Below, piece by piece: positions 1 to 64,000 of a stretch of DNA of 64,000 bases. The DNA lies in assembly GCA_019916065.1 (NCBI GenBank), contig CM034236.1, positions 25,306,358 through 25,370,357 of the forward strand, given 5' to 3'. The position numbers and the translations under genes were made by a program. The notes under the pieces were generated by a model. The model did no database searches. It saw only the letters and a program-made list of their open reading frames with translations, and had not been told where the DNA came from. Origin of the DNA: Vitellaria paradoxa (taxonomy: Eukaryota > Streptophyta > Magnoliopsida > Ericales > Sapotaceae). Numbering within the stretch: the first letter of the stretch is position 1; each line of letters starts with the position of its first letter.

Positions 1-129
1 ATTAAAGATCAGGGTCGAATCGCGCAAAGCAAGTGAGACTTGTTAGCAAAAGAGGGAAGCCCTCAATTTCCCACAAGCCTAGCCGGCAAACCCCTTGGTA
101 ACATGGCTTGTGGCAAACAACTTCACCAC

Positions 130-420
130 CAAGCTGATTTTCAAGCTTCTTCACTAAGTATTCTTAGCAAGATTCTTTGCCTAACATGTTTTTCAAGATT
201 ATTTGCTTGACATGTTTTGTAAGATTCTTTGCCTAACTTATTTTGCAAACTTTCTTGCCCATCAAACTTGGCAAAGAATTTTAAATAAGAAAATGTATAT
301 AAATAGAGATCCTCCTTATTCATTTTCAACATTCAAACCAAAATATAATCTCTTTACAACTCTCTCTTAAAAATTGTTCTTTCTTGAAGAAATTTTCAAC
401 ATCAAAGTTCTGATGTCAAA
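130..420 (+). promoter_or_regulatory. TATA-box promoter-like module 1
   Basis: A TATAAATA box at 298-305 is followed by a short AC/CT-rich leader. It is preceded by repeated words of the type TTTGCCTAAC, TTGCTTGACATG and TTTTGCAAACTT over about 170 bp. Module 2 at 1735-2120 has the same build. In plants this arrangement is typical of an RNA polymerase II promoter in a retrotransposon LTR. No coding frame follows it, so what it drives is unknown. Confidence 0.4.
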
Positions 421-1734
421 ACCATTATCTTTTTCAAGTAAGTAACAGATTTCTCTCTCTATTTTTCTACTTAAAAGAATTTCTTTATTTTTGCAAATGA
501 ATTATTCCTTATGTATTTATTTTTAAACCATGCCTGAATAAATTAATAAATGAATAAATTAAATTAAATTAATAATAATTTGAAAACTATTTCCATGTTT
601 ATGCTTTTTTCTTTTGCAAAAATAAATTTTATTTACGGTAATTTAAAATACCATTCTTTTACATAGAATGGTTGCAATAAGATCTGATCAAAGGAATTCT
701 ACCAATGTGTTGGTACCCTAATTTTGCCCCCTTAGTTAGAATTCATAGTATTTAATGTTTTCGGTTGAATGGTGCTTTACTCATTAAAATTTCTTAATTA
801 CAGGATGTGTCAAAGTACCAGAAATCAACAAAAAGCAAACAATCTGTGAAATGCAAGTTGTACCCCTAGAGTTAGGGAGAAGCCAAGCTAATGACCAAAC
901 TACACAAACATGTCTAAGACATTAAATAGACAATTCCAGCATCAACAGAAGAGCTAAAGTCCAAAGTCAAGAGTTAATTCAGTCTAGAAATCCAAAATAG
1001 CCTTCACCAACGCACTCAAAGGACGACTTCGACTAGAATGCCCAAGTCAAATTAGAAGGTATGAAAAGATACACATATTCTCAGAACATGTGTAGAACAT
1101 AGAGGCAAACGTAAAGTAGCCAAAATGCCACTCTAGAGGTTATTCGGGCTTCGTTGACTCAAAATGGCTCCCACTAACAAGAAGGAAGCTACTGGCACCT
1201 TAGACAAAATTTGAACATCCAGACAAAGTTTGAATGCCCTCAAATTGCACAAAAAAATTAAGGGTTCATTCCATGAGGTAATGGCATAGCTAAGTCTGGC
1301 CAAGTTAAACCTTACAGTGTCCCTCTACTGATTCATTTGTAAAATTTGTTAAGTTTTTATAAATTCATAAAAATGTCCCAGAGACTCGCCGATGACATTT
1401 TTGGAGTTCTCATTCCTAAAAATGGTGGGAGGAGTCATCCTTGTGGTGCCTCCATGTGTTAAGTCAAAGGATTTGCTGACCCTGTTTCCGTTTCAACTTG
1501 TTTTGGAGTAGTAATTTTTTAAAAGATATAAGTTGGTCCTAGAGAATCCAAATTGAACCAAAATTTGACCTAATTGGTTTAATTCACTCCAAAAAGTGTT
1601 TGGGAGGTCCCAAAAACTCCTGAAAACTACGGAAAAGGTTTAGAATTGTCCTAACCTTTGTAGGTGAAACTTGAACCTTGCAAAACATGGCTCGAGCCAG
1701 GGGCTCAAGCCAAATTGACCACAAATTAAGCCTA

Positions 1735-2120
1735 GCTGCCAAAATGGTTACCAAATAGGGTTTTGGCAAACTTTTTTGCCAATCTCAAATTGCAAACTTG
1801 TCTGCCTAACTTATTTTATGAACATCTTCACCCATGATGTTGTGCAGACTTGTTTACTCATTTTATTAGGCAAAAATGACTGCAAAATAGCCATGACAAA
1901 GAGTTTTGCCTATTTTGTTGGGCAAACTTGTTTGCTTAACGAAACAGGCAATCCTTTTTACCTGTTTAAATAAGAAACACACTTGATTAGCCAAAAATCC
2001 TATAAATAGAGGGCCTTCCCTTCTCATTTCCATCATCAACCTGCCTTGTGCTCTTCTCATTCCACACTTGGAGCTTTCAAAGCAAGGCCAGAGCTTCTCT
2101 TTCTAGAAAAAGGTCGCGTC
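1735..2120 (+). promoter_or_regulatory. TATA-box promoter-like module 2
   Basis: A TATAAATA box at 2001-2008 sits downstream of repeated GCAAACTTGTCTGCCTAAC-type words. It is followed by a CT-rich leader with many TTC/CTC triplets. It resembles module 1 in both the repeated TTTGCCTAAC motif and the sequence TATAAATAGAG. It is probably the promoter part of an old LTR. No gene is visible downstream. Confidence 0.4.
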
Positions 2121-2329
2121 AGTATAATTTTTTCTCTTTAGAAAATTTTATTTTATATTTCAATTTAAAGTATTTGCATAATTAGAATAGGATAATTTTA
2201 ATTGTATAAATAAAATTCTTTGTCAACAAAAAGTATCTGGATCATAATTTAAGACTGGGTTATACCCAATACATGATATTGACCGGATTTATAAGAGATA
2301 ATTTTACAAAATTCAGAACATTATACAAA

Positions 2330-2720
2330 TGACGTGTCCACAGCAGACTACTATATGATATCATACCATAACATCATTTTATTATGTTGTACCATGTCAT
2401 AATACCATCTCTGTCATGCCATGCCATGCTATATTATCATAATATCATGCTAGGTCAAGCCGAACATCATATTTGCCATGCCATGTCATCCCTATCATAT
2501 TATATTATATCATTGTCTTCCTACACTATGCTTGCATGTTATATTGCCATGCTATGATCATGTTATGCCATGTTACCATGCTCATTCACCATCCCACATC
2601 ATAGTATAACATGCTAGGACATCATTTACCATGCTAGCACATGCTTTGACATGCCATGTAACGTGTTTTGACATACCGACACATGCCTTGACATGCTAGA
2701 ACACGTCTAAACATGCAAAC
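2330..2720. repeat. CATG/CATGC-rich low-complexity tract
   Basis: The words CATGCC, CATGCTAG, ACATGC and CCATG recur many times over about 390 bp, mixed with CATCAT and TATTAT runs. There is no regular period and no frame. It looks like decayed simple sequence inside the internal region of the element that ends at 7868. Confidence 0.5.
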
Positions 2721-3079
2721 ACACACCCATCAGAGTTGACATAGACTTAGAAATCAAAAGGTTATCAATCTAGAGCATTCACTTGAATGAGCAAGGCTGT
2801 AGAAACTGGGAATGACTTAGGATCAGTTAAGCCGTTGGTTTATAAGTCATAACTCCCCTTAGACATATTTGACATACACAATTGAATTGCCACCTATGAT
2901 AGAATATAAATTGTCATCATATTCAAACGCCTACACTTAATCATGATAATTGTATTACTTATATCACATTAGGCTTCTAGGCCATTCACACAAACTTGAC
3001 CATCATCACCAGGAATTAAGCTCTCGATTTGAGCTAAGATCCTTTCCCAAATGATAAACACTCACTCACATGCGCCAGT

Positions 3080-3620
3080 TGCATCCTTAGAGCAATGCTC
3101 TTTTCTAAAGTTATGTGTGAAGCATTGACTATCTTTTTCCTAGGAGTTAAACTCCTCAATGGACTGAAACCATATCTCTAGTTATGTGTAAGGCACAAAC
3201 ATATGTTAGAGCTATATAGACTTAATCTGTTAATAGGATATGTAGGCAGCTTAAGCAAAAGGCTTGAGTTTGGTCATTATAGCATGAAACGCTGGCTTAG
3301 AGCTAAGGTGTTAACTGTCTCTTCTCTGGAACAAGGCTCCATTTCCTAGTTACGCACTAGGCATTAACTATCTTTCTTCTTTGGAGTGAGGCTCCTTTCT
3401 CTAGTTAACCATTTTTCTAGTTATGCACTAAATGTTAACTATGCTTTCTCTAGTGGAATAAGGCTCCTTTCCTCCAGTTATATGCTAGGCGCTAACTGTT
3501 TTCTCTCATGTGGAGCTAGGCTCCATTTCCTAGTTAAGCATAAGGTACTATCTTTTATCATCTAGAGCAAAGCGCTTTTCCCAAGTTATGTGTGAGGTGC
3601 TACCTTTCATTTTAGTCTTA
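3080..3620. repeat. Decayed minisatellite with unit of about 55-65 bp
   Basis: Five to six diverged units follow one pattern. Each has a small inverted repeat such as GGAGCTAGGCTCC, then TTTCCTAGTTATGCACTAGG, then TTAACTATC and a TTTCTTCT stretch. The centre of the inverted repeat varies (GGAACAAGGCTCC, GGAGTGAGGCTCC, GGAATAAGGCTCC), while the GGA...TCC arms persist. There are no coding frames. The array lies upstream of the polypurine tract at 4188, where a Tekay-like element would carry pol. Confidence 0.6.
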
Positions 3621-4187
3621 AAGTTAGGACTCCCACAATATAAAGACAATTACTTCTAATATATACCTAGAGCCAGGACTCTTTCTCTTCCTCATCCCAT
3701 CTTAGGAGCGAGTTTCCTTCACATTAATCTTGTATACAACACTGATCCTATTAGTCACCTTCTCATACACATTTGCAAATCACACCCACACTAGGCACTA
3801 TCCTAAAGCTATGTTGACTTGATCCCTTAGAAGGGTATATAGGTAGCTCGAGCATATAGCTTAAGTGCGGCCCCTAAGGTCTTTATAAGCCATCTATGTG
3901 AAGCGCTATCTTAGACTTAGAGCTAAGCTCTTGCATCTGCATACCAGTTCATATCTCATCACATCAATATGTTGTTTGAACCACCTTAGCATCAGTCTTT
4001 TATCGAGTCCTTATAATAAGTTTAAGTTTTGAGTGTATTAAAGTTCATGTACGTGTGTTATGATTTTGATGTAATAACTTTTGTAAAAGCAAGAAATTTT
4101 AAATATATGTTTTGATATCCTTATATGTGTTAATGTGGTTTTGATATGTCTACATGTTATCGCTTAATTTTGGAGGATACAAATTTT

Positions 4188-4200
4188 TAAGGGGGGAGAA
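4188..4200 (+). other. Polypurine tract of the 4201 LTR element
   Basis: A run AAGGGGGGAGAA lies directly before the TGTGATG start of the LTR. The context matches the end of the Tekay-like element at 53051-53085: a GGAGGATACAAATTTTT-like stretch, then the purine run, then TG. This marks 4201 as a 3' LTR, because a solo LTR would not carry a PPT upstream. Confidence 0.65.
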
Positions 4201-7200
4201 TGTGATGATCGGCAATTTTTTAAATAGTAATTGATTCAAGTTGCATCGAAATGTGAATTAGCACCTTAATTTAATGCGATTAATTTAATGTGTATGTGGA
4301 TTCAGTTGCTCGGTTCTAGTTAAAATTGGTTTAATTTAAGAGAACTTCAAAAAAATTTAGCTAAGTTTGGTGGTTGGCCCAGGGGTCCGTCCTCTTCTCC
4401 CCATGCACTTGAGGTGGGTCTACTGTGTCAGATTGAATTTATATCTTCTTTTTCTAAATTTTAGGTAAGGTTTCCCCTTTTTAGTTGGCAAGCTATCCTA
4501 ATGTCTAGTTTAGTCCTATATTCACTGCCCATGGCTTGCCTTTTTCTTACTTCGTGTCTATGCATACTTGTGTGTGGGTTTGGTTGTTGAGCACTAAACC
4601 AGAGAAAGAGAGAGGAGACTCTGAGGGAGAGAGCCTTCATCAAATTGAACCTTCCTTTCCTATTTAGAAATCAATTGGAGCTACTCTGGGGAAGTTAAGA
4701 GTGTTAGTTTGATAATAGGTTGCTTGATTTGATCTCAGTGGTTTTCCAAAAATTCCAAAACCTTCTGGCGCACTGTTATCTTCCTTTAATCACATTGAGG
4801 TAGGGGTTGCATGATTTCTTGTTGCATATGACTTATGTTTAAGTTTGTGGCATAATTTGTATTGTTTTGTTGCAAAATTGTTGCTTGAATATGAAGATGA
4901 TATAAACTATTCTATGCACATATATATATTTCTATAAACTAAGGGGAAGATGATGAACAGTGAATTACCAAATTGTTATACACTTGATCTATGGACAAAT
5001 TAATAATATAGTTGGGTTCATATACGGTTATGGATTGGAATCAAACATAAATATGATAAAGAAATAATTTTGAATTAAGGAAAAACAAATTTTAACGTTG
5101 AAATTTGAAAACAGAGCATAATTGGGTTTCTGGTGTAGCGGAGTCCATGTGCTCGGAGTCCATTTCTTGTGCACCTATATTGGTTCGTGCGCTCCATTTT
5201 GTTTACCTGTGCACTTGGAATGGAAATTTTATCCCTAGATAACTATTAATATTAAGAAGAATTTTTTAAATGAAATGCTTGGATTCTTAAGATGTTTTTA
5301 ATATAGAATGGTGTTGATATTTTAAAGATCATCTAAGTAAATGAAGTTTTCAAAGAAATGATTGATTTTTGAAACTTGTTTTAGGAAGGTTTTCAAAGAA
5401 GATAACCCAATAGGAATAACATAGAGTAAAGAGGTGACAAGTATAAGGTTGATCATATGATAAGAAGAATGAAACTATGGTGTCCTATCATGATTGTCAT
5501 GTTATGCGTTAGATATAGTGATGTGATGATGTGTTTGCATGGTGTGTGATGTATAGGCTATTTAATAAAGTTATGTAAGTGACAAGAAACACTATTTCCT
5601 GATATGTCAAGATGAAAGATAGCAAATGTTAGATATCATAGTAAGGAACATATATAAGGCAAGAGGAATTTGATGTGCTTGTCTTCTATTATTCGAAGTG
5701 ATTGATATGAATAGTTCTGTTAGATGGATGTTATGTGCGGGAAATTATAAATTTGTTTGATGAAATAGAAACATGACTTGAGTCTAGGTGCAAAATGTAA
5801 TGGTAGAAACTGTAAATAAACAAGGATAGTTTTTGATTTGACTATAATTTTATAAGATAAGTGCTTGATGAAATTCATGTGAATAAATCAACTTGTTTGA
5901 TGTGTGAAATGGTGGGAAGTGAGTAAGTCAGGTAAGTTGGTTAGTTTAAAATTTTATGGTAAGAGTGAAAACTAGTGTATATAGACATGACATTCTATGT
6001 GTTGGTAATATAGTAAATCCCAGTGTGGCTAGTATCTAATATTATGATTGAACAGATTTGAATTACTGGTAATTTGACAGTTGATTTATTAATTGAGTTA
6101 GATAAATTGATGAATGATATAAAGCAATAAAAAGGAAAGTAGTATTGAAAAGCATGACTGGGTAGGGGGAAATATGAATATGTGTGATAAGTTAAATGTA
6201 ATGACACTCCATTTTTTTTAATAGAATGATGGGAACAGCAATTGAATGAGAGTATGCAAGTTTATTGATATGATATTAAATTGCTTAAACATGATAAACC
6301 ATGAAAATAATAGTTCGATGAGAATTGTGATCTTGAAAATGGTAATGATTAATGTGACATGATATATGGAGTAGAGTATGGATGTGTTGTGCATGAGTAA
6401 TGCGCTGTGATGAGAATGTAATGAAAAAAGATCTGGGTACGCAGTACCACAGTACCTATGGTTTGAAAGTCCTAAACCTACGTAAGGGTTTGGTCATCAT
6501 GCCGGTAGGTTAATAGCTTATAACATAATGCTGACTTGGTCAATTGTGACCCTTGAGTCGAGGCTCATAGACGGACGACGATTTAGTTCATCGTTTCCAT
6601 TGGGTATTGATGCATAAAAGAGACGATGGTTAGTATGGTTAATTGTGACCCCTTGGATATTGATCCATGAATGACAATGTTGACTAGGTTAATAGTGACC
6701 TTTAAACTAAGGTTCATATATGATGACAGACCATTTCATTGTTTCTGTTGGGTGATTAACCCATAAAAGACGATGGTGGTGTTGGATTTGATTTGGTAAT
6801 CATGAAAATAAGTGTCAGTAAATATGTATGAGATTATAAAATGGGAATAAAATATAAATGGATAATTTTTGTTATAAAAGAGAATAATAGTGATAATGTA
6901 ACTTTTTTTTTTTGGTAGTTATGATAATGTAACTTAAGTATGTGATTGTATGTGCTCGTTGTTGAAAATTGAGAAATAATCCTAATAACTTGGGAAAATG
7001 AGAACAATATGATAATGAGTCTGGAAAGTTAAATAGTTAAGAAGCTTTTGATGACTAGTAAGAATAATGGCGGAATTTATCAGTGTATTGACTTGAATAA
7101 TGTGGTAAGCGAATCCACAGAAGATACGAAGACTTGTGATGTTTAAAGTAGTAAAATAAGATATAAAAGACAAAGGAACGGTCATGTTATGGAATAAGGT

Positions 7201-7868
7201 GTGGAATATAAATCAATAGCTATTATCATTATGAATTGTTCTCTAATCGATTAAGGAATGATGCTATGACATAAGTTTCTTACCTAAAGGTAAGATTATA
7301 TTAATGGTGATGGTAACGTGGTGATGTTTGAGTTTAATGACAGTTATTATTATTACATGCTAGATGATAATGGCATATTAGAGCGTAAGTTAGCATAAGA
7401 TGTATGCAATGTATTGCTTCATGGTATGGTCACGTTAGTAGCATGATAGGACATGTGCTACATGCTTACTTGAAAAGTGAGCACACATGGATTCGTGCTC
7501 ACTCTCCTATAATTATGATTGAAGGTTTTGAGATGGGCCTATCAGTGGAGATTGAGATTTAGAGAATATATTGTCCTTCCATTTCAACCTTTGACTAGTG
7601 TCTGTATACTTCAAGTCCTCGAAAGAGTGGGGAGTTGTATTTATCATTTATGGTTTATGGCTGGGAATGTATTGGGCTAGCAGAGCCTTTATATATAATA
7701 CGGAGTACTATAGCCTGACTAAGATCGAGGCTTTGTATTGTATTATTATTTTGTTGAATGTCTGCTCTATGATGGTTGTACAGCTTTGATTAGGGTTTAT
7801 GATTAATTATATTAATTGTATGTGATTAAATAGTCCACTCCTTGGGTTATGAAATCCAGGGTGTGACA
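4201..7868 (+). mobile_element. Old 3' LTR of a non-autonomous Tekay-type element
   Basis: About 3.67 kb bounded by TGTGATGATCGG and GGGTGTGACA, preceded by a polypurine tract. The TGT...ACA ends and the internal landmarks match the Tekay-like LTRs at 44600, 53086 and 55740. Shared landmarks are a GA-rich stretch near 4600, a block near 6430-6780 (GGGTTTGG, GGTTAATAGC, CATAAAAGACGATGG), and a GAGCACACATGGATTCGTGCTCAC hairpin-like block near 7480 (in parts). The upstream 2 kb has no pol frame, so the parent was a large non-coding derivative. Its 5' LTR must lie left of the window. The LTR is much decayed. Confidence 0.65.
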
Positions 7869-10095
7869 AACTAGGATGAAGCAATCTGTTGCATTAAAAT
7901 GAGGTTCAAGTCTAATAGTAAAAAAAAAAAAAAAAAAGGAAAAAAAAAAACGGTGTATGATAGCTTTTGAAGTTGTGGTCTACTCAATTTAGAGATTTTA
8001 GGAACAAACATTTTCATGAAAATGGCCAAATTGTAGCTCCTTAAGCTATTAGACATATGGTAGAGATTATAAGGGTGGAGAAGACTTACTAGTAGGCAAC
8101 CCATTGATCATGGAATTGGTAGAATTTGATTCATCGGGCATCCTATTTTAGCTTGCTTTTGGCTAGCTAGATTAGGATACCTTGCTTGATGGCTTTTATT
8201 TTTGGAATACACCTTATAGCCTTTGATTTATAGTGTATAACTGTGGCACCATTCTTTTGTGTAGTCTACTGACAATAGCTTTTTGTTTTCCTCCACTAGG
8301 GCTTGTCTAGATGGAGTTCCTAATGTAGGCCCCTTGAAATTTGTACATTTCTTTTTTTTTTCTTTTATATTGTACCTTAATCTTATCCATAAAATAAAAT
8401 CCTCAACTTCTCCTATCACATGGTTACATTTATAGCTACGTGGCTAGCGCGACATGTCTTCGAAGGTCCATTTGTCGGTGTGATTAGTCACAAAGTATTC
8501 CCTATTACGGCTAGGTTCAATTGCAGGAAAGTCATCCCTTTTAGATCCTATCCACTTGGGTAATTTGTCCCATCTCTTAGACTTAGTTAGAGAAGGATTA
8601 AGTAAATCTATTGGAAAGTATGACCTCCCTTACTATATCCCACCCTCTTTTGTTTTTGCAAATGTAGCTACATGAACATTTTCCTACTTTCATACCAAAT
8701 TCTATTAATTAGCCACTTGAGAAGGTGCTTGAAGAAGGACGCCTCTTCAAGTGAAATTTAATTAACTGTGCTCTACTTGCTGGATGGAGTAAGGTTTAAA
8801 GGGGAAAGGACTTGTCACGGTGATTAACTGTAAGAGCAATTTTTCTTAGCTTTTGTATGTGAACTCCAATTTAGGTATGTAGTCTCCATTATCAATTCCC
8901 ACTTAATGCTCTGATTAAGCGATCCTAAGAAGATTATTGGACTCTTAAAGTGATGATACCTAGCGTGGTTATTGCCATGGAGCCTATTGATGCTTACTTA
9001 TAATGGTTGGCTTTCCATTTCTCATAATCCGCATCAAACCACTTATTAGTTTGTGTTTGATCAAGGGTTGCCTAGCCCAGTGATGTATGGACCGTAGCTC
9101 AAAGTTCCAAGTTGTTTTATCTCCCACATGGTTTAAAAGAACTCATATCCTATATTACCAAATGCAAGCTGTTGTGGGGTAGTTAAAGAGGGAGGTGGTC
9201 TATCAAAAGTCGAACTTGGTGGTTTTATCAGCTTACCCAAATTTTAAAGTATGTTCAATATTTTCCTATGAAAATTAAAGTTCCTGTGGTGTTTAGGGAT
9301 GATAACACTTTTGACACTTATGAAGCCCAGCCATTCTAGCAACAATGTGGTCTCTTAGTTTTTTAAGCCATTAGGTTTGATAGTTGGTGTTACAACTACA
9401 TGGATGCCTACTTGGGTTACCTTGGTAGACCCCCTTGGTGAAGTTGAGTTTGGGAGGTGTTAGGAAACAATCAATTTATCAAGGTCATCTGCGTCCCAAA
9501 AAAGATCTAAATTGTTTCTTTTCTTTTTCCCATATTTATATGCGCATACTTTATTAGCCATCTTTCCTTTTTATAGAGGAAAAGCGTGGTAGACACGATG
9601 ACCTTGTGACCAAGTCTTGTGCAGGGGGTTAGAAGTGAGCATGGATGCCGCGGCTACAGTTATTCCCTTCATTGATGCTCATTATGAGTCCTTCTTGGTT
9701 TAGAGGCTTTAGAGACTAAGTTTTAAGAGGCTAGAGGAAGTTAGTGATGTGTCCCCAAGAGAGGGTGTTGCCGCGACACCCTTTACTGTTTGTCCTTAAT
9801 GGAGTCGCTATCGTCTATGAGCTCAAGCATTAAAGACCCATCACCGAAAAATCAGCCATACGCCCATACACGCAGTCCAGTTACTAGCGTATGGATTTCA
9901 CTTGTAGCTCTCTCTTCAGCACATGAGAGCACGTGATCATTGGTTCCATTTTCCTTTTTCAGTGTGATCATCCTCCTTCGGCGAGCTTAGTGGTGGTGTC
10001 CATTTATTGTTTTAGAATTGTTTTTGAAAGTCCTTACTTGCTTTTTACTCATCTGGCTTATGTTCTTCGCTGGTCTGGCTTCTGTGGACTTTGTT
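7869..10095. other. No recognisable gene; decayed sequence
   Basis: The only structure I see is an A-rich run (7920-7951) and a T-rich run (8345-8365). Frames are short and broken on both strands, and none gave a family I recognise. The 5' LTR of the copia element that starts coding at 10096 should lie here, but I cannot place its borders or a primer-binding site. Confidence 0.4.
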
Positions 10096-11172
10096 ATGTC
10101 TCATCCCTGCTTTCAAGTAAGTGCAATGTTGATTCTATCCTCTGCTATCCTAATGCAGTCCAAATCCTTTGGTTCTATTATATCTCTTTAGTTGACTACA
10201 CAAAAACTGAATGTGGCTAATTACGGTTAGTGGTCTAAGGTTGTTAGGATTGCTTTGAATATGGCAAACAAAAACACCTTACTAAGTTAGCCCCAGCCTC
10301 AATTGAACATGGGTATGATATGTGGATTTAGGAGGATGCACATATTATTTCACTTTTATGGAATTCAATGGAACCTCACGTTGCTGATGTGTACCCATTA
10401 GGATAGTTGTACGGAGATTTGGGAATATGTTTGTTTGTTATTCTCTAGTGACCTAACCCGTATGTATGATTTGTATTGAGTTTTTTCAGTTATAGTTGGC
10501 TGATAAGCCAGGTACAAACTATTTTGCTTCTCTAAAACAAGTTTATGAGTAGTTGAACTCAAAACTATTCTCAATAAATATTCATAAGATGCAAAAATAG
10601 CGTGAATAGATGGCAATATTTCAATTCCCTGTAGGCCTTGATATTAAATTTGAGTCCGTGAAAGCTCAGATACTTAGTGGAGCTTCTCTTCCTTCATTTG
10701 CTAAGACCTATTCGAGGGTTATGTGAGCTACATCTCAAGATTTTTCAGTTCATTCAAATCCCTCTCAATCTACAATTGTCAGTCATACAACCCATCTCAT
10801 AATGATAGTTATGGTAATCATAGTAGTTGTGGTGGGGGTGGATATGGATGAGGGGGACGTGGCAAAGGATCTTGAGCACTTTGTACAAATTATGGGATTC
10901 TTGGGCATCCCTATGAGAAATGTTGGGATTTGATTGGGAAACCCCCACATATGCCAAAAATAGCCTCTTTAGATCCTCTTGTAGTCACATCTACTACTAG
11001 TGAACATCCACATACTTCAACTCTTTCTGAAGAAGAGTATTCAAGGCTCTTGTAGTATCAAGGTAATTCCATTGCATGTCTCTCCACTCATTCTCCTCCA
11101 TCTTAGATTATAGATTTTGGTGCTTCCACTTTACATTCTTGTCTGGTATTCAACATTCCACCTCTCTCCTAG
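10096..11172 (+). pseudogene. gag: copia gag and start of protease, decayed
   Basis: The frame starting at ATG 10096 reads SHPCFQVSAML, then NYG*WSKVVRIALNMANKN, the usual start of a copia Gag (UBN2-like) domain. A degenerate zinc knuckle, CTNYGILGHPYEKC, follows near 10885, with its second Cys changed to Tyr. Protease is reached near 11110 as IDFGAS, where the catalytic D-S-G has become D-F-G. Several in-frame stops interrupt it, for example before WSK and near 10290. The frame is cut at 11172 by the insertion of element A and resumes at 18511. Confidence 0.75.
11168..11172 (+). repeat. Target-site duplication CCTAG, left copy
   Basis: CCTAG here and again at 18506-18510 flank the TG...CA-bounded element A exactly. 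A 5-bp duplication is the length expected from a Ty3-type integrase. It places the insertion in the copia protease/integrase region. Confidence 0.9.
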
Positions 11173-11599
11173 TGATTACACTTAAAAAGTGTAATTACAA
11201 ACTCCCTATTCTTATACTTATTATTGCATTTGGATAAGTAAACTTGAAGTTTTAGTGTTATCTTGTCATTTATGCTTCCATCTTTCTAATTGCAGGGAAA
11301 ATGACAAAGAGATTGAAGTTTATAGCCATAGAAACAGCCTAGAGGATGAAGAAAAAGTCATGCTTCAAACCTTACCTTGGGTGAGCAAGACTAGCCTAAA
11401 GACTCTTTATGAAGAAGGAAAAGAAGCAACAAAAAAGATACTTGGGGGTCGGGACCATCCATTCTAATGGTTGGGACCACAGTAAGCTAAACATGAGAAA
11501 ATACCATTCTGTGGTCTCGACCCCCTCTTTAAACGGTCGGGACCCCCATGAATCCAGAAAATCGAGTTCTGCAGCCCGCCTCTTAGGGTTTCGGGCAAC

Positions 11600-11608
11600 T
11601 ATATAAAG
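11600..11608 (+). promoter_or_regulatory. TATA box of element A 5' LTR
   Basis: TATATAAAG lies about 430 bp into the LTR, after a CGGGCAAC context. The same box is in the 3' LTR near 17427. Transcription would start about 30 bp downstream, leaving a leader of roughly 1.3 kb before gag at 12937. The leader contains the conserved structured region 11921-12356. Confidence 0.7.
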
Positions 11609-11920
11609 AACCTAATGCACGGCCGCAGGGAGAACTTCTTTTACATTTTTTTCCGAGATACTTAGAGAGATTAGATTAGTTTTAGATTAATTTAGAGAGT
11701 ATTTTTACATGATTGAAGATTGTTAATGGAGGCGCTTGGAGCTTTTCTTCTTTATTGCTGTGATGTTGAATAGTTTTCTTTTCGAACGATTTCAGCTGTA
11801 AGTTCTATTTCGTTATGTTCTTTAATAGTATGTTTTGTTTATTTCAGAGAATAGATCAATTGGTTGAGTGCTTGTTGATTGTTTTCATTTTGTTTAAAAT
11901 GGTTGTAGCGTAAAACCCTA

Positions 11921-12356
11921 GTTCTTGGTTCAACAAATCAAGAATGGGTAGTTCACCAAAAACCTTAGGATGTTCGTAGACCTTTTGCATGAGTTATGAA
12001 AGCTCATGCGTAAGAATCTACCATATTAAAAGCTATTTTAACTTGTTTCGAAAACATTCGAAACCGAAAATCTTTAACCACACTCGTTTGAAGTCACTGG
12101 TATGGGTTTTCGAATATAACTATTTGCATACTTTCGAACAAGGTGAAAAATAGGTTTCGAATTTATTTCTAGTTTCGTTTGTTTGAAAAACTTTCAGAAA
12201 CAAAGGTCTTTAACCATATCCGCTTGATATCACTGGTATTGACATTTGATTAAAATATTTTTAACACTTTTCGAATTAAACCCTAATCTAGTTTTGAATA
12301 AAAACATCCCAAGGTAAAGTAGTGAACTACCCGGACTTGAAAGTTGGATCAAGAAC
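11921..12356 (+). ncRNA. Predicted structured leader RNA, family A copy 1
   Basis: Three nested pairs of arms: P1 11921-11934 with 12343-12356 (GTTCTTGGTTCAAC/GTTGGATCAAGAAC), P2 11946-11956 with 12322-12332 (GGGTAGTTCAC/GTGAACTACCC), and P3 11962-11972 with 12305-12315 (ACCTTAGGATG/CATCCCAAGGT). Inside lie a hairpin at 11976-12021 and two copies of a repeat of about 125 bp. The same arms recur at 17749-18184, 21386-22040, 23003-23644, 30082-30723 and 32563-32998, with compensatory changes between families. That it folds as RNA is inferred from this pattern. Its function is unknown. Confidence 0.6.
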
Positions 12357-12683
12357 CTTTTTAGTATTGTGCTTGTTATTTAATTTAATTTATGAGTTGA
12401 TTTATTCACTTTAGAATTTAGAGTAAATGCTTTGTTGCACTTTAAAATGAATTTCTTTAATTAATATTTAATTCAGTTAGAACCTAAAACAAAAGTTTGA
12501 GTTGTTGAAAAATTAGTTTAAATTAATTTAGGTTCAGCTACTAACTAAGAGAACAAGTCTAGAGTTTTTAACAAAGCCCTCCCTGTGGATTCGACCTCGG
12601 ACTCATCGAGTTTTAAAACTACGACTGCCCTCTTGCACTTGAGAGGTACAACCCGAAACACTTTTTAGGATTGGTCAAGTTTT

Positions 12684-12701
12684 TGACACCGTTGCCGGGG
12701 A
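12684..12701 (+). other. Primer-binding site (tRNA-Asp type), element A
   Basis: TGACACCGTTGCCGGGGA starts six bases after the LTR end. It matches the complement of the plant tRNA-Asp 3' end (TGGCGCCGTTGCCGGGGA) except at two positions. This primer is characteristic of the Athila/Tat branch of Ty3/gypsy elements. Confidence 0.85.
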
Positions 12702-12936
12702 GGGCAACTAAGCGCTAGACATGGGAGTTAAGAGGAGTTCACTTGAGAAACTAGGTGAATTGTTCTTTTCCTCCATTTCTTTATTAGTAGTTTTCTTTCT
12801 TTTGCATTGTAACATATTCATTTGCATATCATCTAATCTAGCTTGCATGTTAATTAATTTAGGTTGCATTTTAGTATAAATTTTTTTTCTTTCATTTTGT
12901 TTTCATTCTTTTTTTTTTTTTTTTTGCTTTCTTGTC

Positions 12937-13852
12937 ATGGATATTAGTTTTAGTGACTTCACTCATGGTCCTTTTAATGCCCAAGTCTACATAGAGTCTC
13001 TAGGTGACCAATTTGGATATGACTATACATTAGAGACCTATCACCAATTACCCCAGTTCTTCGTGCATGAGGAGGAAGACCCATGTCTTCACCTTGATTG
13101 GTTTGAGGCAACGTGTGGTTTATGTGATGATGTTAGAAAGAGTGAGAGACTTAGGTTCATGTTTTTTCCTTTATCATTGCAAAGTGTGGCTGGTGATTGG
13201 TGTTATGCTGTAAGTGAATGGGTCTATACTTGGGAGCAATTTCATCAAGCTTTTATTGAACATTTCCTCCCTATTTATCAAACCTTCACCCATGGTCTTC
13301 AAATCAAAAATTTTTATTGGAAGAAGGGTGAAGTATTTTATAAAAGTTGGGAGAGATTTAACAATCTTTTTGGAAACATTCCCAAGTCACGGATTAGAGT
13401 TAGGAGACATTGTAGCTATATTATATAATGTTCTATCCAGTGATTTACACCAGGTGGTTGATATAGCCTTAGGTAGGGAATTTCTTAACCTCACCCCGGG
13501 TGAGGCATGGTCATTCCTTGAACTTTTCTATGAACACACCAGACCACAGAGAAGACTTGAGCCTAATTTTGAATCTCATGCATTTAAAAGCTACACTGAA
13601 CCTTCCCCATATACTCCTACTTTACTTGATCTCCATAATCCATCCTTTAGAAGTAGTACATGCATGGAGAATGATTATTTTGCCTATCCCAACCTTGTTC
13701 CACTCACTGAGAGTCAGTATGTGGTACCTCGGGATTATTGGCCTTGTGAACCTAATGATGCGCAATTGGAGGATACTTTTTATCAATTTATGCAACATCA
13801 AACGATGATCAATAATAATTTGTCAGGGTCTTTTGATGATTTTAAAGAATAA
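12937..13852 (+). pseudogene. gag: Gag-like protein of element A, one frameshift
   Basis: The first frame starts MDISFSDFTHGPFN at 12937 and carries the retrotransposon Gag core. Landmarks are DWFEATCGLCDDV, then RLRFMFFPLSLQSVAGDW, and FIEHFLP followed by FYKSWERFNNL. After a frameshift near 13385 it continues as LELGDIVAILYNVL and LTPGEAWSFLELFYEHT up to the stop at 13850. This is the order seen in Athila/Tat Gag proteins. No CCHC zinc knuckle is visible, unlike the Gag of element B. A stop at 13850-13852 separates it from a continuing frame (13853-14470) and is probably a mutation within one longer protein. Confidence 0.75.
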
Positions 13853-14688
13853 GTGTCTAGGTCCTTCGATGATATTAGAGGGCAAATTTCTAGGATGTTA
13901 ACACAAGCAATAAGCATGATTGAGTCATCAACCTCAGGCACTACCTTAAGCACCAAGTGGGACAATTGCCTTGACTACATTGGGGATAACATTTGCAATG
14001 AGCATCTTTCTCATACTCCTTTGGATATTCCCATTCAGGATGTTCCTTTACCACTTACTGAGAGTCAGGGAGACATACAATTCTTTCCTACTACCAAGCT
14101 TGATGCTCAACCTACCCCAATCACCCCAGACCTTATTGAGAGTCCTTTGACTCCAACTGAGCATTTGAATGCCACATGGCCCGAGGAACATATCATTAAG
14201 TCAGTTGACCCTAGTTCACTCCACTACACAACCGAGGTTGAGAGTGGTGCACACCTCTCATCTCCTGACTTAGTCCCATCCAAAAGTCTTACTATGGGAA
14301 TTGTGAGTGACTACCATGAGATCGACCATCATTGGGGAGAGGTAGTAGACACGAGGAAGGCTTACATTGACTTTTTGGCTGTTGAGAGATCATTCAAACC
14401 CACCATTCCCACACCCATAGATTTCTTGGGCATTGAAAGACTTATTGAACCCACCATTCCACATCCATAGATTTCTTGGGTATCAAGAGACTAATTGAGC
14501 CAACCATGTCCACACCTGCACTTACACTTTGGCCACATCCGAGGTTTCAAGAACCTCACTTGGCCTTTCATTCCCTGGTGTGTTTTACACCTAGAAAGCA
14601 TCCATATTCAGTGCTTCATGGGCCCGTAGAGAACATTTTATTTCTTAAACCATTTATGGATGCATGGGATAGAGAGGGTGTTGGATAA
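13853..14688 (+). pseudogene. C-terminal extension of element A Gag with repeated tail
   Basis: The frame continues in phase from 13853 (SFDDIRGQISRMLTQ) as a Pro/Ser/Thr-rich region. It then enters a repeated unit of about 17-19 residues, IDFLGIERLIEPTIP, present about three times (14368-14515) and broken by a stop near 14470. The end, NILFLKPFMDAWDREGVG at 14632-14688, closely resembles the last residues of the element B protease frame (NILFLKLFGKAWKRLGVG). No enzyme motif is present. The function is unknown. Because pol is missing, this tail occupies the position where protease would start. Confidence 0.65.
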
Positions 14689-16999
14689 CACTTTTTGTCT
14701 TCATTTCATTTGTACATAGTAGATTAGATTTTTCATTTTCTTATTTTCATAGTGCTTTTTAATTTGATTCTCTTCCTTTATTTTCTTTTATTTTATTTTT
14801 ATTTCTTCTTTCGTACTAACCATTTTTCTTGTCTTATTTTCATTTCATTTTATGTCTAACCTTTTCTTTTGAATAGTTTCTTTTGTTTTCTTCAAATAAG
14901 AAAGCTCTTGAGGTAATACCCTTCCTCTCCTTCTTATTTAATCTTGCACTTTCAATTTTGGTACTCCATTATATATAATTGCTGTTGTTGGGAGTGCTGT
15001 AGAATCTAGGTTGGGGGGTGTTTTGGGTGATGCCTTAAGGGGCTTGAATAATGGGTGCATGCTTGGTTTAATTTGTGCTATGTTCTTATTTGTGCCTTTT
15101 GTGGCTATTATTTCATGCTCATCATCATGCTCACTTTGTACACTACAGACCCACTTATGCATTATAGTTTTCACATTGAGGACAATGTTTAGTCTAGGTT
15201 GAGGGGCAGAGTTCGCATGATGACACTTTGTGCCAAAATTGTCAAATTTTTCAAAATTTGAGCATTTTTTAGCTTAAATACATGAATTTAGCACATTTAT
15301 ACTTACATGTCAACCTTTTTGGTTTGGTCAATGGTGAATTTGAGTGAGAAAGTAATAAGTGAGTTTTGTTTAAGTATTAATAGGAGACATAATTCAAGTG
15401 GAGTGTGTGATAACTTTGTGCATTTTTGGACTATCATGGTGAAAAGTTTATGTGCTTAGGAGTAGACTTTATTTGATATTGGTTACTTGAGCATCTTTGG
15501 ACTAGGTAGAGACTTATACCCCTTAATTGTGAGCTTTTGAGCCTATTATTTCTTTTTCTTGAGGGGTTGCACATAATCACAGCTCTTTTGCTCTTCACTT
15601 CGATTTTCAATGCGCTAATTGCATCACACACACTTGCATGATTTTCACTTGGCACATTATGAGTTGTTGCAAGCTTTGAACATGATGCTAGGCTATCTTT
15701 GCTATTGTTGGGCCTTTTTATCCTTGATATGAAATTGTCCTAGGAACTAACTTGAAGCCTTTTAATAAAGTGTGTGATATATATATATATATATATATTT
15801 TGGCTCCCACCTTATATATTATCCCTTAACCTTGATCACACACTTTTAAGCCTTACCCTCACATGTTTTGGGTTGTGAAAAGTGCCTCAATGTCAGTGAT
15901 GTGAGTGGGGGTTGGGAATGGAAACTTTTGAGAGCATATTGAGAGGGAATATTGGGTGGAGAATTCAGCTTATATTTGTTTCATTATTTCAAAAAAAAAA
16001 AAAAAAAGAGAGAAAAAAAAGAAAAAAAAGAAAAAAAGAAAAAAAAAAAGAAAAAAATGAAAAAAAAAGTCTGTCATTCATTTTTGCTTATGTAATTTTG
16101 GGACTTGTGCATTATATTATAATTTTTTGAGAATGTCCCATGAGTTGTTTGTAAGTTAGTGAATAAGGTTCTTGTTGTAGTTCTTCTTAGGGTTGGAAAA
16201 GAAATGGGTAGTTTGGGACTTGTGTGCACTTGAACATCTTTATCCCAAGACATGTGCTTTGATTTCCATATCATCCATTGTTAACCATTACCCCTGGCCA
16301 AGTTACAACCAAAACAAAGACCTAGTGGATTCTAAGCAAGCAACTCTTGTATTGTGCATGTAGTGGCATTGTGTAGGTTGTGTGGTGTGATCTCTTACAT
16401 ATGCATTGAAACATGGTTAGGAGCTATCCACTTTGAGTTTCATTTTAATTCATTCACATTTTATGGAGTTATGTGCAACTAGGATAGCATTTTTTGCTAA
16501 TAGGAATGTGTGAACCCTTGATGAGTGAATTTCTTTCTATGAGTGGAATCCTGTGAGCTTTTAAAGTCAAAACTTAGTTTCGTTTATGCCCTTGAGACCT
16601 TGTTGAATAAATGAAACAATTTTGCACACATGCTCTTTCTACTTTGATAGTCCATGCATTTATGCTTAACACTTGGGAATTACACATGATATTTAGGTTT
16701 TGTAACTTATTGAGCTTGAGCTTAATTCATTTTTGATCTTGATCACTTTTTGACACTTTGAGACCATGCCATAGAATTTTGTGGGTAGATTCACTGCAAA
16801 CCCTCACGAGACCTTACTCGTCCACTAGGGGGAACCTAGGGGTTTAAAGGGCTTGCTACATGTAGCTAAGTGTAGCCGTGTTTCCAACGAAAAGAGAAAT
16901 AGGATAGTAGTTGCATCTCATTTTTAATAAAGAACATTGTGCATCTCATTTTAATAAAAGAGCATTGCTAAGGACTAGCAATGTTCAAGTTGGGGGGTG
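14689..16999 (+). other. Non-coding 3' internal region of element A
   Basis: About 2.3 kb without a credible frame between the tail stop and the polypurine tract. It is homologous throughout to 24381-26672 (minus strand) of element B. Both hold, in the same order, a TA microsatellite (15778-15799 here) and a GAAA-type purine tract (15990-16068 here). The GGGTTTAAAGGGCTTGCTAC and GCTAAGGACTAGCAATG blocks before the PPT are shared as well. The K-rich reading frame across the purine tract is low complexity and not a gene. Confidence 0.7.
16988..16999 (+). other. Polypurine tract of element A
   Basis: AGTTGGGGGGTG directly precedes the 3' LTR start TGATTACACTT. The same AGTTGGGGGGTG stands before the 3' LTR of element B on the minus strand (24381-24392). 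Confidence 0.75.
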
Positions 17000-18505
17000 T
17001 GATTACACTTAAAAAGTGTAATTACAAACTCCCTATTCTTATACTTATTATTGCATTTGGATAAGTAAACTTGAAGTTTTAGTGTTATCTTGTCATTTAC
17101 GCTTCCATCTTTCTAATTGCAGGGAAAATGACAAAGAGATTGAAGTTTATAGCCATGGAAACAGTCTAGAGGATGAAGAAAAAGTCACGCTTCAAACCTT
17201 GCCTTGGGTGAGCAAGACTAGCCTAAAGACTCTTTATGAAGAAGGAAAAGAAGCAACAAAAAAGATACTTGGGGGTCGGGACCGTCCATTCTAATGGTCA
17301 GGACCACAGTAAGCTGAACATGAGAAAATACCATTCTGTGGTCCCGACCACCTCTTTAAACGGTCGGGAGCCCCATGAATCCAGAAAACCGAGTTCTGAA
17401 GGCCGCCTCTTAGGGTTTCAGGCAACTATATAAAGAACCTAATGCACGGCCGCAGGGAGAACTTCTTTTACATTTTTTTTCTGAGATACTTAGAGAGATT
17501 AGATTAGTTTTAGATTAATTTAGAGAGTATTTTTACATGATTGAAGATTGTTAATGGAGGCACTTGGAGCTTTTCTTCTTTATTGCTGTGATGTTGAATA
17601 GTTTTCTTTCCGAACGATTTTAGCTGTAAGTTCTATTTCGTTATGTTCTTTAATAGCATGTTTCGTTTATTTCAGAGAATAGATCAATTGGTTGAGTGCT
17701 TGTTGATTGTTTTCATTTTGTTTAAATTGGTTGTAGTGTAAAACCCTAGTTCTTGGTTCAACAAATCAAGAATGGGTAGTTCACGAAAAACCTTGGGATG
17801 TTCGTAGACCCTTCGCATGGGTTGTGAGAACTTATGCGTAAGAATCTACCATATTAAAATATATTTTAACTTGTTTTGAAAACATTCAAAACCGGAAATC
17901 TTTAATCACACTCGTTTGAAGTCACTGGTATGGGTTTTCAAATATAACTGTTTACATACTTTCTAATAAGGTTAAAAATAGGTTTCGAATTCATTTCTAG
18001 TTTCGCTTATTTGAAAAACTTTCAGAAACAAAGGTCTTTAACCATATCCGCTTGAGATCACTGGTACTGACCTTTGATTAAAATATTTTTAACACTTTTC
18101 GAATTAAACCCTAATCTAGTTTTGAATAAAAACATCCCAAGGTAAAATAGTGAACTACCCGGACTTGAAAGTTGGATCAAGAACCTTTTTAGTATTGTGC
18201 TTGTTATTTAATTTAATTTATGAGTTGATTTATTCACTTTAGAATTTAGAGTAAATGCTTTGTTGCACTTTAAAATGAATTTCTTTAATTAATATTTAAT
18301 TCAGTTAGAACCTAAAACAAAAGTTTGAGTTGTTGAAAAATTAGTTTAAATTAATTTAGGTTCAGCTACTAACTAAGAGAACAAGTTTAGAGCTTTTAAC
18401 AAAGCCCTCCCCGTGGATTCAACCTCGGACTCACCGAGTTTTAAAACTACGACTGCCCTCTTGCACTTGAGAGATACAACCCGAAACACTTTTTAGGGTC
18501 GGTCA
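17000..18505 (+). repeat. 3' LTR of element A
   Basis: 1,506 bp, colinear with the 5' LTR with scattered substitutions. It is followed at once by TSD CCTAG (18506-18510). The structured-leader arms are 17749-17762/18171-18184, 17774-17784/18150-18160 and 17790-17800/18133-18143. Here P3 is a perfect ACCTTGGGATG/CATCCCAAGGT, whereas the 5' LTR copy has one mismatch. Confidence 0.9.
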
Positions 18506-19407
18506 CCTAGCAGTTACTTTAGGCAATAGGTTAACTACCTTAGTCAATTGTGTTGGTGCAGTGATTTCTTCTCCTTCTCTTTTTCTAGCTTTAGTGTTAT
18601 ATGTTCCTTCTTTTCCTTTTAATTTGATGTCAATTAGCCAACTTACCAAGAACCATAATTGTTTAGTAATATTCTTTCCTAATTCTACTTTTTCAAATTA
18701 ATGTTTCTAAAATCTTCTATGGTGATGCTGTTTTAACTGCATGTTATTTAATCAATCACATGCCCTCTTTTGTTCTCAAAGGATTAACTCCTCATTTTGT
18801 GTTCCTTTGTAAACCTTTATTTTCTCTTCAACCACGAAAATTTGGGCGTATTTTATTTGTTCATTAGCTTGCTCTTAGGACTGACAAATTGGATGTTTAT
18901 GCTCATAAGTGTATTTTTTTGGGGTGTTCTAGGTTACAAAAGCGCTATTCTTTGTAGTCATTTTCTTCACCGATTCCTTGTTTATGCAGATGTCACTTTC
19001 TTTAAGTTTACCTCATTCTTCTCTCGCCCTCAATCTCAATCTATGCCTTTATCCCAATTGAGTCTATTTCAGCTAGTCACTGTACTCCTTTGAGTCCATC
19101 TAGTTGTTTGTCTCGTGCTGATTTGCAAGTATACACTAGGCGTCAATAGTGACTACTCCACCACCTGCTTCCTATGCTTCGCCACCAACTCTTCCCATGC
19201 TGCCTGCTCTTGTAAGTGATTTTGATATTCCTATTGCTCTTTGGAAGGGTAGATGTTCTTGTACTTTTCATCCTATCTCTAATTTTGTGTCATATGATAT
19301 ATTATCACCCTCATTTCATTCATTTGTTACATCTTTATCTTTTGTTTCTATTCCCAACACTGTTTTGAAGTACTTTCTCACCTTTGGTGGCATTCGACTA
19401 TAGAAAA
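18506..19407 (+). pseudogene. pol: copia protease-integrase piece with large deletion
   Basis: From 18511 the frame reads VTLGNRLTTLV, then FPFNLMSISQLTKNHNCLVIFFPNSTF, the region between protease and the integrase zinc finger. At about 18700 it jumps to GDAVLTACYLINHMPSFVL and then KLDVYAHKCIFLGCSRLQKRY, the C-terminal end of integrase. The HHCC finger and DDE core are missing, which suggests a deletion of several hundred bases. A linker to RT (about 19160-19400) ends near SIPNTVL and is cut by the TRIM at 19408. Confidence 0.7.
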
Positions 19408-19620
19408 TGTTAGAAGTTGTCTCATATCGACCCATTAGAAAAGTTATTCTCCCCCATATTAGAGATGGACTTCTCTCATCTAAATACCTAGGCTTTGAGA
19501 TTGAGATCTTTCCTCTTATATGTAGTCAAGCTTCTTTACATGGTATCAGACCTGGTTTTCAACAGAGCTTCACCACAATCCACACTATGCCCATGTCCAT
19601 GCGGGCTAACGTGAGTCAAT
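19408..19620 (+). mobile_element. TRIM-like LTR fragment with primer-binding site
   Basis: A 133-bp LTR-like segment runs from TGTTAGAAGTTGTCTCATAT to CTTCTTTACA (19408-19540). It is followed directly by TGGTATCAGACC, a tRNA-Met-type primer-binding site, and about 70 bp of internal sequence. It matches the TRIM at 33799-34260. No second LTR is seen, and part of the copia RT start is lost at its right edge, so the copy is truncated. Confidence 0.6.
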
Positions 19621-20639
19621 GATTGGTTATCGTTGGGTCTATACTGTCAAGATTCATCTTGATAGTAATATGAATAGGTTAAAGGCATGTTTTGTCACAG
19701 ATAGGGTATACTCAGGTTTATGGTTTGGATTTCTCTGAGTCATTTTCTCTTGTTGCTAAGATTACATTTGTTCGTCTTATTATCTCTCTAGTTGCAATCT
19801 ATCATTAGTATTTACACTAACTTGATGTGAAAAATGCCTTTTTTCATAGTGATCTGGCTGAGGAAGTTTATATGGAGCAACCTTTTGGGTTTGTTGCTTA
19901 GGGGGAGTTTGGGTTGGTTTGTAAGCTGAAGAAATCATTATATGGCTTGAAACAGTCTCCTTAAGCATAGTTTGGCTGATTTAATACTATTATCATTGAA
20001 TTTTGCCTAGTTCATTGTGGAGTTGTTCATTCAATATTTTGTCATCAATTTTCTAAAGGAAGAATTTGGCTCCTCATGTATGTGAATGACATTATTATCA
20101 TAGGTGATGATTCATAAGGTATTACTAACGTAAAGTTATCCCTTCAAAGTAAATTTAGTAACAAGAATTTGGGACCATTGAAATACTTTTTGGGAATTGA
20201 GGTTTCTTAGTCACATATAGATATTTCTCTGTCTCAAAGAGAGTATGTTCTTGATTTGTTGACTGAGACAAGTATGTTAGATTTTAACCCTATGGCCACT
20301 CTAATGGATCTAATACCAAGTTAGTTGCTAATTGAGGAGAATTGTTATATGATCCTAGCCAATACTGAAAGTTAGATGGAAAGCTAGACTATTTGACAAT
20401 CACCAGACCTAATATATCTTTTTCAATGAGTGTGATTAGTCAGTTCTTAAAATTTTCTCATAGTGGTCATTGGGATGCTATTCAGATTCTGAGATACTTT
20501 AAAGGTGCACCTAGTAAAGGCTTATTGTACAAAGACAATGGACACAATTTAGTTTAGGGGGTACACTGATGTAAATAAGGCTAGGTCACTATTAGATAGA
20601 CGATCTACTATCAGGTATTGTATCTTTGCTGGAGGTAAT
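19621..20639 (+). pseudogene. pol: copia reverse transcriptase, decayed
   Basis: RT landmarks are in order on the plus strand. IGYRWVYTVKIHLDSN is followed by RLKACFVTDR, then EEVYMEQPFGFV, KLKKSLYGLKQSP and MYVNDIIITGDD, where the catalytic YVDD has become YVND. NLGPLKYFLGIEV and TRPNISFSMSVISQFL lead towards RNase H, and the frame stops at YCIFAGGN where the solo LTR is inserted. Many frameshifts and stops are present. Loss of the first catalytic Asp of YVDD shows the enzyme could not work even without them. Confidence 0.8.
20635..20639 (+). repeat. Target-site duplication GTAAT, left copy
   Basis: GTAAT here and at 22449-22453 flank the solo LTR 20640-22448 exactly. Removing the insert restores the copia RNase H frame YCIFAGGN-LVS. 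Confidence 0.9.
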
Positions 20640-22448
20640 TGATTACACTTGAAAAGTGTAATTACAAACTCCACTTTTTCATAGTTATTAAGGTAATTAA
20701 GTACTTTATTTTGAAGAATTATTATTATTTTATCACTTACAAGGTTTGTTTTCTTAATTGCAGGCAAAACGGTGAATTAAATGAAGAAGATAGTGATTTT
20801 GGTGACTTAGAAGACAAAGGGGAGGATATTGAACCAACTTCGTCCAAGATGGCCCGGAGTATCCCAAGGACTTAGCTACAAATGAGGAGCAAAAGTGCAG
20901 AAAACAAGGTTTCTGTGGTCCGGACCACCTGGCGCACGGTTCGGACCACAGTGTGGTGGAACGTCGCACGGGCAATTTCAAATTTTATGGTTTTTCTGCA
21001 AGTTATAAAAAGACTACTTGAGGGCCGACTGTGGGGCTTCTTCTCTCTCGTTTTTCATTCTTCCAACAAACTTTGAGAGTTTCATGAGAGTTTTAATTGC
21101 TTACGTTAATGTTCTTACGTTGTTTTGGAGCTTTCATCGCATTCGTTTCAGCAGTTACTATTCAGAGTATTATTTTGAAGTTTGTTTCAGAGTACGTTAC
21201 ACTTCTTCATTGGATTAATGATATTATTTGAATGTTTGAAATAGAGGATTGATTGATTTCGTATGTTTAGTTCTGATTTCGTCGTTTAATAATTTTGTTT
21301 CAGTGTTTGATTTATTAAATTTATTAAATATGTCTTCAATGATTGTTTTTGTTTCGTTTACAAGCATGTTAGCATAGAAACCCTAGTTCTTGATTCAACG
21401 AATCAAGGAATGGTAGTTTACTCTAATCTATGGGATGCACGTAGACCCTTCTCAGAGTTTGCGAAAATTCATGCGTAGGGGTCTACAATTTTTAGACATT
21501 TGCGTAGACCCTTCGCATGGTTTGCGAAAGCTCATGCGTAGGGATCTACACTTTTTAAAACCTAATTCAGTTCTTTCAAAAACTTTTGAAAACAAAAATC
21601 TTTGAGTATATTCTCTGTAATCACTGGTGAAGGTTTTCGATTAAAACTTTCTTAATAATTTTGAAGAACTGAAAATTCAGATTTTGAATCATAATTTGAA
21701 TTAGTTTATTTCAAAAACTTTCGAAAACGAAAATCTTTGACTATATTCTCTGTAATCACTGGTAAAGGTTTTTGATTAAAATTTTCTTAATAATTTTGGA
21801 TAAATTAGAAAAATTGGATTTGAATTTGAATTTGAATAGGATTGTTTGAGAATCCTTCGAAAACAGAAGTTTTTGACTATATTCTCTGTAATCACTGGTA
21901 AAAACTTTTGATTAAAACTTTCGATTAAAACTTTCTCAATAATTTTCAAACAAATCTTAATTTAGGTTTTAACGCAAGCATTACAACACATCCCATAGTG
22001 AAGACGTAAGCTACCCGGAATTGATAGTTGGATCAAGGACTTCTTAAATTTATTTGCTTATTAATTGAATTGCCTTCGGTTGATTTAATTGAAGTATTTA
22101 CATTGCAATTTTTAGATTAGAATATTTTGAAGCGCATTTAACTTAGAAAAAATCCTTTTAGCTAATATTCAATTCCTTGAAATCAAAAATCAAAAGTTAA
22201 ATTGTTGAAATTTTGTTAATAGGTTGTTAAGTTGTTTTAATTTGAATTTTAAATTTGCAAAACCCTAGGAATTAGTTTTAATTAATCTTCAAACATAGTT
22301 TACATTCAAATTTAGGATTTCCATTATAACCTAGAAACTAAATAACGTAGGCTCCCTGTGAATTCGACCTCGGACTCACCGAGTTAAAACTACACCGCAC
22401 ACCCTTGCACTTGGGGGTTAATTTAGACGCACTTTTCATTAGCGGTCA
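20640..22448 (+). mobile_element. Solo LTR, family B
   Basis: 1,809 bp from TGATTACACTTGAAAAG to AGCGGTCA, with a perfect 5-bp TSD and no internal region. It is a product of LTR-LTR recombination. It matches the LTRs of element B (1,770 bp) and is slightly longer. It contains GGTCCGGACC/GGTTCGGACC motifs at about 20917-20945, a TTATAAAAAG box at 21003, and the structured leader 21386-22040 with two GTAGACCC hairpins (21441-21486 and 21504-21549). Three copies of a repeat of about 125 bp lie between 21570 and 21960. Confidence 0.9.
21386..22040 (+). ncRNA. Predicted structured leader RNA, family B solo LTR
   Basis: The arms are P1 21386-21399/22027-22040 (GTTCTTGATTCAAC/GTTGGATCAAGGAC, all paired with two G-U), P2 21412-21421/22006-22015 (GGTAGTTTAC/GTAAGCTACC, one G-U) and P3 21428-21437/21989-21998 (CTATGGGATG/CATCCCATAG). 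Compared with family A, P2 and P3 contain paired changes that keep Watson-Crick pairing. The enclosed region is longer because it has a second GTAGACCC hairpin and a third tandem repeat. Confidence 0.6.
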
Positions 22449-22453
22449 GTAAT

Positions 22454-22610
22454 CTAGTATCCTAGAAAATTAAAAAGCAGATAGTAGTAGTACGGTCAAG
22501 TGCTAAGTCAGAGGATAGAGCCATGTCACACACATCTTGTGAGTTGATCCAGATATAACACATGTTAAAAGAATTGAGAGTTCATCATTCACAGCACATG
22601 AAGTTACTAT
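22454..22610 (+). pseudogene. pol: copia RNase H piece
   Basis: Between the solo LTR and element B the copia frame reads LVS*KIKKQIVVVRSSAKSEDRAM and then CELIQI, ending LKELRVHHSQHMKLLYD at the ACTAT duplication. This is the copia RNase H motif SWKSKKQ...ARSSAEAEYRAMA with some changes. It resumes at 31461 as DNQAGIHIAFNLVFHKRNKH. The junction proves that element B and the solo LTR entered the same copia gene. Confidence 0.8.
22606..22610 (+). repeat. Target-site duplication ACTAT, left copy
   Basis: ACTAT here and at 31461-31465 flank element B exactly. The join restores the copia frame KLLYDNQAG. Confidence 0.9.
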
Positions 22611-24380
22611 TGACCGCTTTTAGAAAATGCGTCTAAATTAACCCCCAAGTGCAAGGGTGTGCGGTGTAGTTTTAACTCGGTGAGTCCGAGGTCGAATTCA
22701 CAAGGAGCCTATGATATTTAGTTTCTAGGTTAAATAGAAATCCTAAATTTGATTGTAAACTAAGTTTGAAAATTAATTAAAACTAATTCCTAGGGTTTTG
22801 CAAGTTCAAAATTCAAATTAAACTAACTTAACAACCTATTAACAAAATTTCAGCAATTTAATATTGATTGTTGATTCAAGGAGTAAAATATTAGCTAAAC
22901 AAATTTTTCCTAATTTAAATGCGCAGCAAAATAAACTAATCTAAAAACTGCAATGTAAATCAAACAAAGGCAATTCAATTAATAAGCAAATAAATTTAAG
23001 AAGTCCTTGATCCAACTATCAATTCCGGGTAGTTTACGTCTTCACTATGGGATGGGTTGCAATACTTGCGTTAAAACCTAAATTAGGATTTGTTTGAAAA
23101 TTATTGAGAAAGTTTTAATCAAAAGCTTTTACCAGTGATTACAGAGAATATAGTCAAAAACTTCTGTTTTCGAAGGGTTTCCAAACAATCCTATTCGAAT
23201 TCGGATTCAATTCCAATTCTTCTAGTTTATCCAAAATTATTAAGAAAATTTTAATCGAAAACCTTTACCAGTGATTACAGAGAATATAGTCAAAGATTTT
23301 CGTTTTCGAATGTTTCTGAAATAAACTAATTCAAATTAGGATTCAAAATCTGAATTTTCAGTTCTTCAAAATTATTAAGAAAATTTTAATCGAAAACCCT
23401 TACCAGTGATTACAGAGAATATAGTCAAAGGTTTTCGTTTTCGAAAGTTTTTGAAAGAACTGAATTAGGTTTTAAAAAGTGTAGATCCCTACGCATGAGC
23501 TTTCGCAAACCATGCGAAGGGTCTACGCAGACGTCTCAAAGTTGTAGACCCCTACGCATGAGCTTTCGCAAGCTCTGCGAAGGGTCTACGTACATCCCAT
23601 AGATCAGAGTAAACTACCCTTTCTTGATTCGTTGAATCAAGAACTAGGGTTTCTACGCTAGCATGATTTTAAACAAAACGGATATATTCGTCGAAAACAT
23701 ATTTAAAAGATGTGCTAAATCAAACAACGAAACAAGATTCTTAAACAACTAAATCAAAACTAAAGGTGAGAAATCAATCAAACTTCTATTTCGAATATTC
23801 GAATAATACCATTAATCCAAAGAAAAATTGTAACGTACTCAAAAACAAACTTCGAAACAAAACGCTGAATGGCGACTGCTGAAACGAATGTGATGAAAGC
23901 TCCGAAACCAAGTAAGAACATCCACGTAAGTAAAACAAAACCTGAAAAAATAAAAATATCGAAAAGACGAAGAAGAAGAAGTAGTAGCCGTCCTCCCTAA
24001 GTTGGCCCCCAAGCAGTCCTATTTAAACTTGTAAAAGAAACCCTAAAACTTAAATTGCCCGCGCGACGGTCCACCATACTGTGGTCCGGACCGTGCGCCA
24101 GGTGGTCCGGACCACAGAAGCCTTTTTTCTACACTTTTGCTCCTCATTTGCCGCTAAGTCCTTGGGGTACTCCGAGCCATCCCTAACGAAGTTGGTTCGA
24201 TATCCTCCCTTTCATCTCCAAAGTCACTATTTTCTTCGTTTAATTCCCCATTTTCCCTGCAATTAAGAAAACAAATCTTATAAGTGATAAAATAATGAGA
24301 ATTCTCCAAAATAGAGTACTCAATTACCTTAATAACCATGAAAACGTGGAGTTTGTAATTACACTTTTCAAGTGTAATCA
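22611..24380 (-). repeat. 3' LTR of element B
   Basis: 1,770 bp, read on the minus strand from TGATTACACTTGAAAAG to AGCGGTCA. It is colinear with 29690-31460 at a fixed offset of 7,079. The structured-leader arms lie at 23003-23016 and 23631-23644 (P1), with P2 and P3 inside. GGTCCGGACC occurs twice near 24083-24115, as part of a larger inverted repeat CTGTGGTCCGGACC/GGTCCGGACCACAG. Confidence 0.92.
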
Positions 24381-26672
24381 CACCCCCCAACTTGAACGTT
24401 GCTAGTCCCTAGCAATGCCCTTTATTAAAATGAAATGCAACTACGATCCTATTTCTCTTTTCGTTGGAAACACGGCTACACTTAGCTACGTGCAGCAAGC
24501 CCTTTAAACCCCTAGGTTCCCCCTAGTGGACGAGTAAGGTCTCATGAGGGTTTGCAGTGAATCTACCCACAAAATTCTATGGTATGGTCTCAAAGTGTCA
24601 AAAAAAATGATTAAGATCAACAATGAATCAAGTTCAAGCCTAACAAGTCACAAAACCCAAATATCATGTGTAATTCCCAAGTGCTAAGCATTAATGCGTG
24701 GACTATCAAAGTAGAAAGAGCATGTGTGCAAAATTGTTTCATTCATTCAACAAGGTTGCAAGAGCATAAATGGAGCTAGGTTTTGACTTCAAATACTCAC
24801 AAGGTACCACTCATAGAAAGAAATTCACTCATCAAGGGTTCACACACACCTATTAGCATATGATGCTGACCTAGTTGCACATAACCCCACAAATAAGTGA
24901 GTGAACTGAAATGAAATTCAAAGTGGACAGCTCATAACTATGTTCCAATGCATATGTAAGAGATCACACCACACAACCTACATAAGACCACTACATGCAA
25001 AATATAAGAGTTGCTTGCTTAGAATCCACTAGGTCTTTGTTTTGGTTGTAACTTGGCCAGGGGTAATGGTTAACAATGGAGGATATGGAAATCAAAGCAC
25101 ATGTCTTGGGATAAAGATGCTCAAGTGCGCAAAAGTCCCGAACTACCCATTTCCTTTCCAAACCCCAACAATTCCAATCCCAACAAGAAACTTATTCACA
25201 AACTTAGGAACTACCCTTGGGACAATTGCAAATATTGCAAATAATGTACAAGTCCCATAATTTCATAAACAAAAGGAATGATAAATATTTTCTCTTTTTT
25301 TTTTTCTTTTTTTTTCTCTTTTTTTTTCTTTTCTTTTCTTTTTTTTTTTCTTTTTTTTTCTTTTCACTTTTTTTTTTCTTTTTTTTTTTTTGAAATAATG
25401 AAATAAACATAAGCTGAATTTTCCACTCAAAATTTTCTCCCAATATGCTCCCCCATTCACATCATTGACATTGAGGCACTTTTACAACCCAAGACCTGTG
25501 AGAGTAAGGCTTAAAAGTGTGTGAACAAGGTTAAGGGACAATTATATGAGATGGGAACCAAAAAGAAAAAATATATATATATATTATCACACACTTTATT
25601 AAAAAGGTTTCAAGTTGGTTCTTAGGGTGATTTCATATCAAAGAAAGGATAAGAAGGCCCAAAATAGCAAAGAAGGCCTAGCATCATGTTCAAAGCTTGC
25701 AACAACTCATAATATGCCAAGTGAAACTAATGCAAGTGTGTGTGATGCAATTGGTGCATTGGAAACCAAAGTGAAGAATAAAAGAGTTGTGATTATGTGC
25801 AACCCCTCAAGAAAAGAATAATAGGCTCAAAAGCTCACCATTAAGGGGTATAAGTCTCTACCTAGTCCAAGAATGCTCAATTAACCAATGTCAAATAAAG
25901 TCTACTCCTAAGCACATAAACTTTTCACCATGATAGTCAAAGATGCACAAGGTCATTATACAATCAACTTGAACTAAGTTTCCTATTAAAGCTTGAACAA
26001 AACTCATTCATCACTTTCTCACTTAATTCCACAATCGACCAAACTAGAAAGAAAGGATGACATGTAGGTACAAATGTGCTAAATTCATGTATTTATGCTT
26101 AAAGATGCTCATAAATTTTTAAATTTTGCAATTTTGGCACAAAAGGTCATCATGCGAACCCTACCCCCCAACTTAAAATTCACATTGTCCTCAATGTGAG
26201 AACCATGATGCATATGTGGGTCTGTAGTGTGCAATAGTGAGCATGATGATGAGCATGAAACAATAACAACAAAGGCACAAATAAGAACAAAGCACAAATT
26301 AAACCAAGCATGCACCCATTATTCAAGCCACTTAAGGCATTCCCCCAACTTAGATTCTACAGCACTCCCAACAAGAACAATTATATATGTGAAGTACCAA
26401 TTAGAAGTGCAAAACTAAATAAAAGGGAGAGGAAGGATATTACCTCAATAGCTTCTTTATTTGAAGAAAATAAAAGAACTTGGGCACTTTATTCCTTTGA
26501 ATTAAATTGTACTAACAGAAAAATAAAACTTCTACGAGATAAAATGTTAGAATAAACAAATAAAAGTAAACTAAAAGAAAATTAAAATTTAATCTAGGCA
26601 GAAAGAAAACAAAAATAAATAAATAAATAAAATCTAATCTACTAATATACAAGGGTTAATGCAAAAAATATA
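24381..26672 (-). other. Non-coding 3' internal region of element B, with PPT
   Basis: The polypurine tract (minus-strand AGTTGGGGGGTG, 24381-24392) abuts the 3' LTR. The rest is homologous to 14689-16999 of element A in the opposite orientation. It includes a long purine tract (plus-strand TTTTC-rich, 25289-25392) and a TA microsatellite near 25570-25584. No credible gene is present. Lysine-rich frames over the purine tract are low-complexity artefacts. Confidence 0.75.
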
Positions 26673-27668
26673 CTATCCAACTCCTAATCTTTTCCAAGCC
26701 TTACCAAATAGCTTTAGGAATAAAATATTCTTCTCGAGTCTAGGAGGTGCCGAAAATGAGTGTGCTCCTAGTGTAGAGAACGCTGGAGAATGTATGACCT
26801 TGTAGTGATCTTTGAACCACAAATAAGGCCCAAGATTATTTGCATATGTGAACATGGAATGTGGTTGAGTGTTTTCTAGTATCCCCTCAACACCTAAAAA
26901 ATCAATGCAAACTACCTGTTGGTTTGATATCATGGAATTCAAATTCTCCTCACTAAAGCGAATAGCTTTCTCTAAAGGATCCTTGACAAATTCATGGTCC
27001 ACGTAATCCTGGACTATAGATTCTACTACATCTACCCCCTGTATATCAGGCACCTCTTTTGGTTGTTTGGTAACATGAAAGATATTCGTTTCAAATTCAA
27101 TGTTACCAAAAGTCATTTTCATGGATCCATTCCTACAATTAATCAAAGCATTCGAAGTTGCTAAGAATGGTCGTCCTAGAATTACTGGTGTTTGATCAGG
27201 TGTAGATAAACTGGTAAGTGGTTGAGTATCTAGGATTATGAAATCCACTGGAAAATAAAAATTTTCCACTTGTACCAGTACATCTTCAATTATACCTCGT
27301 GGGACTTTAATTGATCTATCTGCAAGTTGCAAAGTCACACGGGTAGGCTTCAACTCACCTAAACCCAATTGCTCGTACACTGAGTAAGGGAGCAAATTCA
27401 CACTCGCTCCTAAGTCAAGCAGTGCTCTACTAATATAATACTTCCCTATATAACAAGATATTGTAGGACATCCTGGGTCTTTATATTTAGGGGGAGTACG
27501 ACATTGTACTGTGGCACTTGCTTGCTCAGTGAGAAATGCTTTTTCTTTAACATTTAAACCCCTCTTCACAGTGCATAACTCTTTAAGGAATTTGGCATAA
27601 GAAGGGAATTGCTTAATTGCATCTAAAAGAGGTATATTGATTTTTACTTGTTTAAAAACCTCTAGCAA
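26673..27668 (-). CDS. Retropepsin-like aspartic protease with conserved tail (element B)
   Basis: A 331-codon frame that continues the Gag polyprotein. The N-terminal part (LLEVFKQVKINIPLLDAI, PSYAKFLKEL) is the conserved linker before protease in Athila/Tat elements. Protease follows: YISRALLDLGASVNLLP, with catalytic D-L-G in place of the usual D-S/T-G, then LQLADRS, VDFIILD and PVILGRPFLATSNALI. After about residue 200 no enzyme domain is seen. The end, IDFLGVEGILE to NILFLKLFGKAWKRLGVG, matches the tail of the element A protein. The frame then stops, and no RT follows. It would process Gag inside virus-like particles. The open frame here is intact, but it is out of frame with upstream gag. 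Confidence 0.8.
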   Translation of the reverse strand: MLEVFKQVKINIPLLDAIKQFPSYAKFLKELCTVKRGLNVKEKAFLTEQASATVQCRTPPKYKDPGCPTISCYIGKYYISRALLDLGASVNLLPYSVYEQLGLGELKPTRVTLQLADRSIKVPRGIIEDVLVQVENFYFPVDFIILDTQPLTSLSTPDQTPVILGRPFLATSNALINCRNGSMKMTFGNIEFETNIFHVTKQPKEVPDIQGVDVVESIVQDYVDHEFVKDPLEKAIRFSEENLNSMISNQQVVCIDFLGVEGILENTQPHSMFTYANNLGPYLWFKDHYKVIHSPAFSTLGAHSFSAPPRLEKNILFLKLFGKAWKRLGVG

Positions 27669-28021
27669 TTCAGCTGCTTGAGCTTCTCTCTTAGCTTTAA
27701 GAACCTTTGGGGAAATGGTGCTTTAGGGATATACTCCCTAGGCACTAAGATAGATTCTTTTTCCTTTTGATTCTCCCCTTTTTCTTCCTCACTCTTCTCT
27801 TTCTTAGATTCCTCTTCCCTCTTAGATTTTTCTTCTTCCATGCCTATGGGTTGTTTTCCTTCCCTCCTATTATCTTCCGACATCCGCTTAGGTTCTAACT
27901 CTTCCCTAACCTCAACCATCTTAGGGTGAATGGTTTTATCTATAGTTTTACCACTCCTAAGCGTCGTGATGTTTTGTACCTGCTCAATATTGCCTAGGCA
28001 TATTGGAAGACCCTTCAACAT
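27662..28021 (-). pseudogene. Gag-protease linker of element B, frame-shifted
   Basis: It contains NITTLRSGKTID and YIPKAPFPQRFLKLREKLKQL, two short motifs found between Gag and protease in plant Athila/Tat polyproteins. A highly charged E/K-rich stretch of about 60 residues lies between them. It lies in a different frame from the Gag piece upstream (28499-27984) and the protease frame downstream (27668-26673), so single-base indels separate all three. With the LTRs almost identical, these indels are either very recent or already present in the parent copy. Confidence 0.7.
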
Positions 28022-28573
28022 TTTTCACTTGGGCAATTGGATTTGGACGTGGTTGAGCAGGGAATTGACCTTTAGGTTGTGTAGTCAACGTTTGGGTTAA
28101 AAGAGTCAACTGTCCCCTAATGTCGTCCAAAGTTCTATTATTTTGAGCCCAAAGTGTGGATTGTGTGTTCATGTATTGTTGAAGTGTTTCTTCTGTGGAC
28201 CTCTTATTTGGGGGAATATATGGAGTATGAGAAGGTCCCACATTCTGAGGCAATCCTAGATTAGTGACTGAAACCTGAGGATTTGGAGGAGGTGGAGGGT
28301 GATAAGATTGTGGCATTTGAGCTGCTCCATCATTTCTCCAACTAAAATTTGGATGGTTCCTCACACCCGGATTATATGTTTCAGCATAAGGATTTCCTCC
28401 CAAATTCTGTCCACGATATGGAGGTCGGTATTGGTTTATTGCATGGATAGGAAGTTCACTAGATAGCTGATTTTGCACGACTTCTCTACACAGGGGCATA
28501 CTAGGACAATCATCCGTTCTATGAGATTGGCTATCACAAGCTACGCAATAGACATTTGCTATGGGTTCTTTAA
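27984..28573 (-). pseudogene. gag: Nucleocapsid part of element B Gag, CCHC zinc knuckle
   Basis: Just after the Gag core the shifted frame reads DTPIVKEPIANVYCVAC and then DSQSHRTDDCP, a CX2CX4HX4C zinc knuckle that would bind genomic RNA. A Pro/Asn/Tyr-rich stretch follows (YRPPYRGQNLGGNPYAETYN, then PPPPPNPQ). A helix-like segment ends it (STLWAQNNRTLDDIRGQL), ahead of the next frame break near 28000. RTLDDIRGQL matches SFDDIRGQI in the element A protein, another sign that A and B share one ancestor. Confidence 0.75.
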
Positions 28574-29494
28574 CTATAGGTGTGTCCTTTTAATCTTAAG
28601 GGTCTCTATTTCTCGGGTCAGAGTTGCTAATTTTGCCTTAAGATCATCGGTTTCACTTAAGTGATGCAAACCTCGAATAGGAGTACCATTAATATTCTGA
28701 GTATTCTGAGGTCCCGTGGTATCCCAAGTTTGTGCATTTTCAGCTAAGAATTCAAGATATTCATAAGCTTCTTCAGGGGTTTTATCGTAAAACTGCCCAT
28801 TGCACATTGTTTCCACAAATTGTTTCAATTGTGGTGTCAGGGCTCCGTAGAAGATGCTCGCTAGACGCCAGACTTCAAATCCATGGTGAGGACAGGAATG
28901 TAAGAGAGTTTTAAACCTCTCCCAACTTTGGTAGAATGTCTCACCATGTTGTGAAGCGAAGTTCAGAATCTGATGCTGAATTGCATCAGTTCTATTAGGT
29001 GGGAAAAATTTCTTTAAGAATTTGGCTTGCATTTCATCCCAGGTGCGAATGGAATTAGATGGTAGGAATTCAAACCATCTAGCAGCCTTATCTTGCAATG
29101 AAAATGGGAATAACTTAAGAAATACCAGCTCTATTTGGCATCCTTGATCCTTTATAGTGACACAAATGTTCCTAAAGCGAGTTAAGTGGTCATATGGATT
29201 CTCAGAATCCATCCCATGGAAAGTAGGTAACAATTGGATCATCCCTGGTTTAAAGTGAAAAGTTTGGTTTACAGGCCAAACTATGCAGGATTCAGGAGTA
29301 TGCCTATTCTGCTGCAAGATATCTCTCAAGGATTGTCTTGCTGCGACAGCTTGATCTTCAGCAGCCATTTCTAATGGTGGAGTAGGAATTCTAGGAGTTT
29401 GAGTTTCTCCTAAAGAGGACTCTAATTCTAAAGGAACAGCTAAGGGATCAGGACGCTGTAATCTACCGTCTTCCCCTCGAATCCAATTGCTCAT
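28574..29494 (-). CDS. gag: Gag core of element B (retrotransposon gag family)
   Basis: 306 codons from MSNWIRGEDGRLQRPDPL. The Gag capsid domain (Retrotrans_gag) is clear: FKPGMIQLLPTFHGMDSENP, then HLTRFRNICVTI, FPFSLQDKAARWFEFLP, WDEMQAKFLKKFFPP and ETFYQSWERFKTLLHSCPHH. It ends in LKQFVETMCNGQF and TPEEAYEYLEFLAENA. This is the order of Athila/Tat Gag. The frame closes at KIKRTHL, where an indel in an A run shifts the zinc-knuckle region to another frame. The start lies about 170 bp downstream of the primer-binding site. Its 5' UTR holds a GGTCCGGACC motif near 29530, like those in the LTR. Confidence 0.85.
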   Translation of the reverse strand: MSNWIRGEDGRLQRPDPLAVPLELESSLGETQTPRIPTPPLEMAAEDQAVAARQSLRDILQQNRHTPESCIVWPVNQTFHFKPGMIQLLPTFHGMDSENPYDHLTRFRNICVTIKDQGCQIELVFLKLFPFSLQDKAARWFEFLPSNSIRTWDEMQAKFLKKFFPPNRTDAIQHQILNFASQHGETFYQSWERFKTLLHSCPHHGFEVWRLASIFYGALTPQLKQFVETMCNGQFYDKTPEEAYEYLEFLAENAQTWDTTGPQNTQNINGTPIRGLHHLSETDDLKAKLATLTREIETLKIKRTHL

Positions 29495-29665
29495 AAGCTA
29501 GGAAAAGAATCAGAGAAAGGGTACTGTGGTCCGGACCAGAGTGTAGATGGTCGAGACCACAGAATACTAATTTGGATCAAAAAGGTTTTTTTTTTTTTTT
29601 TTATTTTTTTTTAGAAAAAGAAAATTAACTTAAAAATGAAAACAACCTAAAAACTAAAATTTGGC

Positions 29666-29683
29666 TCCCCGGCAACGGCGCCA
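29666..29683 (-). other. Primer-binding site, exact tRNA-Asp match (element B)
   Basis: On the minus strand TGGCGCCGTTGCCGGGGA lies six bases downstream of the 5' LTR end. It is an 18-base complement to the plant tRNA-Asp 3' end, the primer typical of Athila/Tat elements. Confidence 0.9.
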
Positions 29684-29689
29684 AAAACT

Positions 29690-31460
29690 TGACCGCTTTT
29701 AGAAAATGCGTCTAAATTAACCCCCAAGTGCAAGGGTGTGCGGTGTAGTTTTAACTCGGTGAGTCCGAGGTCGAATTCACAAGGAGCCTATGATATTTAG
29801 TTTCTAGGTTAAATAGAAATCCTTAATTTGATTGTAAACTAAGTTTGAAAATTAATTAAAACTAATTCCTAGGGTTTTGCAAGTTCAAAATTCAAATTAA
29901 ACTAACTTAACAACCTATTAACAAAATTTCAGCAATTTAATATTGATTGTTGATTCAAGGAGTAAAATATTAGCTAAACAAATTTTTCCTAATTTAAATG
30001 CGCAGCAAAATAAACTAATCTAAAAACTGCAATGTAAATCAAACAAAGGCAATTCAATTAATAAGCAAATAAATTTAAGAAGTCCTTGATCCAACTATCA
30101 ATTCCGGGTAGTTTACGTCTTCACTATGGGATGGGTTGCAATACTTGCGTTAAAACCTAAATTAGGATTTGTTTGAAAATTATTGAGAAAGTTTTAATCA
30201 AAAGCTTTTACCAGTGATTACAGAGAATATAGTCAAAAACTTCTGTTTTCGAAGGGTTTCCAAACAATCCTATTCGAATTCGGATTCAATTCCAATTCTT
30301 CTAGTTTATCCAAAATTATTAAGAAAATTTTAATCGAAAACCTTTACCAGTGATTACAGAGAATATAGTCAAAGATTTTCGTTTTCGAATGTTTCTGAAA
30401 TAAACTAATTCAAATTAGGATTCAAAATCTGAATTTTCAGTTCTTCAAAATTATTAAGAAAATTTTAATCGAAAACCCTTACCAGTGATTACAGAGAATA
30501 TAGTCAAAGGTTTTCGTTTTCGAAAGTTTTTGAAAGAACTGAATTAGGTTTTAAAAAGTGTAGATCCCTACGCATGAGCTTTCGCAAACCATGCGAAGGG
30601 TCTACGCAGACGTCTCAAAGTTGTAGACCCCTACGCATGAGCTTTCGCAAGCTCTGCGAAGGGTCTACGTACATCCCATAGATCAGAGTAAACTACCCTT
30701 TCTTGATTCGTTGAATCAAGAACTAGGGTTTCTACGCTAGCATGATTTTAAACAAAACGGATATATTCGTCGAAAACATATTTAAAAGATGTGCTAAATC
30801 AAACAACTGAAACAAGATTCTTAAACAACTAAATCAAAACTAAAGGTGCGAAATCAATCAAACTTCTATTTCGAATATTCGAATAACACCATTAATCCAA
30901 AGAAAAATTGTAACGTACTCAAAAACAAACTTCGAAACAAAACGCTGAATGGCGACTGCTGAAACGAATGTGATGAAAGCTCCGAAACCAAGTAAGAACA
31001 TCCACGTAAGTAAAACAAAACCTGAAAAAATAAAAATATCGAAAAGACGAAGAAGAAGAAGTAGTAGCCGTCCTCCCTAAGTTGGCCCCCAAGCAGTCCT
31101 ATTTAAACTTGTAAAAGAAACCCTAAAACTTAAATTGCCCGCGCGACGGTCCACCATACTGTGGTCCGGACCGTGCGCCAGGTGGTCCGGACCACAGAAG
31201 CCTTTTTTCTACACTTTTGCTCCTCATTTGCCGCTAAGTCCTTGGGGTACTCCGAGCCATCCCTAACGAAGTTGGTTCGATATCCTCCCTTTCATCTCCA
31301 AAGTCACTATTTTCTTCGTTTAATTCCCCGTTTTCCCTGCAATTAAGAAAACAAATCTTATAAGTGATAAAATAATGAGAATTCTCCAAAATAGAGTACT
31401 CAATTACCTTAATAACCATGAAAACGTGGAGTTTGTAATTACACTTTTCAAGTGTAATCA
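29690..31460 (-). repeat. 5' LTR of element B
   Basis: 1,771 bp, nearly identical to 22611-24380. It contains the terminal hairpin at 31434-31460, paired GGTCCGGACC motifs at about 31162-31194, a TATA-like box near 31100 on the minus strand, and the structured leader 30082-30723. P2 and P3 are perfectly paired here: GGGTAGTTTAC/GTAAACTACCC and CTATGGGATG/CATCCCATAG. Confidence 0.92.
30082..30723 (-). ncRNA. Predicted structured leader RNA, element B 5' LTR
   Basis: In the 5' LTR this region would be transcribed into the genomic RNA leader. P1 is 30710-30723 with 30082-30095 (GTTCTTGATTCAAC/GTTGGATCAAGGAC). The enclosed part has two GTAGACCC...GGTCTAC hairpins (30562-30670 on the plus strand) and three tandem repeats, each with the word CTGTAATCACTGGTAAA (30200-30510). 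Nothing in it codes for protein. Confidence 0.6.
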
Positions 31461-31640
31461 ACTATATGACAATCAAGCTGGGATTCATATTGCCTTTAAT
31501 TTAGTTTTTCATAAGAGAAATAAACATATTGAGATTGATTGTCATTTTTTCAGATAAGAGATTCTATAAAATGTGATCAAAACTGGTCATGTGAATCAGA
31601 ATTGCCACCAGCCATGCTAAGATTTCGAATCATTGTGAAA
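31461..31640 (+). pseudogene. pol: copia RNase H end
   Basis: Downstream of element B the copia frame continues DNQAGIHIAFNLVFHKRNKH and IEIDCHFFR. This is the standard end of copia RNase H (DNQAAIHIASNPVFHERTKH-like). A weak continuation reads VIKTGHVNQN. The 3' LTR expected after it is not recognisable. Confidence 0.75.
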
Positions 31641-32226
31641 AATCTTGAGGAAATACTTTAAATCATTGTGTATTAGCCGTAACACATTGTGATTTTGATA
31701 ATATTTCGAGAAAAGTTGTATTCGCAGTGATCGGAGAGAAAGAATACCTACTGTCGGAGACATAAATGAAAAGAGCAAAAAAGTAAGGACTTCTGAACTA
31801 ACCTTCATCTATTTAGAACTGGACGAGAGAAGATCAGAAGAGTTTTCATCGATCGCGATACCTCAAATCTGGAGATCACTTTGCTGGTGTTCGTGGATTT
31901 ACTTAGAATTTTCCTTTCTTTGCTTTTCTTTTTTTTTTAGCTTATTAGATTTCTTTTCAAATAATTATTTAATAAATTATTATTAAATAGTTTTTAAATA
32001 TATTTTTTAGTTTATATTAAATAAAATATGAATTATTAATAAAAAAATATAATTATTTTTTGTAGCAATAAATTATGATAATATAGTTTTGTAATAGTTA
32101 TTATTAGATTATAATATCTTTTATGAAAATATTCCCTACATGTAGTAAGGTACGATTTGAATTTGTATGAAATAAAACATGACTTGTCTATGCATGTGGA
32201 TTATATTGACCGTATATCGTTTATTA
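31640..32226. other. AT-rich stretch without genes
   Basis: About 590 bp between the copia remnant and the next solo LTR. The part from 31930 to 32130 is almost pure A/T with ATTATTAAATA-like words. I see no frame, no LTR border and no RNA gene. Confidence 0.5.
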
Positions 32227-32231
32227 GTGAT

Positions 32232-33733
32232 TGATTGACCCTAAAAAGTGTTTGGGTTCTACCTCTCAAGTGCAAGAGGGCAATCGTAGTTTTAAACTCG
32301 GTGAGTACCAAGTTCGAATCCACAGGGAGGGCTTTGTTAAAAGCTTTAGACTTGTTCTCTTAGTTAGTAGCTGAACCTAAATTAATTTAAACAACTTTTT
32401 TAGCAACTCAAACTTTTGTTTTAGGTTGTAAATGAATTTAATATTAATTAAAGAAATTCAATTTAATTTTAAAATGCAAACAAACCATCTACGTACTCTA
32501 AATTTTAAAGAGAATAAATCAACTCAAAAATTAAATTAAATAACAAGCATAATACTAAAGAGGTTCTTGATCCAACTTTCAAGTCTGGGTAGCCCATTAC
32601 TTTACCTTGGAATGTTTTTATTCAAATCTAGATTAAGGTTTAATTCGAAAAGTGTTAAGAAAATTTTAATCAAAGGTCAGTACCAGTGATCTCAGGTGGA
32701 CATGGTTAAAGACCTTTGTTTCTGAAGGTTTTTCAAACAATCAAAACTAGAAGTGAATTCGAAACTTATTTTTAATCTTGTTCGAAAGTATGTAAACGGT
32801 TATATTCGAAAACCCATACCAGTGACTTCAAACGAGTGTGGTTAAAGATTTTCTGTTTCGAATGTTTTCGAAACAAGTTAAAATAGATTTTAACACGGTA
32901 GATCCTTACGCATGAGCTCTCACAACCCATGTGAAGGGTCTACGAACATCCCAAGGTTTTTTGTGAACTACCCATTCTTGATTCGTTGAACCAAGAAGTA
33001 GGGTTTTACGCTAACATGATTTTAAACAAAACGAAAGAAATAAACATTAGCATAAACATTCGATCTACCACTAGAAAACAATAAATCATATATTAAATTA
33101 ATGAAACGAAAGGAGACTTACACGGAAAGTAACTCTGAAACTACGTAATGAAAGAGTAGTGCAGCGAAGAACAACCAAACATCAAACAACTCCATAAACA
33201 ACACAAATAATTGAAAACTCTCTCAAAAATATTCTAAAACTCTCAAGAAATAATCTAAAAAGTATTTGGAGACGTCCCTTGTTCGGGCGCACAAGGGTGA
33301 CATATATAGGTTAAGAAAAACCCTAGAAAAACGAAGTAAAACGCGTGCCCAGGGCTTTGCTGGGGTCCGGACCCTTCGAGGAGGGGTGGGGACCCCAGAA
33401 TGTCAATTTTTCAAATTCCTTCACTGTGGTCCGGACCCTTTGGGGAGGGGTCCGGACCCCAGAACCTTGGTTGTTCCATCTTTCTTTCTCCTTCGCTCTG
33501 AGTCCTTGGGTTGGTTCAAACCATCTTTGATGAAGCTTGAATCCCAACTCCTCCTTGGTCTTTTAAGCCCTTTCCAACACTATTAACTTCGCTTTTCTCA
33601 TCCATTTCCCTACAAATAAGATGATAAAACTTGTAAGTTACAAAATAATATCAAAACTTTAAATTTACCCATTCAAATGCATTAAAATGTATCTAAATAT
33701 AAAGTTTGTAATTATACTTTTCAAGTGTAATCA
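32232..33733 (-). mobile_element. Solo LTR related to family A, minus orientation
   Basis: 1,502 bp, read on the minus strand from TGATTACACTTGAAAAGT to GGGTCAATCA, with TSD GTGAT at 32227-32231 and 33734-33738. Ending at GGTCA as in element A would spoil the duplication, so this copy seems to carry four extra terminal bases. It contains GGTCCGGACC twice in a GGGGTCCGGACCC context (33360-33465) and the structured leader arms 32563-32576/32985-32998. It is diverged from both A and B and probably represents a third subfamily. Confidence 0.85.
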
Positions 33734-33798
33734 GTGATGTACTTGGTTCAAAATTAGCTTGCTTGTATGTTGTAAGAAGTTTATTTAAGGTTAAATAA

Positions 33799-34260
33799 TG
33801 TTAGAAGTTGTTCCATATTGGCCTATGGGAAAAGTTATTTCATCCATATAAAAGATGGATTTCCCTTACATTAACACCTAAATTTTAATGTTGAGGCACC
33901 TTCTCTTAAGAAATGTTGGGCTTTTTTACGTGGTATCAGTGTGAGTTTTCAACTGGGTCTCACCACAGTTCATGCTGTGTCTATGTTTATGTGGGCCAGC
34001 ATGAGGGAAATAGTTAGAATTTATCTCACATCAGCTCATCAGAAAAATTTTCTCCTATATGAAAGATGGATTTCTCTCACCACAGTCTACACTATTCCTA
34101 CGTCTATGCGAGCTCACATGAGGAGGGCTGTTAAAACCTGTCCCACATTGGCCCATAAGAAAAATTATTTTTCCCATATAAGAGATGGGTTTCCCTTACC
34201 ACAACACCTAGATTTTAAGGATGAGGCCCATTCTGTTATGTGTAGCTGGACTTTTTTACA
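33799..34260 (+). mobile_element. TRIM (miniature LTR retrotransposon), TSD AATAA
   Basis: 462 bp with 132-bp LTRs at 33799-33930 (TGTTAGAAGTTG to CTTTTTTACG) and 34129-34260 (TGTTAAAACCTG to CTTTTTTACA). AATAA is duplicated at 33794-33798 and 34261-34265. TGGTATCAGTGT at 33931 is a tRNA-Met-type primer-binding site. The internal part holds a second, truncated LTR copy (34012-34085), so it has an internal duplication. It has no coding capacity, which fits the TRIM class. Confidence 0.75.
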
Positions 34261-34361
34261 AATAAAATGGTTACTACATATTTGGTCATATAATATATTA
34301 ATTTTATTATATATTGAGAATTTTTCTATGTTCTTTCTTAATTATTTTTAAGCTAATCAAG

Positions 34362-35755
34362 GGAACTCCAAGGTATTTGACTGGTCTAGCAGGGTGTTAT
34401 CATATGAAAGAAGGCTTCAACTCATCAAAGCCATGCTCTTCAGCATTCAAATATTTTAGAGCTTACACTTTATCTTGCCTAAGAGGGTTTATGTAACTAT
34501 TGAGTAGATTCTCAGGAGATTTCTCTGGACAGGAGTGGACTTAAAGCTACATGACAGAAAGGTTTCATGGGAAGAAGTCTGTTGCTTGAAATCTGATAGA
34601 GGCTTGGGACTCAGAAGGCTAGAAGATTGGAATAAAGTAGCTATGCTAAGACACATTTGGAACCTCTGCTCTAGCAAGCTACCTCTATGGGCTAAATGGT
34701 GCAGAATATACCTTTTAAGAAACAGAGACTTCTGGAGCTATAAGGCACCCTCTGATTGCTCTTGGTCATGGAGAAAACTCCTTAAGCTGAGATCATCTGC
34801 TATTCATCTGTCTAGATATCTTATTGGGAATGGAAATTCAGTTTCTTTATAGTTTGGAAATTGGCATCCACTAGGGCCCCTTGTTCCAAAGTATGGCTAA
34901 CATTTAGCTTATGTTGCAGAAATTCCCCTTGATGTGAAAGTATCTTCCATTGTCTCCAGCAATAGATGGATATGACCATACCCCACTACTTGGGAACTCT
35001 AAGAAGTACTTTCCACCTATGCTCCTAGTTTCTTTCGAGATGAGGCCAAAGAAGATCAATTCATTTGGACTGCTTCTAGCTCATCTACTTACTCAGCTAC
35101 GACCACTTGGAACTCTCTAAGGCAACATCATTCTAAATTGGCATAGATTGATATGGTTCCCAAAGCACATCCTAAGGCACAACTTCATTGCATGGCTAGC
35201 AATAAAAGGTAAACTCAGCACACTTGATAGAACAACAAGTTAGGATATCACAAGTAGCTCCCTTTGTGTCCTCTGCAAATAGGCTAATGAGAGCCTTCAT
35301 CATCTATTCTTTTCATGTCTATTTTTTGCTTAAATATGGGGCGTTATTTACCAAATGAGTTTCATCAATGATAACCGGGAAGGTTGGGTGAATGAAGTCA
35401 ACTAGGCCATTGGAAAATTCAGTGGTAATTCTATGAAAAACTTTATATGTAAACTAGCTTGGTTAGCTACAATCTATCACATATGGCTAGAGAGAAATGC
35501 ACAAATATTCAAAGGTACCTTTAGCACTCCGGGCAGCATACTTAAGGTCATCAAACACGAAGTTAGAGTTAGAGCTTCTTAGTCCATGAAAATGAATTGT
35601 AATACTTTTAATAGGAATTTTGCACTAATTGGGGTCTCCCTAACTCTTGTATAGATACTATTAATACTTGAACTTTTGCATACGGGGGAATGCCCCCTAG
35701 AGATATTATAATTATCCCCATTAATCCAAATCTCAATTACTTACCGAAAAAAAAT
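34362..35755 (+). mobile_element. 5'-truncated L1-like LINE fragment
   Basis: The protein starts inside the RT C-terminal part: LSYERRLQLIKAMLFSIQIF, ILPKRVYVTIEQILRRFLWTG, then VSWEEVCCLKSDRGLGLRRL. A zinc-binding RT-associated region follows further down (KLAWLATIYHIWLERNAQIF near 35450). This order is typical of plant L1 ORF2 proteins after the catalytic RT core. An A-rich tail (CCGAAAAAAAATAAG) ends it at about 35755. The catalytic RT core and endonuclease are missing, and there are several stops. It split a tandem TRIM duplication. I could not define a convincing TSD. Confidence 0.75.
34535..34852 (+). pseudogene. L1 ORF2 C-terminal fragment
   Basis: The longest open part of the LINE, about 105 codons. 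It includes VSWEEVCCLKSDRGLGLRRL, NKVAMLRHIWNL, LWAKWCRIYLLRNRDFW and IGNGNSVSL. The stretch corresponds to the region between RT and the zf-RVT domain in plant L1 proteins. It has no start of its own and is a relic. Confidence 0.75.
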
Positions 35756-35756
35756 A

Positions 35757-36053
35757 AGAAGAGATGCGAACTAGCATGAGGAGTACTGTTAGAAATTGTC
35801 CCACATTGGTCCATGAGAAAAGTTATTTTTCTTACATGAGATATGGATTTTCCTCACCTCAACACTTAGGTTTTAAGGAGGGGACCCCTCCTGTTATGTG
35901 TAGTCGGACTTCTTTACAAATAAAATAGTTACTACATATTTGGTCATATAATATATTAATTTTATTATATATTGAGAATTTTTCTATGTTGTTTTCTAAT
36001 TTTTTTAAGCTAAGAAATTAAGAATAGATGCAAGCTAGCGTGAGGAGGGCTGT
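35757..36053 (+). repeat. Tandem partial copies of TRIM plus its flank
   Basis: The end of the TRIM internal region (35762-35786), a 132-bp LTR (35787-35918), about 90 bp of 3' flank starting AATAAAAT, and again an internal end (to about 36053) follow the LINE. The flank 35919-36010 is homologous to 34261-34355, the flank of the intact TRIM. The second copy therefore arose by local duplication, not by a new insertion. Confidence 0.65.
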
Positions 36054-36930
36054 TATCTTTTGAATCCATTGCCATAAATCTGGCAACATATGATATAACA
36101 ACTCTGGTAAGTGGAAATTGTCTTTCCACTCTTTATGTTTTGAACATGGTTTCGTTGAGAGAAAAGGAAAATGAAAGAAAATGACCGGAAACCAAAACGA
36201 AATGAAAAAGTGAATTTGAATTTTTTTTTTCAATTAGAAAAGTAGAAAAGAAAACAAACAGGTTTTCTTAAGAAAAAAAAAATTAAATTTTACTTGCCTA
36301 AGCATAAGAAAATAGAACGAGGTAATAAATTTTTTTTCCCTCTACAAGTTTGTGTTTGCATTCCAAACATAGGCTACACGAATTGTTTAGATTGGGATGG
36401 TTCATATATATATATATATATTTCCCTCGGTGGATGGTTTGCATTTTGGTTGTAGACAAGGTAATTGGTATTTGGTGATTTATTGTTATATTTCGTTGTC
36501 ATTGGCAATGCTAATCCAAATCTCCACACATGCAAATTTCTTAAAACAACGTGAGAAGAAGTTTAAAATTCAGAACGACTTAGAATTTTTTTGCGTCTTT
36601 TTTTTTTTTTTTTGTTTTTTGGATAAGTATTTAGAACAACTTAGGATACTTGGTTTAAATGTTGATTTAATTGAATTTATTGAAATAAAAATCTAATGTG
36701 CTGAATTTCAATAAGCATAAACATATTTTTTGACATACATAAGGTGTCTAAAACAACTTGTAATCTCCAAAGAACAGGTGGTCATCTATTTGGCCAGTAT
36801 GTAGAACAATTCATCATCACAGGAATCGCAAGTCTGGACTCAAAATGGAAATGCAGTAATTTCATGTTTTTACAAATCGATCTTACTTGTTCCCTATTTT
36901 AACTCACTTTGTGGTGGTGACTTCATTTGC
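36054..36930. other. No gene seen; microsatellites
   Basis: AT-rich DNA with a TA run at 36403-36422 and a T run at 36597-36613. No frame has recognised similarity. The part from about 36750 may be an intron of the gene relic that starts at 36931, because a splice-acceptor-like TTCATTTGCAA directly precedes it. Confidence 0.4.
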
Positions 36931-37719
36931 AAATTGATTGGAATGTGGAAATTTATGGTTGAGTGCCATCAGAAGCAATTTAAAGCCATTATAAAAGCCA
37001 ACTCATGTGCAAATGGCAAAAGCAGGAGAACTCGGGAGAATTTCAAGCATCAAGGCTACCAAAAACCTGGAAGTGGACATCCTGAATTGGGCTCCAGGCT
37101 TTACCAATTGGATTCACACCCAGAAAGCATTTGCCAAATTCTTCAATGGTTGTCTCACCAAGTGTCTACTCCAAGAACCACCACCAGATCAGGACTCAGG
37201 AGGGTAACCCAGAAGGAATTTCTCCTTTCTCGCCTGGAAAGTTGTTGTCTCTGTGCAATGATTGGCACCGAGCCATTGAGAATGTCTCAGAAACTCGGGT
37301 TGCAGAAGCCATATATGTTTTTGTCTTCATGTCGCACCAGTTACGGAACAAGTTAGACGAGGAAAGGCATCAAAGGCTCAAAGTTGACTGCCTCTCCAGG
37401 GATCTTGAGAAGCGGGTCAAATCCCTTTGAAAGGAAAGTGGGATAAATTGGAATCAATTTGTATCCTCATAGGATATGACTGAAAATGAAGTTCTAATTC
37501 TTGCTGAACTCTATAGTAGTTCGAAGCCCATGGAGAATCGATTAAATGGGGAGAAGGCAAGGCACGAGGAAAGCAATTAAGCAAGTCAATGATGCTGCTT
37601 CACAAGCCTTAGGGGCGGGTCTGATTCGAATTTTTGAGGCTCTGGATTTATTTAGTTTGGAGATGTTGAAAGCTTATAAGCAAGTCAGAATTCCAGTTGA
37701 CAAGGAAAAACAGGGATAA
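36931..37719 (+). pseudogene. DUF630/DUF632-family gene fragment (pseudogene)
   Basis: Three overlapping frames together spell the DUF632 domain: MWKFMVECHQKQFKAI, then LEVDILNWAPGFTNWIHTQK, LTKCLLQEPP, GISPFSPGKLLSLCNDWHRA, LRNKLDEERHQRLKVDCLSR, and finally GLIRIFEALDLFSLEMLKAY and KQVRIP. Proteins with an N-terminal DUF630 and this DUF632 are plant-specific and include the nitrate-regulatory NRG2 group. Only the second half of DUF632 is present. At least two frameshifts and several stops (for example near 37430) break it. The block starts right after an intron-end-like TTTGCAA, so it looks like a 3' exon of a dead gene copy. It is the only host-type gene I recognise in the window. Confidence 0.75.
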
Positions 37720-38129
37720 GCTGTGACCAAAACGACTTCTTGCTTAAACTGTGTACTAGTAAGTACATGCGAAGAAAGAACAACTTCCACTCACTGCTAG
37801 AACTAAAAGTGGGTGATGGGGGCATCATCTGGGTTTTAGTTTATTTTATATTTTATTGGATTGTCATTTCAGAGTAGGGGCTTGTGTTTATATGCTTAAA
37901 TCATGGACCGCTTGTGTTGCTCACTAGGGTTTGTAATTTATTTGTTTATAGACCGTGATTTGGAAAACATTTATATTAATGTTGTATTTGCTTGTTATCT
38001 TTTTCCTTGAATCTCTTTTTTCTTCTTATTCATCTCTTGCTAAAACCTTATCCTCCTCCGCATCGGTGGGTAATGAATGCAGCGTGAATGTTCGCAAAAT
38101 AAATTGTACTTCTAGATAGTTCCCCACAC

Positions 38130-38157
38130 AAAAAAAAAAAAAAAAAAAAAAAAAAAA
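38130..38157 (+). repeat. Poly-A run of 28 bases
   Basis: An uninterrupted A28 about 410 bp after the end of the DUF632 relic. It is flanked by a short imperfect direct repeat (AAATTGTACTTCTAGA and AAATTATACTTCTAAA). It could be the tail of a reverse-transcribed mRNA or LINE/SINE copy, or a simple microsatellite. Confidence 0.5.
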
Positions 38158-39910
38158 TTATACTTCTAAAGAGGAGCTTCTAATTCAATATTTAAGTGAC
38201 AGATTTATAAATAAACAAAATATTTATTTGAAGTTTTTTTTTTCTTCATTGTGACTAAGATAATTTGGATTAAAGCAGAAAAGAAAAAATACATCAATGA
38301 GCATACCCTCGAATCCTCAGTCTACAAAAGACTTTCCCGTTATGTTTTAAATGGCCAAGCTGAGATTTTTATAAAGAATGCAAGGTGAGTACTCCTAAAT
38401 AAAGTAGTGTCATGAGATAAAAAGTTCTAGTACGGATTTCTTTCACTGCTAGCGAGTTTAATCAGTAGAATTTCCTTTTATTTCCCGTTGTACTCATTTT
38501 ATAGTCCAGCAATTAACAGATTTAGACCACCTGTTTCCTAGCACCCCATCTTGCGCACGATATTCATACTTCTATGGTAGTGAAGAAAATTTATAAGATT
38601 ATTTCAATTTTGTCCTTTCATATCATAGTGATCCTTTTTAGATTAAATTATTAGATTCATAGTGCGGTTAACAGTTGACTTAACGCCGTGAATTTATACA
38701 CTTCATACTCTATTTACAATGGTGAATTTGGCGGTATTTGATTTTATTCGATCAAAATTCTCACCAATTCTTATATTTGGAATCCAAAAATGATGCTATG
38801 AGTTGGATTTGATTTCCTTTCATTATTAAAATTTTGTGATTTCTATACCATTTTAAATTCAACCTAAAATTATTTAATTTGATGATAATTTATTATTTTC
38901 TTAAACCATCTAAGTAAATAGACAAATACTATTACAAATAATACTTTTAGCATCCGATATAGGTGGTCACTAAAGCTCATAAACTGGTTGCTATTATTAT
39001 TAGTGCTCACCTAGTATCCACAAACACAACGAAGATTGCATCACTGAAAACTATTTGGCGAACGTCGAATATTAGCAGCCGTCTAGTGATTGCTTACACA
39101 TGGGCAACGCGACATGGGTCGGGACTTCTTCCCCGTGCACTTTAAGTTGTTAACTTTATCAATTATTTATTAAAACCATTCAACCAACCAAACTAGACTT
39201 CACCTCATCAAATAGTCCGTCAAATCATAATATCCCGTCAAATTCATAATATTACTCAAAACAGTCTCTTATACATTTCACTTATTTATCCTTGAGAATT
39301 ATAAAGAGATTCCTTAATTTATTATAGGTAATTGAGCTAGATCAAAATAAATATTTTTCAGTTCCCAAACTTATCGTTCCATTTTACCATATTATCATCA
39401 AAAACTTATTATTCGGATTTCTACACTCGAATATATAATAGTGTTCCTAAATTATGTTATCACACATTCTGTTATCTTCTTTTCTAACTAGAACCAATCA
39501 TTTCAATTTTATTTACCTTAAACATATTACCCAATATAACTATGTACACACATCCAGTGGTTACGATAAATAAATTAGATTAACGTCGTCATTTATGAAC
39601 CAATATCTAACGGTCACAATTAATTAAATTAGTATTGTTTTGTAGGCTATTAACCTATTAGTACGATAATCAAATCCTTTGTAGGTTTATGGACTTCTAA
39701 TCTATGAGTATCATGTACATGGATCTTATTTTCTATCATCACATATCACAACACATCACACATCTTTTACATATCCAAACACCAAAATCCATCTACTCCT
39801 TATAGATCTATATCTTGGGTTTCATACTTTGATAACACTTATGAGCTCTTCCAATTCCAACTTTCGTTATCCAATGTACATTAATGTAATATCATTTCTA
39901 AATAAATTTA
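38158..39910. other. AT-rich stretch without recognised features
   Basis: About 1.75 kb of AT-rich DNA. Frames are short and none resembles a known protein. I see no LTR borders or RNA genes. Confidence 0.5.
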
Positions 39911-40247
39911 GGTGGCATTTAGTTTGCCTTTCTATTTTTTGTTTTTATGTTTTCATTTTCTATTTTCTTTTTTATGTGTTTTATGTTTTAAAATTTTCAA
40001 AACAAGAAAAAAAAACTCATTTGGTTTGACATTTTCTATTTTTTGTATTTTGAGATTTTCCTTATTTTGAATTAAAAACGCTAAAAATGACTTTTTACCA
40101 TTTTGTATTTCATGTGTAAACTCATTCTCTATTTTTAAAATAGAGTTTGAAAACACAAGTGACTAAATATATTTTGAATTATTTTACTTGTTTTCAAAAA
40201 AATACAAAACAGAAAATGAGATCAAAACAAGTATAGCAAATGACACC
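39911..40247. mobile_element. MITE candidate with TTA target duplication
   Basis: 337 bp flanked by TTA (39908-39910 and 40248-40250). The ends are imperfect inverted repeats: GGTGGCATTTAGTTTG at the left, and GGTGTCATTTGCTATAC when the right end is read on the other strand. The inside is AT-rich with repeated TTTTCTATTTTTTG and its complement. A 3-bp TTA duplication is typical of PIF/Harbinger (Tourist-like) MITEs. The inverted repeats are diverged, so the class call is tentative. Confidence 0.5.
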
Positions 40248-40594
40248 TTAACTTCTTGCAATATTCTCATCATTCTTTTATGGTTTGAACAAATCAAATT
40301 CTTCAAATACGATATCAAACACAATCATTCTTAGATTCTCAGTTTACTAATGTGTGGAGTAAAGATAAGTTTAAAATCAGATTTCATACCAAGTTTCCGT
40401 CATTATATTCCATTGTTATCACCCACTCCGAGAGTGTTTCACTAGTGCATAAATTTAGTAGCTAATCTATGTTTTATGAGTATCACCAAGTACTAATCTC
40501 ATCACAAACAAATGAGGATCAGTATTATTCTTTTATTATTTTATCAATTATACTTCGCGTTGTATAACTCAACAAATTTACTAAATAACCTTTC

Positions 40595-40613
40595 ATGTTT
40601 AACTCTAACCAAA
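40595..40613 (+). repeat. LINE target-site duplication, left copy (19 bp)
   Basis: ATGTTTAACTCTAACCAAA recurs exactly at 43796-43814. It defines both ends of the RTE LINE. Its last bases overlap the CCAAA simple repeat that forms the element's 3' tail. Confidence 0.88.
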
Positions 40614-43600
40614 CCAAACCAAACCAAACCAAACCAAGCCTTTTCCCACTAGGTGGGGTCGGCTATATGGATTTGTCGACGCCAATTTGATCTGTTTAGG
40701 GGCATGTCCTCCGATAAATCTAGGTAGGTTAGGTCATGTTTAATGGTTTCTTTCCTGCTTCTCTTGGGTCTTCCTCTACCTCTCCTACTCCTTGACAATC
40801 TCCATACTTTCACACCTTCTAACAGGTGCCTCTGCTGGACGTCTTCTAACATGGCCAAACCATCTTAATCGATTTTCTCTCATTTTATCTTCAATCGGTG
40901 CTATTCCTACTTTGCCCCTAATCTCCTCGTTCCTAATCCTATCTTTCCTTGTAATCTCGCACATCCACCTTAACATCCTCATCTCCGCAACTGCCATCTT
41001 CTGACCATGATTATGCTTTACTGCCCAACACTCTGATCCATATAGCAGCGCTGGTCTAACCGCTACCTTATAATACTTTCCTTTCACCTTGAGGGGGATT
41101 TTTCGGTCGCACAAAACCCCCGAAGCACTCCTCCATTTGGTCCATCCAGCTTGAATCCTGTGACTTACATCAGTATCAATCCCTCCATCTTATTGCACCA
41201 TAGATCCAAGGTACCTAAATTTATCTTTCTCTACAATCTTTTGTGTGCCTAAACTTACTTTTATACTACTCGTTATCCTACTTTGACTAAACTTACATTT
41301 CATATATTCCGTCTTGCATCGGCTTAGCCTAAACCCTTTTGTCTCTAATGTATCCCGCCACAATTCTAACTTAGCATTCACTCCTTCTCTCGTCTCATCT
41401 ACTAAAACAATATCATCTGCAAATAGCATACACCACGGCACATCATCCTGAATATGTCTTGTAATCTCATCCATAACTAAAGCAAACAAGTACGGGCTTA
41501 ACGCTGAGCCTTGATGTAAACCAATTGTGATAGGGAACTCATTAGTCTCTCCGCCAGTCGTCTGTATAGATGTCATGGCTCTATCATACATGTCCTTTAT
41601 CGCCTCAATATATGCGATACACGCTCCTTTCTTTTCCAGTACTCTCCATAGAATCTCCCTAGGAACCCGATCATATGCCTTCTCTAAATCGATGAACACC
41701 ATATGTAAATCTTTTTGACGTTCTCTATACTGTTCCATTAACCTCCTCAAGAGAAAGATAGCCTCCATGGTTGATCTTCCAGGCATGAAACCAAGTTGGT
41801 TCTCTGAAACGTTTGTTGTCCTTCTTAGTCTTCTCTCAATAACTCTCTCCCATAATTTCATCGTATGGCTTATCAATTTAATCCCGCGATAGTTCGCACA
41901 GTTCTGAATATCTCCTTTGTTCTTGTATATGGGTATAAGGATACTTTTCCTCCATGCATCAGACATCTTCTTGCTCTTTAGCACTACATTAAAAAGTTTT
42001 GTCAACCAACTTATGCCATCCTCTCCTAAGCACCTCCAAACCTCAATAGGGATACCATTTGGCCCAACCGCTTTCCCATTCTTCATCATTTTTAATACTT
42101 CTTTTACTTCTTCCCTACTAATTCTCCTATAGAACATAAAATTTAATTCTTCCCTAAAAGTGGTAAACTGCCCCAAATGTATGTCACTACTACTGCTTTC
42201 GTTAAATAACTTGTAGAAGTAGCTCTTCCAACGCTCCTTTATCTCCTCTTCCTTTACTAATACCTTTTCATCCTCATCCTTAATGCATTTAACTTGGTTT
42301 AAATCCTTGGTCTGTCTATCTCTAGATTTAGCAAGCTTGAATATTTCTCTTTCGCCCTCCTTAGTGTCAAGTCGCCTATATAAATCCTCAAATGTCTTTG
42401 CCTTAACCTCACTAACTGCCTTTTTGGTTTCTCTTCTAGCTTCTCTATACCTCTCCAAGTTCACTTCATTTCGGTCGTTTTGCCAAGATTTAAAACACTC
42501 TCTTTTAACTCTTATCTTGTCTTGGACGGCCTCGTTCCACCACCATGCCTCTTTCTGTGCCGGAGCATTCCCTTTGGATTCTCCTAACACTTCTTTCCCT
42601 ACCCTCCTAATACACTTTGCTACTTTATCCCACATAATATTTGCACTCTCATTTACCGTCCAAATATTTTCCTCTAGTACTCTTTCCCTAAATGCTGCTT
42701 GCTTATCACCTTTTAAGTTCCACCATTTAGTCTTTGAGCATCTATACGACTTCTTTTTTCTAGCCCACCTTTGAAGCTGCACATCTATGACCAACAACCT
42801 ATGTTGGGCAGTCAAACTCTCCCCCGGTATAACTTTACAATCTTTACAAGCTACACGATCTCTTTTCCTAGTTAAGAAGAAGTCAATCTATGTCTTTGAG
42901 GAGCCACTCTTATAAGTCACCAAATGTTCCTCTCTCTTCCTAAAAAAGGTGTTCGTCACCATGAGATCATAAGCCACTGCAAACTCCAAAATATCCTTCC
43001 CTTCTTCATTTCTATCACCGTAACCATATCCCCTGTGTACTCCTATGTATCCATCTATGTCGCGTCCTATATGACCATTCAAATCTCCTCCTATGAAGAC
43101 CATCTCTCCTTGAGGTATCTCTAATAGCATTCTTTCCAAGTCTTCCCAAAACTTCTCCTTATGTACATCTCCTAAGCCCACCTGGGGGGCATAAGCACTA
43201 ATTATGTTTACTATCTCTTCTCCTAACACTAACTTAATTGTAGTAATCCTATCTCTACAGTGTTTCGCATTAACTATATCTTCCTTTAGGTCCTTGCTTA
43301 CTACTATGCCGACCCCATTTCTCGATCTATTAAGTCCCGTATACCATAACTTATACCCAGTCCTCTCAATCTCTTTAGCTTTCTGTCCCACCCACTTCGT
43401 CTCTTGCAAGCAAGCAATTGCAATTCTTCTCCTTTCCATTGTATCCACCACTTCCATAAGTTTCCCAGTTAAGCTCCCAATATTCCAAGTACCTAATCTC
43501 AGCCTTCTATTTTGGACTAGCTTCCTTGCCCCCCCACTCGTCCAGGAAAGTGCGAGGACCCTTGCCTATTTAACACCGCACCCGGGCACCGATGTAGCGG

Positions 43601-43795
43601 TCCTTGCTTATTTAACACTGTACTCGGACCATACAGCGCGTCGCTAAGTAGGGAACGCCCCCACGAAATCTCATTAGGTGTCATAAAATCCATAAAAAAT
43701 TCGACAAAATTTTACGCTGGCTGTCGACTACCTAACACAACCCTCTTCCTTTATCAAGGCTTGGGACCGGCCATGAAAAAAACATAGGCGGAGTT
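40614..43795 (-). mobile_element. RTE-clade LINE, near full length
   Basis: A minus-strand retroposon of about 3.18 kb with a perfect 19-bp TSD. Its 3' end (left) is a TTTGG tandem tail preceded by GCCGACCCCACCTAGTGGGA-like sequence, the usual 3' end of plant RTE elements. One long ORF encodes an APE-type endonuclease and then RT. There is no gag-like ORF1 and no RNase H, as expected for the RTE clade. The ORF is broken by only two in-frame stops and one frameshift. About 230 bp upstream of the ORF look like the 5' UTR. It entered AT-rich DNA. Confidence 0.88.
40649..43566 (-). pseudogene. RTE endonuclease-reverse transcriptase ORF
   Basis: The frame is open from about 43566. Endonuclease: RLGTWNIGSLTGK, CLQETKW, NGVGIVVS, GGDLNGHIGRD and, after an amber stop at 42885, [12 protein letters not shown] and TAQHRLL. 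RT follows from about 42300 to 41300: [81 protein letters not shown] and MLFADDIVL (catalytic FADD). A stop at 41187-41189 and then [20 protein letters not shown] and [12 protein letters not shown] follow. A frameshift near 40795 leads to GRGRPKRSRKETIKHDL and the end at 40649. All catalytic residues I can check are retained, so this is a recently inactivated copy. Antisense frames in this region are shadows. Confidence 0.88.
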
Positions 43796-43814
43796 ATGTT
43801 TAACTCTAACCAAA

Positions 43815-44544
43815 TGACTTAATTTAATAATACTAATGAATTTGAATAAAGCATTTATAATATAATATTTATATAATAAAATAGAATAGTTTTTCTTTTC
43901 TTTTTTTTAACTAAATGATTGAGATTATTTTTATATTTTTAATTTCTTGCTCAATTTTTGTATTAGTGGACCGTATTACCATATATCTCATAAAATGGTT
44001 TGGACAATTTAAATTTCATCATATTTCAAAAATGGAAGATCACATGTTTGCTCAATTAGAGTTTCTAGAAGTTGAACTTTTCTAAATTAAAGTATTATAA
44101 CTTGTATTTTCTTTTATGGTGCTTATCAAAAATTAATTGGAGAGATACCAATGAATGATCATAATTTTTTCGATTTAAACTTAAGAATTTCGTTCAGAGT
44201 GTCATGGAAATGGGTTATTGCTAGTTTGTATATATTATGTCAACATTCCAACAATTAGTCAATATTCCTATCTTTCAGTAACGATAAAAATATCCTAAGG
44301 GATTGACTTGACCTCCTAAACCGACCACCTGAACTGACCTACCGAGCTGCTGAGGTAGGGCTGGTTTGGTCGATCTCCACAACACAAGCTACTCGATGCC
44401 GAAGCTGGATTTGGGCACATGTGTAAAATCGTCATAATCGTGATCCCAAAATTTGTGCCATAATTGTTGATTCAGAATTATCAGCTTAAATAAGAGATCC
44501 TAAGATTGATACACATCTTACACTTTTCTTATCCAAATAGGGAA
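43815..44544. other. AT-rich DNA without genes, left flank of the CACTA element
   Basis: 730 bp of mostly AT-rich sequence with no frame of note. A short GC-richer patch (44300-44420) has several ACCGACC/GGTCG words but no recognised motif. The CACTA terminus follows directly. Confidence 0.5.
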
Positions 44545-44594
44545 CACTACAACAGAAATAGGGTGTTATAGTGGTCAGGAAAACACTATGGTGT

Positions 44595-44599
44595 CATAT
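44595..44599 (+). repeat. Target-site duplication CATAT, left copy
   Basis: CATAT here and at 55729-55733 flank the Tekay-like element exactly. Only one base (T, 55734) then separates the right copy from the GACAG duplication of the neighbouring solo LTR. Confidence 0.9.
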
Positions 44600-47191
44600 T
44601 GTAATACCTCATACTTTGTCTTAATATGAGTATATGATTTTTGATGTATTTTGGAAGTCAAGATATGTTAATTTAGTGATATGGATCATTTATGGTGTTT
44701 TGGAGTTGAGAACTTTGGACGAAATGGGTTATGCAGTCAAATGTGACATTTTGGCCAAGTGCTGAAAAATGGGGGGAACCTTGGGCGCCCACCTGAAAAG
44801 AGCTTGGGTGCCCAAGGCATAGTGGTTTTGACAGATAGGTGTTTTTCTGCATTTCCAGTCGAGCCTTACCCTATTAACACCTATACCTAGCTAGGGGTGA
44901 GGGGAGACCTGAGAATCACTGTTTGGGGGTTAAAAATATTGTTATATATATATTTGGTTGATTTGATGCAAGAGAGAGAGAGAGAAGTGGCTTGGAAGAA
45001 GAGAGAATTTGGGTGAGAAGCAAAGGAAGAGCAAAGGAAGAACAAAGGAGGAACCGGGTGGAGATTCAAAGGTAGGTCTTCCAAATCTTCATAGAACTCA
45101 AATTCCTTTTGTAAAATTGAAATTAGAACCCTAAGAAACCTTCCTATGTCATTTATTTTTAGTTTTGATCAAGGAGGGAGAAGATAGAGGCCATCAAAGT
45201 TTGAGGGTTTGGAAGCTCAAGACACCTACTTGTTGATCTATCTTTTTACCACTTGAGGTAGGGATTTAATGCCTCATTCTTACATATGTGTTGTGTAACA
45301 AGGAGTAGATTACCATTAGAAGACCCTCTTTAAGTGTTGGTTTCATGTATGGAAGAAAATGGGAGTTATACACATGTCTATATATATGTATAGGTTGAGA
45401 GAGTGAAAGTAGTGTTTTGATCCATAACATGACTTGTGGTTGATCAAAACTCAAATTTTTGATTTTGTTTGAAGCCTAAGAACCTTGTGTTGATGTTAGA
45501 AACTTGAAACTTGAGGTATTTTTACATTAACTTGGTCAATTTGAGGTCCCAAGGGTGAAAAATCATGAAATCAGAAAACAGGACATGAAACCCGGAACTT
45601 GGCCCAGGCTGTGGGCGCACGAAGGGGACACAGTCGGGCGCTCAAGACATTAAGGCATGGACGCCCAAGCCCCTTGGGTGCACGGCCGAGTGTCAGCTTG
45701 GGTGCCCACTGAGCCTAGGTTACTTTTCTGACATTGTTTAGTTTAGTCTTCTACTTTGGGCATATGGAAGAATTGGTAACTTGTTTTTACATGAAACTTT
45801 TAATTGATTAATTACATGGATTTTTAAAAGGGAAATGAGCTTTTAAAAGTGATTAAGGAGTGTTTAACTTAAGCTTGTGGGATTTAACTTGAAAGGGGCA
45901 AGTGAAAGTCACCTTGAATTGCATGAATTGGAAGTCTACTTTGAAGTAAGAGTCTCAATTGAATAGAATTGTGAATATGCCTTGATGTAAACTAAATGTT
46001 GAAGTTTATGAACTTGTGATTGATTAAGTGAAATGTGACTTGACAAAGGGACTCATGTTCTTAATGTCGGTAAATAGGGGATGCTTAATACGATTTGATC
46101 AATGTGATATGTAATGAACCATAAGATGAACCTTAACATTAACATGTGTGTTGAAAGGTATTGATGATGAATGTGAATCTATGAAAGATGAGATTGTATG
46201 GTATGAATGATGGTTTGTGTGCCGGGGGTCGTGGTGGGGTGCGGTAAATAGTAAGGGTTTAGAGAGTAACTTTAGGTTGAAAGCCCCAGAACCTGCGCAG
46301 GGTTTGGTGTCAATGCCATTGGGTTAGTAGCCCACAACATTGTGTGTGTTTTGGCTCCTCGTGGCCCTGGATGGCGATCCTAAATGACGACATCGGTATA
46401 TCATTTTTGTTTGATATTGGCCCATAAAAGACGATAACGTGTATGCACCAATCCCCCGATGACTTGTTTGGTTATGGTTGTATAATGTGATGATGAATAG
46501 ATGATGATATGAATACGGTTATTTGTAGGAATGATATTCGAATGATGAAATAGTGTTGAAATGTGAATGGAATTGAAGTTGTATTGCAAAATATAACATT
46601 AACCGAAATTGAAATCTTAAACTTTGACATTGTTGCATGAGTATATGTTTCCACCTAGTTTGGTTATTGGTTATAATAATGTAATGTTATGAATATAGAA
46701 AATGTTAAAATGATTAACCATACTTGAGACGCATTGCATGATTAGATTTGCATATCATATATGTTATTTTGAGACATCGTGGGCACAAGTGGACCCGTGC
46801 TCACGTCCCTACAGACTTTGATGCAGATACAGGCAATAACCATCAGGTGGGCTAATGGGGTTGGACTAGGAGGTTATGCATGAGCCCAACCAAGCTTAGC
46901 AAAGCTCTCTGGGTCATCTAGTTTAAATTTCTTTTGGAATTTGTAATATTGTACACTGATAGACCTTTTCGATTTGGTTGTAACGGCCTTAAGGCCTAAG
47001 CTATGTAATTTGGGAATTGAACATGTAGTTAGTGACCTGACAACAGTCAAGGTTGACTTATGTTATCTTATTTTATGTCTCGGGCTCACTAGCTTACGTT
47101 GTGTTGCTCTGATCATGGGATTGGTTATGTTAGTGCATGTTGTGTGTGTTTCTCACTCACCCCTTAGGTCACGAGATCCTGGGGCGTGACA
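44600..47191 (+). repeat. 5' LTR of the Tekay-like element
   Basis: 2,592 bp, TGTAATACC to GCGTGACA. Landmarks: GGGCGCCC/GGGTGCCC words near 44783-44815 and 45605-45715, a TATATATATA box near 44942, a GA repeat at 44971-44988, and a block of small palindromes at 46218-46460 (CCTGCGCAGG, GGGTTAGTAGCCC, GGCCCATAAAAGACG). A GTGGGCACAAGTGGACCCGT block lies near 46780. The last block is also in the LTR at 4201, in diverged form. Confidence 0.9.
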
Positions 47192-47194
47192 GGT

Positions 47195-47206
47195 TGGTAT
47201 CAGAGC
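47195..47206 (+). other. Primer-binding site (tRNA-Met type), Tekay-like element
   Basis: TGGTATCAGAGC starts three bases after the LTR end. It is the usual complement to initiator tRNA-Met in plant retrotransposons. Confidence 0.9.
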
Positions 47207-47320
47207 ACTAGGTTGGAATACTTAGGGACATGGGAAGTCTTGCATCTCATATTGCATGCTTGAATGTGATATAATTGAATTTTTATCTTGGAACCTAATT
47301 TGTCTGGTTTAAATTTTTAG

Positions 47321-47919
47321 ATGGGATTTGAGAAAAGGGAGAGCAGTGGTACTAAAGCCTAGTCAGTTGAAGAAGAGATAGTGTGGCCTAGTGATGATGT
47401 CTTTATCCAAGTGGCAACCGAGGGTTTAACTGAGGCACAAACCCACAATGTGATAGGGAACATAGAAGAGATAAGTAGGGTGCCAGCAACTTTTGGTCAT
47501 CAAATGGTACCCTACTATGGGATGCCATGCCCAGTTCTATATTCAGCCCCTTACCCATATCAAAGGGTGATGCCTTACCAGTTGCCTGTTCAGTGCCAGT
47601 CAGCTTACCCGGTGATGCTAGTACAAAATGTGACTGTGATTGTACCTACCCTTTTCAGCAAATCCACTCATGACACCAAGTGTAGTGGTAGAACCTAACC
47701 CAAGCAGTCAACATGTTAATCTATAGGAGGCTAGCACTAATGTTAGGGGGATGAGTGGAAGCTCTAATAGTGAGGAAGATCGGCTGCGGGGACTATGTGC
47801 AGGCTGTCGTAGGCGGGGACAGATACGTTACATGGTGCCCTCAGCAATGTATCAAGTGTTGTACTTATTGTGGTAGGAGGAGTCACTCTCATAGCTCTTC
47901 TCCGTATTGTAGGAATTGA
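47321..47919 (+). pseudogene. Extra leader ORF, Pro/Tyr-rich with Cys-rich end
   Basis: Between the primer-binding site and gag, ATG 47321 opens MGFEKRESSGTKA, has a stop at 47360, and then continues in frame as SVEEEIVWPSDDVF. A region rich in Tyr, Pro and Met follows (YYGMPCPVLYSAPYPYQRV). After one or two frame breaks it ends in a Cys-rich part: CAGCRRRG, then CPQQCIKCCTYCGRRSHSH and PYCRN before TGA 47917. The end resembles a zinc-binding module (CX2CX4H...C). I do not recognise the family. It is separate from the Gag zinc knuckles at 49240 and 49340. Codon damage matches the rest of the element, so it may once have been a real protein. Confidence 0.5.
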
Positions 47920-48242
47920 GAAATAAGAATGTAAAAGGGAAAATTTTGGAAAGGCAATTCCCTTAGTGGTAGTTGGAAAGGTTGATAGTCTAAGGACTTA
48001 TGCTATGTTATGTACTCTTTTAATATCAGCTGGTAGAGTAACTTGAGAACTTCTAATGTTAGAACTTCTATGGTAGTGCTAATGGAAGTAAGATTGTGTT
48101 GTTATGTTGAACCTGTATAAATGTATTGAACTGTTATATTGTCGTTATGAGATGAAGTTATGCTTTAGTATAATCTTAGATGTCGATTTAATATTGTTAT
48201 TTTATGCTTTGATATACTTTAGATATAATGTTGCTGCATGCA

Positions 48243-49436
48243 ATGGGAGTTAGAGGCTGAGGCCGAGGTAATGGTCAAGGTAGGGGTAGAGGGAGAGAAC
48301 ATGCTCCTGTTCAGCAAGAACAGGAAACACATCAAAGTGCAGTGGCTGAGGCGCTGCCTATTGCACAACAGGATGACTTAGGAGAGGAGGAGGCGTAGTC
48401 GAGGGCACCAGAGGTTCAACAACCAGGAGCCATGGACGCTGGGCCGGTATTACAACAATTAGCGGCAGCTATGGCCGCAATAGCAGGTGGGGCTCGAGTT
48501 GGACCCCAGACACAAGCGCAAGTAGGCCCAACTGCTTTGGAGAAATTCAGGAGGATGAAGCCTCCAACTTATGATGGTGTGGCTGACACGGATGTGGCAA
48601 AACAGTTCTTGGAGGAATGCGAGAAGATATTAGTGGCGATGGAAATTACTGATCCTTCTACTAGCATTATGTTGACTGCATTTTAGCTAGTGGGTCGGGC
48701 GTCAACTTGGTGGACTAGTTTGAAAGATATAGGGGGATCAGTGGGTCTCACTTGGGAGAGGTTCAAGGAAAAGTTCAGGGATCACTTCTTCCCTCAATAT
48801 TTAAGGGATGCTAAGAGGGAGGAATTTGCTGGGTTGATACGGGGGACTAAGTCGATGTTGGAGTACGAAAGGAAATTTTCAGATTTATCAAAGTATGCAC
48901 CTGAGTTGGTCTCTACTACTCATTTGAAATGCAGGAGATTTGAAAAGGGATTGAGACCAACTCTAAAGAATACGATGGTGATGTTGGGACTAGAAGATTA
49001 TGAGACTTTGGTAAATCGAGCCATGACAGTGGAAAGGGACTTGAATGAGACCAAAGTCATTTATGAAAGTCAGCGAGGCAAGACCATAGGAACTCCCCAA
49101 GAAGGAGTTAGCAGAAAAAGGATTAGGGGCAGTTCATCAGCTCCACAAGCCCAATCATCTTATCAAGGAAGTACTGCACCCCCACCCATGGAGAGGTCAA
49201 GGGGGACCTCTCAAAGGCAAATTGTATGCTTTAATTGCAAACAGGAGGGCCACAAAAATACGGAGTGTCCTAAGAGTAAAAAATAGGTTGAATTAATAGG
49301 ACCAATGAGAAGTGGTCAGGCTAGAGTGAACAGGGCATGCAATGGTTGTGGAGAGATGGGGCATATTCAAAGGTTTTGCCCTCAAAACCAGTGGGGCGCA
49401 GGAGGAAGGATGGCACAACCTGGACAGTGGTTATAG
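48243..49436 (+). pseudogene. gag: Gag of the Tekay-like element with two zinc knuckles
   Basis: ATG 48243 opens an RG-rich start (GRGNGQGRGRGREHAP), like other chromoviral Gags. In-frame stops lie at 48258, 48396, 48684 and 49284. The capsid domain reads FRRMKPPTYDG, FLEECEKILVAMEI, GRASTWWTSL, WERFKEKFRDHFFPQ and EYERKFSDLSKYAPELV. Two CCHC knuckles follow in the same frame: CFNCKQEGHKNTEC (about 49230) and CNGCGEMGHIQRFC (about 49340), with a stop at 49284 between them. The frame stays in phase with protease at 49632, so gag-pol was one long ORF. Confidence 0.85.
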
Positions 49437-49631
49437 GGAGCCCGCCCATCGGCCTCCTAGTCAGTACAGCAGCAGTATCAGCAGAGGAGTATCCCACAAA
49501 GGACGATGCAAGCTGGAACATCACAACAGTCGAGGGTGAACCCGTAAGGACAAAGGTTTGGTCGGCCACAAAATGTTCAGCCACAAGGCAGGGTGTTTAC
49601 TGTGGCACAATAGGAGGCACCAGCTGAGCCT

Positions 49632-50223
49632 ATGGTGACAAGAGGTATTTTTCGTGTCTATTCATCCAATGCTATTCTACTCTTAGACATGGGAGCATCT
49701 CATTCATTTGTCGTCGCATCATTTGTATATGCCTTGGGATTAGATGTTAGCCCATTGGAATTGTTTTTGTGTGTTGAGACCCCCATAGCGGGATTTTCTT
49801 TCTTTGACTCAAGCGTGTAAGGGATGTGAATTAAGGGTAATCGATGTTTTTGATGGGTGTGAGTTCGTCTCAACTTCTGACTTAATTGTATTGGAGATGA
49901 GGGGTTTTGATATCATACTTGGTATGGATTGGCTTATGTCCTACCAAGCCATGATTGACTCTAATAAGCGTAAGGTAACCTTAACTATGCCAGAGGGAGA
50001 TCAAATTCGCTTCTTTACAAACCGGTGTGAAATAAGAGAAGTGTCACTCATGAAAGATCAGAGGAAGGATGAATTGTGTAACTTGTTTGCTTGCATGGTT
50101 ATAGAAGAAGAGGACAGGGAACAGAGACATGAATTGTCTAAGGTTGTGAATGAATTTCCTGAGGTGTTTCCTGAGGAGATATCTGGGTTGCCACCTGAAC
50201 TGGGAAGTAAAGTTTTGCATTGA
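49632..50223 (+). pseudogene. pol: Aspartic protease of the Tekay-like element
   Basis: LLDMGASHSFV near 49680 holds the retropepsin motif with D-M-G in place of D-S/T-G. A frameshift near 49800 moves to the frame that reads LRVIDVFDGCEF, FDIILGMDWL and KVTLTMPEGD, the second half of chromoviral protease. It then passes into the RT linker ([19 protein letters not shown]), where a second frameshift near 50200 occurs. Confidence 0.8.
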
Positions 50224-51470
50224 TCTGGTTCCAGGCACAGAACCCATTTCCATTTCACCCTACAAGTTGGCACCAGCAGAGTTAGCAGAATTGAAGACAC
50301 AAGTGGAGGAGTTGCTAGCTAAGGGATTCATCCGGCCAAGTACATCACCTTAGGGTGCGCCGACATTATTTGTAGCTAAGAAAGATGGGACTTTGAGGAT
50401 GTGTATTGATTGCAGGAAATTGAACAGGGTGACTATCAAGAATAGATACCCATTGCCAAGAATTGATGATTTATTTGATCAATTGAAGGGATCATTGGTG
50501 TTTTCAAAGATTGATCTACGATCCGGGTACCACCAAGTGAGGATAAGAGAGGAAGACATTCCAAAGATGGCATTCAGGACTCGGTGTGGTCATTACAAGT
50601 TTCTAGTTATGCCTTTTGGTTTGACAAATGCATCGGCAGTCTTTATGGACTTAATGAATCGAGTCTTTAGAGATTACTTGGATAAATTTGTGGTGGTATT
50701 CATAGATGACGTCTTGGTGTATTCCAAGTCAGAAGAGGAACATGAACGACATTTAAGGCTTGTATTACAAAGGTCAAAGGATCATCAGTTATATGCCAAG
50801 TTGAGCAAATGTGAGTTCTGGTTTAGAAAGGTTAAATTTTTGGGACATGTGGTCTCAGAGGAAGGAGTAGTAGTGGACCCATCCAAAATTGAAGCTATCT
50901 TGGAATGGTCTCAACCAAAGTCTGTATTTGAGATCCGCAGTTTCCTCTGATTGGCAGGATACTATTGAAGATTTGTCTCGGATTTTTCTAGATTAGCAGC
51001 CCTGCTAACTAGATTAACCCGAAAGGGGATCAAATATGAGTGGAGTGATGCATGTGAAAGATTATTTCAAGAGATAAAAAGAAGATTGACTACTGCACCA
51101 GTATTAGTCTTCCTAGAGAGGGAAGCCAGTTACTTGGTGTATTGTGATGTGTCACGAGAAGGACTTGGGTGTGTCCTTATGCAAAATGAGTGAATGGTGG
51201 CATATGGTTCAAGGCAGCTGAAGAATCATGAGAAGAATTATCTAATGCATGATCTGGAGCTGGCAGCAGTCATTTTTGCCTTAAAGAGTTGGAGGCATTA
51301 CTTGTATGGGGAGAAATTTGAAGTGTTCTCAAACCATAAAAGTTTAAAGTACATTTTTACTCAGAGAGACTTGAATTTGAGGCAATGACGATGGATGGAG
51401 TACATGGAGGATTATGACTTTGAATTGCATTATCATCTGGGCAAAGCTAATGTGGTTGCAGATGCCTTGA
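50150..51470 (+). pseudogene. pol: Reverse transcriptase and RNase H of the Tekay-like element
   Basis: [69 protein letters not shown] and [11 protein letters not shown] (catalytic FIDD). RNase [38 protein letters not shown] and [14 protein letters not shown]. The third catalytic Asp, expected as T-D-H-K, is Asn here. Stops at 50352, 50948, about 50967, 51191 and 51386 are in one frame. At least two fit CGA-to-TGA change, as expected from cytosine methylation and deamination. Confidence 0.9.
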
Positions 51471-51479
51471 GCAGGAAGA

Positions 51480-53030
51480 GTAGAAAAGCCATGGCTTGTG
51501 TAGCAATGAAAGAATGGGAAATGATGGGGACATTGAATGAGTTTGAATTGAAACTCAAAGAAAGAGAAGAACAAGGAGTGTTATGTACTGTTGTCACCCA
51601 GCCAGCGTTAATCAACAGAGTAACTGAGACTCAGAAGTTGGATGAGAAAGCTAGTGATATTTTTAATAAAATAAGGGATTGGATGGATATTCCGGGCTGG
51701 ACAGTGGGTGATGATGGAGTGGTCAAATACCAAGGGAGAATCTTTGTGCCCTCCTCAGTTAGAGAGGAAGTTTTTAGAGAATTTCATCATTCCCGGCTAG
51801 CAGTGCATCCGGGGGGTACAAAGATGTATCATGACTTAAAGAGGCAGTTTTATTGGGCAGGAATGAAGAAAGATGTGGCAGAGTTTATTAGTAAATGTTT
51901 AACTTGTCAGCAGGTGAAGGCAGAGCATCAAAGACCAACTGGATTATTACAGCCTTTGCCAATATCCAAATGGAAGTGGGAGAACATGACTATAGACTTT
52001 GTGTCAGGATTACCAAAAACAAAAAGAGGTTTTGATGCCATATGGGTGATTGTTGATCGACTGACGAAGTCGACTCATTTCTTGTCAATGCGAATGACGG
52101 ATTCAATGGACTCTTTGGCCCGATTATACATTCGAGAAATTGTGAGGTTGCATGGGATGCCAGTGTCTATTGTCTCAGATCGAGACTCTCGTTTTGTTTC
52201 CCGATTCTGGCAGAGTTTTCAAGCAACCATGGGCGCGGAGTTATGTTTTAGTACGGCTTATCATCCTCAAACGGATGGACAGTCGGAAAGAACAATACAG
52301 ATTTTAGAAGATATGCTTCGAGCTTGTGTGTTGTACTTTAAAGGAAGTTGGGAAGATCATTTTCCATTGGTAGAGTTCGCTTATAACAACAGTTATCAAG
52401 CTAGCATTGGAATGGCACCCTTTGAGGCACTGTATGGAAGACCATGTAGATCCTTGGTGTATTGGACACAAGTTGGAGAAGTAGCCATGATTGGGCCAGA
52501 ATTAGTTCGTGAAACTAATGAAAAGGTCAAGGTAATTAGACAGGCTGGAGACAGCACGCAGTCACCAGAAGAGTTATGCGGATCAAAGAAAGAGACCCTT
52601 AGAGTTTCAAGTGGGGGATCATGTGTTTCTGAAGGTGTCACCGCGGAAGGGACAGTTTAGATTTAGTAAGCGAGGGAAGTTATCTCCTAGATACATTGGC
52701 CTGTTTGAAATATTAGTAAGAGTTGAAGAGGTTGTTTACCAGTTGGCATTGCCACTCCAAATGTCCGGAGTGCACAAAGTCTTTCATGTCTCTATGTTAC
52801 GTAAGTACATTCCAGACCCTACCCATGTGCTAAATTGGACTGAATTGGAAATAGACTCGGATATGAAGTACGAAGTACAACCGGTTCAGATTTTGGATGC
52901 TCGAGATCAAGTACTTCGGGGTAAAACAATGCCCTTGGTTTGAGTGTTATGGAAACATTATGGAGTGGAAGAATCAACTTGGGAACGTGAGCTTGAGATG
53001 CGGGAACGCTATCCACATTTGTTTTCTTAA
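51480..53030 (+). pseudogene. pol: Integrase with chromodomain-like end
   Basis: The longest open frame of the element (to 52660). The HHCC zinc finger is complete (FREFHHSRLAVHPGGTKM, then CLTCQQVKAEHQRP). The DDE triad is present: TIDFVSGLP, SDRDSRFVSRFW and HPQTDGQSERTI. A frameshift near 52580 leads to FQVGDHVFLKVSP, KLSPRYIGLFEIL and VFHVSMLRKYIPDP. After a stop at 52941 the end reads VLWKHYGVEESTWERE and RYPHLFS, the C-terminal tail that marks chromodomain integrases. The natural stop is TAA 53028. Confidence 0.9.
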
Positions 53031-53085
53031 AGTTATGTTATGTACTAAATTTTGAGGATGAAATTTTTTTTGAAGGGGGGGAGAA

Positions 53086-55728
53086 TGTAATACCCCGGAC
53101 TTTGTCTTAATATGAGTATATGGTTTTTGATGTATTTTGGAAGTCAAGATATGTTAATTTAGTGATATGGATCATTTATGGCGTTTTGGAGTTGAGAACT
53201 TTGGAGGAAATAGGTTATGCAGTCAAAGGTGACATTTTGGCCAAGTGCTGGAAAAATGGGGGGAACCTTGGGTGCCCACCTAAAAAGAGCTTGTCCACCC
53301 AAGGTCTTGGGCGCCCACCTGAAAAGAGCTTGGGCACCCAAGGCACAGTGGTTTTGACAGATAAGTGTTTTTCTGCATTTTCCAGCCGAGCCTTACCTAT
53401 TAACACCTATACCTAGCTAGGGGTGAGGGGAGACTTGAGAATCACTATTTGGGGGTTTAAAATATTGTTATATATATATATATATATTTGGTTGATTTGA
53501 TGCAAGAGAGAGAGCGAGAGAAGTGGCTTGGAAGAAGAGAGAATTCGGGTGAGAAGCTAAGGAAGAGCAAAGGAAGAACAAAGGAGGAATTGGGTGGAGA
53601 TTCAAAGGTAGGTCTTCCAAATCTTCATAGAACTCAAATTCCTTTTGTAAAATTGAAATTAGAACCCTAAGAAACCTTCTTATTTCATTTATTTTTAGTT
53701 TTGATCAAGGAGGGAGAAGATAGAGGCCATCAAAGTTTGAGGGTTTGGAAGCTCAAGACACCTACTTGTTGATCTATCTTTTTACCACTTGAGGTAGGGA
53801 TTTAATGCCTCATTCTTACGTATGTGTTGTGTAACAAGGAGTAGATTACCATTAGAAAACCCTCTTTAAGTGTTGGTTCCATGTATGGAAGAAAATGGGA
53901 GTTATACACATGTCTATATATGTATAGGTTGAGAGAGTGAAAGTAGTGTTTTGATCCATAACTTGACTTGTGGTTGATCAAAACTCAAATTTTTGATTTT
54001 GTTTGAAGCCTAAGAACTTTGTGTTGATGTTAGAAACTTGAAACTTGAGGTACTTTTACATTAACATGGTCAATTTGAGGTCCCAAGGGTGAAAAACCAT
54101 GAAACTAGAAAACAGGGCATGAAATCCAGAACTTGGCCTAGGCTGTGGGCGCACGAGGGGGACACAGTTGGGCGCCCAAGCCCTTGGGTGCCCAAGACAT
54201 TAAGGCATGGGCGCCCAAGCCCCTTGGGTGCATTGCTAAGTGTCAGCTTGGGCGCCCACTGAGCCTAGGTCACTTTTCTGACATTGTTTAGTTTAGTCTT
54301 CTACTTTGGGCATATGGAAGAATTGGTAACTTGTTTTTACATGAAACTTTTAATTGATTAATTACATGGATTTTTAAAAGGGAAATGAGCTTTTAAAAGT
54401 GATTAAAGAGTGTTTAACTTAAGCTTGTGGGATTTAACTTGAAAGGGGCAAGTGAAAGTCACCTTGAATTGCATGAATTGGAAGTCTACTTTGAAGTAAG
54501 AGTCTCAATTGAATAGAATTGTGAATATGTCTTGATGTAAACTAAATGTTGAAGTTTATGAACTTGTGATTGATTAAGTGAAATGTGACTTGACAAAGAG
54601 ACTCATGTTCTTAATGTTGGTAAATAGGGGATGCTTAATACGATTTGATCAATGTGATATGTAATGAACCTTAACATTGACATGTGTGTTGAAAGGTATT
54701 GATGATGAATGTGAATCTATGAAAGATGAGATTGTATGGTATGAATGATGGTTTGTGTGCCGGGGGTCATGCCGGGGTGCTGTAAATACGAAGGGTTTAG
54801 AGAGTACCCTAAGGTTGAAAGCCCCGGAACTTGCGCAGGGTTTGGTGTCAATGCCAGTGGGTTAGTAGCCCACAACATTGTGTGTGTTTTGGCTCCTCGT
54901 GGCCCTGAACAGCGATCCTAAACGAAGACATTGGTTTATCATTTTCTGTTGGGTATTGGCACATAAAAGACGACAACGTGTATGCACCCATCCCTCGATG
55001 ACTTGTTTGGTTATGGTTGTATAATGTGATGATGAATGGATGATGATGTGAATACGGTTATTTGATGGAATGATATTCGAATGATGAAATAGTGTTGAAA
55101 TGTGAATGGAATTGAAGTTGTATTGCAAAACATAACATTAACTGAAATTGAAATCTTAAACTTTGACATTGTTGCATGAGTATATGTTCCCACCTAGTTT
55201 GGATATTGGTTATAATAATGTAATGTTATAAATATAGAAAATGTTAAAATGATTAACCATACTTGAGACACATTGCATGATTAGATTTGCATATCATATA
55301 TGTTATTTTGAGACATCGTGGGCACAAGTGGACTCATGCTCACGTCCCTATAGACTTTGACGTAGGTACAGGCAATAACCATCAGGTGGGCTAATGGGGT
55401 TGGACTAGGAGATTATGCATGAGCCCAACCAAGCTTAGCAAAGCTTTGGGTCATCTAGTTTAAATTTCTTTTGGAATTTGTAATATTGTACACTGATAGA
55501 CCTTTTCGATTTGGTTGTAACGGCCTTAAGGCCTAAGCTATGTAATTTGGGAATTGAACATGTAGTTAGTGACCTGGCAACAGTCAAGGGTTGACTTATG
55601 TTATCTTATTTTATGTCTCGGGCGCACTAGCTTACGTTGTGTTGCTCTGATCACGAGATTGGTTATGTTAGTGTATGTTGTGTGTGTTTTTCACTCACCC
55701 CTCAGGTCACGAGATTCGGGGCGTGACA
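53086..55728 (+). repeat. 3' LTR of the Tekay-like element
   Basis: 2,643 bp, TGTAATACCCCGG to GCGTGACA. It is longer than the 5' LTR mainly because a unit of about 40 bp, CACCTGAAAAGAGCTTG with its flanking GGGCGCCC words, is present twice (53261-53343). The GGGCGCCC cluster at 54150-54260 is also expanded. Confidence 0.9.
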
Positions 55729-55734
55729 CATATT

Positions 55735-55739
55735 GACAG
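55735..55739 (+). repeat. Target-site duplication GACAG, left copy
   Basis: GACAG here and at 58426-58430 flank the solo LTR exactly. The uninterrupted CACTA sequence across both insertions would be CATAT-T-GACAG. Confidence 0.9.
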
Positions 55740-58425
55740 TGTAATACCCCGAATTTCAATGTTAATATAATTTGATGGTTTTAATATGTTTTGGGCATGT
55801 TAGTATGTTAAATAAGTGAGTTTAGTCATTAAAAATGACTTGGGGGTGTGAATTTTGGAAGAAATGGGCAAAAAATAGCTCAAAAATCAACATTTTGACT
55901 CGGGGGCATGCAGAAGGGCGCCCAAGGTAGAGGATGGGCGCCCAAGGTAGAGGAGGGGCGCCCATGGTCCATGATGGGCGCCCCACTTGTGCAAAAAATC
56001 AACAGTAAGTTGACCTCTGCATTTTCTAGCTGAGACTTAACCCTATACACCTATATTTAGGCTAGGGGGTGGAAAATTCTGGAAGATTACTGTTTGGGGA
56101 TTAAAAATATTGATATATATATATATATTAGATGGATTTAATGCAAGAGAGAGAGAGAGAGAATCGGCTAGGGAAGCAAAAGAAGAGAAAGAGAAGAGCA
56201 AAGGAGGAGAAGAAGCCACCGGTTGAGGATTTCAAAGGTAGGTTTTCCAAACCTTCATGGAATTCAAATTCCTTTTACAAGATTGAAATTAAGACCTTAA
56301 GAAACCTTCCTATGTTGTTCATTTTTAGTTTTGATCAAGGAGGGAGAAGATTGGAGCCATCAAAGTTTGAGGGTTTGGAAGCTCAAGACACCCCTTTGTT
56401 GATCTATCTTTTTACCACTCAAGGCAGGGATTTCTAGTCTCATTTTAACATATATGAGATGTATTTGAGCTAGTAACACTTCTATGAAATTTATTTAAGA
56501 TTTGGAACCCTTGGAAGTGGAGTTTGTGTGGATGAATGGTTGTGTGTATATATATGTATAGGTTGGAGCTAGATTTTTGTATTGAAGAAATGGATGGATT
56601 AAAATTTGTTTTGATGGACTTTTGGAGTCTTCTAGGTCCTAGACAACCCAAGAAATTAAGGTATTAGGTTAGATATTGGATTGGGTAAAGTTTGGAACCT
56701 AAAAACATGGCTTAAAGTTGAAACCGGAGCAAAGTGACCTTCTGGGCAACAGAGGGGCACCCATGCTCTTAGGTGGGGCGCCCATGAACTTTAGGAGGGG
56801 CGCCCATAGAGACCAGAACACCTTTTCTGATTTTTCTTAACTTGACTTCCTACCTTAGGATTATGAAGGGGTTAGGCATATGTTTGTGTGTGAGACTTTT
56901 ATTTGATTAATTGTATGGATTTTAAAATGGGAATGAGCTCTTAAAAGTGATTAAAGGTTGATTATCTTAAACCTATGGGATTAAGCTTGTAAAGGGGAAT
57001 GCTTGCTACCATGAATGAAATGAATTGGAAGCCTACTTTGAGATAAGGGTTTTAATCAAGTAGAATTGTGAATATGCCTTAATGTAAACTAAATGTTAAA
57101 GTGTATGAACTTGTGATTGCATTAATGAATTGTGATTTGGCAAAAGGGAGCTCATGTTCATAACATTGAAAGAGGTTAAATGTTAATGACGCTTAATAAA
57201 TGTTGTTATGTAATGAATCCTAGAATAAACCAGAATGTGGATTTATGTTGTGGAAAAGTATATGATGTTGAAAGTGGACTTGTGAATGATGAGATGTAAT
57301 ATGATGAATGATTGTTTGTGTGACGGGGGCCGTGGTGGGGTGTGGTAAACAGGAAACGGTTTGAGAGTACCCTCAAGTTGAGAGTCCCGGAACCTGCGCA
57401 GGGTTTGGTGTCAATGCCAGTGGGTTAGTAGCCCACAACATTGTGAGTTTATGGGTTACCCGTGACCTTGGATTGTGATCCTAAACGATGGTGTTTGGTT
57501 TGCCGTTTCCATTGGGTCTGGACCCATAAAAGACGGTGTTGCGTATACACCCAACCCCCAATGAATTGTGTGACTATGGTTGTGTGATGGATTATTGGAA
57601 TGTGATAATATGGATGTGAATACATGATTAAATGTTGAATTTGTGATAATGTGGTTGGAAATGTGACTAGATGTAATATTAGGACATTCAATAATGGAGA
57701 TTGTTTGGAATTGGATGCCATATTATGATGTCATTAAGTGTCAATAGGTATTGTAAATATGGATATGTGATTAATTTTGATTAAACATTAATAGTGAATT
57801 GAAATATGATTTGAGACTCAACAATGAGATTCTAAAGATTAAGTATTGGTTGGAATTGAATTTCTTTTCACAATATTGTTGTGTAAAAAGGTACATAGTC
57901 TAAAATGGTGATGTCAATGAATGATTTTGATTCTAGAGTATCAGGTGGTAACTAGATACATTATAAAATGCTTGCATATGTGGAATACATATCATATATG
58001 TTTAATTGAGACTTGTGGGCACAAGTGGACCCGTGCTTACATCCCTACAGACTTTGATGCAGGTACAAGCAATAACAATCAAGTGGGTTGATGTGTTGGG
58101 ACTAGGAGGTTATGCATGAGCCCTACCAAGCTTATCAAAGCTCTTGGTCATCTACTTTAAATTTCTTTTGGGAATTGTAACGTCGTGCATTTATAAACTC
58201 TCTCAATTTGGTTGTAATGGCCATAAGGCCTAAGTTATGTAATCTGGGAATGGTGTATATGGTTGGTGACATGGTAATAGTCATGGTTAAACTTATGTTA
58301 TTCTATCTTATGTCTTGGGCTCACTAGCTTATGTTGCGTTGCTCTGATTATGGGATTGGTTATATTAGTGCATGTTATGTGTGTTTATCATTCACCCCTC
58401 GGGTCACGAGATCCAGGGCGTGATA
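55740..58425 (+). mobile_element. Solo LTR of a second Tekay-like family
   Basis: 2,686 bp from TGTAATACCCCG to GGCGTGATA, with TSD GACAG and no internal sequence. It is colinear with the 44600/53086 LTRs but clearly diverged, so it is a sister family. It keeps the TATA/GA region near 56115-56160, a tandem GGGCGCCCAAGG array near 55918-55985, the palindrome block at 57320-57570 (CCTGCGCAGG, GTGGGTTAGTAGCCCAC, GGGTCTGGACCC) and the GTGGGCACAAGTGGACCCGT block near 58015. Confidence 0.9.
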
Positions 58426-58430
58426 GACAG

Positions 58431-58830
58431 CATTTTGGGAACCGTTGTATTAGCCGGTGCTATTAAAAGGTTTTGACTTTACATAGCATGATTAATCCGC
58501 TATTGTTGTTGCTATTTCATAGCGATTTAAAGCCGATGTGGTGATCAAACTTTAGATAGCGTTGCTGAGCCGCTGTGGATGTACTTTACAAACGTGTAAC
58601 TGACCAATTTTCATAACGGGTTATGGTTGCTATGGTTGTTAAATTTTGCATAGCTTGTTTTCTCTGCTATGGTTTGTACACATTTCATAGCATTTTCAAT
58701 CTGTTGTGGTTGTTATACATTGTTTTTTTTTTTTTTTTAAATATACTCTACAACATTTCTGGTATGCTATTGTTGTTATACTTTTCATAGCATTTTGGGA
58801 ATGCTGTTTTGGAAACCCTAACATTTAGGG
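58431..58830. repeat. CACTA subterminal repeat region
   Basis: At least six GCTAT(G/T)GTTGTTA / TTTCATAGC(A/G) words in both orientations, spaced about 50 bp. Examples are near 58475, 58600-58640, 58660-58690 and 58765-58790. In En/Spm elements such subterminal repeats are bound by the TnpA-type protein. The array directly continues the terminal sequence 44545-44599 once the two LTR inserts are removed. A T run lies at 58723-58739. Confidence 0.7.
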
Positions 58831-60040
58831 TAATAAGCATTAACAAAGCGCGCATTTGTTACATTCTGCAATATATTTCAGATAATTTAATATTATTAAT
58901 ATTAATTCAAGTAAGCTCATCCAAAAAGAACCTAACAATTTGATTAACACCCACCTATAGCAATAATAGTCGTATCATTCTATACAAAACCAAAAAAAAT
59001 TGTACTTCACCCAACATCACTATAACATATGTTAACTTTATATATACTGAAGTAGTGGGACTCCATGCCCATCCCCAAAATTTATATCACAAAGGTGAAC
59101 TACAAAAGGCATGACAAAAAGAAGCCAATAATTTACCAAAAAAGAAAAAAAGGCTTCAAGATTGTCGAACCAACATTGATCACATGATTATACTCCGTCT
59201 TCATAAAAAAAAGTCACAAAGCATCAATCTTCTCTTTCAACCCATAGACCTACATGTACAAGATAAAAAACATCTTATATCTCCATGTTCAGCAAACGGT
59301 AACAAATTAAAGCATCATCTTACAAGTGCAACTTTCCAAGCATGTAATCCATCTTTCCATGGTCATGTGTAAGTGTCCAAACATGTACTGCAACTAAAAA
59401 ATAATGAAATGCGGGCTTATTTCCCATCATAATTCCAGTCATCCAAATAACAATCAAAGCACATGCTCCAAGTTTATTGTTTAACCAAATCACACAACAA
59501 GGCTAACCATAACCAGTTATATAATCATTTACTAATGTTTCACTTGCTAACTCATTCTATTTGCAACCACTACCGCACTAAAATCTTATTGAAGCAAGAC
59601 TAGCTAGATTAGATGGCACAAACTAAATCACTTGAAGCAACACAGTTGATGCCGAAAAATAGGGAAAAGAGGAGTAAACACAAGGGAGCACTCAAGTAAC
59701 ACACTCACCACCCAATTGGAAATCTACTAAGAGGGATAAAAGCAAAGAATAACAAGAAGAACTCCTTCTCAAAAGCCAAAGGCTAAATTCTCATTCATTA
59801 AGATCAACCCTCTTCATTACAAGCATAATGATATGAATATAGGCTTGGAACAAGCCTCCAGCCATTCAAAATTTTGAGCTTCCATGTTTTATGACTTCAA
59901 TTGAGTTGGGTTTGAAAACTATGAAAACCTCTGGTGTCAACAGTAGGGTACGTATAACCATGGAACTTAGATTCAATTACACATGATAAAATTCCTACTT
60001 GAAGGCCATGGGGGAACTCCTGTGAAAACGTACAAACCAA
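58830..60040. other. CACTA internal non-coding, 3' side of its genes
   Basis: About 1.2 kb of AT-rich sequence between the subterminal repeats and the end of the Transposase_24 gene. It would be the 3' UTR and spacer of the transposon. I see no gene. Confidence 0.5.
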
Positions 60041-60090
60041 ACCTATTTTGCAAGTAAAGACAAATTGCACAGAGGAGGAAATAAAAGTAC

Positions 60091-62846
60091 TTGCATTACG
60101 TACTTAGGCAAAGAGTCCATAATAACTTTGTCAGCAAGCCATGCAACGGGAGTTCCCAAAGCATCTTCAATAAAGGTCACCTCACTTGTAGTCCTCCACA
60201 GGAACTCATTAGGTTTCTTTGCTACATCCACCCAAACTTTCATTGCAGTAGGTCCGATCAAAATAAAATGAACCAGTGCCATTGGATCACTTGAAAACCA
60301 ACGCCCCTCAGCAACTACCTCTCCCGTCCCCATCCAATGTAGCAGCTTGCAATTGGTATTAATTTGAGGGGGGTTTTGTGGAGGACTTTGTATTGAGAGA
60401 GAAATAATAGGTGTAGTTGGTGTTGCTTCTATCATTGTTGGATTCTAGAAAGTTCAAATAAATAGTCGTTACTCTTAAAGTATTATGAAATGGCCACCAA
60501 TCAAGAAAAAAATAAGCTACTTACTTGGGTTTTTTCATCTCGTCAACCATATTTAGCACATGTGCCATTTGCGACTTCAACTGAACATTTTCTTCATTTA
60601 ATTGATGAAACTGAACATTCATTTGTGCTAATATATTTAATCTTGTCATTGTAACTCCTTTTCCAAATGTTCTTAAACGCCCATGCTTCTTGGCACCAAG
60701 AACTTGAGATAAAGCATCTTCTTTCAGATTAGTTGAAGATGAGTTTTGTTTTATTTTGTTGAATTTTTTGCCTATCTTCCTAAAAATGGCATAATAAAGA
60801 ATCAATGTAAATGACTAATGAGGTTGTCAAACATATATAATAATAAAGGACAAATGAAGAATGAGTCATGGCCTTACAATCTTTTGAGCAATATTTTTGT
60901 TTGCAGGTTGACCACTCCTATTTGTATCTCCATTGGTCCAAACATCGACTCTACTAATGGAGGCCACTTTTCTTTTAGCTTTCCAGAGTAAGAATAAATA
61001 TCTCATCAAAATGCAATCGAAGTTGTAATTTATAATATAAAGTGCATACCATCTTTGATAATGAACAAAATGTTGAAGAAATTACCAGCTCAGCAGTCAA
61101 ACATGCGTATCCTTTACGGCTCATAGTATGCTGCAACTCCATCTGTTTCTTTCTCATCTCTTTGAAGTTATCGCTTTTAACCTAAACTCAAGATAAACCA
61201 AGATCACAACCATTTCCAGTAATGAATTTGTAATTGAAAAGTCAAGATCAAGATCAAGATCAAGTATTCCCGATTAATTCATAAAAAATGTCCATGATTA
61301 ATTTGTAGATACCCAACTTGAACACACGTATTCCCACAAGACTTCCAAGCGTATAAACTCATGAAAAAACCAGACATATGATATTCACTTTAAAAGAAGC
61401 AAAGAAGAGAAATTGGAAACAAAGAAGCAATTCAAACATCAATCAATTACATTGCCCATCTCTAAGATTGTTTTTTCTTTTTTCTTTTCTTTTTAAAAGT
61501 TTTAAGTTTCTTGGTTTTCTATTTTAATGTTAATTTGTTTTTGTTGTAGGTAGTTTTGATATAGTATCTTGAATTTTGCACAGGGTGCACATACCTTGAA
61601 TTCTACACTAGTTTTTTCCTTCACAAATCCCTTCCACTCATGCAGCGATTTGACGTTATTAGGCTGTAGCTTTAGCCTTTCTTCCTCATTTGAAGCATTT
61701 TTTACTTTGCTAACTAATATTGACTTTGAGGCTCTCCAAACTTCATTCATTCTTTTGAAAACCATTTCTCTATGCCATTGCTCATGAAGATTGAATCTTA
61801 CCTAAAAATTTGAATATAACTTACATGAAATGCTATCATTTTCACTCTACAAGAGTAATAGTTGGAGTATTCAAAAGCATTATAGTTCGGCATTATCCCA
61901 TACCTGAATGGATTACCACAGGACTTCTGCCATTCCTTGAGGAAGCTTTCGCCAATCAGAAAGTGTGTATGGTACAATCTCTTGAACTAGAGGTCCCAAG
62001 AAAGAAGATAGCTTAACTGATCCCTCACCGATGGGTTGACCATTCTCATCGAATATAACTTCAATCTTATTACCTTCATCTACTGCAATGGTTTTCAACT
62101 TGTTTGGGCCTCTTTTTCGTTTAAGACTTTGGGTAGGTCCTTGAGGATTGCCAGAGTTTCTTGGGCCTATACCCTTCACCTGAAAACATAAAGGACATAA
62201 TACATGAATGAAGGGAAGTGTGATCATCTGAGTACTTTCAAATTATACTATGAAAATTACCTTAACTGAACTATGAGTACATTCCAACTTAGAAATTCGA
62301 ACTTGGATTATGAAAATATATTCACAAATCATGATTTCTAATGGATACTCTAACAAAGATTCAGCTCCCATCATATGAAGAATGATAAATTATCTAGCAT
62401 CCATCAAAAAAAACCGTAATAAACTAGCTAATGTACTTCCACCTATATCATCCTACAACGAAAGATAGTTCAGTGGTTTGAAAAAAGTTTTGCAAAATAT
62501 AGCAACTTATCTAATTTCTCCCAATACCTTTCACTTGAAAACATAAAAGAAACGTTACCTTATTTGCTTGAGACCCCGAGGGATCGTCATTGTCACTATT
62601 AGAACTCAACCTTTCTTCATCATCGCATGGTATATAGTCTTCATCTCCATCGACTACATGTCCAATGTTGTCCTTTTTATTATCATTAACTTTACCAATC
62701 CCATATTGATTTGCCCAAATCAATGAATTTGGCACATGCTTGATTCCAATAGCATCTAATTCTGTGAAGTTTTGTTCCATTCTTTTCTGCTTTACCCTAT
62801 CATAGCCTTTCGCCTGCTTAGACAAGGATCCTGGCTGGATATACAT
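60091..62846 (-). CDS. Transposase_24-family gene of the CACTA element, multi-exon
   Basis: Seven coding blocks read leftward. 62846-62559: MYIQPGSLSKQAKGYDRV and KRMEQNFTELDAIGIKHVP. 62179-61917: KRKRGPNKLK, KIEVIFDENGQPIGEGSVKL and TLSDWRKLP. 61801-61595: FNLHEQW and SLHEWKGFVKEKT. 61181-61086: KEMRKKQMELQHTMSRKGYA. 60977-60877: SISRVDVWTNGDTNRSGQP. 60779-60525: EDALSQVLGAKKHGRL, then a coiled-coil-like stretch. 60444-60091: CKLLHWMGTGEVVAEGRW, HFILIGPTAMKVWVDVAKK and EDALGTPVAWLADKVIM. This order is that of the plant En/Spm Transposase_24 family. Most block edges have GT/AG signals. Two joins (after 61917 and 61086) do not keep phase with the obvious sites, so the gene may be slightly damaged or my borders may be off. 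The likely role is binding the subterminal repeats. Confidence 0.75.
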
Positions 62847-62937
62847 GTTACTGAAGACATTAAAGAAATAAGTGAACACAACGTACATAAATCAACTATG
62901 TTTAGTACAAAAAAGAAACAAGTTAACACAACACAAA

Positions 62938-63060
62938 TCAACTATATTCAATACAAAAGCAGTCTTTACAAAAAACAAACCAAAAGATCTTGGGAGGTGC
63001 CTTTAGTACAACATACCAAAAATTACAACCAAAAAATATCCTACCAAGATCCAAAAAAAA
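62938..63060 (-). repeat. Partial duplicate of the TNP2 C-terminal coding end
   Basis: On the minus strand NFWYVVLKAPPK is encoded here. It duplicates NWYVVLKAPPRG at about 63265, including its codons (plus-strand AGGTGCCTTTAGTACAACAT against AGGTGCTTTCAGTACAACAT). It lies downstream of the stop at 63095, next to an A run (63053-63070, plus strand). It is a small local duplication that does not extend the protein. Confidence 0.6.
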
Positions 63061-63094
63061 AAAAAAAAAACCAAAAGTTACAAAGGCGCAATGG

Positions 63095-63922
63095 CTAGAA
63101 ATCCTCGATGAATGTACCATCACAGTCTCCTCTAACATTAGTTGTTCTTTCACCATCATCGTCACCATTCATACCAAGTGCTGAAACATCTTGAGCCTTA
63201 CAAGATGTATCCGCAGTTTCTTCATACATTTCTAAGTCATAAAATCCCCTAGGAGGTGCTTTCAGTACAACATACCAATTCGAAGAATCAGTTTCCCTTG
63301 AATAAAAAAGTTGTTTTGCTTGGCTTGCAAGGATAAATGGCTCTTTGTCATATTGGGTTTGACCTTGATGTAAGTTAACAAGTGTAAAACCATCTTCCAT
63401 CCTAACACCATGGCCAAGGTTTACCCAATCACACTTGAACATTGGTAGTTCAAACGTGTGATAACCTAACAAGATTATATCTTTTATCACACCATAGTAG
63501 GAAACTACATCGACAACTTGTGCATTGTCCTTCACACTTGATCTACACAAAGTTGTTGCGTCAATGGAAACACCACTATTTTGGGTTGATTTCTCAGCTT
63601 CCTTTGTGTGGAACTGTTGCCCATTGATGATATAACCCGTATAACTCATTGCATGCTTTCGAGGACCATTAGCAAGCCATTGTAGTCTTTGCTCCAATTC
63701 ATTATTTGTGCATGCTTTTACTTGAATCTGTTCAAGTATAAGCAACCTAGTTAACTATGTATTGATTATGACTTTAAACTTGGTAAACTTCAAACAAAAT
63801 AAGAAGTAACCTTTTCCCTCAACCACTTTGAAAAGTTGTCAGCGTGCCTCTTCACAAGTAAACTTTTATTTTTCTGAAGCGCAAGACTGGTGTCCAATTT
63901 CGTTAACTCCTCTATATGAATC
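63095..63922 (-). CDS. TNP2-type transposase, C-terminal part with DUF4216
   Basis: Two exons are visible, the rest lying right of the window. Exon 63922-63811 reads IHIEELTKLDTSLALQK and HADNFSKWLREK between an ATTAG acceptor and a GTTACT donor. Exon 63727-63095 follows a TTGAACAG acceptor: LQWLANGPRKHAMSYTGYII, NGQQFHTKE, TQNSGVSI, YYGVIKDIILLGY, MFKCDWVNLG, PFILASQAKQLFYS and WYVVLKAPPRGFYDLE. This is the DUF4216 region found near the C terminus of plant CACTA transposases, which cut the element ends. The frame is open to TGA-type termination after an Asp/Gly-rich tail. No damage is visible in this part, so the gene could be functional. Confidence 0.82.
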
Positions 63923-64000
63923 CTAATAGAAAAATAAAGAACGAGTAAGTAATTCACATATGTATGAAAATTTTTGAATTTTGCAAGCGAAATTTCATCA

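Follow-up and report, generated by a model that had tools for sequence, protein, structure and literature searches.

A constrained, predicted long-range RNA stem behind a short upstream frame in the leader of plant LTR retrotransposons: a likely shunt-like configuration

Results

Retrotransposons and LTRs in the window

The window analysed here, a stretch of 64,000 nucleotides from Vitellaria paradoxa at C4:25306358-25370357 of a 667-Mb assembly, holds two LTR retrotransposons, A and B (the latter on the minus strand), together with two solo LTRs, one of type B and one of type C, the C copy being on the minus strand (Table 1). The six LTRs amount to about four independent lineages, as the copies starting at 11173 and 17000 flank one element and those starting at 22611 and 29690 another. 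An initial annotation of this DNA had described six LTR copies carrying three nested arm pairs, and all of them were located where it had placed them. It had also called these elements pol-less. This description holds as far as the reverse transcriptase is concerned, for which no match was found among the ORFs of at least 150 aa of A and B, but it is incomplete, because element B encodes a Gag (PF03732, 2e-19) and an aspartyl protease (PF13650), the only two families matched by ORFs of that length in the two elements.

The B Gag has 164 relatives at E-values up to 0.001, the named ones among the 120 listed being from plants, with Gags from Salix, Juglans and Carya among the closest named, and the first residues of its product are similar to those of several homologues. 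A primer binding site core follows the 5' LTR of B as well as LTR A5, where we take it to be of the tRNA-Asp type. The family is presumably Athila-like, a label that we derive from the features of the Gag and of the primer binding site; a Gag of the PF03732 family, the mark by which Athila-type Ty3 elements were recognised here, is the one found in B.

The LTRs start with a near-palindrome (TGATTACACTT, A or G, AAAAGTGTAATTA), seen at 11173-11197, 17000-17024, 20640-20664 and in the minus-strand copies, with one base different in the C LTR. Elsewhere in the window, the region 44600-58426 contains three related stretches of another repeat (75-93% identical), with an integrase ORF at 51389-52660 between two of them, while an ORF for an RVT_1 reverse transcriptase and a DUF4216 ORF lie outside the A and B elements (41190-42887 and 63095-63754, both on the minus strand). 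In the genome, the 40 best matches of the B domain are all 99-100% identical to the query, and several of them form pairs about 7 kb apart, which points to a very recent expansion of the B subfamily. One genomic copy (L053) has a B-type LTR followed by a different internal region, where the first ATG past the stem (+498) opens an ORF of 334 codons, and one leader may therefore serve more than one internal region. The internal region of another locus (L108) was considered as an autonomous partner and discarded, as it has no ORF above 153 aa.

Table 1. Features of the LTR retrotransposons and of their leaders in the window
Feature	Positions	Strand	Remarks
LTR A5 (left LTR of element A)	11173-12677	+	95.95% identical to right LTR
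TATA-like box (TATATAAA)	11600-11607	+	LTR position 428; transcript start probably about 30 nt downstream
4-codon uORF of A5 (MVVA, stop)	11899-11913	+	stop 7 nt before P1
P1 5' arm	11921-11934	+	first helix base; 14 bp with 12343-12356
P1b 5' arm (TCAAG)	11938-11942	+	5 bp, between P1 and P2
P2 5' arm	11946-11956	+	11 bp with 12322-12332
P3 5' arm	11963-11972	+	10 bp with 12305-12314
P4 hairpin inside P3	11976-12021	+	18 pairs; two tandem copies in B LTRs
Loop with repeat units of about 135 nt	12043-12304	+	2 units in A/C, 3 in B; motif TCACTGGT in each unit in window copies
P3 3' arm	12305-12314	+
P2 3' arm	12322-12332	+
P1b 3' arm (CTTGA)	12336-12340	+
P1 3' arm	12343-12356	+	last helix base
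Candidate landing stretch after stem	12357-12456	+	78% A+T, weakly folding
Primer binding site core after A5	12687-12701	+
LTR A3 (right LTR of element A)	17000-18505	+	paired with A5
27-codon uORF of A3	17658-17741	+	stop 7 nt before P1
Stem domain of A3	17749-18184	+
B solo LTR	20640-22448	+
3-codon uORF (MLA, stop) of B solo LTR	21366-21377	+	stop 8 nt before P1
Stem domain of B solo LTR	21386-22040	+
B element downstream LTR	22611-24380	-	99.7% identical to 29690-31460
Stem domain of B downstream LTR	23003-23644	-
uORF (MLA, stop) of B downstream LTR	23653-23664	-	stop 8 nt before P1
gag ORF of B element	28574-29494	-	starts at first ATG past stem
ATG-free tract of B element, stem end to gag ATG	29495-30081	-	587 nt, 0 ATG against 5.7 expected (P 0.001)
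B element upstream (5') LTR	29690-31460	-	99.7% identical to 22611-24380
Stem domain of B upstream (5') LTR	30082-30723	-
3-codon uORF (MLA, stop) of B upstream (5') LTR	30732-30743	-	stop 8 nt before P1
C solo LTR	32232-33733	-
Stem domain of C solo LTR	32563-32998	-
uORF (MLA, stop) of C solo LTR	33006-33017	-	stop 7 nt before P1

A predicted stem of two distant arms and its loop

The two distant arms are predicted to fold into a stem of about 40 base pairs. In addition to the helices P1, P2 and P3 described initially, we found the short helix P1b and the hairpin P4. The whole domain measures 436 nt in A and C and 642-655 nt in B, and the distance between the arms differs mainly because the number of 135-nt units varies and the hairpin is duplicated. 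The arms of P1-P3 pair in all six LTR copies of the window apart from a few mismatches. For P3 of subfamily A, CCTTGGGATG is the sequence of the copy at 17000; the copy at 11173 (CCTTAGGATG) has one A-C mismatch at 11967. The B solo LTR and the copy at 32232 were both thought to keep pairing through G-U wobbles; the former has one U-C mismatch in P2, and the latter has two mismatches, C-C in P1 and C-A in P2.

Minimum free energy folds recovered the P1-P3 stem in 6 of 6 window domains, and the mean pair probabilities computed in the full leader of A5 and B, respectively, were 1.00 and 0.97 for P1, 0.99 and 0.77 for P1b, 1.00 and 1.00 for P2, 0.89 and 1.00 for P3. The 436-nt domain of A5 has a folding z-score of -8.0 (none of 100 shuffles reaches the native value) and the 642-nt domain of B one of -15.2 (none of 20 shuffles), compared with -10.5 for the antisense strand of B (20 shuffles). 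The window gave no Rfam match at the gathering score, and the 5' arm pattern had no match in the viral contigs scanned.

Considering the 108 genomic copies introduced in the next section, the P4 hairpin was found in 104 of them and as two hairpins in 37 of the 38 B copies. The duplication in B (for example in 30082-30723 and 23003-23644, both on the minus strand) has a step of 63 bp and its two copies are slightly different. The exact motif TCACTGGT is present twice in 42 of the 47 A/C copies and three times in 35 of the 38 B copies, while the 23 D/other copies have none (3 copies), one (14) or two (6). The B loop is predicted to fold into repeated hairpins, and a signal for packaging or recognition may reside in the TCACTGGT motif or in P4.

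Two minor observations concern the repeat units. In group D (L087-L105) several domain lengths (437, 572 and 708) are separated by steps of about 135 nt, so that the repeat number varies inside one subfamily. Moreover, a satellite-like tandem array (L107, G000:C10:21698400-21699950, with pattern matches around it over G000:C10:21697026-21703192) has a unit of 472 bp, with 94% matches over the 3.3 units read, and contains the repeat units of the leader domain together with its 3' arm side; with up to 4 mismatches allowed, no 5' arm was detected in the array.

Covariation and selection across genomic copies

Pairing was followed in 108 copies taken from the window and from the same 667-Mb genome (47 A/C, 38 B and 23 D/other). 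These copies come from the best 40 scored of 2720, 3152, 2739 and 2694 first-look candidates of the respective DNA queries, of which a part was retrieved, with a further 20 of the 58 matches of one exact pattern; being composed of best-scoring matches and of part of one pattern's matches, the sample is not random. Six rows are window copies (L001, L029, L030, Wbs, Wc and Wa3), many of the 108 rows are LTR pairs of one element, and the B rows are near-identical. The D/other class joins 19 D rows to the A copies L007, L015 and L023 and the B-type L080, with changed P3 pairs. L106, whose 5' arm was not found, and L107 and L108, which are not LTR domains, were left out.

In this set 4145 of 4317 arm cells are paired, 3892 by Watson-Crick pairs and 253 by G-U, the remainder being 45 A-C and 127 other combinations. 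Some pairs have been lost group-wise, namely one in P1b (G-A in 56 of 108 copies), one in P2 (G-A in 14) and one in P3 (U-U in 11). Watson-Crick variants occur at P3-2 (C-G, U-A and A-U), P3-3 (U-A and A-U) and P2-9 (C-G and U-A). Double Watson-Crick changes, at a pairing of at least 80%, were observed in 3 of the 40 partner pairs and in 4 of 1560 non-partner combinations, all four of which come from a few columns that differ between groups. A pairing level of 85% is reached by 512 of the 1560 non-partner combinations; it does not discriminate and was therefore not used as evidence.

Within the window, A/C and B differ at 4 of 40 positions of the 5' arm and at 5 of 40 positions of the 3' arm, and three of these differences fall on partners (hypergeometric 0.0039 for the coincidence alone). 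All three lead from one Watson-Crick pair to another, and the paired changes at three positions noticed in the initial annotation were thus recovered as Watson-Crick swaps between subfamilies. When the five distinct window rows are considered, P4 included, 96.9% of the cells pair, against at most 45.6% with the arms slid, and the covariation score is above that of all 500 shuffles; the count of doubly changed pairs was reached by 187 of 500 shuffles and that of further pair types by 474 of 500.

We then used a tree built with FastTree without the arms, midpoint-rooted and without support values, on which changes were placed by Fitch parsimony. A global MAFFT alignment of the whole domain was not used for pair counts, since it misaligns the 3' arms where repeat numbers differ. 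Of the changes starting from a paired state, 21 of 30 keep the pairing on internal branches, compared with 51 of 122 on terminal ones (Fisher 0.005); the internal ones divide into 15 of 21 on branches with at least three copies (Fisher 0.011 against terminal branches) and 6 of 9 on branches with two. Changes that start from an unpaired state, 8 on internal and 9 on terminal branches, do not enter these counts, the 8 internal ones including the group-level swaps at P2-9 and P3-2, for which the parsimony root is unpaired. Terminal branches can be regarded as a near-neutral control, because they carry mostly mutations that followed insertion.

The direction of the changes is informative about the molecule under constraint. 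Watson-Crick pairs became G-U rather than A-C in a ratio of 17:5 on internal branches (p 0.017) and of 11:2 on branches with at least three copies (p 0.022), while on terminal branches the ratio of 45:34 is not significant (p 0.26). A cause acting at the DNA level should treat G-U and A-C alike, which makes the sense RNA the most likely target of the constraint. Selection for a long-range helix, already suspected from the window copies, is thus supported by the 108 copies, on the sense strand, and independent drift of the arms, named at the outset as the outcome that would speak against a helix, is not what these copies display.

A short frame ending just before the stem

The most telling feature of the leader, absent from the initial annotation, is a short upstream frame (uORF), whose stop lies 6-8 nt before P1 in 107 of 108 copies (7 nt in 64 copies, 8 nt in 39 and 6 nt in 4); the sole exception, L101, has lost the stop. 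The stop is also that of longer in-frame forms, which have 12-32 codons. In A5, for instance, forms of 27 and 32 codons share the stop of the 4-codon frame, while LTR A3 has TTG at the site of the 4-codon start of A5. The shortest in-frame form has 3 codons in 57 copies, 7 in 41, 4 in 4 and 12-27 in 5, so that it is of 3, 4 or 7 codons in 102 of 108. Since the shortest forms differ while the position of the stop is fixed, the start moved and the stop stayed.

Among the ATGs lying no more than 95 nt from the stem, 285 share the frame of the uORF and 33 do not, and of the 14 ATG positions that recur in two or more copies 10 share it (binomial 0.004 against one third). A single short in-frame ATG is not a rare event by chance, since one appears in 10-22% of shuffles; the weight of the frame evidence is in the replacement of starts and in the frame bias, not in a single in-frame ATG. 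Upstream ATGs other than those of the frame usually come before it, and the 280 nt preceding the stem are free of ATGs outside the frame in only 4 of 27 A/C copies, none of 31 B copies and 1 of 18 D/other copies.

Transcript start and the path to gag

In the A and C LTRs of the window a TATA-like box is located about 310-320 nt before the stem. Across the genome, a TATA-like box 200-400 nt before the stem was found in only 6 of 27 A/C copies, a single one of 31 B copies and 7 of 11 D/other copies; given this minority, a transcript start placed by such a box is tentative.

The stretch following the stem is composed of 77-78% A+T in A5 and B, and its folding energy is -0.12 to -0.17 kcal/nt, compared with -0.29 to -0.34 in the stem; with an unpaired probability of 0.41-0.44 against 0.36 for the whole leader, it is only slightly more open. 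From the stem to gag, no ATG was found in any of the 12 B copies in which both the primer binding site and the gag ATG were recognised (the primer binding site was recognisable in 14 of 30 B loci, and the gag ATG in 12 of those 14). The ATG-free tract of B begins already inside the stem (0 ATG in 1065 nt from P4 on, 11.6 expected), and this inner part is not needed by a jump over the whole stem; P1-P4 of B is ATG-rich, with 5 against 2.2 expected. Past the B stem AAG is rare as well, with 5 occurrences where 11.6 are expected, and a simulation of the mutations between B and the B solo LTR gave 2.4 new ATGs expected where none is seen, a weak and only suggestive result (P 0.08).

For subfamily A, the sequence after the stem of A5, up to 12940, has 6 ATGs against 5.7 expected, i.e. 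no depletion. The first ATG past the stem belongs to an ORF of 2 codons, not to gag, in 6 of the 8 A loci, and in L007 ORFs of 2 and 9 codons are followed by one of 305 codons at +583. The stem itself encloses 5-7 ATGs in each of the six window copies.

Discussion

A shunt-like model for the initiation of Gag

How Gag is translated through the long, ATG-rich leaders of LTR retrotransposons, whose RNA has to be kept structured for packaging, is poorly known. The family described here offers a concrete and testable model for the translation of Gag past such a leader. If both arms are part of the translated RNA, a ribosome scanning from the cap would translate the short frame and terminate at its fixed stop, where it would meet the predicted stem, whose pairing has been maintained by selection. 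It could then resume beyond the stem, in the A+T-rich stretch that would act as landing site, and in B copies the first ATG that it reaches is that of gag. In this model the skipped loop, with its hairpins and TCACTGGT, would remain folded and might be used for packaging or be recognised by the mobilising proteins. We give about even chances to the idea that the stem, together with the short frame stopping 6-8 bases before it, lets ribosomes skip the stem and start at Gag. The more general proposal, that plant LTR retrotransposons use ribosome shunting past a closed, repeat-bearing packaging module to start Gag, is more tentative and we would put it slightly below evens. Shunting had been listed in the initial annotation among several possible functions, and it gains from the uORF stop before the helix and from the ATG-free path to gag in B.

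Comparison with known leaders

In the published accounts, the shunt configuration consists of a short uORF ending just before a stable stem and of a UA-rich unstructured landing site; after termination at the uORF, the 40S subunit bypasses the stem and lands in the open UA-rich stretch (PMC5902531, PMC2241666). The spacing given there between the uORF stop and the stem is 6 nt in CaMV, 7 in RTBV and 8 in RTSV (PMC5902531, PMC2241666). In our family, 107 of 108 copies have the uORF stop a few nt ahead of the stem, the long stem predicted as stable encloses 5-7 further ATGs in the window copies, and in A5 and B it is followed by a UA-rich, weakly structured stretch that is only slightly more open than the leader. 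The leaders of plant pararetroviruses (CaMV, RTBV and other Caulimoviridae), as far as they are described in these sources, have the same uORF ending 6-8 nt before a long stem (6 and 7 in the published cases), the same ATGs inside the stem and an A+T-rich, weakly folding stretch after it, with the ATG of a long ORF coming next, as it does in B. However, here the arrangement is in the LTR of a retrotransposon in which Gag but no reverse transcriptase ORF was detected, tandem repeats of 135 nt and of varying number are enclosed by the stem, other uORFs usually lie upstream, and shunting itself is proposed from the likeness. Membership of the Caulimoviridae, whose genomes encode a movement protein, a coat protein and a reverse transcriptase, was considered and rejected, as Gag PF03732 and an aspartyl protease are the sole matches among the A and B ORFs of at least 150 aa and LTRs are present. 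The leader likely works like a shunt leader, but the family is not filed as a member of a viral family. We limit the claim to a likely shunt-like leader because, in view of the counts of ATGs and TATA-like boxes, the frame may not be the first on the RNA.

The closest precedent is the prototype foamy virus, whose leader is described as a stem-loop of 445 nt with a uORF ending in front of it, a start of Gag and predicted packaging elements within the structure (PMC5902531). Foamy virus, a retrovirus, starts Gag by shunting and keeps its packaging elements in the bypassed structure according to the same source (PMC5902531). It differs in being an animal virus in which shunting was demonstrated experimentally and a second uORF in the stem takes part (PMC5902531), whereas our case is a plant retrotransposon with tandem repeats in the stem, known from sequence alone. 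Rice tungro spherical virus (RTSV), a picorna-like RNA virus and not a retroelement, has a uORF of 6 codons ending 8 nt before the stem; its shunt leader is taken there as co-evolved with RTBV (PMC5902531), while no such partner is known here.

Among retroelements, the Gag-only TR-GAG and the Athila-like Gag elements share with our family the LTRs, the primer binding site, a Gag of PF03732 and the lack of a detected reverse transcriptase ORF. In contrast to TR-GAG, in the summary description of it that we compared, B also has an aspartyl protease; a leader structure in TR-GAG is possible. The packaging domains of HIV and FIV are, in the sources compared, likewise structured leaders between cap and gag, with long-range pairing in FIV; dimer formation or Gag binding by the present leader would be hypothetical. 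A fixed uORF stop before the stem is, to our knowledge, not a feature of HIV or FIV leaders.

The literature searched, which covered few subscription papers, yielded no account of shunting in an LTR retrotransposon. The shunt configuration itself is already known from pararetroviruses and foamy virus. If plant LTR retrotransposons use it, the mechanism of these viruses would extend into retrotransposons themselves, suggesting that shunting, by which one RNA is both packaged and translated, is old or evolved repeatedly in reverse-transcribing elements. The finding also bears on the origin of the pararetrovirus shunt configuration, which has been suggested to go back to an inverted repeat that lay in non-coding sequence of an ancestor (PMC5902531).

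Alternative explanations

The helix might instead be a domain for packaging, dimerisation or recognition in trans without any role in translation, the frame being incidental; we consider this explanation rather unlikely, although several observations fit it. The closed stem would present the P4 hairpin or hairpins and the hairpins of the 135-nt repeats to Gag, and most A/C and B copies retain one TCACTGGT in each repeat unit, the predicted fold of the B loop is one of repeated hairpins, and P4 is present in 104 of 108 copies and doubled in 37 of 38 B copies. Moreover, no reverse transcriptase ORF was found in A or B, so that recognition in trans would be needed. However, the D/other copies keep fewer exact TCACTGGT motifs, and a domain devoted to packaging does not predict that 107 of 108 copies have the stop fixed 6-8 nt away from the helix, that the start moves while the stop is fixed, or that the path to gag in B is free of ATGs. 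Packaging and shunting roles can also coexist, as reported for CaMV and foamy virus (PMC5902531).

Another explanation is that the gag mRNA starts after P4, by transcription or splicing; the 5' arm would then be absent from it and the ATG-free tract of B would be an ordinary leader. This would agree with the tract of B starting directly past P4 (0 ATG in 1065 nt) and not past the stem, and with the rarity of TATA-like boxes in the interval 200-400 nt ahead of the B stem, where only 1 of 31 copies has one. We nevertheless judge it improbable, because the A and C LTRs of the window have their TATA-like box about 310-320 nt before the stem and both arms are kept paired with a bias for the sense strand, which places them in one RNA, at least the genomic RNA.

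Finally, the domain is a long imperfect inverted repeat and its arms could be the terminal inverted repeats of an old DNA insertion, or the product of palindrome template-switch repair, without any RNA function, but this origin appears very improbable and is set aside, since the unpaired stretches between P1, P1b, P2 and P3 differ between the two sides and internal changes, unlike the private ones, significantly favour G-U over A-C in the sense strand; in addition, no flanking target duplication was seen by eye, and the sense RNA of B folds better than its antisense (z -15.2 against -10.5).
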